Shown here: positions 1-64,000 of the stretch, in pieces
Layout of the letters: every line of letters starts with the position of its first letter
Position numbering within the stretch: position 1 is the stretch's first letter
Origin: Apostichopus japonicus
Lineage: Eukaryota; Echinodermata; Holothuroidea; Aspidochirotida; Stichopodidae
Reading direction: 5' to 3'
Length of the DNA stretch: 64,000 bases
Assembly: GCF_037975245.1 (NCBI RefSeq)
Contig: NC_092564.1
Coordinates: forward strand, 7,539,984 to 7,603,983
Made by a program: the position numbers and the translations under genes
The notes under the pieces: model-generated
Seen by the model: only the letters and a program-made list of their open reading frames with translations
Told to the model about the DNA's origin: nothing
Databases searched by the model: none

Positions 1-737
1 CCAAGGGAGGGGCGAAATTGTAGGCAAACTATCAGAGCCGTAGATACGGCATTGCAAACTATCTAAGCGTAGCGCCACCATAAGTTGGCGCGAAGCGCAC
101 AAGAAAATTTTGGCTGAAAATGCCTCCCAGATCGCTGGAAATGGCACTTCCCAGGCCTTGTAAGTTGCATCTTAGCATTTTCTCTTTTGAAATTACTAGC
201 GATATCATAAAAACATTTAAAAAAAAAAGAAAAAATGCTAAATCCTACCTTAATCCAGGGAGTAGATCTGAGTGGGTGGTTGGTGATGCCAATCATCGTA
301 GATGTTTTTGTTTTCTCAATATCTTTATTTTGCAATTACAATCATCTTGTTGATTTATCCTTCTAATGTGTCACATTAGCTATCAATCTCCTCAGTATTT
401 GTAATTATATCAAGATACATTTATTGCGGGTGGGTGGGGGGCAGAAATATTCCCTTTTTGATTCTCTGTGAATAAATTATTAAATATTTTAAAGAAAAAC
501 GTAATCAATTGCAGCTCAACTGCATGCATGGTGTGATGGAACAATTCACGATGGGTTTTTTTTCTGCAGAGCTATAATTCATCAAATATCACCACAATTT
601 GAAGAAAACAAATGTCATAAGGATATCGTTTTGACCTTAAATGACCTTATTTTCAAGCAGTATTGTTAAGCAGTCGACTTCAATCAGCGAATATCCCTTT
701 AATAATAATAGTAATGTAATATAGATCTGATATTCAC

Positions 738-977
738 CAGAATCATCGTCCACAATGACTACTAGCAACCCGTCTTCCTTTGCATATGTTGGGATCGTGT
801 TCGATGAGGTATCAACGATACGATTTAATTTAATGCGGAAAGTCTCGTACAGCCCTTCATCGACATTATCGTCGTTGACTATTACTGAAAAGGAGGCTGT
901 GACACCACCTGCTACCACTGGAACTGACAATGGTGTGACGATGTAGGAATTCGGGTCTTCAGGGAATACTTCCAACT
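738..977 (-). CDS. Calx-beta gene exon 7 (second half of Calx-beta domain)
   Basis: This 240-nt exon follows a TTCTTCTAG acceptor and ends at a GTGAATAT donor in phase 1. It encodes the hallmark end of a Calx-beta domain: NDDNVDEG, then YETFRIKL, then a closing strand ending DDDSG. The following exon is not visible in 1-737, so it lies beyond the window edge. Confidence 0.75.
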
Positions 978-3900
978 CTAGAAGAAAAAAAAGAAATACC
1001 CCACAAAAAAAATCATAAAGAAATGTTCCAAGACTTCTTGGAAGTGATTATTTTGAGTTATTTATTGCTATTTAAAATCGTACGGCGGTATGTTTGATGT
1101 CATTATTCTTAACTTATCCTTAACGCAATAAACTGGTGCCAAATCATGGCGTGCCATATACTTTACTTGGTGATTGATATATCAATTTATTGTAAGAGGT
1201 GTACAACTGTAATTTAGAAAATCTTTTAAACATGCTTATCCACTAAAGAGCCCGTGTAAGAGAATGTGTAAAAGTAAGAGAGCCTGACGTTTCGATCCTA
1301 TCAGGATCTTTTCCAATCCCATCACCAGCCACATCACCCAACTCACACACAAGACTAAGGGTCACATCACTTGCACAACCTCTGATGTTATCTATCTGAT
1401 CTCTTGTAGTGTTTGCGGCATCCAGTATGTTGGTGAACCATAACCACCCTCAAGAAGCGGTTCTATGATCTCAGATCCACAGTCAACGACCTGAAGACTG
1501 AGACCCCGGTGGGAGAACACTTAAACCTTCCCAACCATACCATTAATGACATGTCCCTACAGGGGATTCGGAATCCTTAGGTAGCCGTCCTGACTAGTAC
1601 GAATCAGCAGAGAGAGACTGTGGATGCAACGCCTTCGCACCATTCAACCTCATGGGCTCAACATTCAGGCAGGACATGACTAAACTTTCTTCTGTTACCC
1701 ACCCCCTCCCCCCCCCCTCTTTCCATCTCTCCGTGTTTCCCCCTTTGTCACCCATTTTTCTTAGCTGTCTTCCACCTTTTATTCTCCACACTTTTCTGTC
1801 TTTGTCCTTCTCTGGTTTACTCCCTACCCTCTTCCCTTAATCCTCTCCTTGTCCCTCTACAGGTTTTCTCCTACCTCTCCTCTTACCCTGTTGTTTCTTT
1901 CTTCTCTCCGTCCCTTGTCTACTAATCCTCTTGCATCTATCTCTTTTATGTCAAGTTAACCCTGCTCATTTACCTGTCTGTACTATGTATGTGTGTGTGT
2001 GTGTTTGTCTCTTCTGTAACTGTAACCTGTCAGCCTCAGCCTCTAAAGAAAAACCTGCTCGGATCGAAACGTCAGGCCCTCTTACTTTGACACTTATGTA
2101 GATTTACGTAAGATTAAAGGTATGGGTATTGTGATAAGAAAAACTCGGTTGCGGTTATGGTCATAAACACAGGCTTCATGCATGTTGTAACGTTATATTA
2201 ATGTCTTTTAAATTAGGGAAAAGGTATAAATGTCGTTTACCGGACTATCCTATCTGTATTTCGTTTCCTAACTAGGATACGAATTTCTGCCCAGTATTGC
2301 CTTTTTCAGGTTTCCTTATTTAACAATATTATAGCTGTTTACGTGTTAGCTAACACGTAAACAGCTATAATACGTGCGTGTGGACAATGAGAGCGTGAGT
2401 AAGATAAGGTCATTTTGAAGTAGCCATTTCGGGTGACTCATGCTTGTCAAGACAGGGGGGGGGTCAGGGAATATAGCTCTGGAGCCAGGCTCAATTAGGG
2501 GTCCGAAGACATATGGAATACGGTAAATAATTCATACTGTTATTAAAAGAAAACAATTTGTCAGTGTGTAACTATGACGTAACACCTGTTTGCTCCAAGT
2601 TCACTTTTGGTAACAAAGGTTGCAACTTCAACTGTCAATATCTCAAAAACGGTACATAGGAATTAAAAGCAAATTTCAATAGAATGCTTAGATTATGTTC
2701 TTCTTTAACATATCAAAACGAAATTTTGACCTGGACTATTCTTTTAAGGGGAAAATGAAGATTTCAAGATGGGGACGAGGTGAGATATTTTCCACTGGGC
2801 CGACCACAGTTTTTGTGATTCTCAAATGCGTACATGACTGTCGCCTTAAGCTCGGATGAGATCAGCAGAAGTAGATGTATCTTATATTCATTGAGGAATA
2901 AGGATGGAGCGAATCATATCTTAAACGTATGTTAGACAGGAAATGGTCATAGGCCTATACTACCCCTAATATGACAACAGTATATAGTGTAAACAGCCCA
3001 ACGTCCTTGAAGCTTGTGTCAACCGATTCACATAGAGATTACATTAACTACTGTAAATCTTAAAACTTTGTACCACAGTCAATACTGGATTATGCTGACA
3101 AATCTGATAAATCGGTAGCAACGGTGCTATTAGGATTACAGTAAGAACTGAGGATAAGTGTAATCCCCAAAAATGCATCAAACTGGATTTGTTGGGATTT
3201 CACGTATCCTCAGTCCTTACTGTGATCCTAATAATAGCATTTAGCTAATGCTTTATAGCAGGATCCAGCTTTTACTCTGGTACGAAACATTTAAGATTTA
3301 TAAATACAGTAGTTAATGTGTTCACTGTGTGTTTCGGGTGCTTTTGGCTAGATGTATCCATTGACAATGTATAACTATATCCAGCACATAACATGGCACG
3401 TTACAAGTACAAATGGGGTAGCGGCGGGCATATAACGTTTTGGAAGTGATCGCGTGCCGGACTGAGGGCGATTCACGCAACGTTGGCTTCTAGGGATCAA
3501 ATGCATAGTTTTTTCCAAGCACTTAAAATCGTTCAGTATCAAACCTGCATTGGTTACCATTTTATCCTTTTATATAGGCCTCCATTTTTAGATCCTACTT
3601 TCTCCAGTAATTGTCCATAACTATAACTCATGTAACGGACCCCCCCCCCCCCCACAAGAGAGAGAGGGAAAAGAGAAGGACCATACATAACTTATCATGT
3701 TGCCCCCCCCCCCCCTTTTCTTTCATTTTTGGACACTGGAGTTCGTAAGCCTATGTGTCGGACATTTTCAATTAGTGCAAATAGTTTTAAACAAAACACT
3801 CACCAATGAAACCGTCAACATCAAATGGCGTTTCCGTATAGAGAGAGACAATTAGAGTACCCTCCGATTCTTGCACTACTTCTATTCCATTGTAAAAGTA

Positions 3901-6900
3901 GATATCCGTTGGCATGTCACCGGCTATGCTTATTGAAATGAAGAACGGTATGAAGATTCCGTCATATTAGGTTATGTAAGTGCTTCTGAAAATACTTCTC
4001 TTGAGAAAGCTTCGATATTATTAACCAAAACTAGAGCACATTATGGTGCAAACTCACAGACGTGAACTGAGTTGTGTAATGTATAGCATGCCACGATGGT
4101 AGAAACAGTAAATGCTTTAAAAAGTTTTATCGGATTCCATAACTTAACCATATTCGCATTATATTTTAATTACGCATTGCATCTATACTGAAATTCACAA
4201 ATACCAATAGAACTACCCCTCACCACCCCCCCCCCCCGCCCTCACCCAAAGAAAATAAGTTCTCGCATAGTATGTATTAGTTGAAAAATATATATGGTGT
4301 AAGGAGCTGGACAACTGAAGCAAATTTTGATACCAAGATCGTAATGATTATAGGATTGGTGATAACAACAGGAAATTAAGAAAGATCCTTATCCATGCGC
4401 TTAAATTTTAAGGATGCTTGTCAAATCTCTTCAAAGCAGCTTAGGAAAATCTTACTCCCTTTTTGGGAGAGATTCCGATTCAAAAGTCATCCCAAGGGGG
4501 TTGTGTACTTCTTAATGCATGATGTCATAAAGTATGTTCATATTTAAATGGCGAATGTATAAACAATATTGTTACTGACATCAATGTTAGGTACAATGAT
4601 ACAAACCCTTCGTTTTCAGCAACAATAGCATTTGTTAATATATATCACCACTACTAAAGAAATATATGCAACATAATGAATACAAACAAACAAGTCATTA
4701 CATATTTGTACCGAAGTAAATTGTGACATCATTTAGACTTTCTTTAGTCTTTTAGAGACAGACTTTTTTATGTCTAAATTTACTTTTAAGGCACTGATTA
4801 TATTGTTTTTCATAATTGTCTCCATCCGCTACTGTTATCGGTTACTCCTACAAATAAGATTTCACTCCACATTTGGCCAAAACCCGCTTTCGTTCCCTGC
4901 CCCGTTAACCCTCCCAACTACATGACTAGAACTTTTCACACAATTTAGCAGTCAACGGGATGAGGGGCGGGGTGGAAGGGTAGGGGAGATGAAGATGGGA
5001 TGGAGGAGAGTGGGATAAAGTATACACGTTGAGTGGTATGAAACACAATCATTCATGCACTTACCCGATAAGGAAACTCCAGTGTAGTAGGCGTCGTGGT
5101 TAGTAAGAGGCATCCTTACGTCACAATTTGAACCATCCGTTATTACCACATCGAACGAATCTGGGTTGACGCCGCTAAGATCATTACGGGAACAACGCGT
5201 GAATATCTCTCCTGCCGGTATCACGCATTCGATTTCGACCGGGGGGATTACTACTATACTACAAGCTGCAAATTTAAATCATGTAACATAAGGAAGAAAT
5301 GTAAGCAATATCAGGGTACAGTGTTGTGGACAAAATCTACGTTTGGAATTGGCAAGAGGTGTTAAATTATGGTCAGACGGTAAACAGTTATGTAGAAAAA
5401 AAATGGTAATTCGGGAAACGACATCACATTCTTGAAAAGTCAGTAGAAAGTGCCTATCAAGTATTACTAACATATAAATTACATTAAGCATGATTGTAAT
5501 AACGCCTCTTTACTGTTGTTATAACCATTGGGATAGCATTATTACATTGACAATTCTATAAACACCTCTGTAATGTTGTATTGACCACATGGGCGTCCGA
5601 AAGAAAAATCCAGAGGGGGGTGGTAAAATCAAAGAACGATCTGTGAGCTATCACATTATTAAAATAATCGTCACCTCTCCTCATTCGTCCCACAGTGCAT
5701 CAGAATCCATAATCAAAATTACAATCGCTAGTTTTCTTGCCCTCTGGTTACACCTTCACTGTTTTGTCATACTTAGTCTTGCCATTGTTGGACTTTGCAA
5801 TTTTATTTTATTGTCTTATTGTTTTATGTGAGTCAATTTCCATTTCCATGTGCTGTATTTTAATGTTATATCCATCTTATTCTGTACAACGAGCATTTAA
5901 TTCCAAAAGCGGGTTTAATAAAGTGAATCTTATCTTATCTTATTTTATCTTAGCTTGTGGGGTGTCCGTGGCTGTGGCGCGGCAGCTGTAACGTTTACTG
6001 AGACTTCTTGTTCTCTAGCAGGGAGTTTAAAGCATATAAATACACTTCAGAGAGGAATTCAGTTTAATTGAAATGTATTTAGAAGCCTAAATAAGTTTCT
6101 AGGGAAAGAATCCACCCAAAACATTAGTAGTTTGAGGTACGGGCGGACGGGCGGACGTTTCATCCCGATTGCGTTTCATCAATTATACATTTTGAACAAT
6201 TTAACCATAGCTTCATTTATACACTGGCCACTTAAACCGGTTTAACATTTCGAGCATATCTCTGACAACATTGACATATCTCTCATTATTTGTGCTCTTT
6301 TTTTATTATTATTATTATTTATTTTTTGGCTGTTTAAGTTTTCAGTTTTAAGCTTTTGTCATCGGCATCCTCGATCTTTATTTTTTTTTAAATTATTTAA
6401 TAAACAAAATTATGTAGAAGATTTCTGATGTCACTGAAGTGACCCTTAGAGGCTGTAAGGTCAGTGAGTGATGACGTCAACGTACATTCGGAATCATATC
6501 TCCATGGACCATGGCAGTGGAATAAACACCATTTACTAGACACTCCCTGAAATGTATACCTTGTATATTAATGACGTTTTCGGTGAGTAATAATTGTTAC
6601 GGTGACTCTAGTTTATATGCAAATTTATGCATGAACATAAGAAAATCAAAATGTCATAAAGCAACGAATATAAGGTATGTTTTCTTTTTTATTCGTCATG
6701 CTGGATCAGTAATCTGCAAATTGCAATTATGATCAAAATGAAGAGTAACCAATTTTATGGAATTAATGAGAAGCAAACTGGGGTGTCATGTTTAATATTT
6801 GCCAGTGAAGACAGTACAATGTGCTCTTAATGGTTACTATAAAAATGATATAACATGTCTGGCAATCTCGAGAGTTACAAATCTCACTCCAGGTTTTAAT

Positions 6901-9900
6901 GATATCAACTCACATTGGACAGTTTAGCCATGGATTTTTTTATTGTAAACTTAAATCTTTTACTCTAAGATGTTTGCCATGTAACTTGTGACTTCTGATC
7001 TTCGACCCTATGACGTCATAAGTCATATATAAAAAATTCTCTTATAATTCCCTCTTAAACTGTAAACCAACTGAAACAAAATTGTCGAACTCTGCACTCA
7101 AGTGAGGCTCACTATTTTGGAGTAAAGTTCACATCAATGTCATGACATTGCATGGTATTCTTATTTGACGTCTGGTTTGACTCATTAACTAAGCGATACC
7201 ATATATCGTAACACGAGTGCTTTAGTACACATTGTATGACGTCAGTCGCATTTCTACTGCGTCTATTTCTACGTTTAATGAAACAGGCGTGTGAGGTGGC
7301 AGGCAACTTACGTACCACATACGTGGCGCATATGGTCAATAAAGTATAGTATTTCATTCCTTACAATATTTTCCACGTAGGAATGTGATAACGACATGAA
7401 TTATGGTTGCTCGAAATTATAATGACGATGGCGATGATGGTGGTGATGGTGGTGATGATGGTGGTGATGGTGATGGTAATGGTGGTGATGATGATGGTGA
7501 TGTTAAGATGAAACAAAACTTACTTATCGTGACATCTTGGTGTTGTGGATTGCTTATGAAAGGGAAAATCGCAAAATCCTCTTCCATCGAAATTACTGCC
7601 GTAATCGGATTCGATGAATCTGGGTACAAGTCGTTCGGAAGAAAGACCTCTAAAAACATAAGAGACGAAGACAACTTTAAAGAAGTGACTTTAAGTCCTA
7701 ACATTAATATTGGTACGTTGGAGAAAATATTGATATCAATCCAGGAGTTGGTATAGTAAATACCATTTTTAGTTTTCAAGAAACGTCCATGTAAACATCT
7801 GAGGCTTATCAATTTAACTGACAGGACTTTACTTAGTCACATACATGGACCATCGGGTCCCCCCCCCCCCCCGATGAAACACAAGTTCAAGAGGAAAACA
7901 TATAACTTCAATGGCCTCATATGAGATGCTTGCCAAGGACAAAAGATGTTGAATGGAATCCAAGGGTAGACATTGAAAGATATCAACTTTTGGTTGAGTT
8001 ATTATAATTTATAATACAATGTATTAGTAATAAACGTTAAGCATCCACTGAGGGGTTGATGTCAATCCTAGAGCAGCATTACATAGATTAACATACTTTT
8101 AAAGCTGCATATCATGAAACCCGAAAAGCCATAGCAACATTACTAGTACTCTACGACATAAAGACTATAAAATAGAAACTTCATATATAAAATATCACTT
8201 TCACACATAGCAAGAAAACGAATCAAACGCACTTAAAGCGATATTCCGGAGAGAGACAATATAAGTATTATCTTAAAGGAGGGGGGGGGGCGGGTGGGGA
8301 AGCTATTATTTCAATTGTTTGCCATGTGAATGATAAATCGACAACATTATAACAGAACGGTTAAAGCTTCTTGAAAGAACGACTGCACATGCCATCTTTA
8401 TACTGTTAGGCAGGCCATGTAGTAATTAAGGGTTTACTTGGATGGATCAAGGAATAAGACGAACATGAAATGGGGTTTCCAAATAAGAGTGTGGAATATT
8501 TTTCTTTCCAAGTCTGAGTTTGTCTGCCACCGGGATGTTACTAACACATCCTGGAAAGCCACTTGTCGAGTCACGCATTACCATAATTATTTGTGTTGAA
8601 AGTATAATACTAATAAATTAAACTCTACATATTTGGCGTCCCTTAATCTTTGATCCAATGAGAGTTGTTCTGTTTTATGTGAAGAAACATAAATAACCAG
8701 ACAGAGGGTTTACCAATAACTGTCGTTCTACTTTTCAATGTAGGGTATACGTGGGTGGGGGATTGCAATCATTTGTTGAAGAAAGTGGGTGGGCAGAAAA
8801 CCGTCGGGGTTTAGGGAGGATCTCCTCGTTCGGTGATCCGATAAGTCATTGAAAATTATCCTTTCGAAATATGGACTATTTTATCTCGAAAAATTTGCAT
8901 TGTCTGGAAGTTTCAAATTTGAAGAATGAATCATTTCTTTTACCTCAAAATTGCAACTACTGCCTCTCAAAATCTCGTCTATTTTATCATAATTCCAACT
9001 TATTATTAATTTTTGCTCCTGAGTTTTCGATATTTTGAGTTTTTATATTGAATAGTTGATTACTTATCAATAAATTTGATAACATCACATGTCAGTTTCG
9101 CCTATTACCCCTATATTGTTTATCCTAATTTCGACGTTTGCATCGAAATTTCCATTTTGATCACAATGTATCGAAATTCTTAAAACGTTGAACTTTCATA
9201 TCAAACTTTCGACTTCATTTATCAAACGTGTCATTGGTTTATCTCAAAATATCAACTATTCTTGCAAGTTCCTCTATATATGTTGAATTTTTAAGATGTT
9301 TTCTCTAAACAAAAATGACCCTTTCATCTTCAAATATCGAATTTTTAATTCAGCATTTTACTCGAGATTTCACTTTTTATGACAGAAAGTTTTACATACA
9401 CTGTGGACCTTTTGGAATTTTATTGGAATTTTCTATTTCTGAAAAGCTGTGAGTTGAAGTGAGAGCTGGATGCAATTCATTAGTGTCCACCAGATTAAGT
9501 AGTGGGGGACATCCCCCACCCCACCCCAACCCATCGACACCCATGATGACTATGTGTTTAACATTATGACATCACATACAACCTCATCTAATCCCACCCC
9601 ACCCCATGCCATCTTAAGAAGGTAGAAACTAAACATTTACCGCATTTAGTCGACAGCAAAAGGTATCGCGCTGAAAATGGATATCCGATTTCAACATCAT
9701 CTGCGTCGCCGGTGCTTGTAACAGACACAATATAGTAATCAGCGATTACTGTTCCAACCTTTACAAAGTTAGTCGATACTGGTACACTAGTAACAGTTAT
9801 ATCCGAAGATGTTATTGTTAATGTCATGGAGGACATAGGACCTCCATCTCCACAACCTCGAATTTCTATAGATGTAAATAAACAATATAGAAATAGTAGT

Positions 9901-11037
9901 CAACATTGTCAATTAATTGCCATGCAGAATTATATTATCTTCGCCGAGGTAGAAATGCAAAGTTCAAGTACTTCACCACATCCACATTCTCCTATCGTAT
10001 CTTCTAAATTAACTATGCACGTGTTTGTGCTTCGCTAAATGTATACAAATGTTACACAATTTAATTGTTTATACTCCTGTTATAGACAAAACGATAACTG
10101 AGTTAGTCGTCGAAACAATAAGGGTTGACTTCACGCTACTTATATTGGGCTTAGACTATTCATACCGGGCCTATACAGTAGTGGGCAAAGAGGGTTATGG
10201 GGCCTCAACCCCCCCCCCCCCCCCCTGTCGACCGCCGTTCAACATTATACAAAAAATTATAGTCTAACATTGCCTCAGAATTTCCAAATCAAGCCAGCAA
10301 AAGATTTCAGTCCCGAATTCAATCCCACCAGAGAAAAATCAATCAATCCACAAACATGCAGTAAACAGTGCGTTAGTTATGTGCACCCTTCCTGCTCACA
10401 TTGCTCAATCCAGAAATAGTGAGATTTGGACTCTCTCTGGACCCTTTTTTTCCTTCTGTATCTCTGGCCCTCGTAGAAATATGTTGAGAACCCCCTGCCC
10501 TATGTAGAGAGACTAGTTTCATATATTTTGTGAGCTTTTATATAAATCGGTTTTAACTTGAGGTTCCTAGTGGGAATTACATTCAGACAAACTCAACAAA
10601 AGAAGTGAGATGAATGGTGGGTGATTTGGGCTGTATAGTTATTGGAGGACATAAGTCTAGGCGACGTCAATTTTTGCATAATACTTACCCACAGCGATGT
10701 CAGCTGAAGGTTGGCGTGATGCTACCGCTGTTACTGTGTAATCAAGAGGTGGAGTGACTACTTCCGTGGGCTCCAGCAGTGTGATGTAAATGGCTGTTGA
10801 CAAATTTGCAATTCTTCTTATATGAAGTTGATCCAACCATCCATCCACCCATCCATCTATCAGGCCTCAGGATTCACAAATGATGGGTTGTCACCAAAAC
10901 AGAACTAACATCGTTCGATACAGGTGGCAGGGACCTACACTAGCATGACAACCTTCCTTGCTGGTTTCGAACCGCTCGACATACAATCAATATCAACGGC
11001 CTAGTTGATTAGGGTGTCCGCATATAATGCTATAATC

Positions 11038-11090
<53 letters not shown>

Positions 11091-12009
11091 AAATTGTAGT
11101 GAGTTGGAAAATCCAGAACAGTAATAAAACGAACCCGGGCCTCCCGCTTTATATGCGGACAACCTTACCCTACGCTATGGACGCTGATTGTATGGCCAGA
11201 GGTTCGAAACCGGTAAGAAAGGTCGTAATTCCACTGTAGGCGTTTGTCACCTGTATCGAACAATACTAGTTCTGATAGACTACCTGCTTCTACCTGATTC
11301 TGATAGACTACCCCTCGTTGTCACTTACCACCCCTCCCTTCGCCCCCTCTTCAATGAAATCAAACAAGCATGGGATATTCTATGTTCTGACCCCATGCAC
11401 AATAGCTGAACTTTTCAAAGCACCCCCTGTAATCGCCTATAGACAACCACGCAACATCAGATCAGTGCTGGTTCGAACTAATCTCCCCCACCCAGTGATG
11501 AGCCTAATAGTGGAAACATCAAACCGAGATGATTGGTGTGCGCACACCTCCACCCCTCTCCCGCTTTCCTCCACCGGGCCTCAGGCACCACTCTGAGACC
11601 TGGTAGATTTGGTAGCGAAACCAGCACTAAGTTCAGGCTTCGGTTCAATAACCACAAACTAAGCATCCGTAAGAACAACCCAGGTTTCCCTGTTGCAGAA
11701 CACTTTAATCTCCCTAATCACAGCCTATCTGACATGAAATTTGTTATTCTCTATGGCTTCTTCAAAACTGCACAGGAAAGAAGCAACCGGGAATTGAAAA
11801 CAACTATACGCCTCTATACACATAACAATGGGCTCAACAGAGATCTCTCTTTTATGAGTATCTATGCTAAGTTAAATCCGAATAAGGTCTAGTTTCTTTC
11901 ATCTCATTCCTGCAACTGAAGAAGAGCTGTGATAACGCTCCAAATATTTTGTTACTGATTTAACGTTTTAAGCAATAAAGTTGGGAATGAAAGTATCATT
12001 TTTCCTTTT

Positions 12010-12056
<47 letters not shown>

Positions 12057-13683
12057 CCATAATATACACCTCTTGGTTTCGTGTCTGTAGACCTACACAC
12101 AGGGGTTCGGTAACCTGTAGTTAGTAGTAGACGTAGACTAGACCTATCTTCCTTTGTTTAACGATATCGTACAGAACTGCAATATCCCCCCCCCCCCACA
12201 CACCATCACCCCTCACCCTACACACACCCTAAATCGGCAGCTGTAGTCTAGTCATTGATGTTGCTCGATAGTCGCTATTACCACCCTAACATGTCTGATT
12301 TAAGAAATAATTCATAACATTTTAAAAACTAAGAGAGGTTCTCTGAGGTTGATTGCGAATTCGGATTTGTACAGAATTCTTAGAACAGCGCTTAAGTTCG
12401 AAGAAATGTCTCATGACCGAATAAATCCGCCTCAACGAAAGCATAATAAGAGCGTAAATGAACTGAATCTGATTATACACTGTAACCCTATAGAGTGGGA
12501 CAACTTCACTGCTCCTATATCCCCCACCCCTCAGCCGGTAGCCCTCAAGTGGGAACTGCACTGCTCATATCCCCCATCCCTACAGCCAGTAACCCTTAAG
12601 TGCAGTGGCGTAGGAAGGTACTTTTGAGTGGGGGGGCTGAAAACTGATGGCCGGCCTGGGGGAGGGGTCTAAGGGGAGGGGGTGTCCCTCTCCCCTTTGG
12701 ATTTTTTTGCATTTCCAGGTGGCCTCAGATGCAATTTGGTGCAATATAGCACACTTCAACTCCCACTCCATTTTGTAAAGAATTTTGCATTTTCACCTGG
12801 CCTTAAATGCAATTTGGTGCTCCAAATGAGATTTTTTCTCATTTGGAAATGAAAAAGGGGTTTTCTGACTTGCGGAGCGGGGGGGGGGGGGGCGGAATGA
12901 TACTTCCGCCCCCACATTTTTCACTGGGGGGGCTGGCGCCCCCCAGCCCCCCGGTTCCTACGCCCTTGCTTAAGTGGACAACTGCTCCTTTCATATTAAT
13001 CATACTTAACTTTAAGCTGCTATGCCCAACCTCAGTAAGTAAGCAGTATAGCACTATTGTGTTATGCTCATTGCGGCGGTGTGTAGTGTTTCTTTACAGC
13101 ATAGTTGAATATCACGGCGGCCTCGCACTTAAATCCGGCCCTTATTGGGGGGGGGGGGGTAGTGCTCGGTTACTACTGTACCAGTCCAATCTATACATGC
13201 ATGTAAATGCAGCACTATCCTGACCATCACAATGATTAAAGAATAAAACCTATAATAAAGGCCATTCCTTTCCTTTTGACCTGAGCTGCTACAAAGCCGC
13301 ACAAGATGTGTCTGTCACGCTTGAATCACACGGTTCTGAGAATATATATTTTATTTCATTGTGGTTGATGTTTCGTATTAACTCTTAGATATTGGTATAA
13401 ATGTGGGATAATGACATTCCTGGTACATAACCTAATCAAACTTTCACTTAGTTTACTATGACCCCTATTCAACGACTGTGGCAAAGAAATTGATCATGGC
13501 AGAGCCATCCGCACTTCTGTCATTAACACTTAAATAACCTTCTTATACAAGGAAAGCATATATTTTTCCTCTGAGATAAGATTGGCCCAAGATATACTTA
13601 CGGGTGTCATCAAATCCCGCCTCTATCGTCAGCTGAAAACATTGCCAAAGGATCAAAACGGCGACTAAATGATTCGTTGCCAT
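738..13683 (-). CDS. Secreted Calx-beta-type protein, 5' seven exons (3' end outside window)
   Basis: The model joins minus-strand exons 13683-13602, 10793-10689, 9865-9641, 7649-7524, 5265-5065, 3923-3804 and 977-738, giving 366 codons with no in-frame stop. The start ATG opens a short hydrophobic stretch (about residues 5-20, VAVLILWQC core) typical of a signal peptide, so the product is probably secreted or membrane-anchored. Residues about 28-246 are beta-rich, cysteine-containing sequence I do not recognise. Residues about 250-345 look like a Calx-beta domain: a QESEG start, then an acidic NDDNVDEG motif followed by YETFRIKL. Such domains bind calcium or serve as extracellular repeats in adhesion and matrix proteins. 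Every intron is phase 1, so each internal exon is a whole number of codons. The last visible exon ends at a donor, so the gene continues to the left. The exact family (FREM/hyalin-like or other) is not determined. Confidence 0.72.
1272..2087. mobile_element. Element with inverted termini carrying a Penelope-like (PLE) endonuclease remnant
   Basis: Both ends carry the same 27-bp sequence in opposite orientation (1272-1298 and 2061-2087, 26 of 27 matching; core GCCTGACGTTTCGATCC). Between them lie a broken PLE GIY-YIG endonuclease and a pyrimidine-rich 3' region (1685-2040). Confidence 0.6.
1328..1683 (+). pseudogene. Broken PLE GIY-YIG endonuclease C-terminus
   Basis: The reading frame shows DVIYLISCSVCGIQYVGE, the GIY-YIG core of Penelope-like retroelements, then LKKRFYDLRS and PVGEHLNLPNHTIND. 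It is broken by a one-base deletion near 1440, a TAG at 1578-1580 and a second frameshift before 1620. Past that the frame again reads a PLE-like ending (RLRTIQPHGLN). It cannot encode an active enzyme. Confidence 0.72.
2327..2372. repeat. Perfect 46-bp palindrome
   Basis: The 23-base arms (TATTATAGCTG... and its exact complement) meet with no spacer at the AGCT centre (2348-2351). It could extrude a cruciform. No terminator role is expected in this setting, and no flanking target duplication is obvious. Confidence 0.9.
3042..3319. mobile_element. Foldback / MITE-like imperfect inverted repeat
   Basis: Arms of roughly 125 bp are inverted copies of each other: CATTAACTACTGTA at the left end, its complement at the right, and CTGAGGATA with the matching complement near the centre. 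They are separated by about 30 bp. It lies in the intron between exons 6 and 7 of the Calx-beta gene's minus-strand model. Confidence 0.65.
3804..3923 (-). CDS. Calx-beta gene exon 6 (first half of Calx-beta domain)
   Basis: This 120-nt exon starts after a CATAG acceptor. The alternative acceptor five bases upstream would create an in-frame TAG, so the inner one was chosen. It ends at a GTGAGTG donor. It encodes the opening strands of a Calx-beta fold, with EVVQESEGTL as the typical start. Confidence 0.7.
5065..5265 (-). CDS. Calx-beta gene exon 5
   Basis: This 201-nt exon lies between a TTTGCAG acceptor and a GTAAGTG donor, phase 1 on both sides. It is cysteine-containing (IECVIP, TRCSRND, SNCDV). 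Its motif PPVEIEC resembles the VEIRGC stretch at the exon 2/3 junction, suggesting an internally duplicated module. Confidence 0.68.
5820..5955 (+). repeat. Possible retroelement 3' tail with (TCTTA)n
   Basis: AATAAAGTGAA is followed by several imperfect TCTTA units, the form of many non-LTR retrotransposon 3' ends. No coding remnant is recognised next to it. Confidence 0.35.
7421..7503. repeat. GATGGTGGTGAT-type trinucleotide/hexanucleotide microsatellite
   Basis: Imperfect GGTGAT/GATGAT units run up to about 20 bases from the exon 4 donor of the Calx-beta gene. Apparent Gly/Asp-rich or Pro/Ser-rich reading frames here come from the repeat. Confidence 0.8.
7524..7649 (-). CDS. Calx-beta gene exon 4
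   Basis: This 126-nt exon follows a pyrimidine-rich ATGTTTTTAG acceptor and ends at GTAAGT, phase 1 on both sides. It encodes a segment starting EVFLPNDLYP. The donor lies only about 20 nt from an imprecise GGTGAT repeat in the downstream intron. Confidence 0.62.
8860..9370. repeat. AT-rich intron with scattered TCGAAATT motifs
   Basis: TCGAAAT/ATTTCGA words recur many times in this 0.5 kb, suggesting an old, degenerate tandem repeat. There is no clear unit length. Confidence 0.3.
9641..9865 (-). CDS. Calx-beta gene exon 3
   Basis: This 225-nt exon lies between a CATCTATAG acceptor and a GTAAATG donor, phase 1 on both sides. It encodes 75 residues rich in T, S and V, consistent with an extracellular beta-sandwich. 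It begins with a Cys-Gly-Asp-Gly-Gly turn and ends just after a TKC motif. Confidence 0.68.
10689..10793 (-). CDS. Calx-beta gene exon 2
   Basis: This 105-nt exon lies between a TCAACAG acceptor and a GTAAGTAT donor, phase 1 on both sides. It encodes a stretch starting IYITLLEPTE and ending in a valine-rich strand. No family match is recognised within this exon alone. Confidence 0.68.
10890..11280. mobile_element. Two SINE-like copies head-to-head around (TA)n
   Basis: The left copy (about 10900-11040, plus) and the right copy (about 11089-11255, minus) share TTCGATACAGGTG, GGTTTCGAACC, a tRNA A-box-like AGCCTAG/GCGTAGG stretch and GTCCGCATATAA. The right copy keeps a B-box-like GGGTTCG and a GTGAGTTGGAAAA tail next to the (TA)n tract at 11041-11088. 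The family recurs at 18330-18510 and 23531-23745. Confidence 0.55.
11312..12000 (+). pseudogene. Penelope-like element fragment (RT thumb + GIY-YIG endonuclease end)
   Basis: VVTYHPSLRPLFNEI, then ELFKAPPVIAYRQPRNIRS in a shifted frame, is typical of the PLE reverse-transcriptase thumb. After a deleted stretch, the frame at about 11580-11892 reads PVAEHFNLPNHSLSDMKFV and ERSNRELKT, the end of the endonuclease domain. The zinc-like linker and GIY motif are missing. A 3' tail runs into (TA)n at about 12011. Confidence 0.75.
12011..12053. repeat. (TA)n microsatellite
   Basis: An uninterrupted TA dinucleotide tract follows the Penelope-like fragment. Confidence 0.9.
12603..12968. mobile_element. 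hAT-like MITE, copy 1 (8-bp TSD)
   Basis: This 366-bp element has termini CAGTGGCGTAGGAA and, inverted, CAAGGGCGTAGGAA. It is flanked by a perfect 8-bp duplication CTTAAGTG (12595-12602 and 12969-12976). CAG termini and an 8-bp duplication are the mark of hAT transposons. It has no transposase. Copy 2 is at 26791-27155. Confidence 0.85.
13602..13683 (-). CDS. Calx-beta gene exon 1 (start codon, signal peptide)
   Basis: The ATG at 13683-13681 opens 27 codons with a hydrophobic core, and the exon ends at a consensus GTAAGTAT donor in phase 1. The C before the donor plus CC of the next exon makes a proline codon and the frame stays open. The signal peptide probably runs to about residue 22. Confidence 0.72.
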
Positions 13684-16600
13684 TATGTTGAATCGAGTAG
13701 AGACGTAAGTCCGATTACAAATCCAAAAATTACTTAAATTACCTTCTTCATCGTTTCAAGTATCGAATATGTACTCTATATTAAAGTTAGGATAACATAT
13801 AAAACCCAACTTTCTTTGGAAAGACTTTAAATGAATCACAACACCGTGGCTGAACATCAATTTGTACTAATTCAGCACACAAGCAACACAAGAGATCTAA
13901 AAAACCGTTGAAGTGGAACGTTAAAAAATAATTTCTGCGCACAAATAGTCTCTAATAACAAATACATATTAAATATTTTGTGTTAACAACCAACTTTTGA
14001 AACAAACAAAAGGGATTCTGATGTATTGGCTTGCATAGGGAAGCCAAGCTCAGTATAAAGAACTCGACTTAATGCCTAATACCGTAAAGAAGTTAATTAC
14101 AATGTGTGTATTGACGCATGCAGTGCATTATTTCTTCTGTATCGCGAAATTTTCTACTTCCATGATGTATTATAACGTACAGTATAAACTATACAGACAA
14201 ACTTAGGCAAAGATCGTACTTTGAATAATTCCATATGATTGAAAAATCTTCAATAAATAAATAAGAAAGCAATCCAAGGGGTTGCATATCTAATCGGAAG
14301 AAACACTGATTTCAAATGAACAAATTTATAATAAAATTTATAAATAATGAACAAATATTAGCTACGCAATCTGGCAATCTGAGGAAAGTACTGCTTGCCA
14401 TTTCCATTATAACTGTGAAGGTTCTACGTCAACTCGACGTTTCCCTTGGAGTTACAGAAACAATAAAAAACTAACTTTGACCTGACCTTTGGTTCCGGGG
14501 TATGCGAGACACAATGGTTCACCTTGGGGTTCTTCACACAAATTTTGAAGACAATCGGCACAGCAGTTTAGGACTTTTTGACACAAAATTGGACGCACAC
14601 AAGCTCACTGATGTTTTGACTCCTCTCTCGGTCATGCATCTTCCGGTAGCCCACCATGGGTGACCCCAAGAGTATCTACTCAGGAAAATTAAACATTACC
14701 ATGGCAACTGTTGCTATGGCAACTGACATGACTGTGTATAACCCAACTAGCAAAGGAACTACAATATATCATCCTCCATACGGGAGCGATGAGATAATAA
14801 ATAAATAAAAATAATGGAAGGAGTCCTTGCGAGAGAAATATCACAGTACGGAATTGTTTGTACACCATACTACCTCAAAACCCATACTGGATGTTTATAG
14901 TCATTCTTACCAATGTCCAATTAAGATGTAGTGATAAACTTCATCAGTACTTCAAAATGTCGGTTTGTTGATATGTGCACTTTCTTTAAAACAGGTTGAA
15001 GGATAGCATAAAAAAAATTGATGTGAGGGAAAGGCACGGGTGATGGGTGATCAGGATAAGGCGAGTTTTCGCGTTTTAAGGTCGACTTTTTTTCTTCTTT
15101 TTTTTAATTTGAAAGATTTTCACAGTAATGGGAAAAAACGAAATAAATATAATTCTTTCAACTATCGTGCTCTTCAAAAGAAACGTCAAACTTAGTGCTG
15201 TTTAACCGACTGACGTTTACAGGTACTGATATGACATGTTGCGTCGAGGCTTCGACGAAGTAATTTGAGAAAAAAATTACCTGGCTATTTTACTGCCCTG
15301 CACTCCCTTCCTCACCCCTTCTCCCATTATACGTTATATATCCCAATTATCTTCTCTATGGAAGCACTGGTCCACCCCACAAGGGACCTCAGAAGGCCTG
15401 ACCCTCTGTCGCTCCTTCTGTATGAAAACGTTGCCTCTTACTCTCTATCAACCCTGCCCCTGTCCCATGTCCCTACCTCACATTCTCCACACGTATATTG
15501 GCGACAATTTCTGGTACTATCACTTACAAGTTTTGCTGCTGTTTTTTCGCATTAGCAAAGCCTCATTCCATGAAGTCAAAAGGAGGCAAGACATACATGT
15601 GCCATTCATGTCAACCACATCACACCAAAAAAAAAAAAAAGTAACATTAATGATTCCCCGACCAGAATTCTGCCAAGAGACTAATTGAGTACCTTTATCA
15701 CTGTCCGATCATGTTGTGTTTGCTGTTAAAGTTACACTTTTGCGCTGAAATTTAAAGCGACAATGTGATGGTGCCATGTTCGGCGATGAACAGAAAACAA
15801 TAAGGTACCCTGAACCCGAGTGACGACCCCACCCTCTACTTTTAATATAAGAAAAATTAAAAACCAAAACCAAAGAAGGCAGTACAGGTAACGCCACGCA
15901 TCGGAAGAATTATTTTGTTGCTAACATAGTTGGCCATATTAGGAAAGATATTAGATCCTTGAAAATAAGTCCACCAGAAACGACAAAAAAGAACGATGGA
16001 ATTTAGTAATTGTCTATCCAGATGAAGAAATAAAAGGTAGAATAAAAATTCGTGTGACACCATTTTTTTCTGTACTGGACTAACTGGTATAAACGTCACT
16101 AACTAGAAGCACCCAAATGCTTATTTATGCATTATGCATATGAAATGAAACATCGGCTGTGCAGCAGAAAGCTTCCAAACATTCACGTAACGATTGTTTC
16201 CATTAAAACATCACAAATTAAAACAAGACCACTCAAATGAATGAAAGCAGACATGTTTGTTTGACAGGCTGTCAGGAAAAAAAACAGGCATTGGCTTGAA
16301 CCATCTAAAACTGTTTTTCCAGGGTACTCATTATGATAATAATACTACACGAAATCAAAGTGTATTCTGTGAGTAAACTTTCTTTGGGCCTCCACATATT
16401 ATCAGCTTTGTCCAGAAAGTTTGGCATGCTGAAATAATTTGCGTATGCGTTTCAAAAGTACTTTCAAATGTACTTTCAAAAGTACCCATCTGACGCTCAA
16501 CATAATGCTGACACGTTGTGCAGTGTTAAATACAATATTTATTGAATAGTTTGAACATGAATAAGACCAATAAAAGTGACCATTACCTATATAACTTTTT

Positions 16601-17978
16601 GAATGTAAAAACAAATTAGAAGTTAGAATGTCTAAGAAAGCTGAAGAGTTAACAATTAGCTGATGTTTGTGATGTCATCACCTAAACAAAACCTTCATGA
16701 CTTTGCTTATGTAATAAACTACTGATTTATTTTTTAAAGGTAAATCTAAATGCAACTTTTCGTCAAGGAACTGAACAGAGCATGAACAACGAAAAAATGC
16801 AAAGCCATGGTGACTGGACCAATGCAAAATACGTTGCTTTCACAAATTCCTTCCTTTTCTTTCTCTTTGTATTATCCCTTGTTGCACTTGAAGCCTAGTG
16901 TCAAATTCTTTGAAACTAAAATGAAAATGGGTTATCATCTGTTCAGAAGAGCACATAAAAAAAAGTTACAATTATGTTAAAGTATCGTCCAAGTATTAAC
17001 TGTTCAAATATCGAAGAACAAAATCATTTGAAGGTCAAATCTGGATATATTTATTTGTAATGAGAACTTCTACCAATTTGTCAAAGAGTTCTGTAGCTCT
17101 GATTCTACATACTGTAGGGGGGGGGGATGCATCAAGTCCAATGAAGTTTATATTCATTTTGGGGGAGGAAACTGTATGTATTTATCATATGTGTAATTAC
17201 AAACTGAACAATTTTTCAGTCAGATTTTGAACCATTCAACCAGGTCAAATATTTTCCAACTTATCATCACTTATAGCCATGTGCAAACGAAAAGTCTCTG
17301 CAGAGGTCCAATCCGCATTCTATGACCATTTATTGTGCGATCAGGGAGCTGTTACCTGATGTGATGAACTCCTGACATGTACCTACCAGGGACTTCATAA
17401 CAGCACCCTGGTTAAAACAAAATATGTAATATAACATACTGTCATCACTGTATATACTTTCAGATAAGGACAAATCAAGTGTTTATACATATCAATGTAT
17501 ATATGTCTCACTAGCAAGTAAATACAACCGACTGCACAATAACGTACATTGCGAGTGTGAATGCTCGGCATTCTAGCTTGATAATTTTTTGGCCTGCATT
17601 ATTCATAAGATCCAACACACACAGCAACACCCCGAATTATCCACACCCTCCCTAGGAAATATCCACAGGATATGTGCTTCTCTGTGAAGGATATATGCAT
17701 ATGAAATGTGGTCTTTTGTTAATGGAAATGCACTTTCTAAACCTAACTTGTGATAATAAGCTGACAGCAAGATTTGTGTCTTATAATTTTTCCTTCACCA
17801 GCCCTTTTGTGACCAATTTTCAATACATCAAAAGCTAAAGTGTTAAGCACATGCTAGCATATTGCTGAAGGTCATCAGTATTGCCCAACAAACATGATTG
17901 AATTCAGATAATGGTCACCCATGATCAAATTTCAACAAAAAATGTTATTGACATGCTATACGTAAGTATCCAAACTGA

Positions 17979-17981
17979 TAT

Positions 17982-18078
<97 letters not shown>

Positions 18079-18170
18079 TATATAAATGAAAATCGCAGTG
18101 AGTTGGAAAATATATATATATATATATAAATGAAAATCATAGTGAATTGGAAAATATATATATATATTCT
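17979..18170. repeat. Compound (TA)n microsatellite with SINE-tail fragments
   Basis: Long TA tracts are interrupted by repeated AAATGAAAATCGCAGTGAGTT pieces, the tail of the SINE family seen at 11089-11120, and by an inverted copy at 18176-18196. The long Tyr/Ile frames on both strands are artefacts of the TA repeat. Confidence 0.8.
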
Positions 18171-18329
18171 TTTTTTCCAACTCACTACGATTTCAATTAT
18201 GTATAGATTCATTTGCCTTTGTCATTCACCTCCATTTCATTTAACAAAGTCTGTTCAAAGTATATCTTTCGATATGCTTTAGGAATCACAAATTATTTTC
18301 AGTTGGTTAACATCATTGTTTGATCTCTA

Positions 18330-18515
18330 GAGTAAGGCAAGTATGTCACCAAAACAGAAACTAGTATTGTTCGATACAGGTGACAAACGCCTACAGTGGA
18401 ATTACAACCTTCCTTACCGGTTTTGAACCTCTGGACATACAATCAGCGTCCATAGCCTAGTGGTTAATAGGGTGTCTGCATATAAAGTGGAGGCTGGAAG
18501 TTTTTTTCACATTAT
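18330..18515 (+). mobile_element. SINE-like copy with tRNA-type A box
   Basis: It shares TTCGATACAGGTGACAAACG, GGTTTTGAACCTCTGGACAT and CCATAGCCTAGTGGTTAA with the pair at 10890-11280. The B box is degraded (GGAGGCTGGAAG). Confidence 0.5.
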
Positions 18516-19502
18516 TTATTTGTCTGTTCTAACACACCTTGAACGTCTATAACAAATGAGAAGAATCAGGACCTTTTCATTGTGTTACAAGTTGGGGCCA
18601 ATACTGGTGACCTTTAAGTTCTCAATGGAGAAGGATGGTAAAACAGCCTATAACACTACACTAGGATGTCCAAGGGAAACCTCTAGCCATCCATTAGTAT
18701 GATATCTGACAATGAATATTCAAACTGACTGAAATTGATCATAGAAAAGAATAGTTATAAAAATGCTGACAACATGCCTGCATCTTTTGGTCACAACCTA
18801 AACCTTTTGTCAAAACATTTTTTTTTTTTAAATTGGTGATATTTTGTTAATGCATATAACAACACCAGAGTGAATGATGCCATCACGGCAATCCAGCTGG
18901 AAATGTTGGTATTTGTTTCTTTAGAATATTTGGCTCTCTTGTCACAGATGAAAACAATATTTCTGCAAGAAAGTTACATTCTAATTAAATTCAAACCACA
19001 GAGAACTCTGGACAGATAAGCAAACATTCCAACCGTATCAGGTTTCAAAGATAAACCAACAAGAAGACTATAATGGGAGAGCAAAAGCTTTTTCGGAAAG
19101 TATTTGTCTTAACGACATTACAGACCATTTACTCTGGAAGATTCAAGGATTATGCCAGTCCCGAAAAGGTTACGTTCAATCAACTATAGCTTTAGTTAGG
19201 GACGGAATACTGAGATGGGATTTTAAATTCACAGTGTAGAATAGTTTTGTTTTACATATAAAGTGTAACATTGTCTGTAAGGGGAATTATCGCTTCAATC
19301 TGTTTGTTTAAGAGCATGATCTAATAAACACCGTCATTCAATAATAAAAGGTCAAGGGTTAAGCTCTGGGAGTATGTTGGCTGCTGTTACTAACAAACTG
19401 TTACATTTATTGAATGTTGAGAATAACTAATGATGTGAAGACAGTATTATAGTAGTAAAAGGAATTTTCCCTCTGTATTTTTCAGGTACCATATTTAAAT
19501 AA

Positions 19503-19666
19503 GGGATTAATCAACGGTCTAGCGTGCGTTTCTCACAGGATTAATGCACGATCGGGGGATAATGCAAGCGATGCACGAGGGCGGAGCCTGAGTGCATCCA
19601 GCGATAGCATTAACACCGGAGTGCATTAATCATGTGAGTAACGCACCCTAGACCGTTGATTAACCC
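19503..19666. mobile_element. Foldback element with GGTCTAG-GTGCGTT arms
   Basis: The left arm GATTAATCAACGGTCTAG with GTGCGTTTCTCAC is mirrored on the right by its complement. A third partial copy of the arm (GTGCGTTACTCACAGGATTA) lies at 19771-19799. Confidence 0.65.
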
Positions 19667-20435
19667 CGTTCATTCATACACTACCATTTGTGTGGGGGAA
19701 AAATCATAAAACAAAACATTTTTGGTTACATATAACCAAAGATTTATTAAAGTGATGCCCCGTAATTTTACCGTGCGTTACTCACAGGATTAACCACGGT
19801 CAGCTGAACTGAATGGACCAATAGGATTTAGGAATCTTTACTAAGTATGAATGAACTACAAATTGCGCAGTCCAATCTGACCCAAGATATGCCGACACCA
19901 ATGCTCTCTTCACTCTCATGTTGACTAAATCTGTCCATTGCCTTTATTAAATCCAATATATATTAAAAGTGATATTCATTTTTTGTTTATCACATTGCTT
20001 AAATGGATACTTCCTTACATCTCAAACTGGCAACTACCCAACTTTATTTCAAACAGATAAACTTAAACTCTCGAGTCACTTAGAATGGAAAACAAAACAA
20101 AATATGGAAAATGAGAAGAAACACAAAATGTTACAAAATAAACTGTACTATAAGAAGAATAAATTTTGTGCAAACTGGACGTTTAGTTATAACCTTTTAT
20201 AATCCACTTATACACAATAGTTTTGGCACTAAAACTGGTTCTTTTCAGAATTGTTTCACAAACAAGCCGTCCCATCACAGCAGACAACATCACATCATCT
20301 TGAAAACCATCAGATCTCTTTTCAAACTTGTAAATGTTACTGGTTTTGTAGTAATCTCGCCGTAAAAACCGTGGCAAAAAACAAAAACATGGGACTTTTC
20401 AAGCACATATTATAAAAAAAACTGCTTTTTTCCCT

Positions 20436-20518
20436 TCAATCAAAGTCCCATTCATCAGATAGATTTATGCTCTCTAGGTTTCTAACTGAGTTGGCTACAT
20501 CCGTTGAAGAAACATAAC
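20436..20518 (-). CDS. STRAD: STRAD exon j (C-terminal MO25-binding tail, stop)
   Basis: This 83-nt exon after TATAG joins in phase 1 and ends TGA at 20438-20436. It encodes [18 protein letters not shown]. The tail resembles the family's acidic WEF ending, but with Asp for Glu and an extra Asp after Phe. Confidence 0.82.
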
Positions 20519-23500
20519 CTATAAAAACAAAAGAAAAGAAGACATCAAATGATTTTATATTTTAGATGTCACAGAAAAAGGAATCCAGAGTTGCAAAAAG
20601 GGTAATCATTTGAAGGTTGCATGAATTTTGATCACAATAGAAAAGCCCAAGTGTCGTTGCTTTTGGCAACTCTCTATACAGCTTTACCAATACAATCCAG
20701 TATAATACGATTCGTTGGCTCAACTTCATCAAACGGTGCGTTTCAATGCTGCAGCTCTTTCCATACCAGTATAACAATACTAATTACAGTAGTAACTTTA
20801 CAATAGTCTGCCAGGTGTATTGTTAGAAATAACCTATCAACCAGTGATGAGCTAACCTTACTCCTCAGTGAACATCAAGAGATTTGCTGATTACCAAAAC
20901 TTCTATAGGATTTGAACCGATGAAAAACCTGAGTCGAAAAACACAATCTATGCACTTTCGGGTGCTAGAATAAGAAGGAAGTTCACTGACTGTTGGGATC
21001 GGGGTCATTGAGCGTGCACAGTGTTAAAAGATAAGCACTTCTCTCTAGGCATGTTAGTGTCAGAGTGCTGAGGTTGTGAGGAGACAGGTAAACAATGAGT
21101 GAAGTCAATACAAGGTTTTCAGACTTCCAACTCCCTTGAGTTTGACTTATCTTTGACATACACAAAAATAGTAGTAGGGTTCTGGTTGATCTACATGCGA
21201 CTATGAAGCTCATCCAAAGTGTTTGGAGGTTTGCAGACTTTGGTCTCCATTGATTATCAAATGAGCTATGACCTACATGAAAAGAAGACTTACAAGGTGT
21301 GTAGGATACAGGCTTTACAGATTGCAGCATTGATGATAATACTTCTTGGGTGGTTTTTTTCTTCACCTGCTTAAAGAATTCATGCTGGAGAAGCTCTGCT
21401 GCACTGGGTCTAAATTAGAAATAAATTTAAAAGAAAAAAAAAAAGAATAAAAAAGATATGTGTAATATTTTTCACAATCTGTAAGTGACCAGGACCATTG
21501 AATCAAATCACTCAGTAAGATGCATTTTGCCTATTTAACACTTTACAAACTCCAAATCTTACTTAAACTGCATTCTACATGGTGCCATGGTTCTTTTCCT
21601 CCATGTTTGGGTGGGTGCTAGTATCTATGTAATTTCCTTTGAATTTCTACATGGTGCCATGGTTGTTCCACCATGCATGGGTGGGTGCTAGTATCTATGT
21701 AATTTCTACATGGTGCCATGGTTGTTCCTCCGTGCATGGGTGGGTGCTAGTATCTATGCAATTTCTTTTGCATTCTACAATGACTATGAATGAAACTTTA
21801 TGCCCTATGCAAGATGAGCTTATAGCCTTAAACATAATAGTAAATTCAAACTTTCCCTGACTGAGTTAGGTAGCGGTCTATATCTTTATGGGAGGGGCAG
21901 AGGCAGAGGCAAAATATGGACTTTATAGAGGAGGGATAGAAGCCCTGGGATCAATTGTGTGTACGCAGCGCTATTTGATGGCAGCTCTACACATCTTACT
22001 CGTAAAAGTTTCGTATTTATCTATCAAGATAGCATTTTCTGTGTAATGTACTTTCATACTTGTTAGCGTTACCATCCTGGAGTTTATTGGATTATTCAAT
22101 TTTGGCAAGTTGTGGCTGGATTTTGGAATAATCTTGAATATTTCTATTGCCTTCCAAAGGATCATTGCAAATTCTGCCTATGCACTTTACTTCCATGGCT
22201 TTTCGCATTGCATACTCTAGTAGCGTTCTCCATTCTTTAAGGTACCTGGTAAAGGAATCTGTGACTACTCAGCCATGTAAAAGACCTTTTGTTGATACCT
22301 TTCGTTTAAGGAGGCAACGAACAAGGAGAGGAACAAAAGCTGGTTACAGGTTTAAAAGACCTATTCTATCTTTGGTCAATGTTAGATCTTGTCAACAGAA
22401 AACTGTAAGTAACATTATTGTGTCGAGGGGAGTGGATTTTACCAATCTTGTTGATCTTTCTTCCTTACAAAGCGCTCCTTACAAAATCAATGATAATGAT
22501 GACCGTTTCATTCAAACTTTGATACGTCCAAGATTTTATCGCCACACACAGACTAGTAAAACTGTAACTAGCATTAATCTTGTTGTAATCAATTGCAAAG
22601 ATGAATCTAAGGGCCCTGATCCTCAACCATTATCTGTTTGTTTGATTAATGTTCGATCAGTTAAAAACAAAGCTGTGTCAGTTGCCGACTATGTTTCCTC
22701 AGAGAAAATTGATGTCCTAGCAATTACTGAGACATGGCTAAGGGAACCAACAGACAACCATACATTACGCAATCTTGTTCCTAATGGTTATGATTTTAAG
22801 CATATACCTCGTCAAGCTAACAGGCCTGGTGGAGGTGTTTACTTTTGACAAATTTTTTATCTTTTGCTGTAAAGCGATTTAGAGCAATTTTTTAATTGAA
22901 TAAGGCGCTATATAAATCTTGTGTAATAATAATAATAATAATAATCATTGAAATCCCATGTACAAATGTGAGTAACTATTGTTCCATGAAGGTGACTACT
23001 GTAACTCATTAAAACAAATTGTGTAAAGCAATTTTAAAGGATCATAATTCACTCTCTCATTGAATACTATATAGTTGCTATGTAGAAAAAAACAGCTATA
23101 AATCTTAATATTCTAATATTACGAGCAACTTGACCATTTTCGTATAGCATCTTGCAATACCATATACTGGAAATATTGTGCCCTGACAAAATCAATTTTT
23201 GTTACTACTAAAGAAGGAAGATGATATCCAACCTCTTGTTAGGATCGTGCCTCAGACAGACTTCAATGAAATTGTGAAATTCTGCCGAAAATTGTCTGTT
23301 GTATGGGTTTGGTTCATTCCCAAGGGTAGGATATGAGCTACCCCCAATGCCACTGTCTCTTCTGGTCTGACTGTCACTGGTGTCGCCCTCGCTGTCACGT
23401 AGTGTCACGCTGTCCAGCAGCTTAGGAGTGGTGCTGTTTATTTTCTCCAGTAACATCTAAGTTCAAAAGTATACATGTACTTGTGTATGTACATAAATAC

Positions 23501-23778
23501 ACATAACACATATATATGATATCATCAGTATGTAAATTTTGAAAGACAATGCGTTGGAAAAATAAGATAAATGAAAAAACATTCACCAAGATTTGACACA
23601 GGTCTGGCACTGTGTATGGAGACGCCCTTTACCTACTAAGCTATGGGTACAAAATGATACGCCCATTGGTTTTTCGAAACCAGTAAAGGGCAATGGTATC
23701 CTTTACCGTAGGCATATCCACATATGGATCGATTTGGTACTTTATAGCTGGGTGGAGAAATAACCATTGCTAAACTCT

Positions 23779-23813
<35 letters not shown>

Positions 23814-26800
23814 TATTCATATTTTACCCTTTATACATTTACATAATTGATATATCTAAAAAGTTAATAATTTCAAAAGTAATTTCAGTACATAATTTCA
23901 GAAAACTGTTTAGCACTCGTTTACAACAAGTTTGCTTCGAATAAAATATAAGAAATCGAAACCTGCTGTACTAAGAAAGCACAGTGACTCAAAAAGGACA
24001 TTAATATTAAAATTGTTACCTTGAAATTTCTACTTCTTTTCCCCCTAATATTCTTCATTACATGTGTATTTTTTATTCAAAAATTCCAATTTTTCAATGA
24101 CAACATTTTTTAACATTTTTATACATGTCAAAAGTGCTTGAGTATCAACATGTTTATTGGAAATATCAACAGATTTAATTCAAAAGTATGACTATTAATA
24201 TAAATTTATCTCTAATGTACCTACTGGGCCAGCATAAAGCCAGGACTAAGACAGAATACAACCACAGACTATTTCTTTCACAAATTTTTTTTATGAACAC
24301 CAGCAATGCCAGCCATTCAATACCGAAAGACAAAAGAAAAGTATATGCCGATTTCTAAACATGCTTAAAAAAATATGAATTTACCTTCATGGGCACCATA
24401 TCAGAGAATGGAATGCATCCATTAGCAAGTTCGCACGCTGTGATGCCCAAACTGTATATGTCAGATCTTGAGTCATAGCCCAGTAAATTCTTGAAACCAA
24501 CAAAGCAAAATGAATTAGACATAGAAACAACAACCTGCGAGAACTGAACAAAACTGAAACAAAATTTCAACTGCATATATATATCACATACAGTGAAGAT
24601 TGTTAAAAAAAAAACACACACATATTATCAGCACTTTAAATCTCTCAATATGTAACATATATATAGATATCTATATAGATATCTATATATATATATCTAT
24701 ATATATATCTCATATATATATATATCTATATATATATCTATATCTATATATATATATGAGATATACATATATAATGTACTTTTTACTTAAGAAAATACAA
24801 AACACACATATTTTAATCTTAGATAAGGCAAGGGTTGGAGTGAGGTTTTCAACTTGATCTTCCTATTTGGTTCCGTCTTACCAGTAACGTGGGGGCCAAA
24901 ATAAAATGTCACTAGTGTACGTCCGCACGATAGATAAACTGGGCTGGAAAAAGCTCCAGTACTTACTCCAGCTTCAAGGCTTGATGTGCATGGCACGGTT
25001 GGTCAATAGGTTTCACCATCAAATTGTGTGACTCATTTTCAGTATTCAAGGAAAACGTTAATCTAAACTCTGCATCCAGTGTGCCTTAAACGTTTTTTAC
25101 ACCTAACATAGGCAGGCCTGATAACCCTCAGGCCCTGAGACGAATATGGTATAAATTAATGTATCTTTATTTACATATTATGCCTAGGGAAAAATAGAGA
25201 CTTCAAAAAGGGGACCACGTGACATAATTATCCCGGGAGCCCGACCTGGCTTTCAGTTCCCCCTTTCTGGAGTCAATGCTGCAAGTACCTGTTCTAAGGT
25301 CTCTGGTGCCAGCCAGTGAAGGTTCTGGACAGTGTTGGCTGGAAAATCGTGTATTGCTCGTAACCTTTGACCTTCTCGTATCATGCTGATAGCGGTGCGG
25401 AAACCACTTAGGTAGACACCCCCAGACCGAGATAGAAAGATGTGGCTTGCCTTGATACTCCTTTGAAATTACAAGAGAGATTTTCCTGGTGAAAATAAAG
25501 GTCTACGGACATCTATGAACAACATTTTCCTAATCACTCTAATAGGCATTAGAGATCATGAAAATAGCTGCAACTCATGGGGATCAAAATTCATAACAGA
25601 AGTCTTTTCTCAATTTTAGTTTTACTTAAGAATGAACATAAGCTAATTACGCACATTGATGATGTACAGGGAGTGACTGCCTCATTTTCTGTTATGCTGT
25701 TCCTTTTTTTCAAGGACACTAAACACAGGTTTGTGGGCCTAGGGAAATTTTTTGAAAATTTTTCTTGTCTTATTTGAAAAGAGGAACATCACATTCTTTA
25801 AATGATATGTGTGGGCTTGTACAACTAGGGGGTTAACTTAATTAAGGGCTAGAATAAGAGAAGTTTGATGAGCGCAACAATCCACATATTTAATGAGTTT
25901 CTCAGATTTATCAAAACTTCAAATGAGTGTATCTTGGAAACCAAAAGAGCTTCTCGAAAAATTCCAACAGCTTTTGAATGAGATTTTATCACACACAACA
26001 AATATGCTGATATGGGGCAAATTGGCTAGGTGTCCATAGTACTTTAAGTAACAGCTCACATGATCACTGGTGTGATCATTCTTACCTATTGACCTCTTTG
26101 ACCTTTGACCTCCACAGATTTCAAACAGGTTCTTATACTCCAAAAGTTGCAGATCTGCATATCAATTTTTTAGTTTAAAAGCTGCATTTTTTGAGATATT
26201 GTGCCAGGGAAAAATTATTAGGGGGATTTGTGGTTGGTCTTACTTTTTAGTTGCCTGAACAGCAAATTTGGTTGTTCCAAAACTTGAGGCAAAATAACGA
26301 AGAACAACCAATCTGTACACAATAGGAGAGATGTATAGGTTTGGTTTGGTGAATAGAACACCAATATGTACATTGTAGGAGAGATGTATAGGTTTGGTGA
26401 ATAGAACACCAATATGTACATTGTAGGAGGGATGTATAGGTTTGGTGAATAGAACACCAATATGTACACTGTTAGTTTTTCCTAAAATCTTGTTATTATA
26501 TATGAATGGAGTGACACCAATTCGGTGGTTATTTATTAGAGATGGCCTTTATAGGTTTGTTTCATTTTTGCTTCATTTAGAGTTTTAATAATTTTCAATA
26601 TGGCGAACCTGTTGTTGGGTTATACAGAGCCTACACGTGTGCCATATCTAGCCTACCTACTGTACACGTCATATATTGTGTTAAGATCACGTAGCATATT
26701 TCCGAAGAGCATGGGTGGGAAAGTTGCACTGTGTCTGTATAAAGATATCGTCATGCATGTACGGGCATTTATGTAGAGTATATTTGGCGTCAAGGGCGTA

Positions 26801-29800
26801 GGAACCGGGGGGGCTGGGGGGCGCCAGCCCCCCCAGTGAAAAATGTGGAGGGGCGGAAGTATCATTCCGCCCCCCGCTTCGCAAGTCAGAAAACCCCTTT
26901 TTCCTTTCCAAATGAGAAAAAAATCTAATTTAGAGCACCAAATTGCATCTAAGGTCAGGTGAAAATGCAAAATTATATACAAAATGGAGTGGGTGGGTTG
27001 AAGTGTGCTATATTGCACCAAATTGCATCTGAGGCCACCTGGAAATGCAAAAAAAATCCAAAGGGGAGGGGGACACCCCCTCCCCTTATACCCCTCCCCC
27101 AGGCCGGCCATCCGTCTTCAGCCCCCCCACTCAAAAGTACCTTCCTACGCCACTGTTTGGCGTGTATTGTGTTGAGGAGCAGTATTGTAGCTCTGCAAGT
27201 AAGATAATTACGGAAATGTGGAGGACTAGGGATGACCTTGGGGTTTACAACCTAGTAATGTGGGCGGTAGTAGTACTAGGATTATAGTTTATGTGTCCTC
27301 ATGCAGCTCTACGCACTTGGCTACATTTGAAAGGGGGCCTGTGAAGGGCGCGTATAAGTATACTGTGTTGCTGAGTCAGTACAGTTTACGTTAATAATAA
27401 TAATAATAATTTATTTAATAAAGCGTTAAATCCACAAAAGTGCTCTAAAACGCTATGTAACAGTAAAAATAAATATATGACACATAATATGTAGTAAAAC
27501 TGCAGAATAAAATACAATATAGATGAGTATGAAGAATAAAAAGCATGTACGTTTGACTGTGTTGGAGTACTGCACATGAATAGAGTTGAATACACAGTTT
27601 ATATATTGCAGTAATGCTGTCTAAATAGGTAGGTTTTCAGCTTCGACTTGAATGTTGTTAGACTAGAAACAGTCCTGAGTTCAGCTGGCAGCCCATTCCA
27701 GAGGCGTGGCCCAGCCATGCATAATGCTCTGTTCCGATAGCTGTTTGTCTTGGTGATCGGCACCTCCAGACGACTCTGACCAGCAGACCGTAGGGCTCTT
27801 GTTGGCTGATAAGGGCGGATGAGATTGTGCAGGTATTTGTTTATTCAGTGAATTCATCTTAAAGTGATATACAATTTCAACAGTTATAATATTTAAACCG
27901 TAGTTAATGAAATGGGGTTCTGTGAGTGAAACATGTAGTCATATGTTTGCATTCTGTACTATGTGGCACACCTCTGTGAGGTCGGAGGTATTTAGTATGT
28001 ATTGTAATTACTTTGTTTGCTTTCATATGGGAGTGCTGTACTTGAGATGTGTATGTGTAGTTGTGTAGTTTAGATCCTCCTGCAAAAAGGAACTCGCGAA
28101 GAAGCCTCATTGGGTTATCAAAGCCGCAAGCTGAATGAAGTCAGTCTCTTACATTCATATTTAACGTCCTGGATGATTATGAATTGTCAATTGTCAACAA
28201 CTCTGTAACTGGACGACATACATTAATCTTGGAGTGACTCGAACCGGGGACCTTATGATTGGAAGGCACCGACGTTAACCACTGAGCTAACACTCCCTGA
28301 GCTAACACCCACTGAGCTAACACTCCCACGTATGTTTCCATTTTCTATGTTTTAACTTATTTTAGTTTTGACTGCACTAGATACTGGTTGCAGTTTTGCC
28401 AGGAGAGGTTTCGTGTTTTATATTGTAATTGTGTTATATTAACTTATTATTTTATCTTCATAAACTGATCCTCTATAAACTGTCTCAGTACACAGATACA
28501 ATCAAAGGGTGACTCCACCCAAACAGTAACTAACAACATCATGCTTGGATTAACATCAATGAAGACCAAAGAACCCAAATGGAATGCTTTGTGAGTACTC
28601 ACAATAGTCTCTTGAATAACACTGAATATACTTAAATGAATTGAATATGGTTCAGTTTACAAGATGGCTGCATTTCAGCAACCTTTAGGTTGGATTCTGG
28701 CTTATATAAGACTAATTATTATTATCATTATTATTAAAGAGCGCACGTACTGTACACTACAACACAGTATTTACCTAAAATTGCCAATGCAATAATACAT
28801 TCGTTCTCAACTTTGGACAAAAATTTAAATATCAAAATGAAATAGTCAAGGGGGAAAAAAATTGCAAAACTGTAGTTTAAAGGAATAATCTGATCTGGGG
28901 AGAAAACAATTTTTCACAAAGAAAGTGAAAATACTCCACATTACTAGATGAAAAGCCCATCTCTGCATATCTAAGCCCTAATATAATAAACCAAAATTAT
29001 TTTCCTGTACTTGGTAATAAGTCGATTCTGAGTCGAGTGGGGACCCGTGGCCATCCATGCCAGACGGCCACTGCATTCCTTTAGTATTATAGAGCTCTAC
29101 AAACCTGGTTGTTCCTATTGACCAAAACCTCTCTTTAAATCAACAGACTTTAACACCACCATTTCCACTTGTTTCAGTATGATATGTTATTTCAAAGGTT
29201 TAGTCTTTTCTACCTTGTGATCTTGTGAAAACTCTCATAATTTCACTCCTTGCTAAGAGAATTGAATACTGTGCATCTCTCTGTACAACAGTATTAATGC
29301 TAGTCTCATCAATAAACTACAAAATAGTGCTGCCAGAGTTATTTATAGCCGTGGAAGAAGGGATGATGACTCCATCATTTGTAAGAAGTTGCACTGGCTC
29401 CTTGTGAAAGATTGATAAATTACTTTAAAATCCTGCTACCTTAAGAACCTTATTATTGTATAAGTTTATAACTGTTTTTGCCTGTTTCTTCCTATAGTGA
29501 ACATGGAGCAGCCACTAGCCACAAGAGAAAGAGAAAGAGCTGCTGATGATCCACTTCTTTAGATATACAATGTATCAAGATTAAAAGGGAGTTTTGACAT
29601 TTTGACTCCTGACGACATGAAATTGGCGGTTGATATCCCCAAAAGTAAGAAGGTGTTATGACTTAATATTCAATATTCAATTATTGAGTATGAGGATTGT
29701 CCAAATCTGTTCTGTTTCACAAGCAAGGCATCAAACATACCCACACATATTATAACTCATCCCCACCAACCAAGGTACAAGAACAGCATTACCATCCTCT

Positions 29801-32800
29801 CCCAAACCTTTTCATACAATCAAATTATAACTCACCAACACCAACCAAGGTACCATCCTCTCCCAAACATTTGCATGCCATCATATTATAAACCAAGGTA
29901 CCATCCTCTCATCAACCTTTGCATGTCATCATATTATAACTCACTCCCTCAAACCAAGGTAACATCCTCTCATCAACCTTTGCATGCCATCATATTATAA
30001 CTCACTCCCTCCAACCAAGGTACCCTCCACTCATCAACATTTGCATGTCATCATATTATTACTCACTCCCTCCAACCAAGGTACCCTCTCTCATCAACCT
30101 TTGCATGTCATATTAAAAGTCACTCCCTCCAACCAAGGTAACATCCTCTAATCAACCTTTGCATGCCATCATATTATAACTCACTCCCTCCAACCAAGGT
30201 ACCCTCCTCATTTGCATGTCATCATATTATAACTCACTCCCTCCAACCAAGGTACCATCCTCTCCCAAACATTTGCATGTCATCATATTGTAACTCACCC
30301 CCACCAACAAAGGTACCATTCTCTCCCAAACATTTGCATGTCATCATATTATAACTCACTCCCTCCAACCAAGGTACCATCCTCTCATTAACCTTTGCAT
30401 GCCATCATATTATAACTCGCTCCCTCCAATCAAGGTACCCTCCTCTCATCAACATTTGCATGTCATCATATTATAACTCACTCCCTCCAACCAAGGTACC
30501 ATCCTCTCATCAACCTTTGCATGCCATCATATTATAACTCACTCCCTCCAACCAAGGTACCATCCTCTCATCAACATTTGCATGTCATCATATTATAACT
30601 CACTCCCTCCAACCAAGGAACCCTCCTCATGTGCATGTCATCATATTGTAACTCACTCCCTCCAACCAAGGTAACATCCTCTAATCAACCTTTGCATGCC
30701 ATCATATTATAACTCACTCCCTCCAAACAAGGTACCCTCCTCATTTGCATGTCATCATATTATAACTCACTCCCTCCAACCAAGGTACCATCCTCTCCCA
30801 AACATTTGCATGTCATCATATTGTAACTCACCCCCACCAACAAAGGTACCATCCTCTCCAAAACATTTGCATGTCATCATATTATAACTCACTCCCTCCA
30901 AACATGGTACCATCCTCTCATCAACATTTGCATGTCATCATATTATAACTCACTCCCTCCAACCAAGGTAACATCCTCTAATCAACCTTTGCATGTCTTC
31001 ATATTATAATTCACTCCCTCCAACAAAGGTAACATCCTCTCATCAACCATCGCATGTCATCATATTATAACTCACTCCCTCCAACCAAGGTTCCCTCCTC
31101 TCATCAACATTTGCATGTCATCATATTATAACTCACTCCCTCCAACCAAGGTTCCCTCCTCTCATCAACATTTGCATGTCATCATATTATAACTCACTCC
31201 CTCCAACAAAGGTAACATCCTCTCATCAACCTTCGCATGTCATCATATTATAACTCACTCCCTCCAACCAAGGTAGCATCCTCTAATCAACCTTTGCATG
31301 CCATCATATTATAACTCACTCCCTCCAACCAAGGTAACATCCTCTCATCAACATTTGCATGTCATCATATTATAACTCACTCCCTCCAACCAAGGTAACA
31401 TCCTCTCATCAACCTTTGCATGTCATCATATTATAACTCACTCCCTCCAACCAAGGTACCCTCCTCTCATCAACCTTTGCATGTCATCATATTATAACTC
31501 ACTCCCTCAAACCAAGGTACCCTCCTCTCATCAACATTTGCATGTCATCATATTATAACTCACTCCCTCCAACCAAGGTAACATCCTCTAATCAACCTTT
31601 GCATGCCATCATATTATAACTCACTCCCTCCAACCAAGGTAACATCCTCTCATCAACCTTTGCATGTCATCATATTATAACTCACTCCCTCCAACCAAGG
31701 TAGCATCCTCTAATCAACCTTTGCATGCCATCATATTATAATTCACTCCCTCCAACCAAGGTAACATCCTCTAACCAACCTTTGCATGTCATCATATTAT
31801 AACTCACTCCCTCCAACCAAGGTAACATCCTCTCATCAACCTTTGCATGTCATCATATTATAACTCACTCCCTCCAACCAAGGTAACATCCTCTCATCAA
31901 CCTTTGCATGCCATCATATTATAACTCACTCCCTCCAACCAAGGTACCCTCCTCTCATCAACATTTGCATGCAATCATATTATAACTAGCTCCCTCCAAC
32001 CAAGGTACCCTCCTCTCATCAACATTTGCATGTCATCATATTATAACTCACTCCCTCCAACCAAGGTACCATCCTCTCATCAACCTTTGCATGCCATCAT
32101 ATTATAACTCACTCCCTCCGACCAAGGTACCATCCTCTCATCAACATTTGCATGTCATCATATTATAACTCACTCCCTCCAACCAAGGTACCATCCTCTC
32201 ATCAACCTTTGCATGCCATCATATTATAACTCACTCCCTCCAACCAAGGTACCATCCTCTCATCAACATTTGCATGTCATCATATTATAACTCACTACCT
32301 CCAACCAAGGTAACATCCTCTAATCAACGTTTACATGTCATCATATTATAACTCACTCCCTCCAACCAAGGTAACATCCTCTAATCAACCTTTGCATGCC
32401 ATCATATTATAACTCACTCCCTCCAACCAAGGTAACATCCTCTCATCAACCTTTGCATGTCATCATATTGTAACTCACTCCCTCCAACCAAGGAACCCTC
32501 CTCTCATCAACATTTGCATGTCATATTATAACTCACTCCCTCCAACCAAGGTAACATCCTCTCATCAACCTTTGCATGTCATCATATTATAACTCACTCC
32601 ATCCAACCAAGGTAGCATCCTCTAATCAACCTTTGCATGTCATCATATTATAACTCACTCCCTCCAACCAAGGTAACATCCTCTAATCAACCTTTGCATG
32701 TCATCATATTATAACTCACTCCCTCCAACCAAGGTACCCTCCACTCATCAACATTTGCATGTCATCATATTATAACTCACTCCCTCCAACCAAGGTAACA

Positions 32801-35800
32801 TCCTCTCATCAACCTTTGCATGTCATCATATTGTAACTCACTCCCTCCAACCAAGGAACCCTCCTCTCATCAACATTTGCATGTCATATTATAACTCACT
32901 CCCTCCAACCAAGGTAACATCCTCTAATCAACCTTTGCATGTCATCATATTATAACTCACTCCCTCCGACCAAGGAACCCTCCTCTCATCAACATTTGCA
33001 TGTCATATTATAACTCACTCCCTCCAACCAAGGTAACATCCTCTCATCAACCTTTGCATGCCATCATATTATAACTCACTCCCTCCAACCAAGGTAACAT
33101 CCTCTAATCAACCTTTGCATGTCATCATATTATAACTCACTCCCTCCAACCAAGGTAACCTCCTCTCATCAACTTTTGCATGTCATCATATTATAACTCA
33201 CTCCCTCCAACCAAGGTAACATCCTCTAATCAACCTTTGCATGCCATCATATTATAACTCACTCCCTCCAACCAAGGTACCCTCCTCATTTGCATGTCAT
33301 CATATTATAACTCACTCCCTCCAACCAAGGTACCATCCTCTCCCAAACATTTGCATGTCATCATATTATAACTCACTCCCTCCAACCAAGGTACCATCCT
33401 CTCATCAACCTTTGCATGCCATCATATTATAACTCACTCCCTCCAACCAAGGTACCATCCTCTCCCAAACATTTGCATGCCATCATATTATAACTTACCC
33501 CCACCAACCAAGGTACCATCCTCTCATCAACCTTTGCATGCCATCATGATCATGATCACTGAAACCTAAATTACGAAGAAATGTGACATTTTCACCAGAA
33601 ACATCCAAGGCTCAAATTGTCTCCTACCTGTGGATGTAACCCATCTGGTGGATATAGTCAAGCGCCAGCAGGATATCATGAAGAATCAATGCTATTGCCG
33701 TTTCACCGAGGCCGTCTGGGAAATGCTTGTCAAGAAGATCTCTGGCTGATCCTGTAAAACAAAAGAGTGATTGTCATCAAACAGAAAAGAAATAACAAAC
33801 AAACAGGCATCAACAAAGCAAATTTTAATCAATAAACCTATGGGTCAGTGCAATGTCACAGACTCCAAATATGTCTCAAAATTAGAGTATTGATGTATGA
33901 AATGCTCAATAACAATGTTGAATACACCAAAATACACCAAATTCTGAAACAATTGTATTTATGGTTAATGATATTATAGTGATCCAGAACTGTATATAGT
34001 GGTTACATATTGCCATGAAGTCTTAAAATACAAATGACTGTGCATTACTTCTCAGATTTTACTCAAAATGAGGTTGAAAATTGATTAAACGAAAGACACT
34101 TTTCAAACGTTTTAGCAAACTGAATATTGATTAAATATCACCAAATGACTTCTGAAATCAACTCAAAAGGCTCCTTTTAAAGGAGAAATAAACCTAGCCT
34201 TTTCTGCTTAGAGAAAACCGTACTTCAACACATTGCCAACTTCTCAGCCTAACATTTCCTACGAGCCATTCAGGATAACTAAGGCAATATCTAGCCAAAT
34301 CTTTCTTCCGAAACACTTTCCAGATTCGGGAATTTTGGAAAAAAAATTGGACTTGACTGTTATCAATTCGAGCCTTAATACACAGTGTAGGAACTGAGAC
34401 AACAAGACCTAGAGATTGCTAAACAGATCGCACCTGTGGCCAACACTGGCAGTTACTATCTGATGCTAGTACTGCTAACACAAGAAACAGTTATGCGACA
34501 GAGGGGCAAGCCTGGTGCATTGTGCATTTTGTACGTTCTCTTTTCTCTGGAAACCTTTTCCCATCAGGAATAACATAATATAGTTTTCCCTTCCCTGCTC
34601 CTTCCTCCCCTTGCCTGTTTACACAACCAAATGCTTGGCACTCCGGCATTTGCACCAACTTCCGAACAATCTCCGAGAGTAAATGTACAATTCATATGCA
34701 GAGAGGGGAATTGTTTAACTAATTTTTGAAGCGCCATCCTTATTTGAAATTCACATAACGGCCGTTAACACAGTAGATGTGAAAAAAATAATGAGAACAA
34801 TTCCTGGAAATTCGGGGTAGGTAGTTTTGACTTTATTATTTCACAAAGGGTGTAATTAGTCTCTACTATGAGGTCACTGAAAAACCACAGGGTTTATTTC
34901 TAATTTAAACTAGTGATACCTGTACACCAAGTTCATGGCCATAACAATTATTAAGGTCAACTCTAACTAAAGCCATCTGGGGCAAAGGATATATACTCTA
35001 TTTGTTATCTCAGTAATGAATAGTAGTACTAATTGTTGTAAACAGATGTGATTTATCCCTCATTTTGTGACAATTTGGCAGAATTGCCAAGCAAACGTTG
35101 GTGGGATCAATGCATTCCTTAAAGCTGACCCCCAGACAGCCTTATAAATTAATCTGATCAGACTTAAATCAACTGTTTTGACCTAGTTTTCCACAGCATC
35201 AAGACCCATAGTCTTACAACTGCACACAGTTTAATTATATGCTTAGGTAACAAGTATTGTTCAGCATATTATGGTAACTATGTGGTATGTACAGTATCCT
35301 TGTAGTAATGTGTAAGCATAAGTTCATGGTAGCCTGACACACCAGCTCATTCTTTACAGAATTATGCTTCTAGGTAGATCATTGCTAGAGCGCATTAGAG
35401 CATGGTAACTATGTGGTATGTGCAGTATCTTAATAGTAATATGCAAATTGTATAAATTTATGGTAGCCTGACATACCAGCTCATTCTTTACAGAATTATG
35501 CTTCTAGGTAGATCATTGCTAGAGCGCATTAGAGCATGGTAACTATGTGGTATGTGCAGTATCTTAATAGTAATATGCAAATTGTATAAGTTTATGGTAG
35601 CCTGACATACCAGCTCATTCTTTACAGAATTATGCTTCTAGGTAGATCATTGCTAGAGCGCATTAGAGCATGGTAACTATGTGGTATGTGCAGTATCTTA
35701 ATAGTAATATGCAAATTGTATAAATTTATGGTAGCCTGACATACCAGCTCATTCTTTACAGAATTATGCTTCTAGGTAGATCACTGCTAGGGCACATTAA

Positions 35801-38800
35801 GGTGGCATACTCCTATTAGAGTCTATATCCATCCGCTCGATTGTTCTCCTTCAGGAAAAGTGCCAAGAAGCAGCAGGAGAACATCTTTTTTGACCTGTTA
35901 TCAATCATGATCTAGTTTTTTGAGGCTTGCATGTTGAAGAGCATGAAAAGAAGTACATGTGGTGAGAAAATTGGGTCAATTGAGGCAATTTTAGACCCCT
36001 TTAGGCCTCCCAGGAGCAGCGTAGGAAAATTGTTTACTACTCAGTGAAGAGGTTTGTTTACAAGTGACAAAAACTTCCGGCTCAGATAGCAAAAAATCTG
36101 CGCAGTCAAGGTACGGAAATTTAATGGTGCCATGAAAGGCCAACTTGTCAGCTATCCGGTGATGGGTAGCGTTTAGCTAGTGAAAACTTCTATCTAGACT
36201 TAGAGACTACATTACTTTTGTGATTTAGTGTGTAAGTCAATGGCATGGTAACTATGTGGTATCTGCAGTTTCTTTGCAGTAATGTGTTGGTCCATGTGTA
36301 TGGGAGTTTAACATACCAACTCATTCTTACAGAATATGTTTAGGTTTGTTGTGGCTTGGGAACAGTACAGCATGTTAACTTTGTGCTTACATGCAGTATC
36401 TGTGTGATATCTTTGGTGTAACGTAGGTAAATGCATGCACGCAGTAGTTTGACACAGTGTTTACACTGCAGTGTTTACACTGCACATTTTATTTTTATTC
36501 TGCCTTTACTGCATCATGAATTGGTTGGATTTATGTCACAATCACAAGTTACATGTTCTTTTTCCTATTTTTACTTTTAAAGGGTTAATATTTACTGTCA
36601 ACATGCATGAACCTCCCATAAACATAACAATTAACCAAAATGCAGATCTGCAGTGAGGGGGGAAAAAAACACCAACAAATCTATAATAATATACTTTTCT
36701 ACTTGTTTATTAGCCCTTCTAACGGCAAACAAGTAATTACAGCTATAAATTGTTGTGTAGTTCGCGGTAGATCACACATAAACCATATTCAGTAACAACA
36801 ATCAAATTTTCAGTCTCCCGATTGGTTTGTCTGGTTTGTCGTGTGCTTGACTCCTTATTTTACCTGTTTAACCTTGAATTCTTTTGTAAATGTGGTTCAG
36901 CCGATAATTGTCCCTCCATTACAAAGATGAGAAAACTGGTTTATATTTTCAACGATCATAATAGAATGAATGGTAGAGTCAATGACAACAGAAGATTCCA
37001 ACAAACATACAGTTTATATACTGCAAAGCCTGCAAAGGTACGCTATCCAAAATTATTGCAAGTCATATTATATTTATGGGGTGCGGGATGCATTTCATTC
37101 ACAATGATCCTACATGAACTGTAGGATGTGACCATTACAAAGTCCTGTTTGGTTCAGAGATAAGCTTAGCATACTGTAGTTTAATACAAAATCTAAATGG
37201 GTCAATCTCTGAGGAACCTTGTGACCAGTAAACATATTTGCACAACATGTTTAAGTTTTGTACGTTCATTTTAGAACAACCTGACTAATAATTGCAACCT
37301 TGAGAGACCAGTAGTTATGCTACTGGAGAATATGTCCTATTAAAAATGTCTGGTCTTAATAGAAACAGCAGTAGGGTTCTTCATGCAAACTCAGATCAAG
37401 TGCAATAGATATAACTACAACCTAGCCTTACACAAATCTGTGCAAATGTTCACGAATAAAGTATCAAAACATGATGGAAGCATTTCATGTTAAATCCAAA
37501 AGGTGTGGTGTCCACATTTGGGTCTGAAAGTCCCTGGAAGTTCTTTTTCTATTGTAATGGCAAAGAAACCCCTTCTTAACCAAAGCATGCCCCCCCCCCC
37601 AACTCCTCATCCCCAAGTTATGTGTCTCTGATCATCTGATGGCATTACATTAAACCATGATTCTATTGTCTGCCTAATATAACCATAAAGCCAACAGACT
37701 TAGTGCTTCCATTTGTTTGAGGACATTCAACAATAACACTGTGCCAAGGAAAAAAAGACTTTTAATAGCATTGGATGGTAGCCCTTAGAAGATACCTTAA
37801 AAAAACGATAAATAATTTTTCAAACATGTTTTCAAATATGAGAACGCTAATGTTGCGTTTAACAGAGAAACAATTTTCTGATTGTGTAGGATGGATATTT
37901 CAAATAGACTTTGAACAGTAGAGAACGTGAGGTCACCTTCGCAAATGCAGATTGCGACATAACCCACACTCCGTACAGTACCTACAGTAATCACAACAAA
38001 AACTGCGTTTGTATACAGATTAATTTCTTCCTTAATTTTCGGTGAAATTTCTTAGAAATTATTTGTTTTAAAAAAATTGTTAAGCCGTCATATATGTAGT
38101 GCATCAGGGATTTCTTGATTTTTGTGTTACATAAGATAACTTTGAACAGCAGACTCTTCGTTGTTTATACGCTATCCAGCTCTAACGCGAAGAATGTTTG
38201 CATGTAGGCTACTCTAACGTTTACAATCAAACAGTTCTGCGAAGCCTAAGCTTCTCAGTACTACATTCTGCTCTGACATCGATTCCGCCAAGTTTCATCA
38301 TTCGGTGTTACAAATACTTTTCAAGTTTCCTTTTACTGTAAAGTTGATCCGTGAATGTTATTTCAGCGATTTCGAAGAACAGTTTATGAACTGTGGTTTG
38401 AGTGTGAGAGTGTATTATGTGCAACGCTATGTACGTATACAAACTGGGCATGGTAGTCTGTATATATGTTCACGATGTGTACGTAATATATAATAGGCAA
38501 TCACCTGTGCGTGTACTAGGTCAATCACCAAATTAATGCGTTCGAAAAAACGGTGCTTTTGGTGAGAAACTGGTGAATTTCTACAAGAAGAAATGTCGAA
38601 TGGGGACAATTTTCACATGGTTGGAAAGAGAAAAAAAGAACTATGAGGACATTGAATCAAAATCTTCCACCAGACAATTCCTTTAAGGGTTGACCATTAA
38701 GTGAAATCCTGTTATCAGCAAGGGTCTTGCACTAATGGAGACCTAATAGCATCTTTGGAAGCTAAACTGTTTGAGTTATTACATTTACTTTTTTGAGACT

Positions 38801-41800
38801 TTGACCTCTGTCGACTCAAATGACCTTTGAACTTCACAACAGGGTAGGTTATGAATTCTTAATCTCAAACATAATGCTAAAATGTTATAGCATGTTTGAA
38901 AGGTATTGAGAATGAGACATTGCTTTCCATAGACCTGGAGAACACTTCCACCAGTTTGAATATGAGAAGTTGTACACTTACCAATAGGAACTTACTACAA
39001 AGCACTTTTGATGTGGTTCTAAAACTATCATGTTTGCAAAATATATACATTGTGCTCTCTGCAGTTGACATTCCATGACTTTATGATTTCCACCAATTCC
39101 AGAAGGGTTGCCATACTCACTAAGGAGAATGCACACACCAAGCATGAAGTGTGAACGTGCTGCATTACATGTCACCACAGTTAAAATATATATGCAGAAC
39201 ATGCTCTCAAGCAGCTCAGTATCACTGTGGTATTTCTGGCAAAAGATCTTTTGAAAGTTTTTCTGACAAGAGCCTGTACTCCTGGTAATCTGAATCATAT
39301 CAGCATCATGTTTGGGTAAATTTTTGGACAATTTCTGTCACTAAATGTACTTGAGTGAAATAGAAAGCACTACTATGTGCAATTGTAATGGGTTAAGGTC
39401 AAGTGGTCTGTGTCAAAGTAAAAAATCCGTGAGGCCTTCAGTATGGTGAATTCAGAGCTGTTAAAGACATTGTGCAGTAGTTTCTGACTAGAACTTAGAT
39501 GCAAATGACATCTTAAAACGGCATATCAGAGGTGTATCAATTACGTATGGTGAGAGCATGGATGTAACTAAGATAGTGAGAGCCTCAATGAAATATTACC
39601 CTGACATGGTGTAAACTTTCAGGAATTACTAATTAGGTTCATAAAAATACAAATCATTCTCAATTTCATAACAGCAACGTCAATTAAGGTCTGACCAATT
39701 ACGTGCTTTTCTGTACACCATGATCTTGCACAAAATGTCATGCTGAAACCAAAGCTTATTATTGACCACATCCCTAACTAAGAAGAAAGGTTTTTAGTGA
39801 TTGAATGCTGCTAGCTTTAAACAACCACTGACTTGAAGCAAATTAGAAGTCTCTCTTGAAAAACAATATTATCCAGCTACCGTGCTTTCAAGGTTTTCAC
39901 AATATCCCCTTGCTGACCTCAAATGACCTTTGACCATAAGGAAGAATTACTGGGCTCTTGTACTCATTATAGGAAAGTCATATGCCGAAATGACATCTAA
40001 TTAAACTCCCTAACTTATAATGTCATGTTTCAAATTCCCAGAGTGTAACCTCTGCTGACCCCAAATGACCTTTGAACACCACCACAAACAGTAGGGTTCA
40101 CTGAACTAACCATTGGAAATCCACATGCCAAATATAAGAACTGCACAGGCTACCTTCCTTGAGATATCATGTTTACAATATTTTCACACTTTTTTCCCTC
40201 TGTTGACCTTAAAAGATAGAACTATTAATTGCTTTAATCAAAGTAAAAAAGACAACTCTAAACATAAAATGACCTCATGTTATTATTGAAATTCAATCAT
40301 TTGCATCATTTCATTTTTACCTTATATAAATATAAATGTATAAACTCTAAAGTCCCATGTAAGGTAATGCAATAAAAGTTACATGAGTATATGTTGAAAA
40401 CACTATCACCTTGAATGATATACCCCCGCAGCTCTGAACTGAGAGAAAAAGAAGAGCAGAGACCTCCAAACTATTCAGAAGTATAAACAATAAATTATTT
40501 CGACAAAGGAGGCACGACTGCATTGATCCAAAACTGCTCTGACGTCTTTATGCCTTATGAATGTTAAGAATGGAACAGACTGGGTATAACAAAAAAAATT
40601 AACAAAACCTTTAGCTGTGGTACTATCAAAGAATTCCTTCTGCTACAATAGTTGCATTGTTTCCTTTATCAGCAAATATGATTATCGTGAACATGTTGTT
40701 TTCTTTTAACTCTGAACTAGTCTTTAATGAATATACAAGTGGTGGGAGGAGGGGATATATTGCAACTAAAATAGACCAGGCATAAACAAAGGCCCTGTAG
40801 TTGTGGTGCAATGAAAGAACTCATTCAGTTTCAATAGATTCCATATTCCCTTTATATTCGCAAGATCTTTATCATGGTCATGTTGGGTTTTTTATAAACT
40901 TTGAAAAAGTCTTTTGTGAAATGAGCAAGTCATATATTGCAACTGAAATAGACCAGGCATAAACAAAAGCCCTGTACTGTAGTTGTGGTGCTATCAAAGA
41001 ATTCTGCAGTTGCAATAGTTTCCATTTGCCCTTTATCAGCAATATCTATACCATGGCCATGTTTAATTGGGACTATGAAATAGTCTTTCTTGAATAAACA
41101 GATCGTGAGAGGAGGGGAAGAGGAAGGGGGAAGGGGAGGGGAAAGGGGAAGGGGAAGGGAGGGGGTGGGTGAGGCCATAGTAGTGACAAATTAATTGATA
41201 AGGTGAGTTGCTGTTTTTGGTTTGGCTAACATCCTAATACATTCATGCTAATGTCTGTGTATAGCTTTCTGTGTGTGCATATATGCTTGCATGTTAATAT
41301 GACATCTGATTGTAAAACATATTATCCAAATTAGAGCAACAGGGAGAGGTCACATAATTGTAAGTTTGTAGACAGATGCTCCATAACCAGTGAAGGAAAC
41401 TTTTGGCTTTGGTGTGGTGGCTTAAGGTCACTTATGACCAGCAGAGTTGTTCAAAATGTGAAAATCTGGTAAAGAATATCCCAAGAACAAATGAATGATC
41501 CTTTCTATGTGACGTCTAATTGTTCTCAATTGACGAGAAAAAGTCTTAAACTGTTTTTGGCAGGTTTCAAAAACTACTTACTGCAAGTGACACATTGTAC
41601 ACAATGTAGGACACCTCCAATGGTCAATATGAGTCATACGATGGAAATTGTTTCTCAAGTGATGGCAAAAAGAATCAATTAATGCAAGTAAAATTAATGC
41701 AGAAATGTAATCAGACATTTACCACATAAAGTGTTCAAAACCACAATGCACACTTGCTATACTCTGGTTCCAAAAACCATGCTTGCTCAAATTCAAACTG

Positions 41801-44800
41801 TGGTATTTAAACTTGTTTTGCTTGGTGACCCCAATTTTCACCTTCCTCATTGTGTCAACCTCCCACACCTTCCCCACCCCCCCCCATCCCTCATGGAGGA
41901 TGCTGTGGACTGGGAAAGGGATATACTGGGAGATGGTCCCACTATCCATTGAGAAATTTTAATATGATTAAGGGTACTCAGTTGCAACATGGTGTTATAT
42001 TTTGCAACTTTTCAAAGTAAGTCATGTTCAAACCTTTTTTTCGACTATCCATCACCTCAAAAATGTGTGGAAAGTTTAACCTACCTTGTTCCATAAGGGG
42101 TAAAACTACCCACAATTCCCTGTCAGCAACAAAAGCAGAGTAGTAGGGTAGAACATGTTCATGCTGCATTAATCTCATCAAGCTTAGCTCCTTCTGCAAA
42201 CAGTAAATATAAATGGGAATTGCGATAAAAGAAAAAATTATCATATTCTGGATTACAGTGGGAAGTCAAAACTGTCCTCAGAGGTTTTTCAGTCTATTAT
42301 ATTAACAATGTGAAACCACTGAGCCTACACACATAGGCTACTTGAAAAATGCCTGCAATGCTTTCACCTAAATTGGGTTTGATCCCTGAATAGGCCTGAG
42401 TCGGGTAGCAAAAAATCGGAACCAGATACCCGCTGTCATTACCCTGTTGGGTACTAGGTACCCGAAACTCCGGACCGAATATTGAAGAAAAAATCGCGGA
42501 ACTAGCCAAACACAATGTATCATATGTACAAAAATACCGAAATATATGTTTTCAAATCCTGACCACCTGGTAGCCTAAAATCACAAAGAGTCAACATGGA
42601 AATCTAGCCTAACATCTGTTTATTCGCACAAATTGTGATGCCTTTAGCTGTATCCATGAAATACTTTCATTATTGCTGCTATATTACACCACATGGTAAC
42701 CTAACACCATACTAAGTCAATGGGAAAATCTTGCCGAACCATCGTTTTGGAAAAAAACAAAATCACAGTTTGCGAAGCCCTTCATTACAACTTTCAATTA
42801 GCTGGAAATCGGCAAATTATTTTGAAGCAGGAATATAGTATTTTATGTACCCTGTTGCGTTGGATCGAAGGTTTCAATTTTGAGTAGTTTTCACCGGTAC
42901 AATATTTTCGTTTTCGGTGGTGAGTGATTTTATCCACACACGAAAAAGAATCATTACGAATGGCTAAAGCTTGAAATTAAAACAACCACTTAACACTACA
43001 AGAAAGTTATTTCATGAAAGTAATCTTCCACATTCGTGTGTATTGATTAATCAAAACATGCAGACCTATGGAAATATTGAAATCATAAAAGCACTCGCAT
43101 AGCAGAAATCAGGTACCCGTTTTGTGCCTTTTCGATTCAGTTATCCAAATGTTCGTCGGATACCCAGGTATCCTGGTACCCGACTTAAGCCTATCCCTGC
43201 AAATTTGAAAGAGGTTAAACGAGGCTGTAAACCTTATAGAAGCATTGGTAGAAGAAGAGATCAATTTTTCAGTAGTCAAAGCTTTGAAGAGAATATCTTC
43301 AAACTTTAAACAATACTACATCACTGATGAAACATCACCAGTTGACTTGACAGAAGAAAAGAACTGGAGCAAATAGACAGCATATCTTTCTCAAGACTGT
43401 ACCAAACCCTTTGCTGCATTATCAATACAATTTATCACCACCTACCCAGGTCATAATTAGTGTTTCCGTGAGAGATAACCATCTGTGCTTCTAGTATCAT
43501 TGTCCTTGTTGTCGTCATTATCATTATTCATTTATTCCTTCACTAGTAATACATTAAGCAATATTCATGTATAGTGCCCATGACGACAACAGCGAAACAT
43601 ATGCTAAGGTATGTGATACAAGAGAAACATTAAATTAAATTTTCATTCAATGGTTTTGTTTTTTGTTCTGTAAAATCGGTAATCAGGTACGGTGCCAATG
43701 GATGACAACAACAGAATGTCAAATGCAATCACTGGCGAGATAGGTCAAAAGTAGCAAGAAATGACATTCTAAATAATTCTTGAATTTAGAAAATTTCTAA
43801 TCTCCTATATTAGCATGATAGATTCGTCCTCAGTCATATTGACTATGTAAGTGTCAAGACTTCCTACATTTTGTTTTAATTGCTGATTTGGATAGGACTT
43901 TCTATCGCTTAGATTCAAATTTTATGGACAGCATCATCAACTTAATAATAATCATAATCATAATCATAATAATAATTATCAGCAGTTATTTTTACGACAC
44001 TTAAGCGACCACAAATGTGGGAGAAACCTGCAAGGGCTTATGGATTACAACTTACATATCGGGTGGCTTCCATTTCAACATTTTAACTCAAATTTGGAAT
44101 CTTGTCAAGTTAGAAAGTCATTTCAGATGGGAAAACCATAGATTGCTCTTGGATGAAAAACGCACTTTACTATGACCCGGCCAGGTATCGAACCCGGAAC
44201 CTCCTGATTGCTAAGCCTCATTGCTACAAATGCCACCGCCTGTATCCACTCGGCCACAGCACCGGTATAAATGAACGATGCAACCACCTCGGTAGTTTTG
44301 ATATGGCAAGATATGCTTTAATTGGTACGAGATACAAGATAAACATAACTATAAAGGAACCCTTGTAGTTTCCATTTATCCAATGCTTGACTCTATTTTT
44401 ATGATATATTGGGACTGTAATCCAAAGACAAATTTCCGCTGTCTTGGAGTTACTAATATGAGATTAATTATTATTTTTGGTAGAAATGATTGTAAGAAAA
44501 TCTGTAATAACTTACGTGTAACGAACCAAGACCTGACTCTTCTCGGTCCAGCATGTCTAAGTCCACTTTCTTCACCGATAGATAATGCCCACTGGATACA
44601 TGCCTTGCAACGTGGATGGAAGCAGATCCATCATAAACATGACCTACAATTGACCACAAGTTGAAAAAATGTATTTATAGATTGGCTGTCCAGCAAAAAG
44701 CCTTTTCAAAAAGTAAGATATAGTAGGAATGAACATGTCCAAAAATGACGGACAAAAGTGCGGCTAAAACAGACATACACATTAGTCATACTCAAACAAG

Positions 44801-46103
44801 AACAAAATGTGCATATTATTTAGCAAAAACTTATTTTGAGATGGCGCAAAAAGCAAAACTTCCCATGCTTGCTTGTGTGATCAATATTTACGATGTATAG
44901 TTTGGGAACAAATGGGAAAAAGTAAGATAGCAATGACAAAGTAGGAAAGATTAGGATTTACTGCCTGTTGATTGTTAGTAGAGAACTGAAAGCAAACTCA
45001 TATTCCTTATTAGACAGACCAGTGGCGATTAGCTTAAAATGAGGCAAAACAAAGGTTCCTCCCCCTCACCTTCTCCTCCTTGTTACACAGTATGAAGTTT
45101 AGAGCTTTCTATCACTAGAATATACACTTATATGATTACCCTATAAATTTATAGTATTAAATCTGTTTGGCAAGTTGACATTCTTTTGGTAAATATTTTA
45201 CTCATATCTACCGACTTCTATTCATATTGTTGCACGTAATATGAGGGGTGCTGCAGCCCTCTGAAAAAACGGTCATAATTTGTTTTGAAAAGTAAAAAAA
45301 AGGAAAAACCACTTTGTTCTGAAAAGAAACTCGGACATTTTGTTCAGGTATTACAGGCCTTTGCAAACACTTATACAACCTAACCTAACAATCCTACCTA
45401 ATTGCTTTAAACACTGGTAATATACTTACATATTAGGCCAAGAATTTGGTAATCACTTGCTACTGGTTTAAGATCTTGGCCTTCCATTATTGAGATTGTA
45501 GAAAAATGAGGATCATCTACAGGTAAAACCTTGAAAGGAATAACACAATATATAACAATAAGACTACGATGAGAATGGCGAATATCTGACAATTGAGATT
45601 AGGTGGCTGTCCAATTTACTGTTTCAGCTCATTTTGGATGTCTTTTTATAGAAGATCATTTAAGATGCAAAAAAGCCAGCGACCTCTCAGATGCTAGGTT
45701 TCATTGCTTGTAGTGCCACTGCCTTTATCCATAAGAGCATATCACTGGTCAGGAGATATATGGTTACTTTACTACAATATGGTTACTATATTACATCATG
45801 TTGCAATCTTGCAATCTTATTTTGAATAATGTGGTAAAATTTAAGAACATGCTAAAAGTTCCTTTCAAACATTTCAGATCCTATAATTCTCAACCTACTT
45901 TTGGCCTCAATCAGCCGTGATGTGTTACTCCTTACTGAATGCACAGTATGCGATGTTACTTCATCAGAGTAAAATGATTTAAGAGATTTTACAATACATA
46001 CCTGTGATTTACCCTCTGTTGGTTTTTGAGTAGCTGTTAAATTGTCTAACTCCTCACTGCTACCAGAGTAACCAATGCGAGATGTCTTGAGGCAGCAACA
46101 TGG
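20436..46103 (-). CDS. STRAD: STRAD pseudokinase (STE20-related adaptor), first coding exon not found
   Basis: Ten exons (46103-46002, 45529-45430, 44643-44516, 42193-42085, 33751-33628, 25457-25289, 24489-24385, 23456-23233, 21409-21294, 20518-20436) join in frame to 419 residues plus stop. STRAD is the catalytically dead kinase that, with MO25, activates and holds LKB1 in the cytoplasm. Family marks are [37 protein letters not shown] and LLEKINS. The glycine loop is degenerate, HRD has Ser for Asp, and DFG is replaced by an SGF context, so a pseudokinase is expected. The beta-3 lysine seems kept (SVKK). The C-terminus is EWDFD, close to the MO25-binding WEF tail. The reading frame of the 46103 exon meets a stop just upstream of its acceptor, so another 5' exon must exist. 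Whether this is an A or B paralogue is not resolved. Confidence 0.9.
21294..21409 (-). CDS. STRAD: STRAD exon i (end of C-lobe)
   Basis: This 116-nt exon follows CTAATTTAG, encodes [18 protein letters not shown] and continues to a GTAAGTC donor in phase 1. Reading through the donor gives a longer frame without family resemblance, so splicing is preferred. Confidence 0.82.
21574..21780. repeat. Three-copy tandem repeat, 59-72 bp units
   Basis: Units begin TCTACATGGTGCCATGGTT and contain GGGTGGGTGCTAGTATCTAT, at 21574, 21646 and 21705. They lie just downstream of the intron following STRAD exon h on the minus strand. Confidence 0.8.
22147..22944 (+). mobile_element. LINE (L2/CR1/Rex1-like) with internal deletion: endonuclease start joined to 3' tail
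   Basis: An open frame 22147-22848 encodes a basic N-terminal region ([17 protein letters not shown]), then [11 protein letters not shown] and [14 protein letters not shown], the first part of the APE-type endonuclease. Soon after GGGVYF the frame stops. The sequence passes directly into AAAGCGATTTAGAGC, GCGCTATATAAAT and (AAT)n, a LINE 3' end. The rest of the endonuclease and all of the reverse transcriptase are missing. It lies in the STRAD intron between exons h and i. Confidence 0.75.
23233..23456 (-). CDS. STRAD: STRAD exon h (C-lobe)
   Basis: This 224-nt exon begins [16 protein letters not shown]. It includes a Ser/Asp-rich insert with [10 protein letters not shown] and ends [13 protein letters not shown]. 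The donor (GTTGGA) is weak, but joining there to the next exon restores the KRPSA motif in frame. Confidence 0.85.
23531..23745 (-). mobile_element. Degenerate SINE-like copy
   Basis: On the minus strand it reads GGTTTCGAAAAACC, then CATAGCTTAGTAGGTAAAGG (A-box-like), and ends near TTTTTCCAACGCATTG. That is the same order as the SINE at 11089-11280. Heavily diverged. Confidence 0.35.
23780..23812. repeat. (TA)n microsatellite
   Basis: A TA dinucleotide tract in the STRAD intron between exons g and h. Confidence 0.85.
24385..24489 (-). CDS. STRAD: STRAD exon g (alpha-F region)
   Basis: This 105-nt exon, phase 0 at both ends, encodes [20 protein letters not shown] and then IPFSDM. This is the most diagnostic STRAD signature in the window. 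Confidence 0.94.
24656..24772. repeat. (ATATCT)n / (TA)n compound microsatellite
   Basis: TATATAGATATC and ATATCTATAT units form a self-complementary AT-rich tract in the STRAD intron between exons f and g. The open frame over it is spurious. Confidence 0.85.
25289..25457 (-). CDS. STRAD: STRAD exon f (dead catalytic loop, activation segment, APE)
   Basis: This 169-nt exon joins the previous one in phase 2 and ends in phase 0 at GTACTT. It encodes IKASHIFLS, then VYLSGF where an active kinase has DFG, then [10 protein letters not shown] with an intact APE. Confidence 0.92.
26315..26472. repeat. Three-copy tandem repeat, about 48-bp unit
   Basis: Units contain GGAGAGATGTATAGGTTTGG and GAATAGAACACCAATATGTA. 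The first copy has an extra GGTTT. It lies in the STRAD intron between exons e and f. Confidence 0.85.
26791..27155. mobile_element. hAT-like MITE, copy 2 (8-bp TSD)
   Basis: This 365-bp relative of copy 1 lies in the opposite orientation: CAAGGGCGTAGGAACC at the left, and the complement of CAGTGGCGTAGGAAGG at the right. It is flanked by a perfect 8-bp duplication TTTGGCGT (26783-26790 and 27156-27163). Found in the STRAD intron between exons e and f. Confidence 0.88.
27390..27840 (-). pseudogene. LINE reverse-transcriptase 3' fragment (CR1/L2-like) with (AAT)n tail
   Basis: The minus frame from 27839 to the stop at 27601-27599 encodes [18 protein letters not shown], then [14 protein letters not shown] and [13 protein letters not shown], the usual C-terminal end of CR1/L2-type ORF2. 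About 180 bp of 3' UTR follow, ending in (AAT)n at about 27390-27411. The 5' part is absent (5' truncation). Confidence 0.8.
28072..28370 (-). mobile_element. tRNA-derived SINE, copy 1
   Basis: On the minus strand it reads GGGAGTGTTAGCTCAGTGGT (A box) and later GGTTCGAGTCACTCC (B box), a tRNA-like head, then a body and a tail ending GCAGGAGGATCTAA. The head is preceded by a partial triplication of the GTTAGCTCAG stretch. The second copy at 46611-46902 shares this, including about 40 bp upstream of the head. Confidence 0.75.
29225..29460 (+). pseudogene. LINE reverse-transcriptase fragment
   Basis: After a frame shift the sequence reads [40 protein letters not shown] and INYFKILLP. This matches the LINE ORF2 pattern LQ-x-NSAARLI ... 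LHWLPV. It contains stops and is dead. Confidence 0.65.
29747..33547. repeat. 61-bp minisatellite array, about 62 copies
   Basis: Units carry TTGCATGTCATCATATTATA, ACTCACTCCCTCCAACCAAG and GTACCATCCTCTCATCAACA. Two main variants alternate (GGTACC... with CATTT, and GGTAACATCC... with CCTTT). Outer units are more diverged (CCCACCAAC..., CTCCCAAAC), the core is homogenised, and some units are 8-14 bp short. It sits in the STRAD intron between exons e and f, ending about 80 bp from exon e's donor. Confidence 0.95.
33628..33751 (-). CDS. STRAD: STRAD exon e (alpha-D to catalytic-loop His-Arg)
   Basis: This 124-nt exon lies between TTTTACAG and GTAGGAG. It encodes [14 protein letters not shown] through [13 protein letters not shown]. 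The histidine and arginine of HRD are kept; the next exon supplies serine where aspartate would be. Confidence 0.92.
35270..35805. repeat. Four-copy tandem repeat, 134-bp unit
   Basis: Unit starts (CATGGTAACTATGTGGTATG) fall at about 35270, 35401, 35535 and 35669. The last three copies are almost identical. A diverged copy lies near 36243-36350. STRAD intron between exons d and e. Confidence 0.88.
38760..40230. repeat. Degenerate repeat family with TGACCTTTGA motifs
   Basis: The words TGACCTCAAATGACCTTTGA or near versions recur near 38800, 39920, 40060 and 40200, and a relative with TGACCTTTGACCTCC lies at 26090-26115. Between them the sequence shows loosely similar text (AGTCATATGCC, GAGATATC). 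Old dispersed/tandem repeat. Confidence 0.4.
40612..41115. repeat. Three diverged tandem units, about 185 bp
   Basis: Units start near 40612, 40798 and 40981 with GTGGTGCTATCAAAGAATTC-like sequence and end with AATAGACCAGGCATAAACAA. Confidence 0.7.
41104..41170 (+). repeat. G/A-only purine tract (GGGGAA)n
   Basis: About 60 bases are almost purely purine, with many runs of four or more G. It could form triplex or G-quadruplex structures. Confidence 0.75.
42085..42193 (-). CDS. STRAD: STRAD exon d (alpha-C to hinge)
   Basis: This 109-nt exon lies between TTTGCAG and GTAGGT. It encodes [20 protein letters not shown], the alpha-C/beta-4/beta-5 region. The conserved ELWVV pattern is typical of STRAD and STE20 kinases. 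Confidence 0.88.
42385..43195. mobile_element. Possible hAT-like element with GTCGGGTA termini
   Basis: The left end reads CCTGAATAGGCCTGAGTCGG and the complement of the right end reads CAGGGATAGGCTTAAGTCGG (about 18 of 23 matching). Further GGTACCCG motifs lie just inside both ends. No convincing target duplication was found. Confidence 0.4.
44171..44264 (-). mobile_element. tRNA-Ser-like SINE head
   Basis: On the minus strand it reads GGTGCTGTGGCCGAGTGGAT (A box of a class II tRNA), an extended variable region, and GGTTCCGGGTTCGATACCTG (B box). The acceptor ends do not pair well and the anticodon arm is not convincing, so a tRNA-derived SINE is more likely than a working tRNA. It lies in the STRAD intron between exons c and d. 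Confidence 0.6.
44516..44643 (-). CDS. STRAD: STRAD exon c (degenerate glycine loop and beta-3)
   Basis: This 128-nt exon lies between TTGTAG and GTAAG. It encodes [15 protein letters not shown] followed by YLSVKKVDL. The glycine-rich loop is lost. The lysine aligned with the VAIK position is present, as judged from alignment to the family pattern from memory. Confidence 0.82.
45430..45529 (-). CDS. STRAD: STRAD exon b (leads into kinase fold)
   Basis: This 100-nt exon begins after a CCTTTCAAG acceptor in phase 0 and ends at GTAAGTAT in phase 1. An inner TAG acceptor would put a stop in frame. It encodes the stretch ending SDYQILGLI, the first strand of the kinase-like lobe. Confidence 0.78.
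46002..46103 (-). CDS. STRAD: STRAD exon a (N-terminal region)
   Basis: This 102-nt exon, phase 0 at both ends, lies between ATATTTTAG and GTATGT. It encodes a Cys-rich start (PCCCLKTSR) and a Ser/Glu-rich linker ending KSQ. The other two frames contain stops, which fixes the frame. Confidence 0.7.
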
Positions 46104-49100
46104 CTAAAATATTAGATAGCAATTAAAGGAGCATATTTCTATCACTGAAAATTTATCAATTTATGTCTTCAAGCTATAACAATAGTAATGAAATTATGAA
46201 AAGTATATACACAATGGCTCTTTACATAAAAGAATATTTCAAAGCACTTTACAAGGAAATAGAGATCACAATGAACTAATTTAATGTCAACCCCATTAAT
46301 CAGACCATAATGCAGTACTCCTCCATCCCTCTTCTTCAGTTGTTAAACAAAAATTATAGTTTACCAGTCACCACAAACCTTACATCAAGACATAAAATGA
46401 CATCCATAAAATGTTAAGACTTTTTAAAGGAGACACAAATCCAATCATCTTCATAGGAACTGAGATAACTGTGATAAACCAATACCTGTTACAGCTAAGA
46501 TAACTCCTATGCCATTTGAGAGATATCACAGGGTTAGCATTCCTTCAATCAGAAGGCTGAAGACTTGAGCAAGTCTTAACATGACCTCATTAAAGCCACG
46601 TATGTATTTGAGATCCTCCTGCAGGCAGGAAGAAGCTATCATTGGCTTATCAAAGCCGCAAGCTGACCGAAGTCAGTCTCTTAGATTCATATATTAACAT
46701 CCATGTTTATGAATTGTCAATTGTCAAGAACACTGTAACTGGACGACATACATTAATCTTGGAATGACTCGAAACTCAGGACCTTATGACTGAAAGGCAT
46801 TGGCATTAACCACTGAGCTAACACTCCCTGAGCTAACACCCACTGAGCTATTACACTCCCACGTATGTTTCTAGTTCTATGTTTTAACTTATTTTAGTTT
46901 TGTCTTTCTAAAATAGCGATGAGTTTTTGCAAAAGCTGAAATCTAAAACATTCAACATGGCTTAATGTTTCGACATTAGTTTCGACATCAACAACAGCAT
47001 GTGTTCACATTGATTATTTGAAAAGAAAAACAAGAAAGGAAGTAATAGAATTTCAGATGAGAGTGGCACCATGACATCACAGATTTACAAATTGAGAGCC
47101 TTCAGACACAATTTTGAGACAAGGGTATCTTCAAAATGGAGAAAGGTTTTTTGGGGACTGTTTTGGGGGAGTTGTTCATAACAAAAATCTGTCATATAAG
47201 ATGCTGGTTGGGTTTATTTATGTATTCTCTACTACGAGAAAGTTTACAGTATCCACTCTACAGGTGAAGTCTACTTTAAAGAAAGTTCAAGATCCCTAGC
47301 CCAGCATTCAATTAAGTGAATTTTTGTTTTCGCATAGCTAAAAATGCTACATAATTGGTTTTGTATAGCAATTGACCAAATTTGTGTAGCAATTTTTGCC
47401 CAAAATTGCACATTTTGCGACTGTAAACAAACCCCAAGTACTGACACTCGCATTATTACGCTATACATTTTGACAATTGCATCGCAAGTGCGGAGAAGCA
47501 CGTCGCATTTTGCGATGCGATACCTGCTAAATCGAACGCTGCCATTGGACAACATTGACCAATCAACTGAGCAGCCAGAAATTTATATTAATTGAATTAC
47601 ATACAGACTGGAAAGAGCAAAGAATTCTCCTTTCATAGTTGATATTTTCCAGTCAGTTTTCTGTTGTTCAATTACTCGTATAATTATACACAGACTAGTC
47701 AGACAAAAAATCATTTTTGCGCTTCATCATATTACAGTTTGTAATTGAACAACTGCTCAGCCATCATCTCATGGGACACATGTGGCCTCCACACTAGATG
47801 TTGGCTAACGTTTCTCTAGAGGCTTTGGAGGGTCTTTATACTCCTGAGTAAATGGCAAATAGGATAAATTAGACAACCTGACATTTGCTACTCACATTTT
47901 TGAAAACCATTGAACTTGTGTAGTGAATTCTGGAAAGGCTACCAACCTGTCAGTTAGGAAAAAGGAGACACCATTATATATTTAACATATGAAGTGAGAA
48001 ATATCCTGAAAAAGAATATTATCATCCTCCTGTTTAATATAAGGTTTTGCTTTCTTTCCTACATGGATAATCCATAGATGGCTAAAGTAATTAGAACAAT
48101 GTCTTCTTTCAATCTTTTCTTGTCTTGAATTATCTCCACATTGTGCAAGTACAAATTCCCCTATAGCAGCTCCACCAAAAATTCTCCTTCAAATTAAATA
48201 TATATATTGATGTACATGTAACATATACTCATATAACTGACTTACATCAGAGAACAACTGTAATGCACGGAAGTTATAAACTAATAAAATTCTTCAGTAT
48301 GTAGCTTACAAATCAATTTGATGAATAGTGACAATGAATGTTACTGTACTTGTTGATAATCACTGGTGGCAATTCACAAATAGGATTGAACTGAATGATT
48401 AAGTTTAGAAGCCATTTTCTTTTGTTGAATTTTAATAATCAATTAAACAAATGGAATCATGGCACAAGAAGTAAATAAACCATCATATCCACTGTGTGAA
48501 CAGTGATTATCTTCATTAAGCTAAAAATGACATCATTATATCAGATTCTTAACTGACATGAAGTTGTATTACTAACAATAACTTTTTACTCATGTCAAAT
48601 ATTATCAGAGTAACCAACATTCTGTATTTAGTAACCAGTGAAGACAAGGCATATCCCTAATTGTAGTCTGGTCATCTGAGACAACCAGATTTATGTTCAT
48701 ACAACCAATCAGTTGTATAGGTTGTCTGGTGGACTACCAATTATTTACATCAAATTCAGATTGATTGTAACTAAATACTCAAATATTGAAATATGTAAAA
48801 TGATAAATTGGTATCCCCTTAAAGCTGGTTTTCTATTGACCAACTACACATCTGCCCTGTAGTGTACATATTGGTCATTGTTATTTTGTAACATTTTTTG
48901 GGTAAACCAAACTTCTTGTTAGGACAACCAAAAAGTAAGGCATGGTTGTCTGAAGGACAACCAGAAAAAAAAAGAATTCCTTAAAATTTGGCCCAGGTTC
49001 TTGCAAGAGGCAGTTGCCTCATTGAGTTCATGTTCAAAAGCATTTGTCAGCTGTTTTGCAACCGTTTATTGCCCAGAAATTCTTGCGGCATGGGTTTCTT

Positions 49101-51764
49101 TTCTAATTCTCTTAACTAGACTGAGAATAATGCATATAGACCCTTCTTCGACATTTAAGCTTTGCTTAACACTCATGTCAATACAATTCAATCAAACCCC
49201 GGCAATAGGTTAAGAAAGGAAACACAATGTAGCTCCATTAAAGTTTGACTTTTAGTAGCTGCAAACTGCTGACTTGTGGGAGCTGCTTAGCTTCTTTTGT
49301 TAATTACATTGATGCATAACACTTCGAATTGAACCCTAACCAATGTCCACCCCCCCCCCCCACTAAAAATACAAATAAGATAAATGTTGATTAGACTGCA
49401 AGAAAGTTGGCAATCTCTTTTGTAAAGTGCTCTACATTGGCTATAAGTGTATGATATAGTGTGGACATTCTTCTAAAGATAGTTGTCTGCATCTGCTTAG
49501 TATATATAACCGAAACACATGCATATCTCTATGAATATCATTTTCATAAAATTAATGGTAACTTCCTCAGTTCAGGGGATATATATTTTTCTGACAAGGA
49601 AATTACTGATGATCGTTAATGAGTGTGTTATATTAATAAATCAATACACATCTACAAATGAAACATTTCAAGGTACACTTGGGATTAGAGCAACAAAACT
49701 GGCTGTTACAAGAGCAGGCCAAACCTCCCACCCCATGACTGTAGGCTATAGAGGCCAGTGAAATTTGATAGAACATAAGACATTTCTGATTGCTGGTTTA
49801 AAAAAAACTGTTACTTTGATAGTAAACAATAGCATGGCATGGCAAAATGTTATGCAGAATGATCAACTTGCTATACAAGTAGTGTTGCCATATACGTCCG
49901 TATTTTGTCGGACAAGTCCTCAATAAATATAATGTTGAAAGTATACCGTTTTTTTTATGGCTTTTTTATATTGTAGCATTTGTTTTATTCTTGCACTGCA
50001 TTTTAAGGCATTTTAGCAATTTTCAACCATAATCTAGCCACTGTTGCTATACTTATTTATGTGTGTTGAGAAGGTATTAATTTTTTATAATTTTTAAGAT
50101 TTCTATACCATGCATATTGTATGTTAGCCTATAACCCAATGTGATACAGTATATCGATACCGGTGTGTACTGTGTATATATGTATTTATGTAATGCAATA
50201 CATGCAAAATTAATTATCGAGGCAGCTTCAAGGATACATAGCGCTAAAGTGTGTGTCGGGCAGGGGGCAGGATGTCTTCAGGAATTTCCTGTTTTGAATG
50301 TTCAGATATGGCAACCATATGTTCAAGTTCAAGATGTAAAGCAGTTTGAAAAAAGGAACCATAGCATATTATAAGAGGTGAATTCAGAATCTGCTGAACT
50401 GCTACACGACATTTGACATCAAATTATTCCTTGCATTGGGCATTTCATTTGCTCTGTCTCTACAATTGGACCAGAGGTTTGGCAAGTTTATCATCATGAT
50501 AGTGTGGTAGTATCATGGGGAGGATAGACCTAGCTATAATCCAGATATGAATAAGTTCTGCTGTGTTTATAATGGAATGCATTCAGGACTTTTTAAGTTT
50601 GGCTTAAGTTCTGTAGGTCTTCACAAGCCTTCAAACACTTGAACCAGACTTCACTAAGTATTACTATTAGGCTAAGGGCCTGCAGGCTAATTTAGCCCTA
50701 ACCTAACTCAACCCTAACCTAGTTTGTAACAGCAAAACAACGTATAGTAAACCTAACCTATCCATGACACGGCCAGTACTACTAGGCCTAGTACTAGTGA
50801 GAGTGACCCCCATGTTACTGGTGCTAGTGTTAGGCTACAGTACTTTCAATAGACTATTCCTAACGTAGGCTAGGCTAGTTAAAAAGAGCTCCAAAATTAT
50901 GAGCACCTCAGGTTTCTAACCCACCCACTTTTTCTGAAGTTTATCGTATAATTACATTAAATGTTTCAGAGAACTACCTTTACCACTAGTTTCGCAGCTT
51001 GCCTGTGCTACAACAAGCCCTGGATGTAAATACAACTACAAGTTGGTGCTATTATTGTCGAAGGTTTGCTAAACAAACAAACAAACAGAAGTTGCTTTTA
51101 TGTGACCAGCTTCATTTCACCATTTCAGATATTGAATGTCGGGCAGTATATTTTCGTTGGATCGTAACACTGATCTGTACAGATCAGTGGATCGTAACTA
51201 TATTTTGCACTAATGTAGCAGATTTTTGGTTATGCATTATGATAACACACTCATTGGTGTAATGAGCTGAAGTAGCAAGGGTTTACCTAGAGATTTTACC
51301 TCTGGTGTCGAGACTTTCACTCGTATACTCTGAAGTTGCATATATACAAGAAAATAACACATGCAGCATTTGTTATTGTTAACCATGACTAGTTCGTAAC
51401 AAATTGCACTAGAACTACTACCAGTAGTAGTAGGTCCTCGCAGAGATGTTTTCTTGCCTGCAGATTAAGCTTCAAATTATGTTTAATACATAATACAGAT
51501 TCGCAATGCTGAAATGATAGACGTAAACATATAGCGTTATGTTTGAGAGTAGTAAGTAACCAATACAGAGTTACCCTCTCTTGCAGAAACAGACAACACA
51601 CGTCTCACGTTTAGACTAGAGAAAGTGCTTCTGCTGGCCTACAGTGGGCTACTGTAACTTGTTTCTGTAGTGTTGCTGTTAGGCCTATGCCTAAGTTAAT
51701 GCATGTTGATGCAGTTGTAGCTACATGGTTAAAGCAGGGAGTTGTTATGGAACTGCCTGGTTGA
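46104..51764. other. Region upstream of STRAD exon a; no clear exon
   Basis: This probably contains the missing STRAD 5' exon(s) and the intron(s) before exon a, but no exon with a recognisable product was found on either strand. It holds a SINE copy at 46611-46902, a possible MITE near 49889-50325 (GTGTTGCCATAT with inverted ATATGGCAAC), and a few telomere-like CCTAACC words at 50690-50760. Confidence 0.4.
46611..46902 (-). mobile_element. tRNA-derived SINE, copy 2
   Basis: The second copy of the SINE at 28072-28370, with the same repeated GCTCAG head, a degraded B box (GAGTTTCGAGTCATTCC on the minus strand) and the same TCCTCCTGCAGGC tail. Confidence 0.75.
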
Positions 51765-51898
51765 AAGCATTGAAGACTCGTCCCAAACCGTGTGCCGCGC
51801 TCTGAAAAAGTTAACTTTCAGTTGCTTGCAAGTGAAGTTTTCTTCTTGTCGCTACAAAATGCAGACAGTAATGAAAAGTGATACCTTGTTATCTTTTA

Positions 51899-52173
51899 GG
51901 CCGTGGCTATTCTTACGACTAGTCGTAACAATTATAAACTATTCTTACGACATCGGCGAATTCAAGCGCAGTAAAGTAAATAAAGCAACTGCGCATGTAG
52001 TACTAGTAGGGGTAACCCTAACCCTAAACACTAACCTTAACCCTAACCGGAAATTATTGTTACTCCTAGTCGTAAAAATAGTACTCCTAGTCGTAAAAAT
52101 AGCCACGTTAAAGCAACTGCGCATGCATCTTTACAAATTATTCTTACGACTAGTTGTAAGAATAGCCACTTTG
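51899..52173. mobile_element. 275-bp TIR element nested in copy A (9-bp TSD)
   Basis: The ends read GTGGCTATTCTTACGACTAG and, inverted, GTGGCTATTCTTACAACTAG. It is flanked by TATCTTTTA at 51890-51898 and 52174-52182, where the intact homologue has a single TATCTTTA. An 8-9 bp duplication suits hAT or Mutator types. Inside are telomere-like CCCTAA units (52013-52051). Confidence 0.82.
52013..52051. repeat. Telomere-like (CCCTAA)n stretch
   Basis: Four or so CCTAA/CCCTAA units, some imperfect, lie inside the 275-bp TIR element. Confidence 0.7.
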
Positions 52174-52398
52174 TATCTTTTATCTAGACCTGAAATGTCC
52201 ATCGCTGCTATGTACACTGTGTTGTGGGTATTGACTGTAGCTGTATGTTTTGACTGTACACTAATGTATAATTACCGACAGTAGAAGCTGTGTGTGTATT
52301 TTCTGGGATCGATGGTGGTGTCTAACACTTCTGTAACACCTTATTCGAAACTAGGTCAGATTACCCGCATGAGACGTTTCTTTGTGCGCGAGTCTTAA

Positions 52399-53859
52399 AG
52401 AGGTTATGAAATGAAAAATTTTCATGTCTTAGAATGGTTTATCTACATTACTACAACACCATCCATGCACAACTTTCCGTAAATACGGCTTCAAACGCCA
52501 GAAATTCGCTGTCAAAGTATTCTCCAGAGACCTCTCGAGCTGCCACTCGTAAAAAAAAGCAAAGCTGCCCACCGCAGTTCATCTGACGTCATCAAAGGAA
52601 CCATTTCTGCCAAAGCCGACTCCCCGCTGTTTACCGATACGGCGTTACACAGTTTACTACATGTAACCACAACACTCTTCTCATCAATTGAAAATGTCTT
52701 CTCCCGAATCTTCCGATTCCGAGGAAAAATCTCTCAGGACATTCGTAAGCTTTGACGAAAATGATTTTCTTGAGGAAGAAGAGGAGGAAATAGTTTTCGA
52801 GGGTGATGAAGATAATATCGGTGTTTTTCCCGATCAATTGAGCCCCTTGCAGAAGAATTGTAAAACGATCCCGGTGGCCGAGACGCGTCGCTGCCGATCG
52901 AAGTCCCCAAGCAGAACGGTTGGACGACCCTGAACCGAAACTGGTCGGTTGAGCATAAACAAAACCACCATTATTAACCATCATATGATTTATATTATCT
53001 CGAATGTCGATGATCCTGCTACTTAACTTCGTAGCGAAGCTTCTAGAATTTTGTGTCTTATAGTGCAAGGAAAATGTGACATTCTGTACATTGCAACCCT
53101 ATAGTTCTAGTAGTGGTAACATGGGGTCTAGACCTAACTAATAGACGTTGTATAACAGGCTAGCCCATGTAATTGTATCATCCAACTGTTACGTAAAATC
53201 AAAACACAACGCCAGTTTTACCACAAAAGAAAACTTGCAGATCTAGTGTTGATTGTTCTAAAACCAACTGGCTTTAAAATTTGTGCGAAATATTAGGTAA
53301 CCATAAAAAAAATCGTCATTTGCTGTATCAAGGAGGCCTAGGCTATGGTCATAACAAGTAATTTGGCAACATTATAGGCCTACAGGCACTCGTAATGTTG
53401 TGTATGTGTAGTGTTTTGAGCGAGTCGTGTTCAAATTCTTCGATTTCTGTCATCTTTTGGAAAAGCTTGCAGTAGAAATCCGTCTTTACTTGTGGTGGAG
53501 CAACCTGATACCACATATCGGCTCGGCATTTTTAACATTTACGAGATAAATTTACATAAAAACAAACTCCAAACACCAAATCTCAATTACTACGGAGCAC
53601 TGCAACAGTGTAATGGTGTGTGTTCTCAGACGTTTAAGAATGTAAACATAGCGTCTCGGAAGTGAGCTGAGTTCCTCGACTGACGTCACGCCGCGTTACC
53701 GTAAATACAAAATTTTTAGAAAGTTTTTATTACCCTCGAATTTTTGATCATTTATTCCTGGAGGATGCAAGCTTCGTTTGACACAAATTGGGTATCATTG
53801 GAGAGCTACGAGTGTACAGAATACGATAATAAAGATTTTTTTTTCATTTCATAACCTCT
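52399..53859. mobile_element. 1,461-bp TTAA-flanked TIR element (Kolobok- or piggyBac-like)
   Basis: A perfect 20-bp terminal inverted repeat (AGAGGTTATGAAATGAAAAA) sits between TTAA target sites (52395-52398, 53860-53863). TTAA duplications mark the Kolobok and piggyBac superfamilies. The element holds one acidic open frame but no transposase domain that I can see. Confidence 0.8.
52694..52933 (+). CDS. Small acidic ORF inside the TTAA element
   Basis: An 80-codon frame starts MSSPESSDSEEKSLRTF, has a run of Glu (EEEEEE) followed by IVFEGDEDN, and ends in an Arg/Ser-rich stretch (RRCRSKSPSRT). It lies wholly within the TIR element, so it is probably the N-terminal exon or remnant of a transposon protein. 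A role as a cellular gene is not supported. Confidence 0.4.
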   Translation: MSSPESSDSEEKSLRTFVSFDENDFLEEEEEEIVFEGDEDNIGVFPDQLSPLQKNCKTIPVAETRRCRSKSPSRTVGRP

Positions 53860-53947
53860 TTAATTGCATTTTGGCTTTATGGTTATTAAACCAATTCTGC
53901 ACTAAACGCAAGTTTAATTTGCAGCCTTTGTTGCTGTTATGTTATGT

Positions 53948-54016
53948 TCGGTCAGCTTGCAGCTTCGATAAGCCAATGATGGCTTCTTCGCAAGTTCCTG
54001 CTTGCAGGAGGATCTA
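53948..54016 (+). mobile_element. tRNA-derived SINE tail fragment, copy 3
   Basis: CAGCTTGCAGCTTCGATAAG through GCTTGCAGGAGGATCT matches the complement of the tail of the SINE copies at 28072 and 46611. The tRNA-like head is absent. Confidence 0.6.
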
Positions 54017-54374
54017 AAGTACATAAGTTGTAGGAAAAGAACCTCAAAATTTGTTTGATAGAAAGGAAGAAATTATGTTTGTGATTGAGTTTCTCAGTAG
54101 GCATGAGTTAAGCTATCGGTTAGCATATATGTTATAGTTAAAGAAGATCATAGAATTCATACCATTCTTCCACTACTATTGGTACCATAATATACATACC
54201 ATGTAAAGCAACCAACAACTTCAAGTATTATAATCTTCCAATACATTATTTAATGACAAGTTTGATTGTTTTTCAGCATATGTTATCACACAATAAACTC
54301 CTAGCAGACTTTATAAGGCGTGGACATTTGTTGGATTGAAACTATCATCAAACTTTATTAAGCAGATATTGCAG

Positions 54375-54394
54375 CTTGTGCATGATGTTGTGGG
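54375..54394 (+). CDS. NPL/zinc-finger gene exon 1 (start codon)
   Basis: This micro-exon lies between an ATATTGCAG acceptor and a GTATGT donor and reads M-M-L-W-G across the junction. That recreates the (F/L)WG start of NPL domains. Coding starts at 54382. The acceptor suggests an upstream untranslated exon. Confidence 0.68.
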
Positions 54395-57300
54395 GTATGT
54401 TGTTTATTTCAATGCAATATTTTTAACAACTTTCAAACATTGTATAAGCTTTATGAAGAATATATATTTGTTACAAGAAATATATTGTATGTAGCCTATG
54501 TGGTATGATTTTAGGGATGTACAAAGAATAGTTGGTGTAGTTGTTTAAGTTATTGAGTAATCATGTCTTACATTTAATTAACATGAAAGGAACATACTAA
54601 CTATAAGGATTTGAAGTGGATTAGGCTTTATGTGATCTTATGTTTTTAGAAATTACCTAGTGGTGCAAAAGCTTGCCTTTGACTAACTTTGAGAAAATTC
54701 TCACTTACAACAGAGCAAACTCACATTTCAAATTTAAATGCGGAAGACCTACAGTAAGGTATGGCATGCACATCATATGGTCTTTCTGCGAATTAAAATA
54801 TGGCCACAAGGTGAAGAGACCTTTGTCACACTTTACTCAGGTACCTACTGCATGATGATGCAGCAATGTAAAACCCCTGAAACAGATTTCAGGTTTTTTA
54901 TTAATATTGTTTCAGACTTTGGAAGAACTGAACAGTATGAGTGCATGCAGTCAGTCAATATTTCTTTTCCATAGGTTTGACACTATTGCCAGGAAATGTC
55001 TTCACTGAGACAATTGAGTATGATGTCCATTTGTCCATGGCTGCCTTGGAAACGAGACAAAGCCATGGTACGTTCATAAACTAAGGTTGACGTTTTCATA
55101 TTTTAGTACCTTTTTCTTGACTCAGACCCCTTCGTATTTATCCTTCTGATTAAAGACAAGTATATGTTTATCCTTGATGAGGACAGAAATAAATACATGC
55201 TCCCTCTGTGAGCAAACTTGGCCATTGAACTTAACAGTAAAAAACTTCCCATGCATTTCTCAGAATCTTGTAAAGGCATTCAAAATTGATTAAATAGAAA
55301 TTACTGTACCAATGAACAATTATCATTCTTAATGACTACTGAAGAACTGTTTCTAATTTACCTTTTCTTATGAACATCATATGTTGGCCATATGTCTTTC
55401 TTCTTTAACATGTCTCATGTTTGCTGTTCAAGTTATTGATTGGTTTTCTTCTCTTCTTAACAAACATATACTAGGTGGCAAATTCCGAGAGGGAGAGGCA
55501 CAAGTGATATTACAGACAGACCAAGGTGAATTTGTTGTGTGTACTCTCATATTTGGAAGTGTACTACAACAGAACCTCAACATGAAGATTATGGCAGGAG
55601 AAAAAGTCACTCTTTACTCAGAAGGAAAAGGTGAAAAAAGTAACTGATTATCGGTGGCCAAGAAAGATATATAACCAGTCAGTTGATTTTATTGAACTCA
55701 GCATTGTATATATACAGAGTATTACTGGACTTGCACATTTATTTTCATGACCAATATCTGAGAAAGATAGCAAAGATTGTAAAATTGTGTATATTTTGTT
55801 ATGGGTTTTTTTTTGGCAGTTTCAAACTAGAGATTTTTGTTGTGCTTTTGAAACTGGCTGCAGTTACAAACATAAAATCTTTTGTCACTGGAGTGTAAAT
55901 ATGTGTCCATGTTAATATGTAGCATTAACAGTGTAAAAGTAAATCACTTTTCAAAACAAACCTTGATACGTGCCTTGGACCGAAAACAATAACATCGCAG
56001 TCTAGACTAGCCCAGTTTACATGTAGCAGTTGAGGAATAATTTCTTATTGACATTAATTTGTAAAGCCTCTTGGCTAGGAGTGGGGGGGCAAGGGGGGGA
56101 ATGAAGACGAAATACTTAATTACATTTTGTATACAGAAAATATGCACCAGTTACTATATTGAGTTTAGTGGGAAAAGGAATAAGATTCTGAAATCCAAAT
56201 TTCATCATCTATACTCTCTCCTGTTTGCAGGCACTATACACCTGACAGGTCATGCAACACTCGGAACGTCTATGAAATTGGATGGCAATAAAAACGTAGT
56301 GCTGAGTAGTACCACAGACAACGGTGAGCTGATGTACAATTAGTTTTTTTCTCTGCATGTAATGTCTGATCAATTTTTTTCTCAAAGGGAGAGTTGCTAC
56401 TGAGCACTTCTTACAGAGAGGGAAATTATGAGGAGTAAGCAGATAAAGTTTTCCTCTTTAAGTGGCAATTCCTGGGAGTTAATGATAGCAGCGTGGTCAT
56501 TGCAATGAGTGACCTGATTATAAAGAAACAAGGTGTGAACAATCATTATTCTTTAATTTTGTCACTTTAGCAATAGTGTTCATGAATGTTTTCTAATTAC
56601 TGAATGCAAATATCGAAAGGCTCAGATTTTCATTTTTTGCTTAATTGTTCTTCTTTACGTGCTTTCCATTCCTTTAAAACCCAGTATCTTCTAAGGTTAA
56701 TGATATTGAAGACACTATCCAGAGTACCGAGTCTGATATTGGTGGAGAGGACTGCTGGCAGGCTGTATGCAATTCAGGTATTAAATACCTTCTGTTCAAA
56801 CATCACACCAGTTTGACATTTCGTTTTGCCTCTTCAATAAAATGAAGTTTATATACATTCATGAACCTGTCTCATTGTACACAATACAGTTTTGGTTTTC
56901 GTATGAGTGGGAAACCGCAGATAGTCAGTCCTAACTTATAGGCAAAAATTAACATAAATGTTAATGCATGTGATTTGATATCAGAATAACTCATAGTGTT
57001 AGAAAAAACGAGAGCAATAAAGTAATAAGAATCACAAGCAGAACGTACATACAAATTTGCAAAATTAAAAAATCATCAATGAGTGCGTTGGTAACTTTAT
57101 TATGATTGCTTTATGGAGCCAAAACCTCTCTGATACCTTGTTTTTCTTTCTTCTTCCCTCATAGCTAATAATATTCTAACATGTTTGCCACTAGAAAACT
57201 GCTTACAGCATTTCCTTTGCTTGAACAGCAGAATTGAGTTTCATAAATATTGGGGGCGATGCATAATGAGCTTTAATATTAATACTTGTTTTGGACCATA

Positions 57301-59720
57301 GTCATACATGTCCCTAACAACACATAAATCTTTGTGGATATTATTTAATTAAGTCAGGCATATCTAAAAGTTGATTAGCAAAAAATCCCAGAGTATCAAA
57401 GTAGATGGTAGTGTACATCAGTGAGATGAATAAAGCTGAATTGTTCTCCATTATTTGTAGATGTGATAATAAAAGAGGAACCTCCAGATTCTGACCAAGA
57501 GTTGCTTCAGGAGAACCTCTTGACACCATCAGCATCAGAACACTCACATAATGGCGAGATTTGTGAAGCAGAAACGTCACAAGACACTTTGACTCTCACA
57601 GTACAAGAGAGGAGTAGTAAGTTATCAACAGATGATGTCTGGTTATTTATAAGCTGTTTCAGGTTACAGTCATCTTAACTTGTGCGATTTTTGCAGGAAA
57701 CATTGATTTTTCTTTGCACATACAGTACACCGCTTTTGTAAAGCAGTGGTCTGTCTGCATGTGATGACAGCTTGAGGTCATTCTGGCTGCTGTGAAAGCT
57801 TCCATTTATACAAAACAAGAGAAAAACACATGGGCAGGCACTGCTTGAAATGCATAAAGGAAGGTAAAAGCAAGATGAGCAATACAGTTGCACCCAACAT
57901 CTATCATTTATGTTAGATGGCAAAGAATTGGAACATTATTTTGCTTTGCTGCCAGATACGTGTGTTCACAGTATATTTGTATAAATCTTTTCAAGGTTCT
58001 GGACTTCTGGTGCTGAGAGTTTCAAATGTTTTGTTTAGAGGTGCATTCAAGAATGACTACAGGCACAAAATTTAATGTGATATATTTTAGATTGTTATCA
58101 GTCCTGCTGTACTTTCATACCTCTTTTATTAGTTTTTTGAGAAAGGACCCCTCAAACATGGAGAGGCTTATCAGTCAAAAGTGGCCGGACACTGTAAACT
58201 ACTGTCTGTAAACTACTGATAGCAACGCATGAATGACACAGACGCAACAGGAAATTGTAAAGACTTTTCAGGCTTCAAATGATTTGTTTATAATGCCTTC
58301 CACAGTTTCCAATGATAAATGGTATCAAATGTCATGCATGGGTGTTATGTAGCGTGAATGTAAAAGTGTAAAAGAACATTTTTGTCAGCCGAGTCGTGTA
58401 AATGTCATTCTTTCATATTGCAACATAAAATAAGCCTTTGTGTTGTTAATTTCTGTACCTTTTTCAGCAACTTGTAAACCACCTGAAATAGGAGATGTAA
58501 TCAATATTTACCTTAAGCAACTTTAAAATGTTTTATTTTTTTCATTTTCGTGTTGTTTGCAAGCTTGTAACAATTTTAGCTAACATTCAAGTTTTGTTGA
58601 AAATTTAGGTGAATCTCTGCTTGCATTTTATGCTCAAATAAAACAAAATTGTTACCTTTAGTACTTACTTAAATTCCCAAACAAACTTTTTCAAATATAA
58701 AAAAAATTATTAGCTCTTTGAAATGAATTTTGATTTCTTTCAAATTCAATGTTATCTGCTGCTTTCTTTAATGTTTATTTAATGTAATATCTCGATGTGA
58801 CATAAACAAAACATTTTGAAACACTCAATTCAAATCAAACGTTTTTTTTTTGGAAGATTGGCTTAAAAAGTAAGCAAATGAACTGATGTTTTCTTTTTGT
58901 TTAAATTACAGAAGAGGAAGCCAAGGGCAAGAATGCTAAAGAGATATCACCAATACGCTGTAATAAATGTGGAAATACTTTTAAATCCAAACACTCTCTT
59001 AAGCGTCACATGGCTTCTCATAGAAACGAAAGACCCCACAAATGCACTACCTGTGGCAAAGCGTTCAAATCTTCGAGCACCTTACAAGTTCACCTTCGAA
59101 CCCACACTGGAGAGAAGCCATACGAATGCCAGACCTGCCACAAAGCATTCACAGATTTAGGAACATGCCGCAGACATGAGAAGATCCACTCAGGCAAAAC
59201 TCCTTTCCGTTGTGAATATTGCAGTAAAGGATTTCCAGAAAATGCTCCACTAATGCGTCACGTAAGGATCCATACCGGAGAGAAGCCCTTTCCTTGCACC
59301 TCCTGTCCGAAACGGTTTTCGGACAAAGGCCAGTTGAAGAGACACCAACGATCTCATCTGAAGGGGTCAGCGAGGGCAGTGTACAACGGTCAGTGCGATG
59401 TGTGTGGTAAAGTCCTCCAGGATGCATCCTCTTTGAAAAGACACAGACTTCTGCACACAGATTTGAAACCGTATGATTGTACCATCTGTAGCAAAGCATT
59501 CAACGATCAGTCGACACTGAGACAGCACTACAGGATGCACGATCAGCCAAACAAACAGGAGAAGCATTTTGCTTGCATCAGTTGCCCTGCGAAATTGAAA
59601 ACAATCGAAGAGTGGAATCAACACAGCAGAACATGTACCAGTGTGGAGGACAATGAGACTATTTCATTAGAAATAGTAAATGTGGCCTTAAATCCAGTTA
59701 TAAAAGAGGAGCATACATAG
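54375..59720 (+). CDS. Nucleoplasmin-like domain / C2H2 zinc-finger fusion protein
   Basis: Exons 54375-54394 (ATG at 54382, or 54385), 54975-55067, 55475-55630, 56231-56323, 56685-56777, 57461-57616 and 58912-59720 join in frame to about 470 residues; all introns are phase 1. Residues about 1-105 match the nucleoplasmin-like (NPL) domain of FKBP39/46-type histone chaperones: LWGLTLLPG, DVHLSMAALE, FVVCTL, and GTIHLTGHA. A short acidic/serine linker follows. Residues about 218-443 hold C2H2 fingers with TGEKP linkers: seven clear ones and an eighth degenerate one ending in Cys. Two likely sumoylation sites (IKEE) flank the fingers. Expected role: a nuclear, DNA-binding protein that oligomerises, probably as a pentamer, through the NPL core. 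I know of no named animal family with this pairing. The 5' UTR and promoter were not located. Confidence 0.85.
54975..55067 (+). CDS. NPL/zinc-finger gene exon 2 (NPL strands 1-2)
   Basis: This 93-nt exon after TTTTCCATAG encodes LTLLPGNVFTETIEYDVHLS and then MAALE, the opening strands and signature helix-like turn of NPL domains. It ends at GTACGT in phase 1. Confidence 0.88.
55475..55630 (+). CDS. NPL/zinc-finger gene exon 3 (NPL core)
   Basis: This 156-nt exon after CATATACTAG encodes AQVILQTDQGEFVVCTL and NLNMKIMAGEKVTL, the central beta strands of the NPL core. It ends at a GTGAAA donor in phase 1. Confidence 0.9.
56231..56323 (+). CDS. NPL/zinc-finger gene exon 4 (NPL last strand)
   Basis: This 93-nt exon after CTGTTTGCAG encodes TIHLTGHATLG, the conserved closing strand of the domain, then a linker. 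It ends at GTGAGC. Confidence 0.88.
56685..56777 (+). CDS. NPL/zinc-finger gene exon 5 (linker)
   Basis: This 93-nt exon after AAAACCCAG encodes an acidic, serine-rich linker (DIEDTIQSTESD). It is placed by phase and splice sites only; there is no domain evidence. Confidence 0.65.
57461..57616 (+). CDS. NPL/zinc-finger gene exon 6 (acidic linker, IKEE site)
   Basis: This 156-nt exon after ATTTGTAG begins DVIIKEEPPDSD. The Ile-Lys-Glu-Glu fits the sumoylation consensus (hydrophobic-K-x-E). The rest is acidic and Ser/Thr-rich, and the donor is AGTAGTAAG in phase 1. Confidence 0.72.
58912..59720 (+). CDS. NPL/zinc-finger gene exon 7 (C2H2 zinc-finger array, stop)
   Basis: After AAATTACAG the exon encodes 268 residues and a stop. 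Fingers begin CNKCGNTF, CTTCGKAF, CQTCHKAF, CEYCSKGF, CTSCPKRF, CDVCGKVL and CTICSKAF; the last, CISCPAKL, ends in Cys instead of the second His. TGEKP-type linkers join fingers 2-3 and 4-5. A longer spacer precedes finger 6. The C-terminus is VIKEEHT, a second sumoylation-like site. Confidence 0.95.
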
Positions 59721-59769
59721 TAACATCAGAAAACCATGTGTAGAGTGGATTAGCTAGCTTAAAGGTATA

Positions 59770-60440
59770 ACAGGTTGGTTGGGCAGCTAATATGTAGTAA
59801 GTGGTTTTGGGAGAGAAGGTTTAACAGTGGGTTGGGGATGTAAGATGTAGTAAGTGGGTCAAGGCCTTAGACTCAATAAGAGAAGGGGTTACAGCTAAGG
59901 TTAGTGGGCTTGGGACCCGGAAGATGTAACAAGCGGCTTAATAGGTGGGTTATCGCAGCCAAGCTCTGATAAGTGGGTTTAGGAGAGGAGAGTCAATGAA
60001 TGCTATGTGCAGCCAAGCTTTAATGAGTGGCTTTAGGACCAATATATTTAATACGAGAAATCTTAATGGAAAGGTTGGGCTGCTAAGGTTAATAAGTGGG
60101 TTAAGGAGAGGAAGATTTCTAGGCAGCTTGGCAACTATTAAAGGTTGAAGAGGTTGTCTTGTGTAGCTATGGTGTTATAATAACATTTGGCAGCAACAGA
60201 TAACATTTACCAAGTAGGTTTTGGAAAAACTGGTTTAGTAAGTGCAGTTTGGCAGCTATGGATTAGCAGTGGGTTTAGCACCCAAGGTTAAATTAGTAGG
60301 TTTGGCAGCTATGTGTTGTGATTTATCATTTAACCTGAGTATGTAAAGACTTAATTATGAAATTATCAGAGCTAAGATTCAAAGATTGGGTTTGGCAGGT
60401 GTTGCTTAATATAAAATGTGGGCTTAACAGGTATTAAAGG
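59770..60440. repeat. Degenerate tandem repeat downstream of the zinc-finger gene
   Basis: AAGTGGGTTTAGGAGAGGA- and GCAGCTAAGGTTA-like words recur about every 40-70 bases with much variation. It may contain the gene's 3' UTR; no clear AATAAA is present close to the stop. Confidence 0.55.
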
Positions 60441-60445
60441 TTTAA

Positions 60446-60797
60446 AGGCATTGAAGACTCGCCCCAAACAGCGTACCGCCATCTTTAAAAGTAACTCTCC
60501 GTTGCTCGCAAGTGAAGTTTCTCTTGTCGCTACTAAATGCAGACAGTAATGAAATGTGATACCTTGCTATCTTTAGCTGGACCTGATATGTCCATCGCTG
60601 TATCGTACACTGTGCTGTGGGTATTGACCGCAGCTGTATGTATTGACTGTACACTAGTGTCTAATTACAGACGGTAGCAAGCTGTGTGTGTATTTTCTGG
60701 GATCGATGGTGGTGTCTAACACTTCTGTACACCTCATTCGAAACTAGGTCAGATAACCAGCATGAGACGTTTCTTTTTGCGCGAGTCTTCACACCCT
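60446..60797. mobile_element. TTAA-type MITE, copy B (complete)
   Basis: This 352-bp element has ends AGGCATTGAAGACTCG and, inverted, AGGGTGTGAAGACTCG, flanked by TTAA on both sides (60442-60445, 60798-60801). It is the uninterrupted relative of copy A and lets the nested insertion there be read exactly. Confidence 0.75.
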
Positions 60798-60801
60798 TTA
60801 A

Positions 60802-63450
60802 AAGGTGGATTAAGCCATCAAAGAAAGTAGTAAGTGGGTTTGTTGATTGTTTATTGCTGATTGTGACAAACAACAAACCGTGTTGCTTTCCATCAAACTT
60901 TAATTAAAGTTTAATATGATTTGGTCATCTTTGATAATGAAGACCATATATTTTGTGGCCTCAGTTTATTTAGAAGATTATAGAAAGAGGTCTTTTTTGC
61001 TTTGTCAAAATGATGTGCCTTTTACTTTTAAGCTGAATGCATATTGCAAAGTTTTTTTGAGAGAGAGATGGTGCAAGAAAAAGAGGTATTTGGATTTGCT
61101 TTTGCATTCAATATGTGCCTTAAATTTATAGACCAAATTTAAGTTTATACTTTAATTAAAAGAAGTTCAAGAACAAAGGGTGTTAGTTTTGTCCTCTGTT
61201 ATGTCACCCCGCTCTATTCATACAAAACATTTGTAAATATTTTGTTGTTTTGCAGTGAAAATATTAATGAAGGAGGGACTCTCTTTTTGTTCCACCTCTG
61301 ATACGTGAAACGAATCTCCCCCAACCCCACCCCACTTGGCCACTTTCATATGCCACCTATCTTACAACAACAAAATATGAACCTAATACTAAAACATGTA
61401 TGGTATATACACTCTAGAACCTTACCCTCCCTTGAAAACCTGATTTTTCCGTATAAACCTCTACCTATCCTATCACTGGACCTATCAGTTGTATAACAAC
61501 TATAGAATAATCCATACTGGTTCTTTGTGTTGTTTGGTATCGTGCTTGTTTGCCGGAAATTCCACGCAACCAAAGTTATGGTCCATTTGACTTGAGTCTG
61601 CCCTTTCATATCCACTTGAGAGAATGAAGCAGTAGCTTGAGACATCCACTACAATAGCTGGTCGATTAGCGTTTCCAGTTCAATGCAATGATTCACTAAG
61701 AAGATATGATGATGTTACTATCTACGAAAAAAACTTCAAGTACCCTGCATGGTCTACCATTCTGTAGCGACATCCTGAAGATAAGCGAAATGGTGATTGT
61801 TTACAACTAATAATATACTACAAACGTAAATTTTAGTCACATTGCTCACGGGTAAAGGGCACCAACATCATTGAAAAACTTAATATTGCCTGTAATTTTC
61901 GCAAAATATTATGTTGCATTAAGTGATGACTAATAAGACTTTATGCGACCTTAAAGGAATTTGGCGTTGGATATTAACTTTATCTCTAGGACAAAATACT
62001 CGTTTCTGAATGAGTTGCTCTTACATTTGGCATTAGTGAAAACATATATGATCACCAAAATAGAGACCCTTTAAAAGTAAAGTGTAGGTCCTAACCCTTG
62101 ATGTCAACACGCTGGGGGGGGGGGTGGTCAACATCAATATGTCCCCGGATATCATGGGAAATATTACCACCTTGTCTTAGTGTCCTGTCAATTTATTTGG
62201 CTCTACCGAGCCTTTATACGAATGCCAAGTTTCTCCCTACACTTGGTCAACGTGCCGCTCTTCTATAGGATTTGCTCCCTCCCTCTGAAAATACACGGAG
62301 CATAAACTTTCCACATGTTGTGATATGTGAAGCCGGTGGCAACAAATGATAAACATGCAGTCAACTCACTAGCGCAGGGACGCATCCAGGATTTTATGAA
62401 AAATGGGGTGTGGCAATGGGGTCGTTTAAGCCGACTCCCATGTAGGTTTACTGAGGTCTCCTTCCACCTCCCGCCCCCCACACACACATTAGCACAAAAG
62501 ACAATGGTGCATTGCGAGGCATATTTAGACTGTTAATTAGATATACTATAGTATATTAAATAATAAACCGCAAAGTCGTGCATAAATACTACTTTTAAGG
62601 TAATTTAAGGTGGTCAACCGAACCGTGGCACCACAACCCTCGCCCCCCCCCCCCCTTGAGGTGCGCCTGCAGTTTTTATTTGGCGTAAACCGATATAGTT
62701 ATAAAGGGATAAGGCAACATTTACATAAAAGAAGACTGCAGCTGGGTGTTTATTTCTTCACTATTTGCATATTGCTGTGGGGCTTTTTGTGTGTGTTTTT
62801 CGTCACGTCAATCGTGTTTCAACACGTGAGTTGCCATATTATTAGAGAATAACAAGATAAATCATTTATCTCTGGTCTTTCACAGTGGTTAGAGAAATCC
62901 TTGTGATTACCCGATCAGCCATATCGTCCTGGGAAGCATTCTTTATTGAAGTTATCCAGGGTTTGGATTTCCTTTATCATACAAAGGTCTCAGAGGTTGT
63001 TGTTTCATTATTATTATCCGTTTTCTCAAGTTAGGTGCAAACATCAAATAAGACATATGTGCTCGTATTTTAATTTCTGCAAGTAATCACAGTAAACATG
63101 CTACAAAACGAACTGAACTCAACATAAGAATAACCGATTACAGCATAAAAAACGATCGGGTGAAGGACTATACTAGTACTACTACTACCGTTACCGAATT
63201 TGTCTCTATTCAAACACTTTCCGAAAGGATATTATTCGGCAGGTCAGTCGTGCAGTTATCCGAGAGCCTATGACTGTAATTGCGCAGAAAATGCCAAAAC
63301 AGCACATTGACATCGACTTAACCTGGCTCGGACATAAAGTTTAAAGAAAGAAAACTTACGGTTTTGATCAATTAATAGCTTAAAAAGAAGAATAATAAAG
63401 AATACTTTTACTCTAGTTTTCTGTATCGGTGTTATATCAGGTTGGCAGTC
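60802..63450. other. Intergenic region before the SLC5 gene
   Basis: No exon was recognised. A possible MITE end (CAGGGACGCATCCAGGATTT) lies at 62376-62395, poly-C/G runs occur near 62114 and 62643, and an ACTACTACTA stretch lies near 63178. The SLC5 promoter should lie at the right end. Confidence 0.4.
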
Positions 63451-64000
63451 ATGTCTTTGTATTTGTCGCTTATAGACTTCGTTGTGTTACTCTTATTCCT
63501 GTTAGTATCTGCATCTTTTGGAGTCTATCATGCCTGCCGAGGCGGTCACCAGCGGTCCGCCGATGAATATCTTCTAGCTGATCGGAGTATGCATCCGATT
63601 CCGGTGGCTATATCAGTAGTAGTCAGTGCACTGTCGGCTGTTACATATCTGGGTGTACCGGCCGAAATCTACGTACATGGTCCCCAGTATGGCATCGTTG
63701 TCGGCAATAAACTTATTGTTTTGTTCTTCGTGGTGTTTTCGTTTTGTCCAGTTTTGTATCGCTTAAAATTAACCAGTATTAACGAATATTTGGAAATACG
63801 ATTCAATAGGCATGTCAGGTATCTATGTGCTGGGATTATTATATCAGCGTTTCCTATCTTTATGGGGATATCAATATACGGTCCGGCTTTGGCGCTGAAT
63901 GCCGTGTCTGGTCTGAGCCTTCCCGGCTCCATCATTGTGTCTGGCTTTGTCTGCACCTTCTATTCTACCATTGGTGGAATCAAAGCGGTGATGTGGGCAG
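63451..64000 (+). CDS. SLC5-family sodium/solute symporter, 5' part (runs off window)
   Basis: An ATG at 63451 opens 183 codons without a stop up to the window edge. SLC5 proteins use the sodium gradient to import solutes such as monocarboxylates, iodide, vitamins or sugars across the plasma membrane. Seen here: a first membrane segment (IDFVVLLLFLLVSASFGVY), the loop DEYLLADRSM, the family motif SALSAVTYLGVPAEIY with G-x-QYG following, NEYLEIRF before the next segment, and GGIKAVMW at the end. The Glu/Tyr/Gly pattern is closest to the SLC5A5/A6/A8/A12 branch, in my judgement, but the substrate cannot be told from this part. A phase-1 splice site may coincide with the window end. Confidence 0.88.
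   Translation, partial: MSLYLSLIDFVVLLLFLLVSASFGVYHACRGGHQRSADEYLLADRSMHPIPVAISVVVSALSAVTYLGVPAEIYVHGPQYGIVVGNKLIVLFFVVFSFCPVLYRLKLTSINEYLEIRFNRHVRYLCAGIIISAFPIFMGISIYGPALALNAVSGLSLPGSIIVSGFVCTFYSTIGGIKAVMWA

Follow-up and report, generated by a model that had tools for sequence, protein, structure and literature searches.

The NPL (nucleoplasmin-like) domain has been described in three arrangements, which are the NPL-FKBP proteins, the HD-tuins, in which it is accompanied by one C2H2 finger, and nucleoplasmin, in which no further domain is present (PMC4414354). For the C-terminal clusters of C2H2 zinc fingers, the KRAB, SCAN, ZAD and BTB domains are named as N-terminal partners, and further dimerisation domains are still to be identified in C2H2 proteins (PMC5509000). 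Here we analysed a 64-kb stretch of sea cucumber DNA (the window; probably Apostichopus japonicus), which holds a gene joining an N-terminal NPL domain to a C2H2 array. This combination is none of the three arrangements above. A sequence-only reading of the same DNA had likened it to the plant HD2 proteins, with NPL and a single C-terminal finger, and had named no animal protein with this pairing. PMC4414354 agrees with the former statement, and none of the papers listed in the literature searches described NPL together with C2H2 in an animal protein, although the pairing may stand unremarked in automated database annotations. In the C2H2 review PMC5509000 the word nucleoplasmin is absent, and a 2026 preprint that counts 167 zf-C2H2 genes in Holothuria glaberrima, another sea cucumber, uses neither the term "NPL" nor the word "nucleoplasmin" (PMC13228809). 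The modules are known, and their pairing, not found reported in animals, is expanded into a family.

Gene structure and domains

The seven exons in Table 1 join into one frame of 470 amino acids, open from the ATG at 54382 to the stop. All six introns are in phase 1 with GT/AG borders, and the frame is continuous across them, as the sequence-only reading had proposed. Its two other structural claims were also confirmed in the sequence, as described below: the first ~105 residues are NPL-like, and the C-terminal half carries seven or eight C2H2 fingers.

Table 1. Exons of the NPL-C2H2 gene in window positions. Intron borders are at 54394/54975, 55067/55475, 55630/56231, 56323/56685, 56777/57461 and 57616/58912.
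Feature	Positions	Strand	Content
Exon 1	54375..54394	+	start ATG 54382-54384; codes MMLW and the first base of G
Exon 2	54975..55067	+	NPL strands, pore motif H23-x-S25
Exon 3	55475..55630	+	NPL core, FVVCTL...QQNLNMKI...EKVTLYSEG
Exon 4	56231..56323	+	final NPL strand TIHLTGH, start of linker
Exon 5	56685..56777	+	acidic linker; exon with the weakest support
Exon 6	57461..57616	+	linker carrying the VIIKEEPPD sumoylation-type motif
Exon 7	58912..59720	+	eight fingers of the C2H2 type (aa 218-443); the second VIKEE motif in the tail; stop codon 59718-59720

Splice sites were scored with generic weights from general knowledge. The six donors fell between the 91.6th and 99.8th percentiles of the GT sites in the 40-64 kb region, that of exon 1 at the 98.9th. 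The acceptors of exons 2, 4, 6 and 7 were at the 99.9, 100, 96 and 93 percentiles, respectively, and those of exons 3 and 5 were weaker (68th and 79th). A codon-use score was trained on exons 2, 3, 4 and 7 and tested against open intron windows. The score of exon 5 was matched by 20 of 469 such windows, and its frame was the best of three. Exon 6 scored above all 98 open intron windows of the same length; its codon use cannot single out the frame because the other two frames score slightly higher. With lengths of 93 and 156 nt and phase 1 at either end, both exons are symmetric, and therefore the fusion frame is independent of either; exon 5 may be skippable without a frameshift. Upstream, an in-frame stop lies at 54337. 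Since an AG (71st percentile) precedes 54375, a non-coding 5' exon farther upstream is possible. The ORFs upstream of exon 1 were rejected as parts of the gene, and the three of these nine that were given to Pfam found no support there. With these features, the gene model appears well supported and is very probably correct.

The NPL family of Pfam (PF17800) matched amino acids 3-95 of 470; the E value was 2.7e-18 when the first 118 residues were searched and 4.4e-17 when the whole protein was. The match is N-terminal in the protein and spans profile positions 1-92 of 94; the exon 3 peptide by itself gave E=8.3e-7. Among the 21 Pfam family hits at E<=1, there was no nucleoplasmin family (PF03066), no FKBP family and none of the ZAD, SCAN, KRAB and BTB families. 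A match to the NPL model and none to PF03066 place the domain with the FKBP39/HD2 type. The best sequence match in the PDB was 4ca9, the NPL domain of fly FKBP39 (E=3.5e-5). The other four matches had E values of 0.11-0.6, first plant FKBP43 (0.11) and then three unrelated reductases. When a profile was made from the window NPL together with FKBP39 and FKBP43, eight PDB sequences were found at E<=5, namely FKBP43, FKBP39, FKBP53, HDT1, HDT2, HDT3, HDT4 and an NPL-domain protein. The NPL structures of HDT1-4 matched at E 1.4e-7 to 5.5e-5 with this profile, which leans towards FKBPs because two of them are its members. A profile of exon 3 only found no PDB chain at E<=0.01. In a tree of 23 exon-3 peptides and two FKBPs, the window copy was nearest to the NPL-FKBP with a support of 0.325, and given this value no weight was placed on it. 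Pattern searches of the virus and prokaryote collections gave 9 and 45 matches, none related to NPL, as expected for an animal gene.

The zinc-finger half matched zf-C2H2 (PF00096) at E=1.7e-34 in seven stretches. Eight fingers of the C-x2-C-x12-H form are present, seven canonical and one degenerate; the eighth finger is a C2HC without the usual core. TGEKP linkers follow fingers 2 and 4.

The NPL-to-C2H2 order at other loci of the genome

The genome searched was an assembly of 671,581,487 bases in 35 contigs, in which the window is C4:7539984-7603983. The PF17800 search found 26 loci, all above the family cut-off. A search with the window exon 3 added the window itself, C1:8560011 and C20:13957051, a paralogue query added C6:1173243, and a third query added none. 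The genome thus has at least 30 NPL loci, and 11 of the 30 are on contig C1, which is 3.2% of the genome. The exon 1-2 peptide search (E<=1) listed 24 matches, the window included. Among the exon-2 matches listed, all 24 sit 336-3,551 bases upstream of a same-strand exon-3 match, which indicates that they belong to NPL genes and are not chance exons.

Downstream sequence was scanned over 10 kb at 27 of the other 29 loci and over 8.5 kb in the window, 28 loci in total. At least two same-strand C2H2 fingers were found with a C2H2 profile at 14 of 26 loci and in the window, and with a pattern at one more (L035). This makes 16 of 28, a count for which the background figure, assuming 200 arrays per genome, is only a guide. 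None of the 28 loci had two or more fingers on the opposite strand; the fingers that made up the profile came from the plus strand of these very loci, and a pattern scan that treated both strands alike found single matches on the opposite strand at 2 of 26 loci. Elsewhere in the 64-kb window the profile found nothing. Because the NPL-to-C2H2 order recurs in 15 further loci, it is beyond chance. Isolated pattern matches at L017 (1103 and 5376) and a low-complexity match at L014 (5379) were judged to be chance and removed from the array counts.

The splice phase was also repeated. In 13 of 15 array loci (L035 left out), the best-scoring acceptor before finger 1 was in phase 1, where one third is expected (p=3e-5). 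The exceptions were L020 and L033, and at L010 the first of two finger ORFs was slightly better in phase 0. An exon resembling exon 4 (V-Y/H-L-T-G-Y/F type, phase-1 acceptor) was present at 19 of the 26 other loci, with the motif taken from the window and no shuffled control. The finger contact residues vary from one locus to the next; the exceptions are two near-identical pairs, L019/L020 and L028/L029. As these pairs were counted, some of the array loci depend on one another, and there may be assembly duplicates among them. From these sequence features, the window gene is with high probability one member of an expanded and well-supported NPL-C2H2 family.

The remaining 12 of 28 loci had no C2H2 array within 10 kb. 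One of them, L013, carries an FKBP domain in two pieces (E=1.7e-6 and 5.7e-4) with a strongly acidic tract before it and is, judged by this domain order, a canonical NPL-FKBP. The other eleven, with no assignment within 10 kb, would have other C-termini or ones that lie farther away. The Pfam scan of array-less loci covered ORFs from L013, L014, L015, L023, L025, L026 and L030, leaving out L009, L011, L017, L024 and L027, and none of the seven ORFs matched a family above the cut-off.

Ring residues, linker and proposed function

The conserved pore residues of FKBP39 are His24, Ser26, Asp62 and Tyr86 (PMC4414354). In the window NPL, the first two are kept as H23 and S25, and N71 and H95 stand in place of Asp62 and Tyr86, respectively. 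Asn at the Asp62 position is found in plant FKBP43 as well. The alignment contained 23 exon-3 peptides, from 22 of the other 29 loci and the window; L009, L010, L017 and L022 were excluded from alignment A2 because their match was not a single clean frame from the locus edge. All 23 peptides matched PF17800 individually, a result that is partly circular because PF17800 found most of those loci. Eighteen of the 23 rows retain the pore Asp, and five, the window among them, have Asn instead. Of the eight paralogue exons 2 that were aligned, three retain the pore His and five have Gln or Arg, and seven retain the pore Ser and one has Thr. Thr51 and Gln58 of FKBP39 form inter-subunit hydrogen bonds (PMC4414354), and their equivalents are T or S and Q, respectively, in all 23 rows. 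Ring formation is therefore favoured as a kept property, and it is likely that the NPL-C2H2 proteins form rings. The ring would most likely be a pentamer, while one study reported a tetramer, not a pentamer, for the FKBP39 NPL (PMC5225439).

The linker between the two domains is 108 amino acids long and net acidic, with 24 D/E and 8 K/R. Its D/E runs reach at most 2 residues and its most acidic 20-mer contains 7 D/E, as compared with 6 and 15 in the NPL-FKBP (L013) of the same genome. The two VIKEE-type motifs suggest, as motifs, sumoylation.

From the gene structure, the domain identity, the repeated NPL-to-C2H2 order and the differing DNA-contact residues across arrays, all observed in the sequence, we infer DNA binding and an architectural or transcriptional role for the NPL-C2H2 protein. 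The N-terminal NPL domain would fold as in FKBP39 and HD2 and assemble into the presumed pentameric ring, and each subunit would bear its own C2H2 array on a flexible linker with a SUMO-type motif. Because each subunit of such a ring would hold its own array, the complex would be a multivalent, sequence-specific DNA binder. It may bind clustered sites with avidity or join distant sites, as the ZAD domains of Pita, ZIPIC and Zw5 are reported to do (PMC5509000). We give this whole reading, an oligomerising and multivalent sequence-specific DNA binder, a probability of roughly 0.66. A bolder extension, in which the NPL-C2H2 proteins are a lineage-expanded class that corresponds, in echinoderms (or holothurians), to the KRAB- and ZAD-zinc-finger families, and in which rings of mixed subunits with different finger arrays would read up to five different DNA motifs per particle and tie distant loci together, is doubtful.

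The fusion itself might be questioned if two genes were adjacent here, one with NPL only, its unspliced exon 4 running to a stop at 56341-56343, and the other with the zinc fingers. This stop is indeed within 20 bases of the exon 4 donor, and the 2.4 kb between exons 4 and 7 contain four possible first exons, each with an ATG and a phase-1 donor, 1.6 per kb as compared with 1.2 per kb in a control stretch of 14 kb (17 candidates). However, the four are short (longest 124 nt, 172 nt in the control) and their density is close to background. In exon 7, the frame has no Met before finger 1 and closes 7 bases upstream of the acceptor; exons 5 and 6 likewise lack Met, with frames that are closed 7 and 31 bases, respectively, ahead of the acceptor. 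The finger exon thus requires upstream exons. The genome weighs more against a separate start than these counts do: two separate genes are difficult to reconcile with the same-strand order at 16 of 28 loci and the phase-1 acceptors at 13 of 15, and this explanation is very improbable.

For the joined protein, one other function would be that of a locus-targeted histone chaperone, in which the NPL ring and the acidic linker bind histones and the fingers choose the sites. The FKBP39 NPL cross-links to histones with moderate and indiscriminate binding (PMC4414354), and acidic stretches of 11-13 D/E in 20 are present in plus-strand ORFs of L012, L014, L015 and L032, which are unspliced and only putatively parts of the genes. 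On the other hand, the acidic A2 region of Fpr4 is necessary and sufficient for H3 binding (PMC5476585), and the window linker has nothing comparable to the tract of L013. Since its D/E runs do not exceed 2, multivalent binding is preferred over histone chaperoning for the window member, and chaperoning is unlikely; the function of the paralogues with acidic stretches nearby may differ. Of the two roles put forward by the sequence-only reading, the multivalent DNA clamp therefore fits and the locus-targeted chaperone is the weaker. Alternatively, the NPL domain may have lost ring formation and serve only as a module for cofactor docking or heteromer formation in an ordinary zinc-finger factor, perhaps a KRAB-like repressor of mobile elements. 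The NPL loci are numerous, some of them near-identical, their concentration on C1 is reminiscent of the way KRAB zinc-finger genes cluster on chromosomes (PMC5509000), and the pore residues are variable. This explanation leaves the interface residues kept in 23 of 23 rows unaccounted for, and we consider it improbable.

Comparison with known NPL and C2H2 proteins

The NPL-C2H2 family may represent a class of DNA-binding regulators not yet described among animal proteins. An expanded animal family of this kind would add a new partner domain to the C2H2 proteins and possibly a ring-shaped multivalent DNA binder, and it would be another zinc-finger expansion tied to an oligomerising domain. The hypothesis is open to standard biochemistry in an animal that is probably both farmed and sequenced. 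Two further proteins were considered and rejected as comparisons: a COMPASS-like sea urchin insulator protein, which is a homeodomain protein (PMC3784565), and the wheat "NPL-box" C2H2 proteins, a plant case with NPL in one subset, probably the HD2 group (PMC8375173).

The NPL-FKBPs (fly FKBP39, yeast Fpr4, plant FKBP43/53) have an N-terminal NPL domain of the same Pfam family and share the His24-x-Ser26 motif. The window protein differs from them in having a C2H2 array instead of an FKBP domain and a weakly acidic linker, and the genome holds a separate NPL-FKBP (L013) beside the NPL-C2H2 genes. The NPM family (nucleoplasmin/nucleophosmin) has the same fold, but no further domain (PMC4414354). 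The plant HD2 proteins or HD-tuins (HDT1-4) have the same order as the window protein, NPL at the N-terminus and then a C2H2 finger. However, they end in a single C-terminal finger and contain long stretches of high charge, mostly acidic (PMC4414354), whereas the window protein has seven or eight fingers, some with TGEKP linkers, has D/E runs of at most 2 in its linker, and belongs to an animal multigene family. The ZAD, SCAN and TTK-type BTB C2H2 proteins are lineage-expanded with an N-terminal oligomerising domain (PMC5509000, PMC11426971), and in the transcription factors of arthropods the BTB domains of the TTK type assemble as hexamers (PMC11426971). In the window protein, the presumed oligomerising domain is NPL.

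Repeats and an acidic ORF around the gene

The NPL-C2H2 gene is flanked on both sides by diverged copies of one interspersed repeat, which align in five blocks with 80–100% identity and are spaced ~8.4–8.7 kb apart. A translated stretch resembling this repeat was observed at L028, another NPL locus of the host genome. The short acidic ORF upstream of exon 1 showed no match in a Pfam search, and it may represent an unrelated gene, a 5' exon or a chance occurrence.

Other features of the window

The GC skew was strong at the minisatellite (−0.42 in 28001–32000). The minus-strand stretch at 20986–21414 showed no match in the Pfam search; both this stretch and the kinase-like exon may resemble the STRAD pseudokinase. 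The plus-strand candidate at 22138–22845 is possibly a remnant of an endonuclease/exonuclease-type retrotransposon ORF.

Coordinates of the features (positions within each locus's sequence for L023, L025, L026 and L030)
Feature	Position	Strand	Remark
Stretch without Pfam match	20986–21414	−
Candidate retrotransposon ORF remnant	22138–22845	+	PF03372, E=0.0033, below cut-off
Minisatellite	29891–33547		61-base unit, ~61 copies
Kinase-like exon	41981–42265	−	Pfam Pkinase, E=3.8e-4, below cut-off
Interspersed repeat	51761–52396
Acidic ORF	52694–52933	+	start MSSPESSDSEEKS; ~1.4 kb upstream of exon 1
Interspersed repeat	60442–60789
ORF downstream of NPL	L023:8333–9253
ORF downstream of NPL	L025:4721–5284
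ORF downstream of NPL	L026:6149–6667
ORF downstream of NPL	L030:2373–2849	−

Duplication and downstream sequences of the NPL loci

Contig C1, with 3.2% of the genome, holds 11 of the at least 30 NPL loci, and the exon-3 peptides were identical over the aligned stretch within each of three pairs (L019/L020, L024/L027 and L028/L029). These results suggest that some of the copies either arose recently or were duplicated in the assembly. At the four tabulated loci lacking C2H2 arrays, Pfam detected no family over its cut-off in the downstream ORFs; those of L023 and L030 contain Cys/His, and that of L026 is Arg/Lys-rich. NPL may have several partner domains in the host genome. L013 (C2:2871739), which carries an acidic tract and FKBP exons, is its canonical NPL-FKBP gene.
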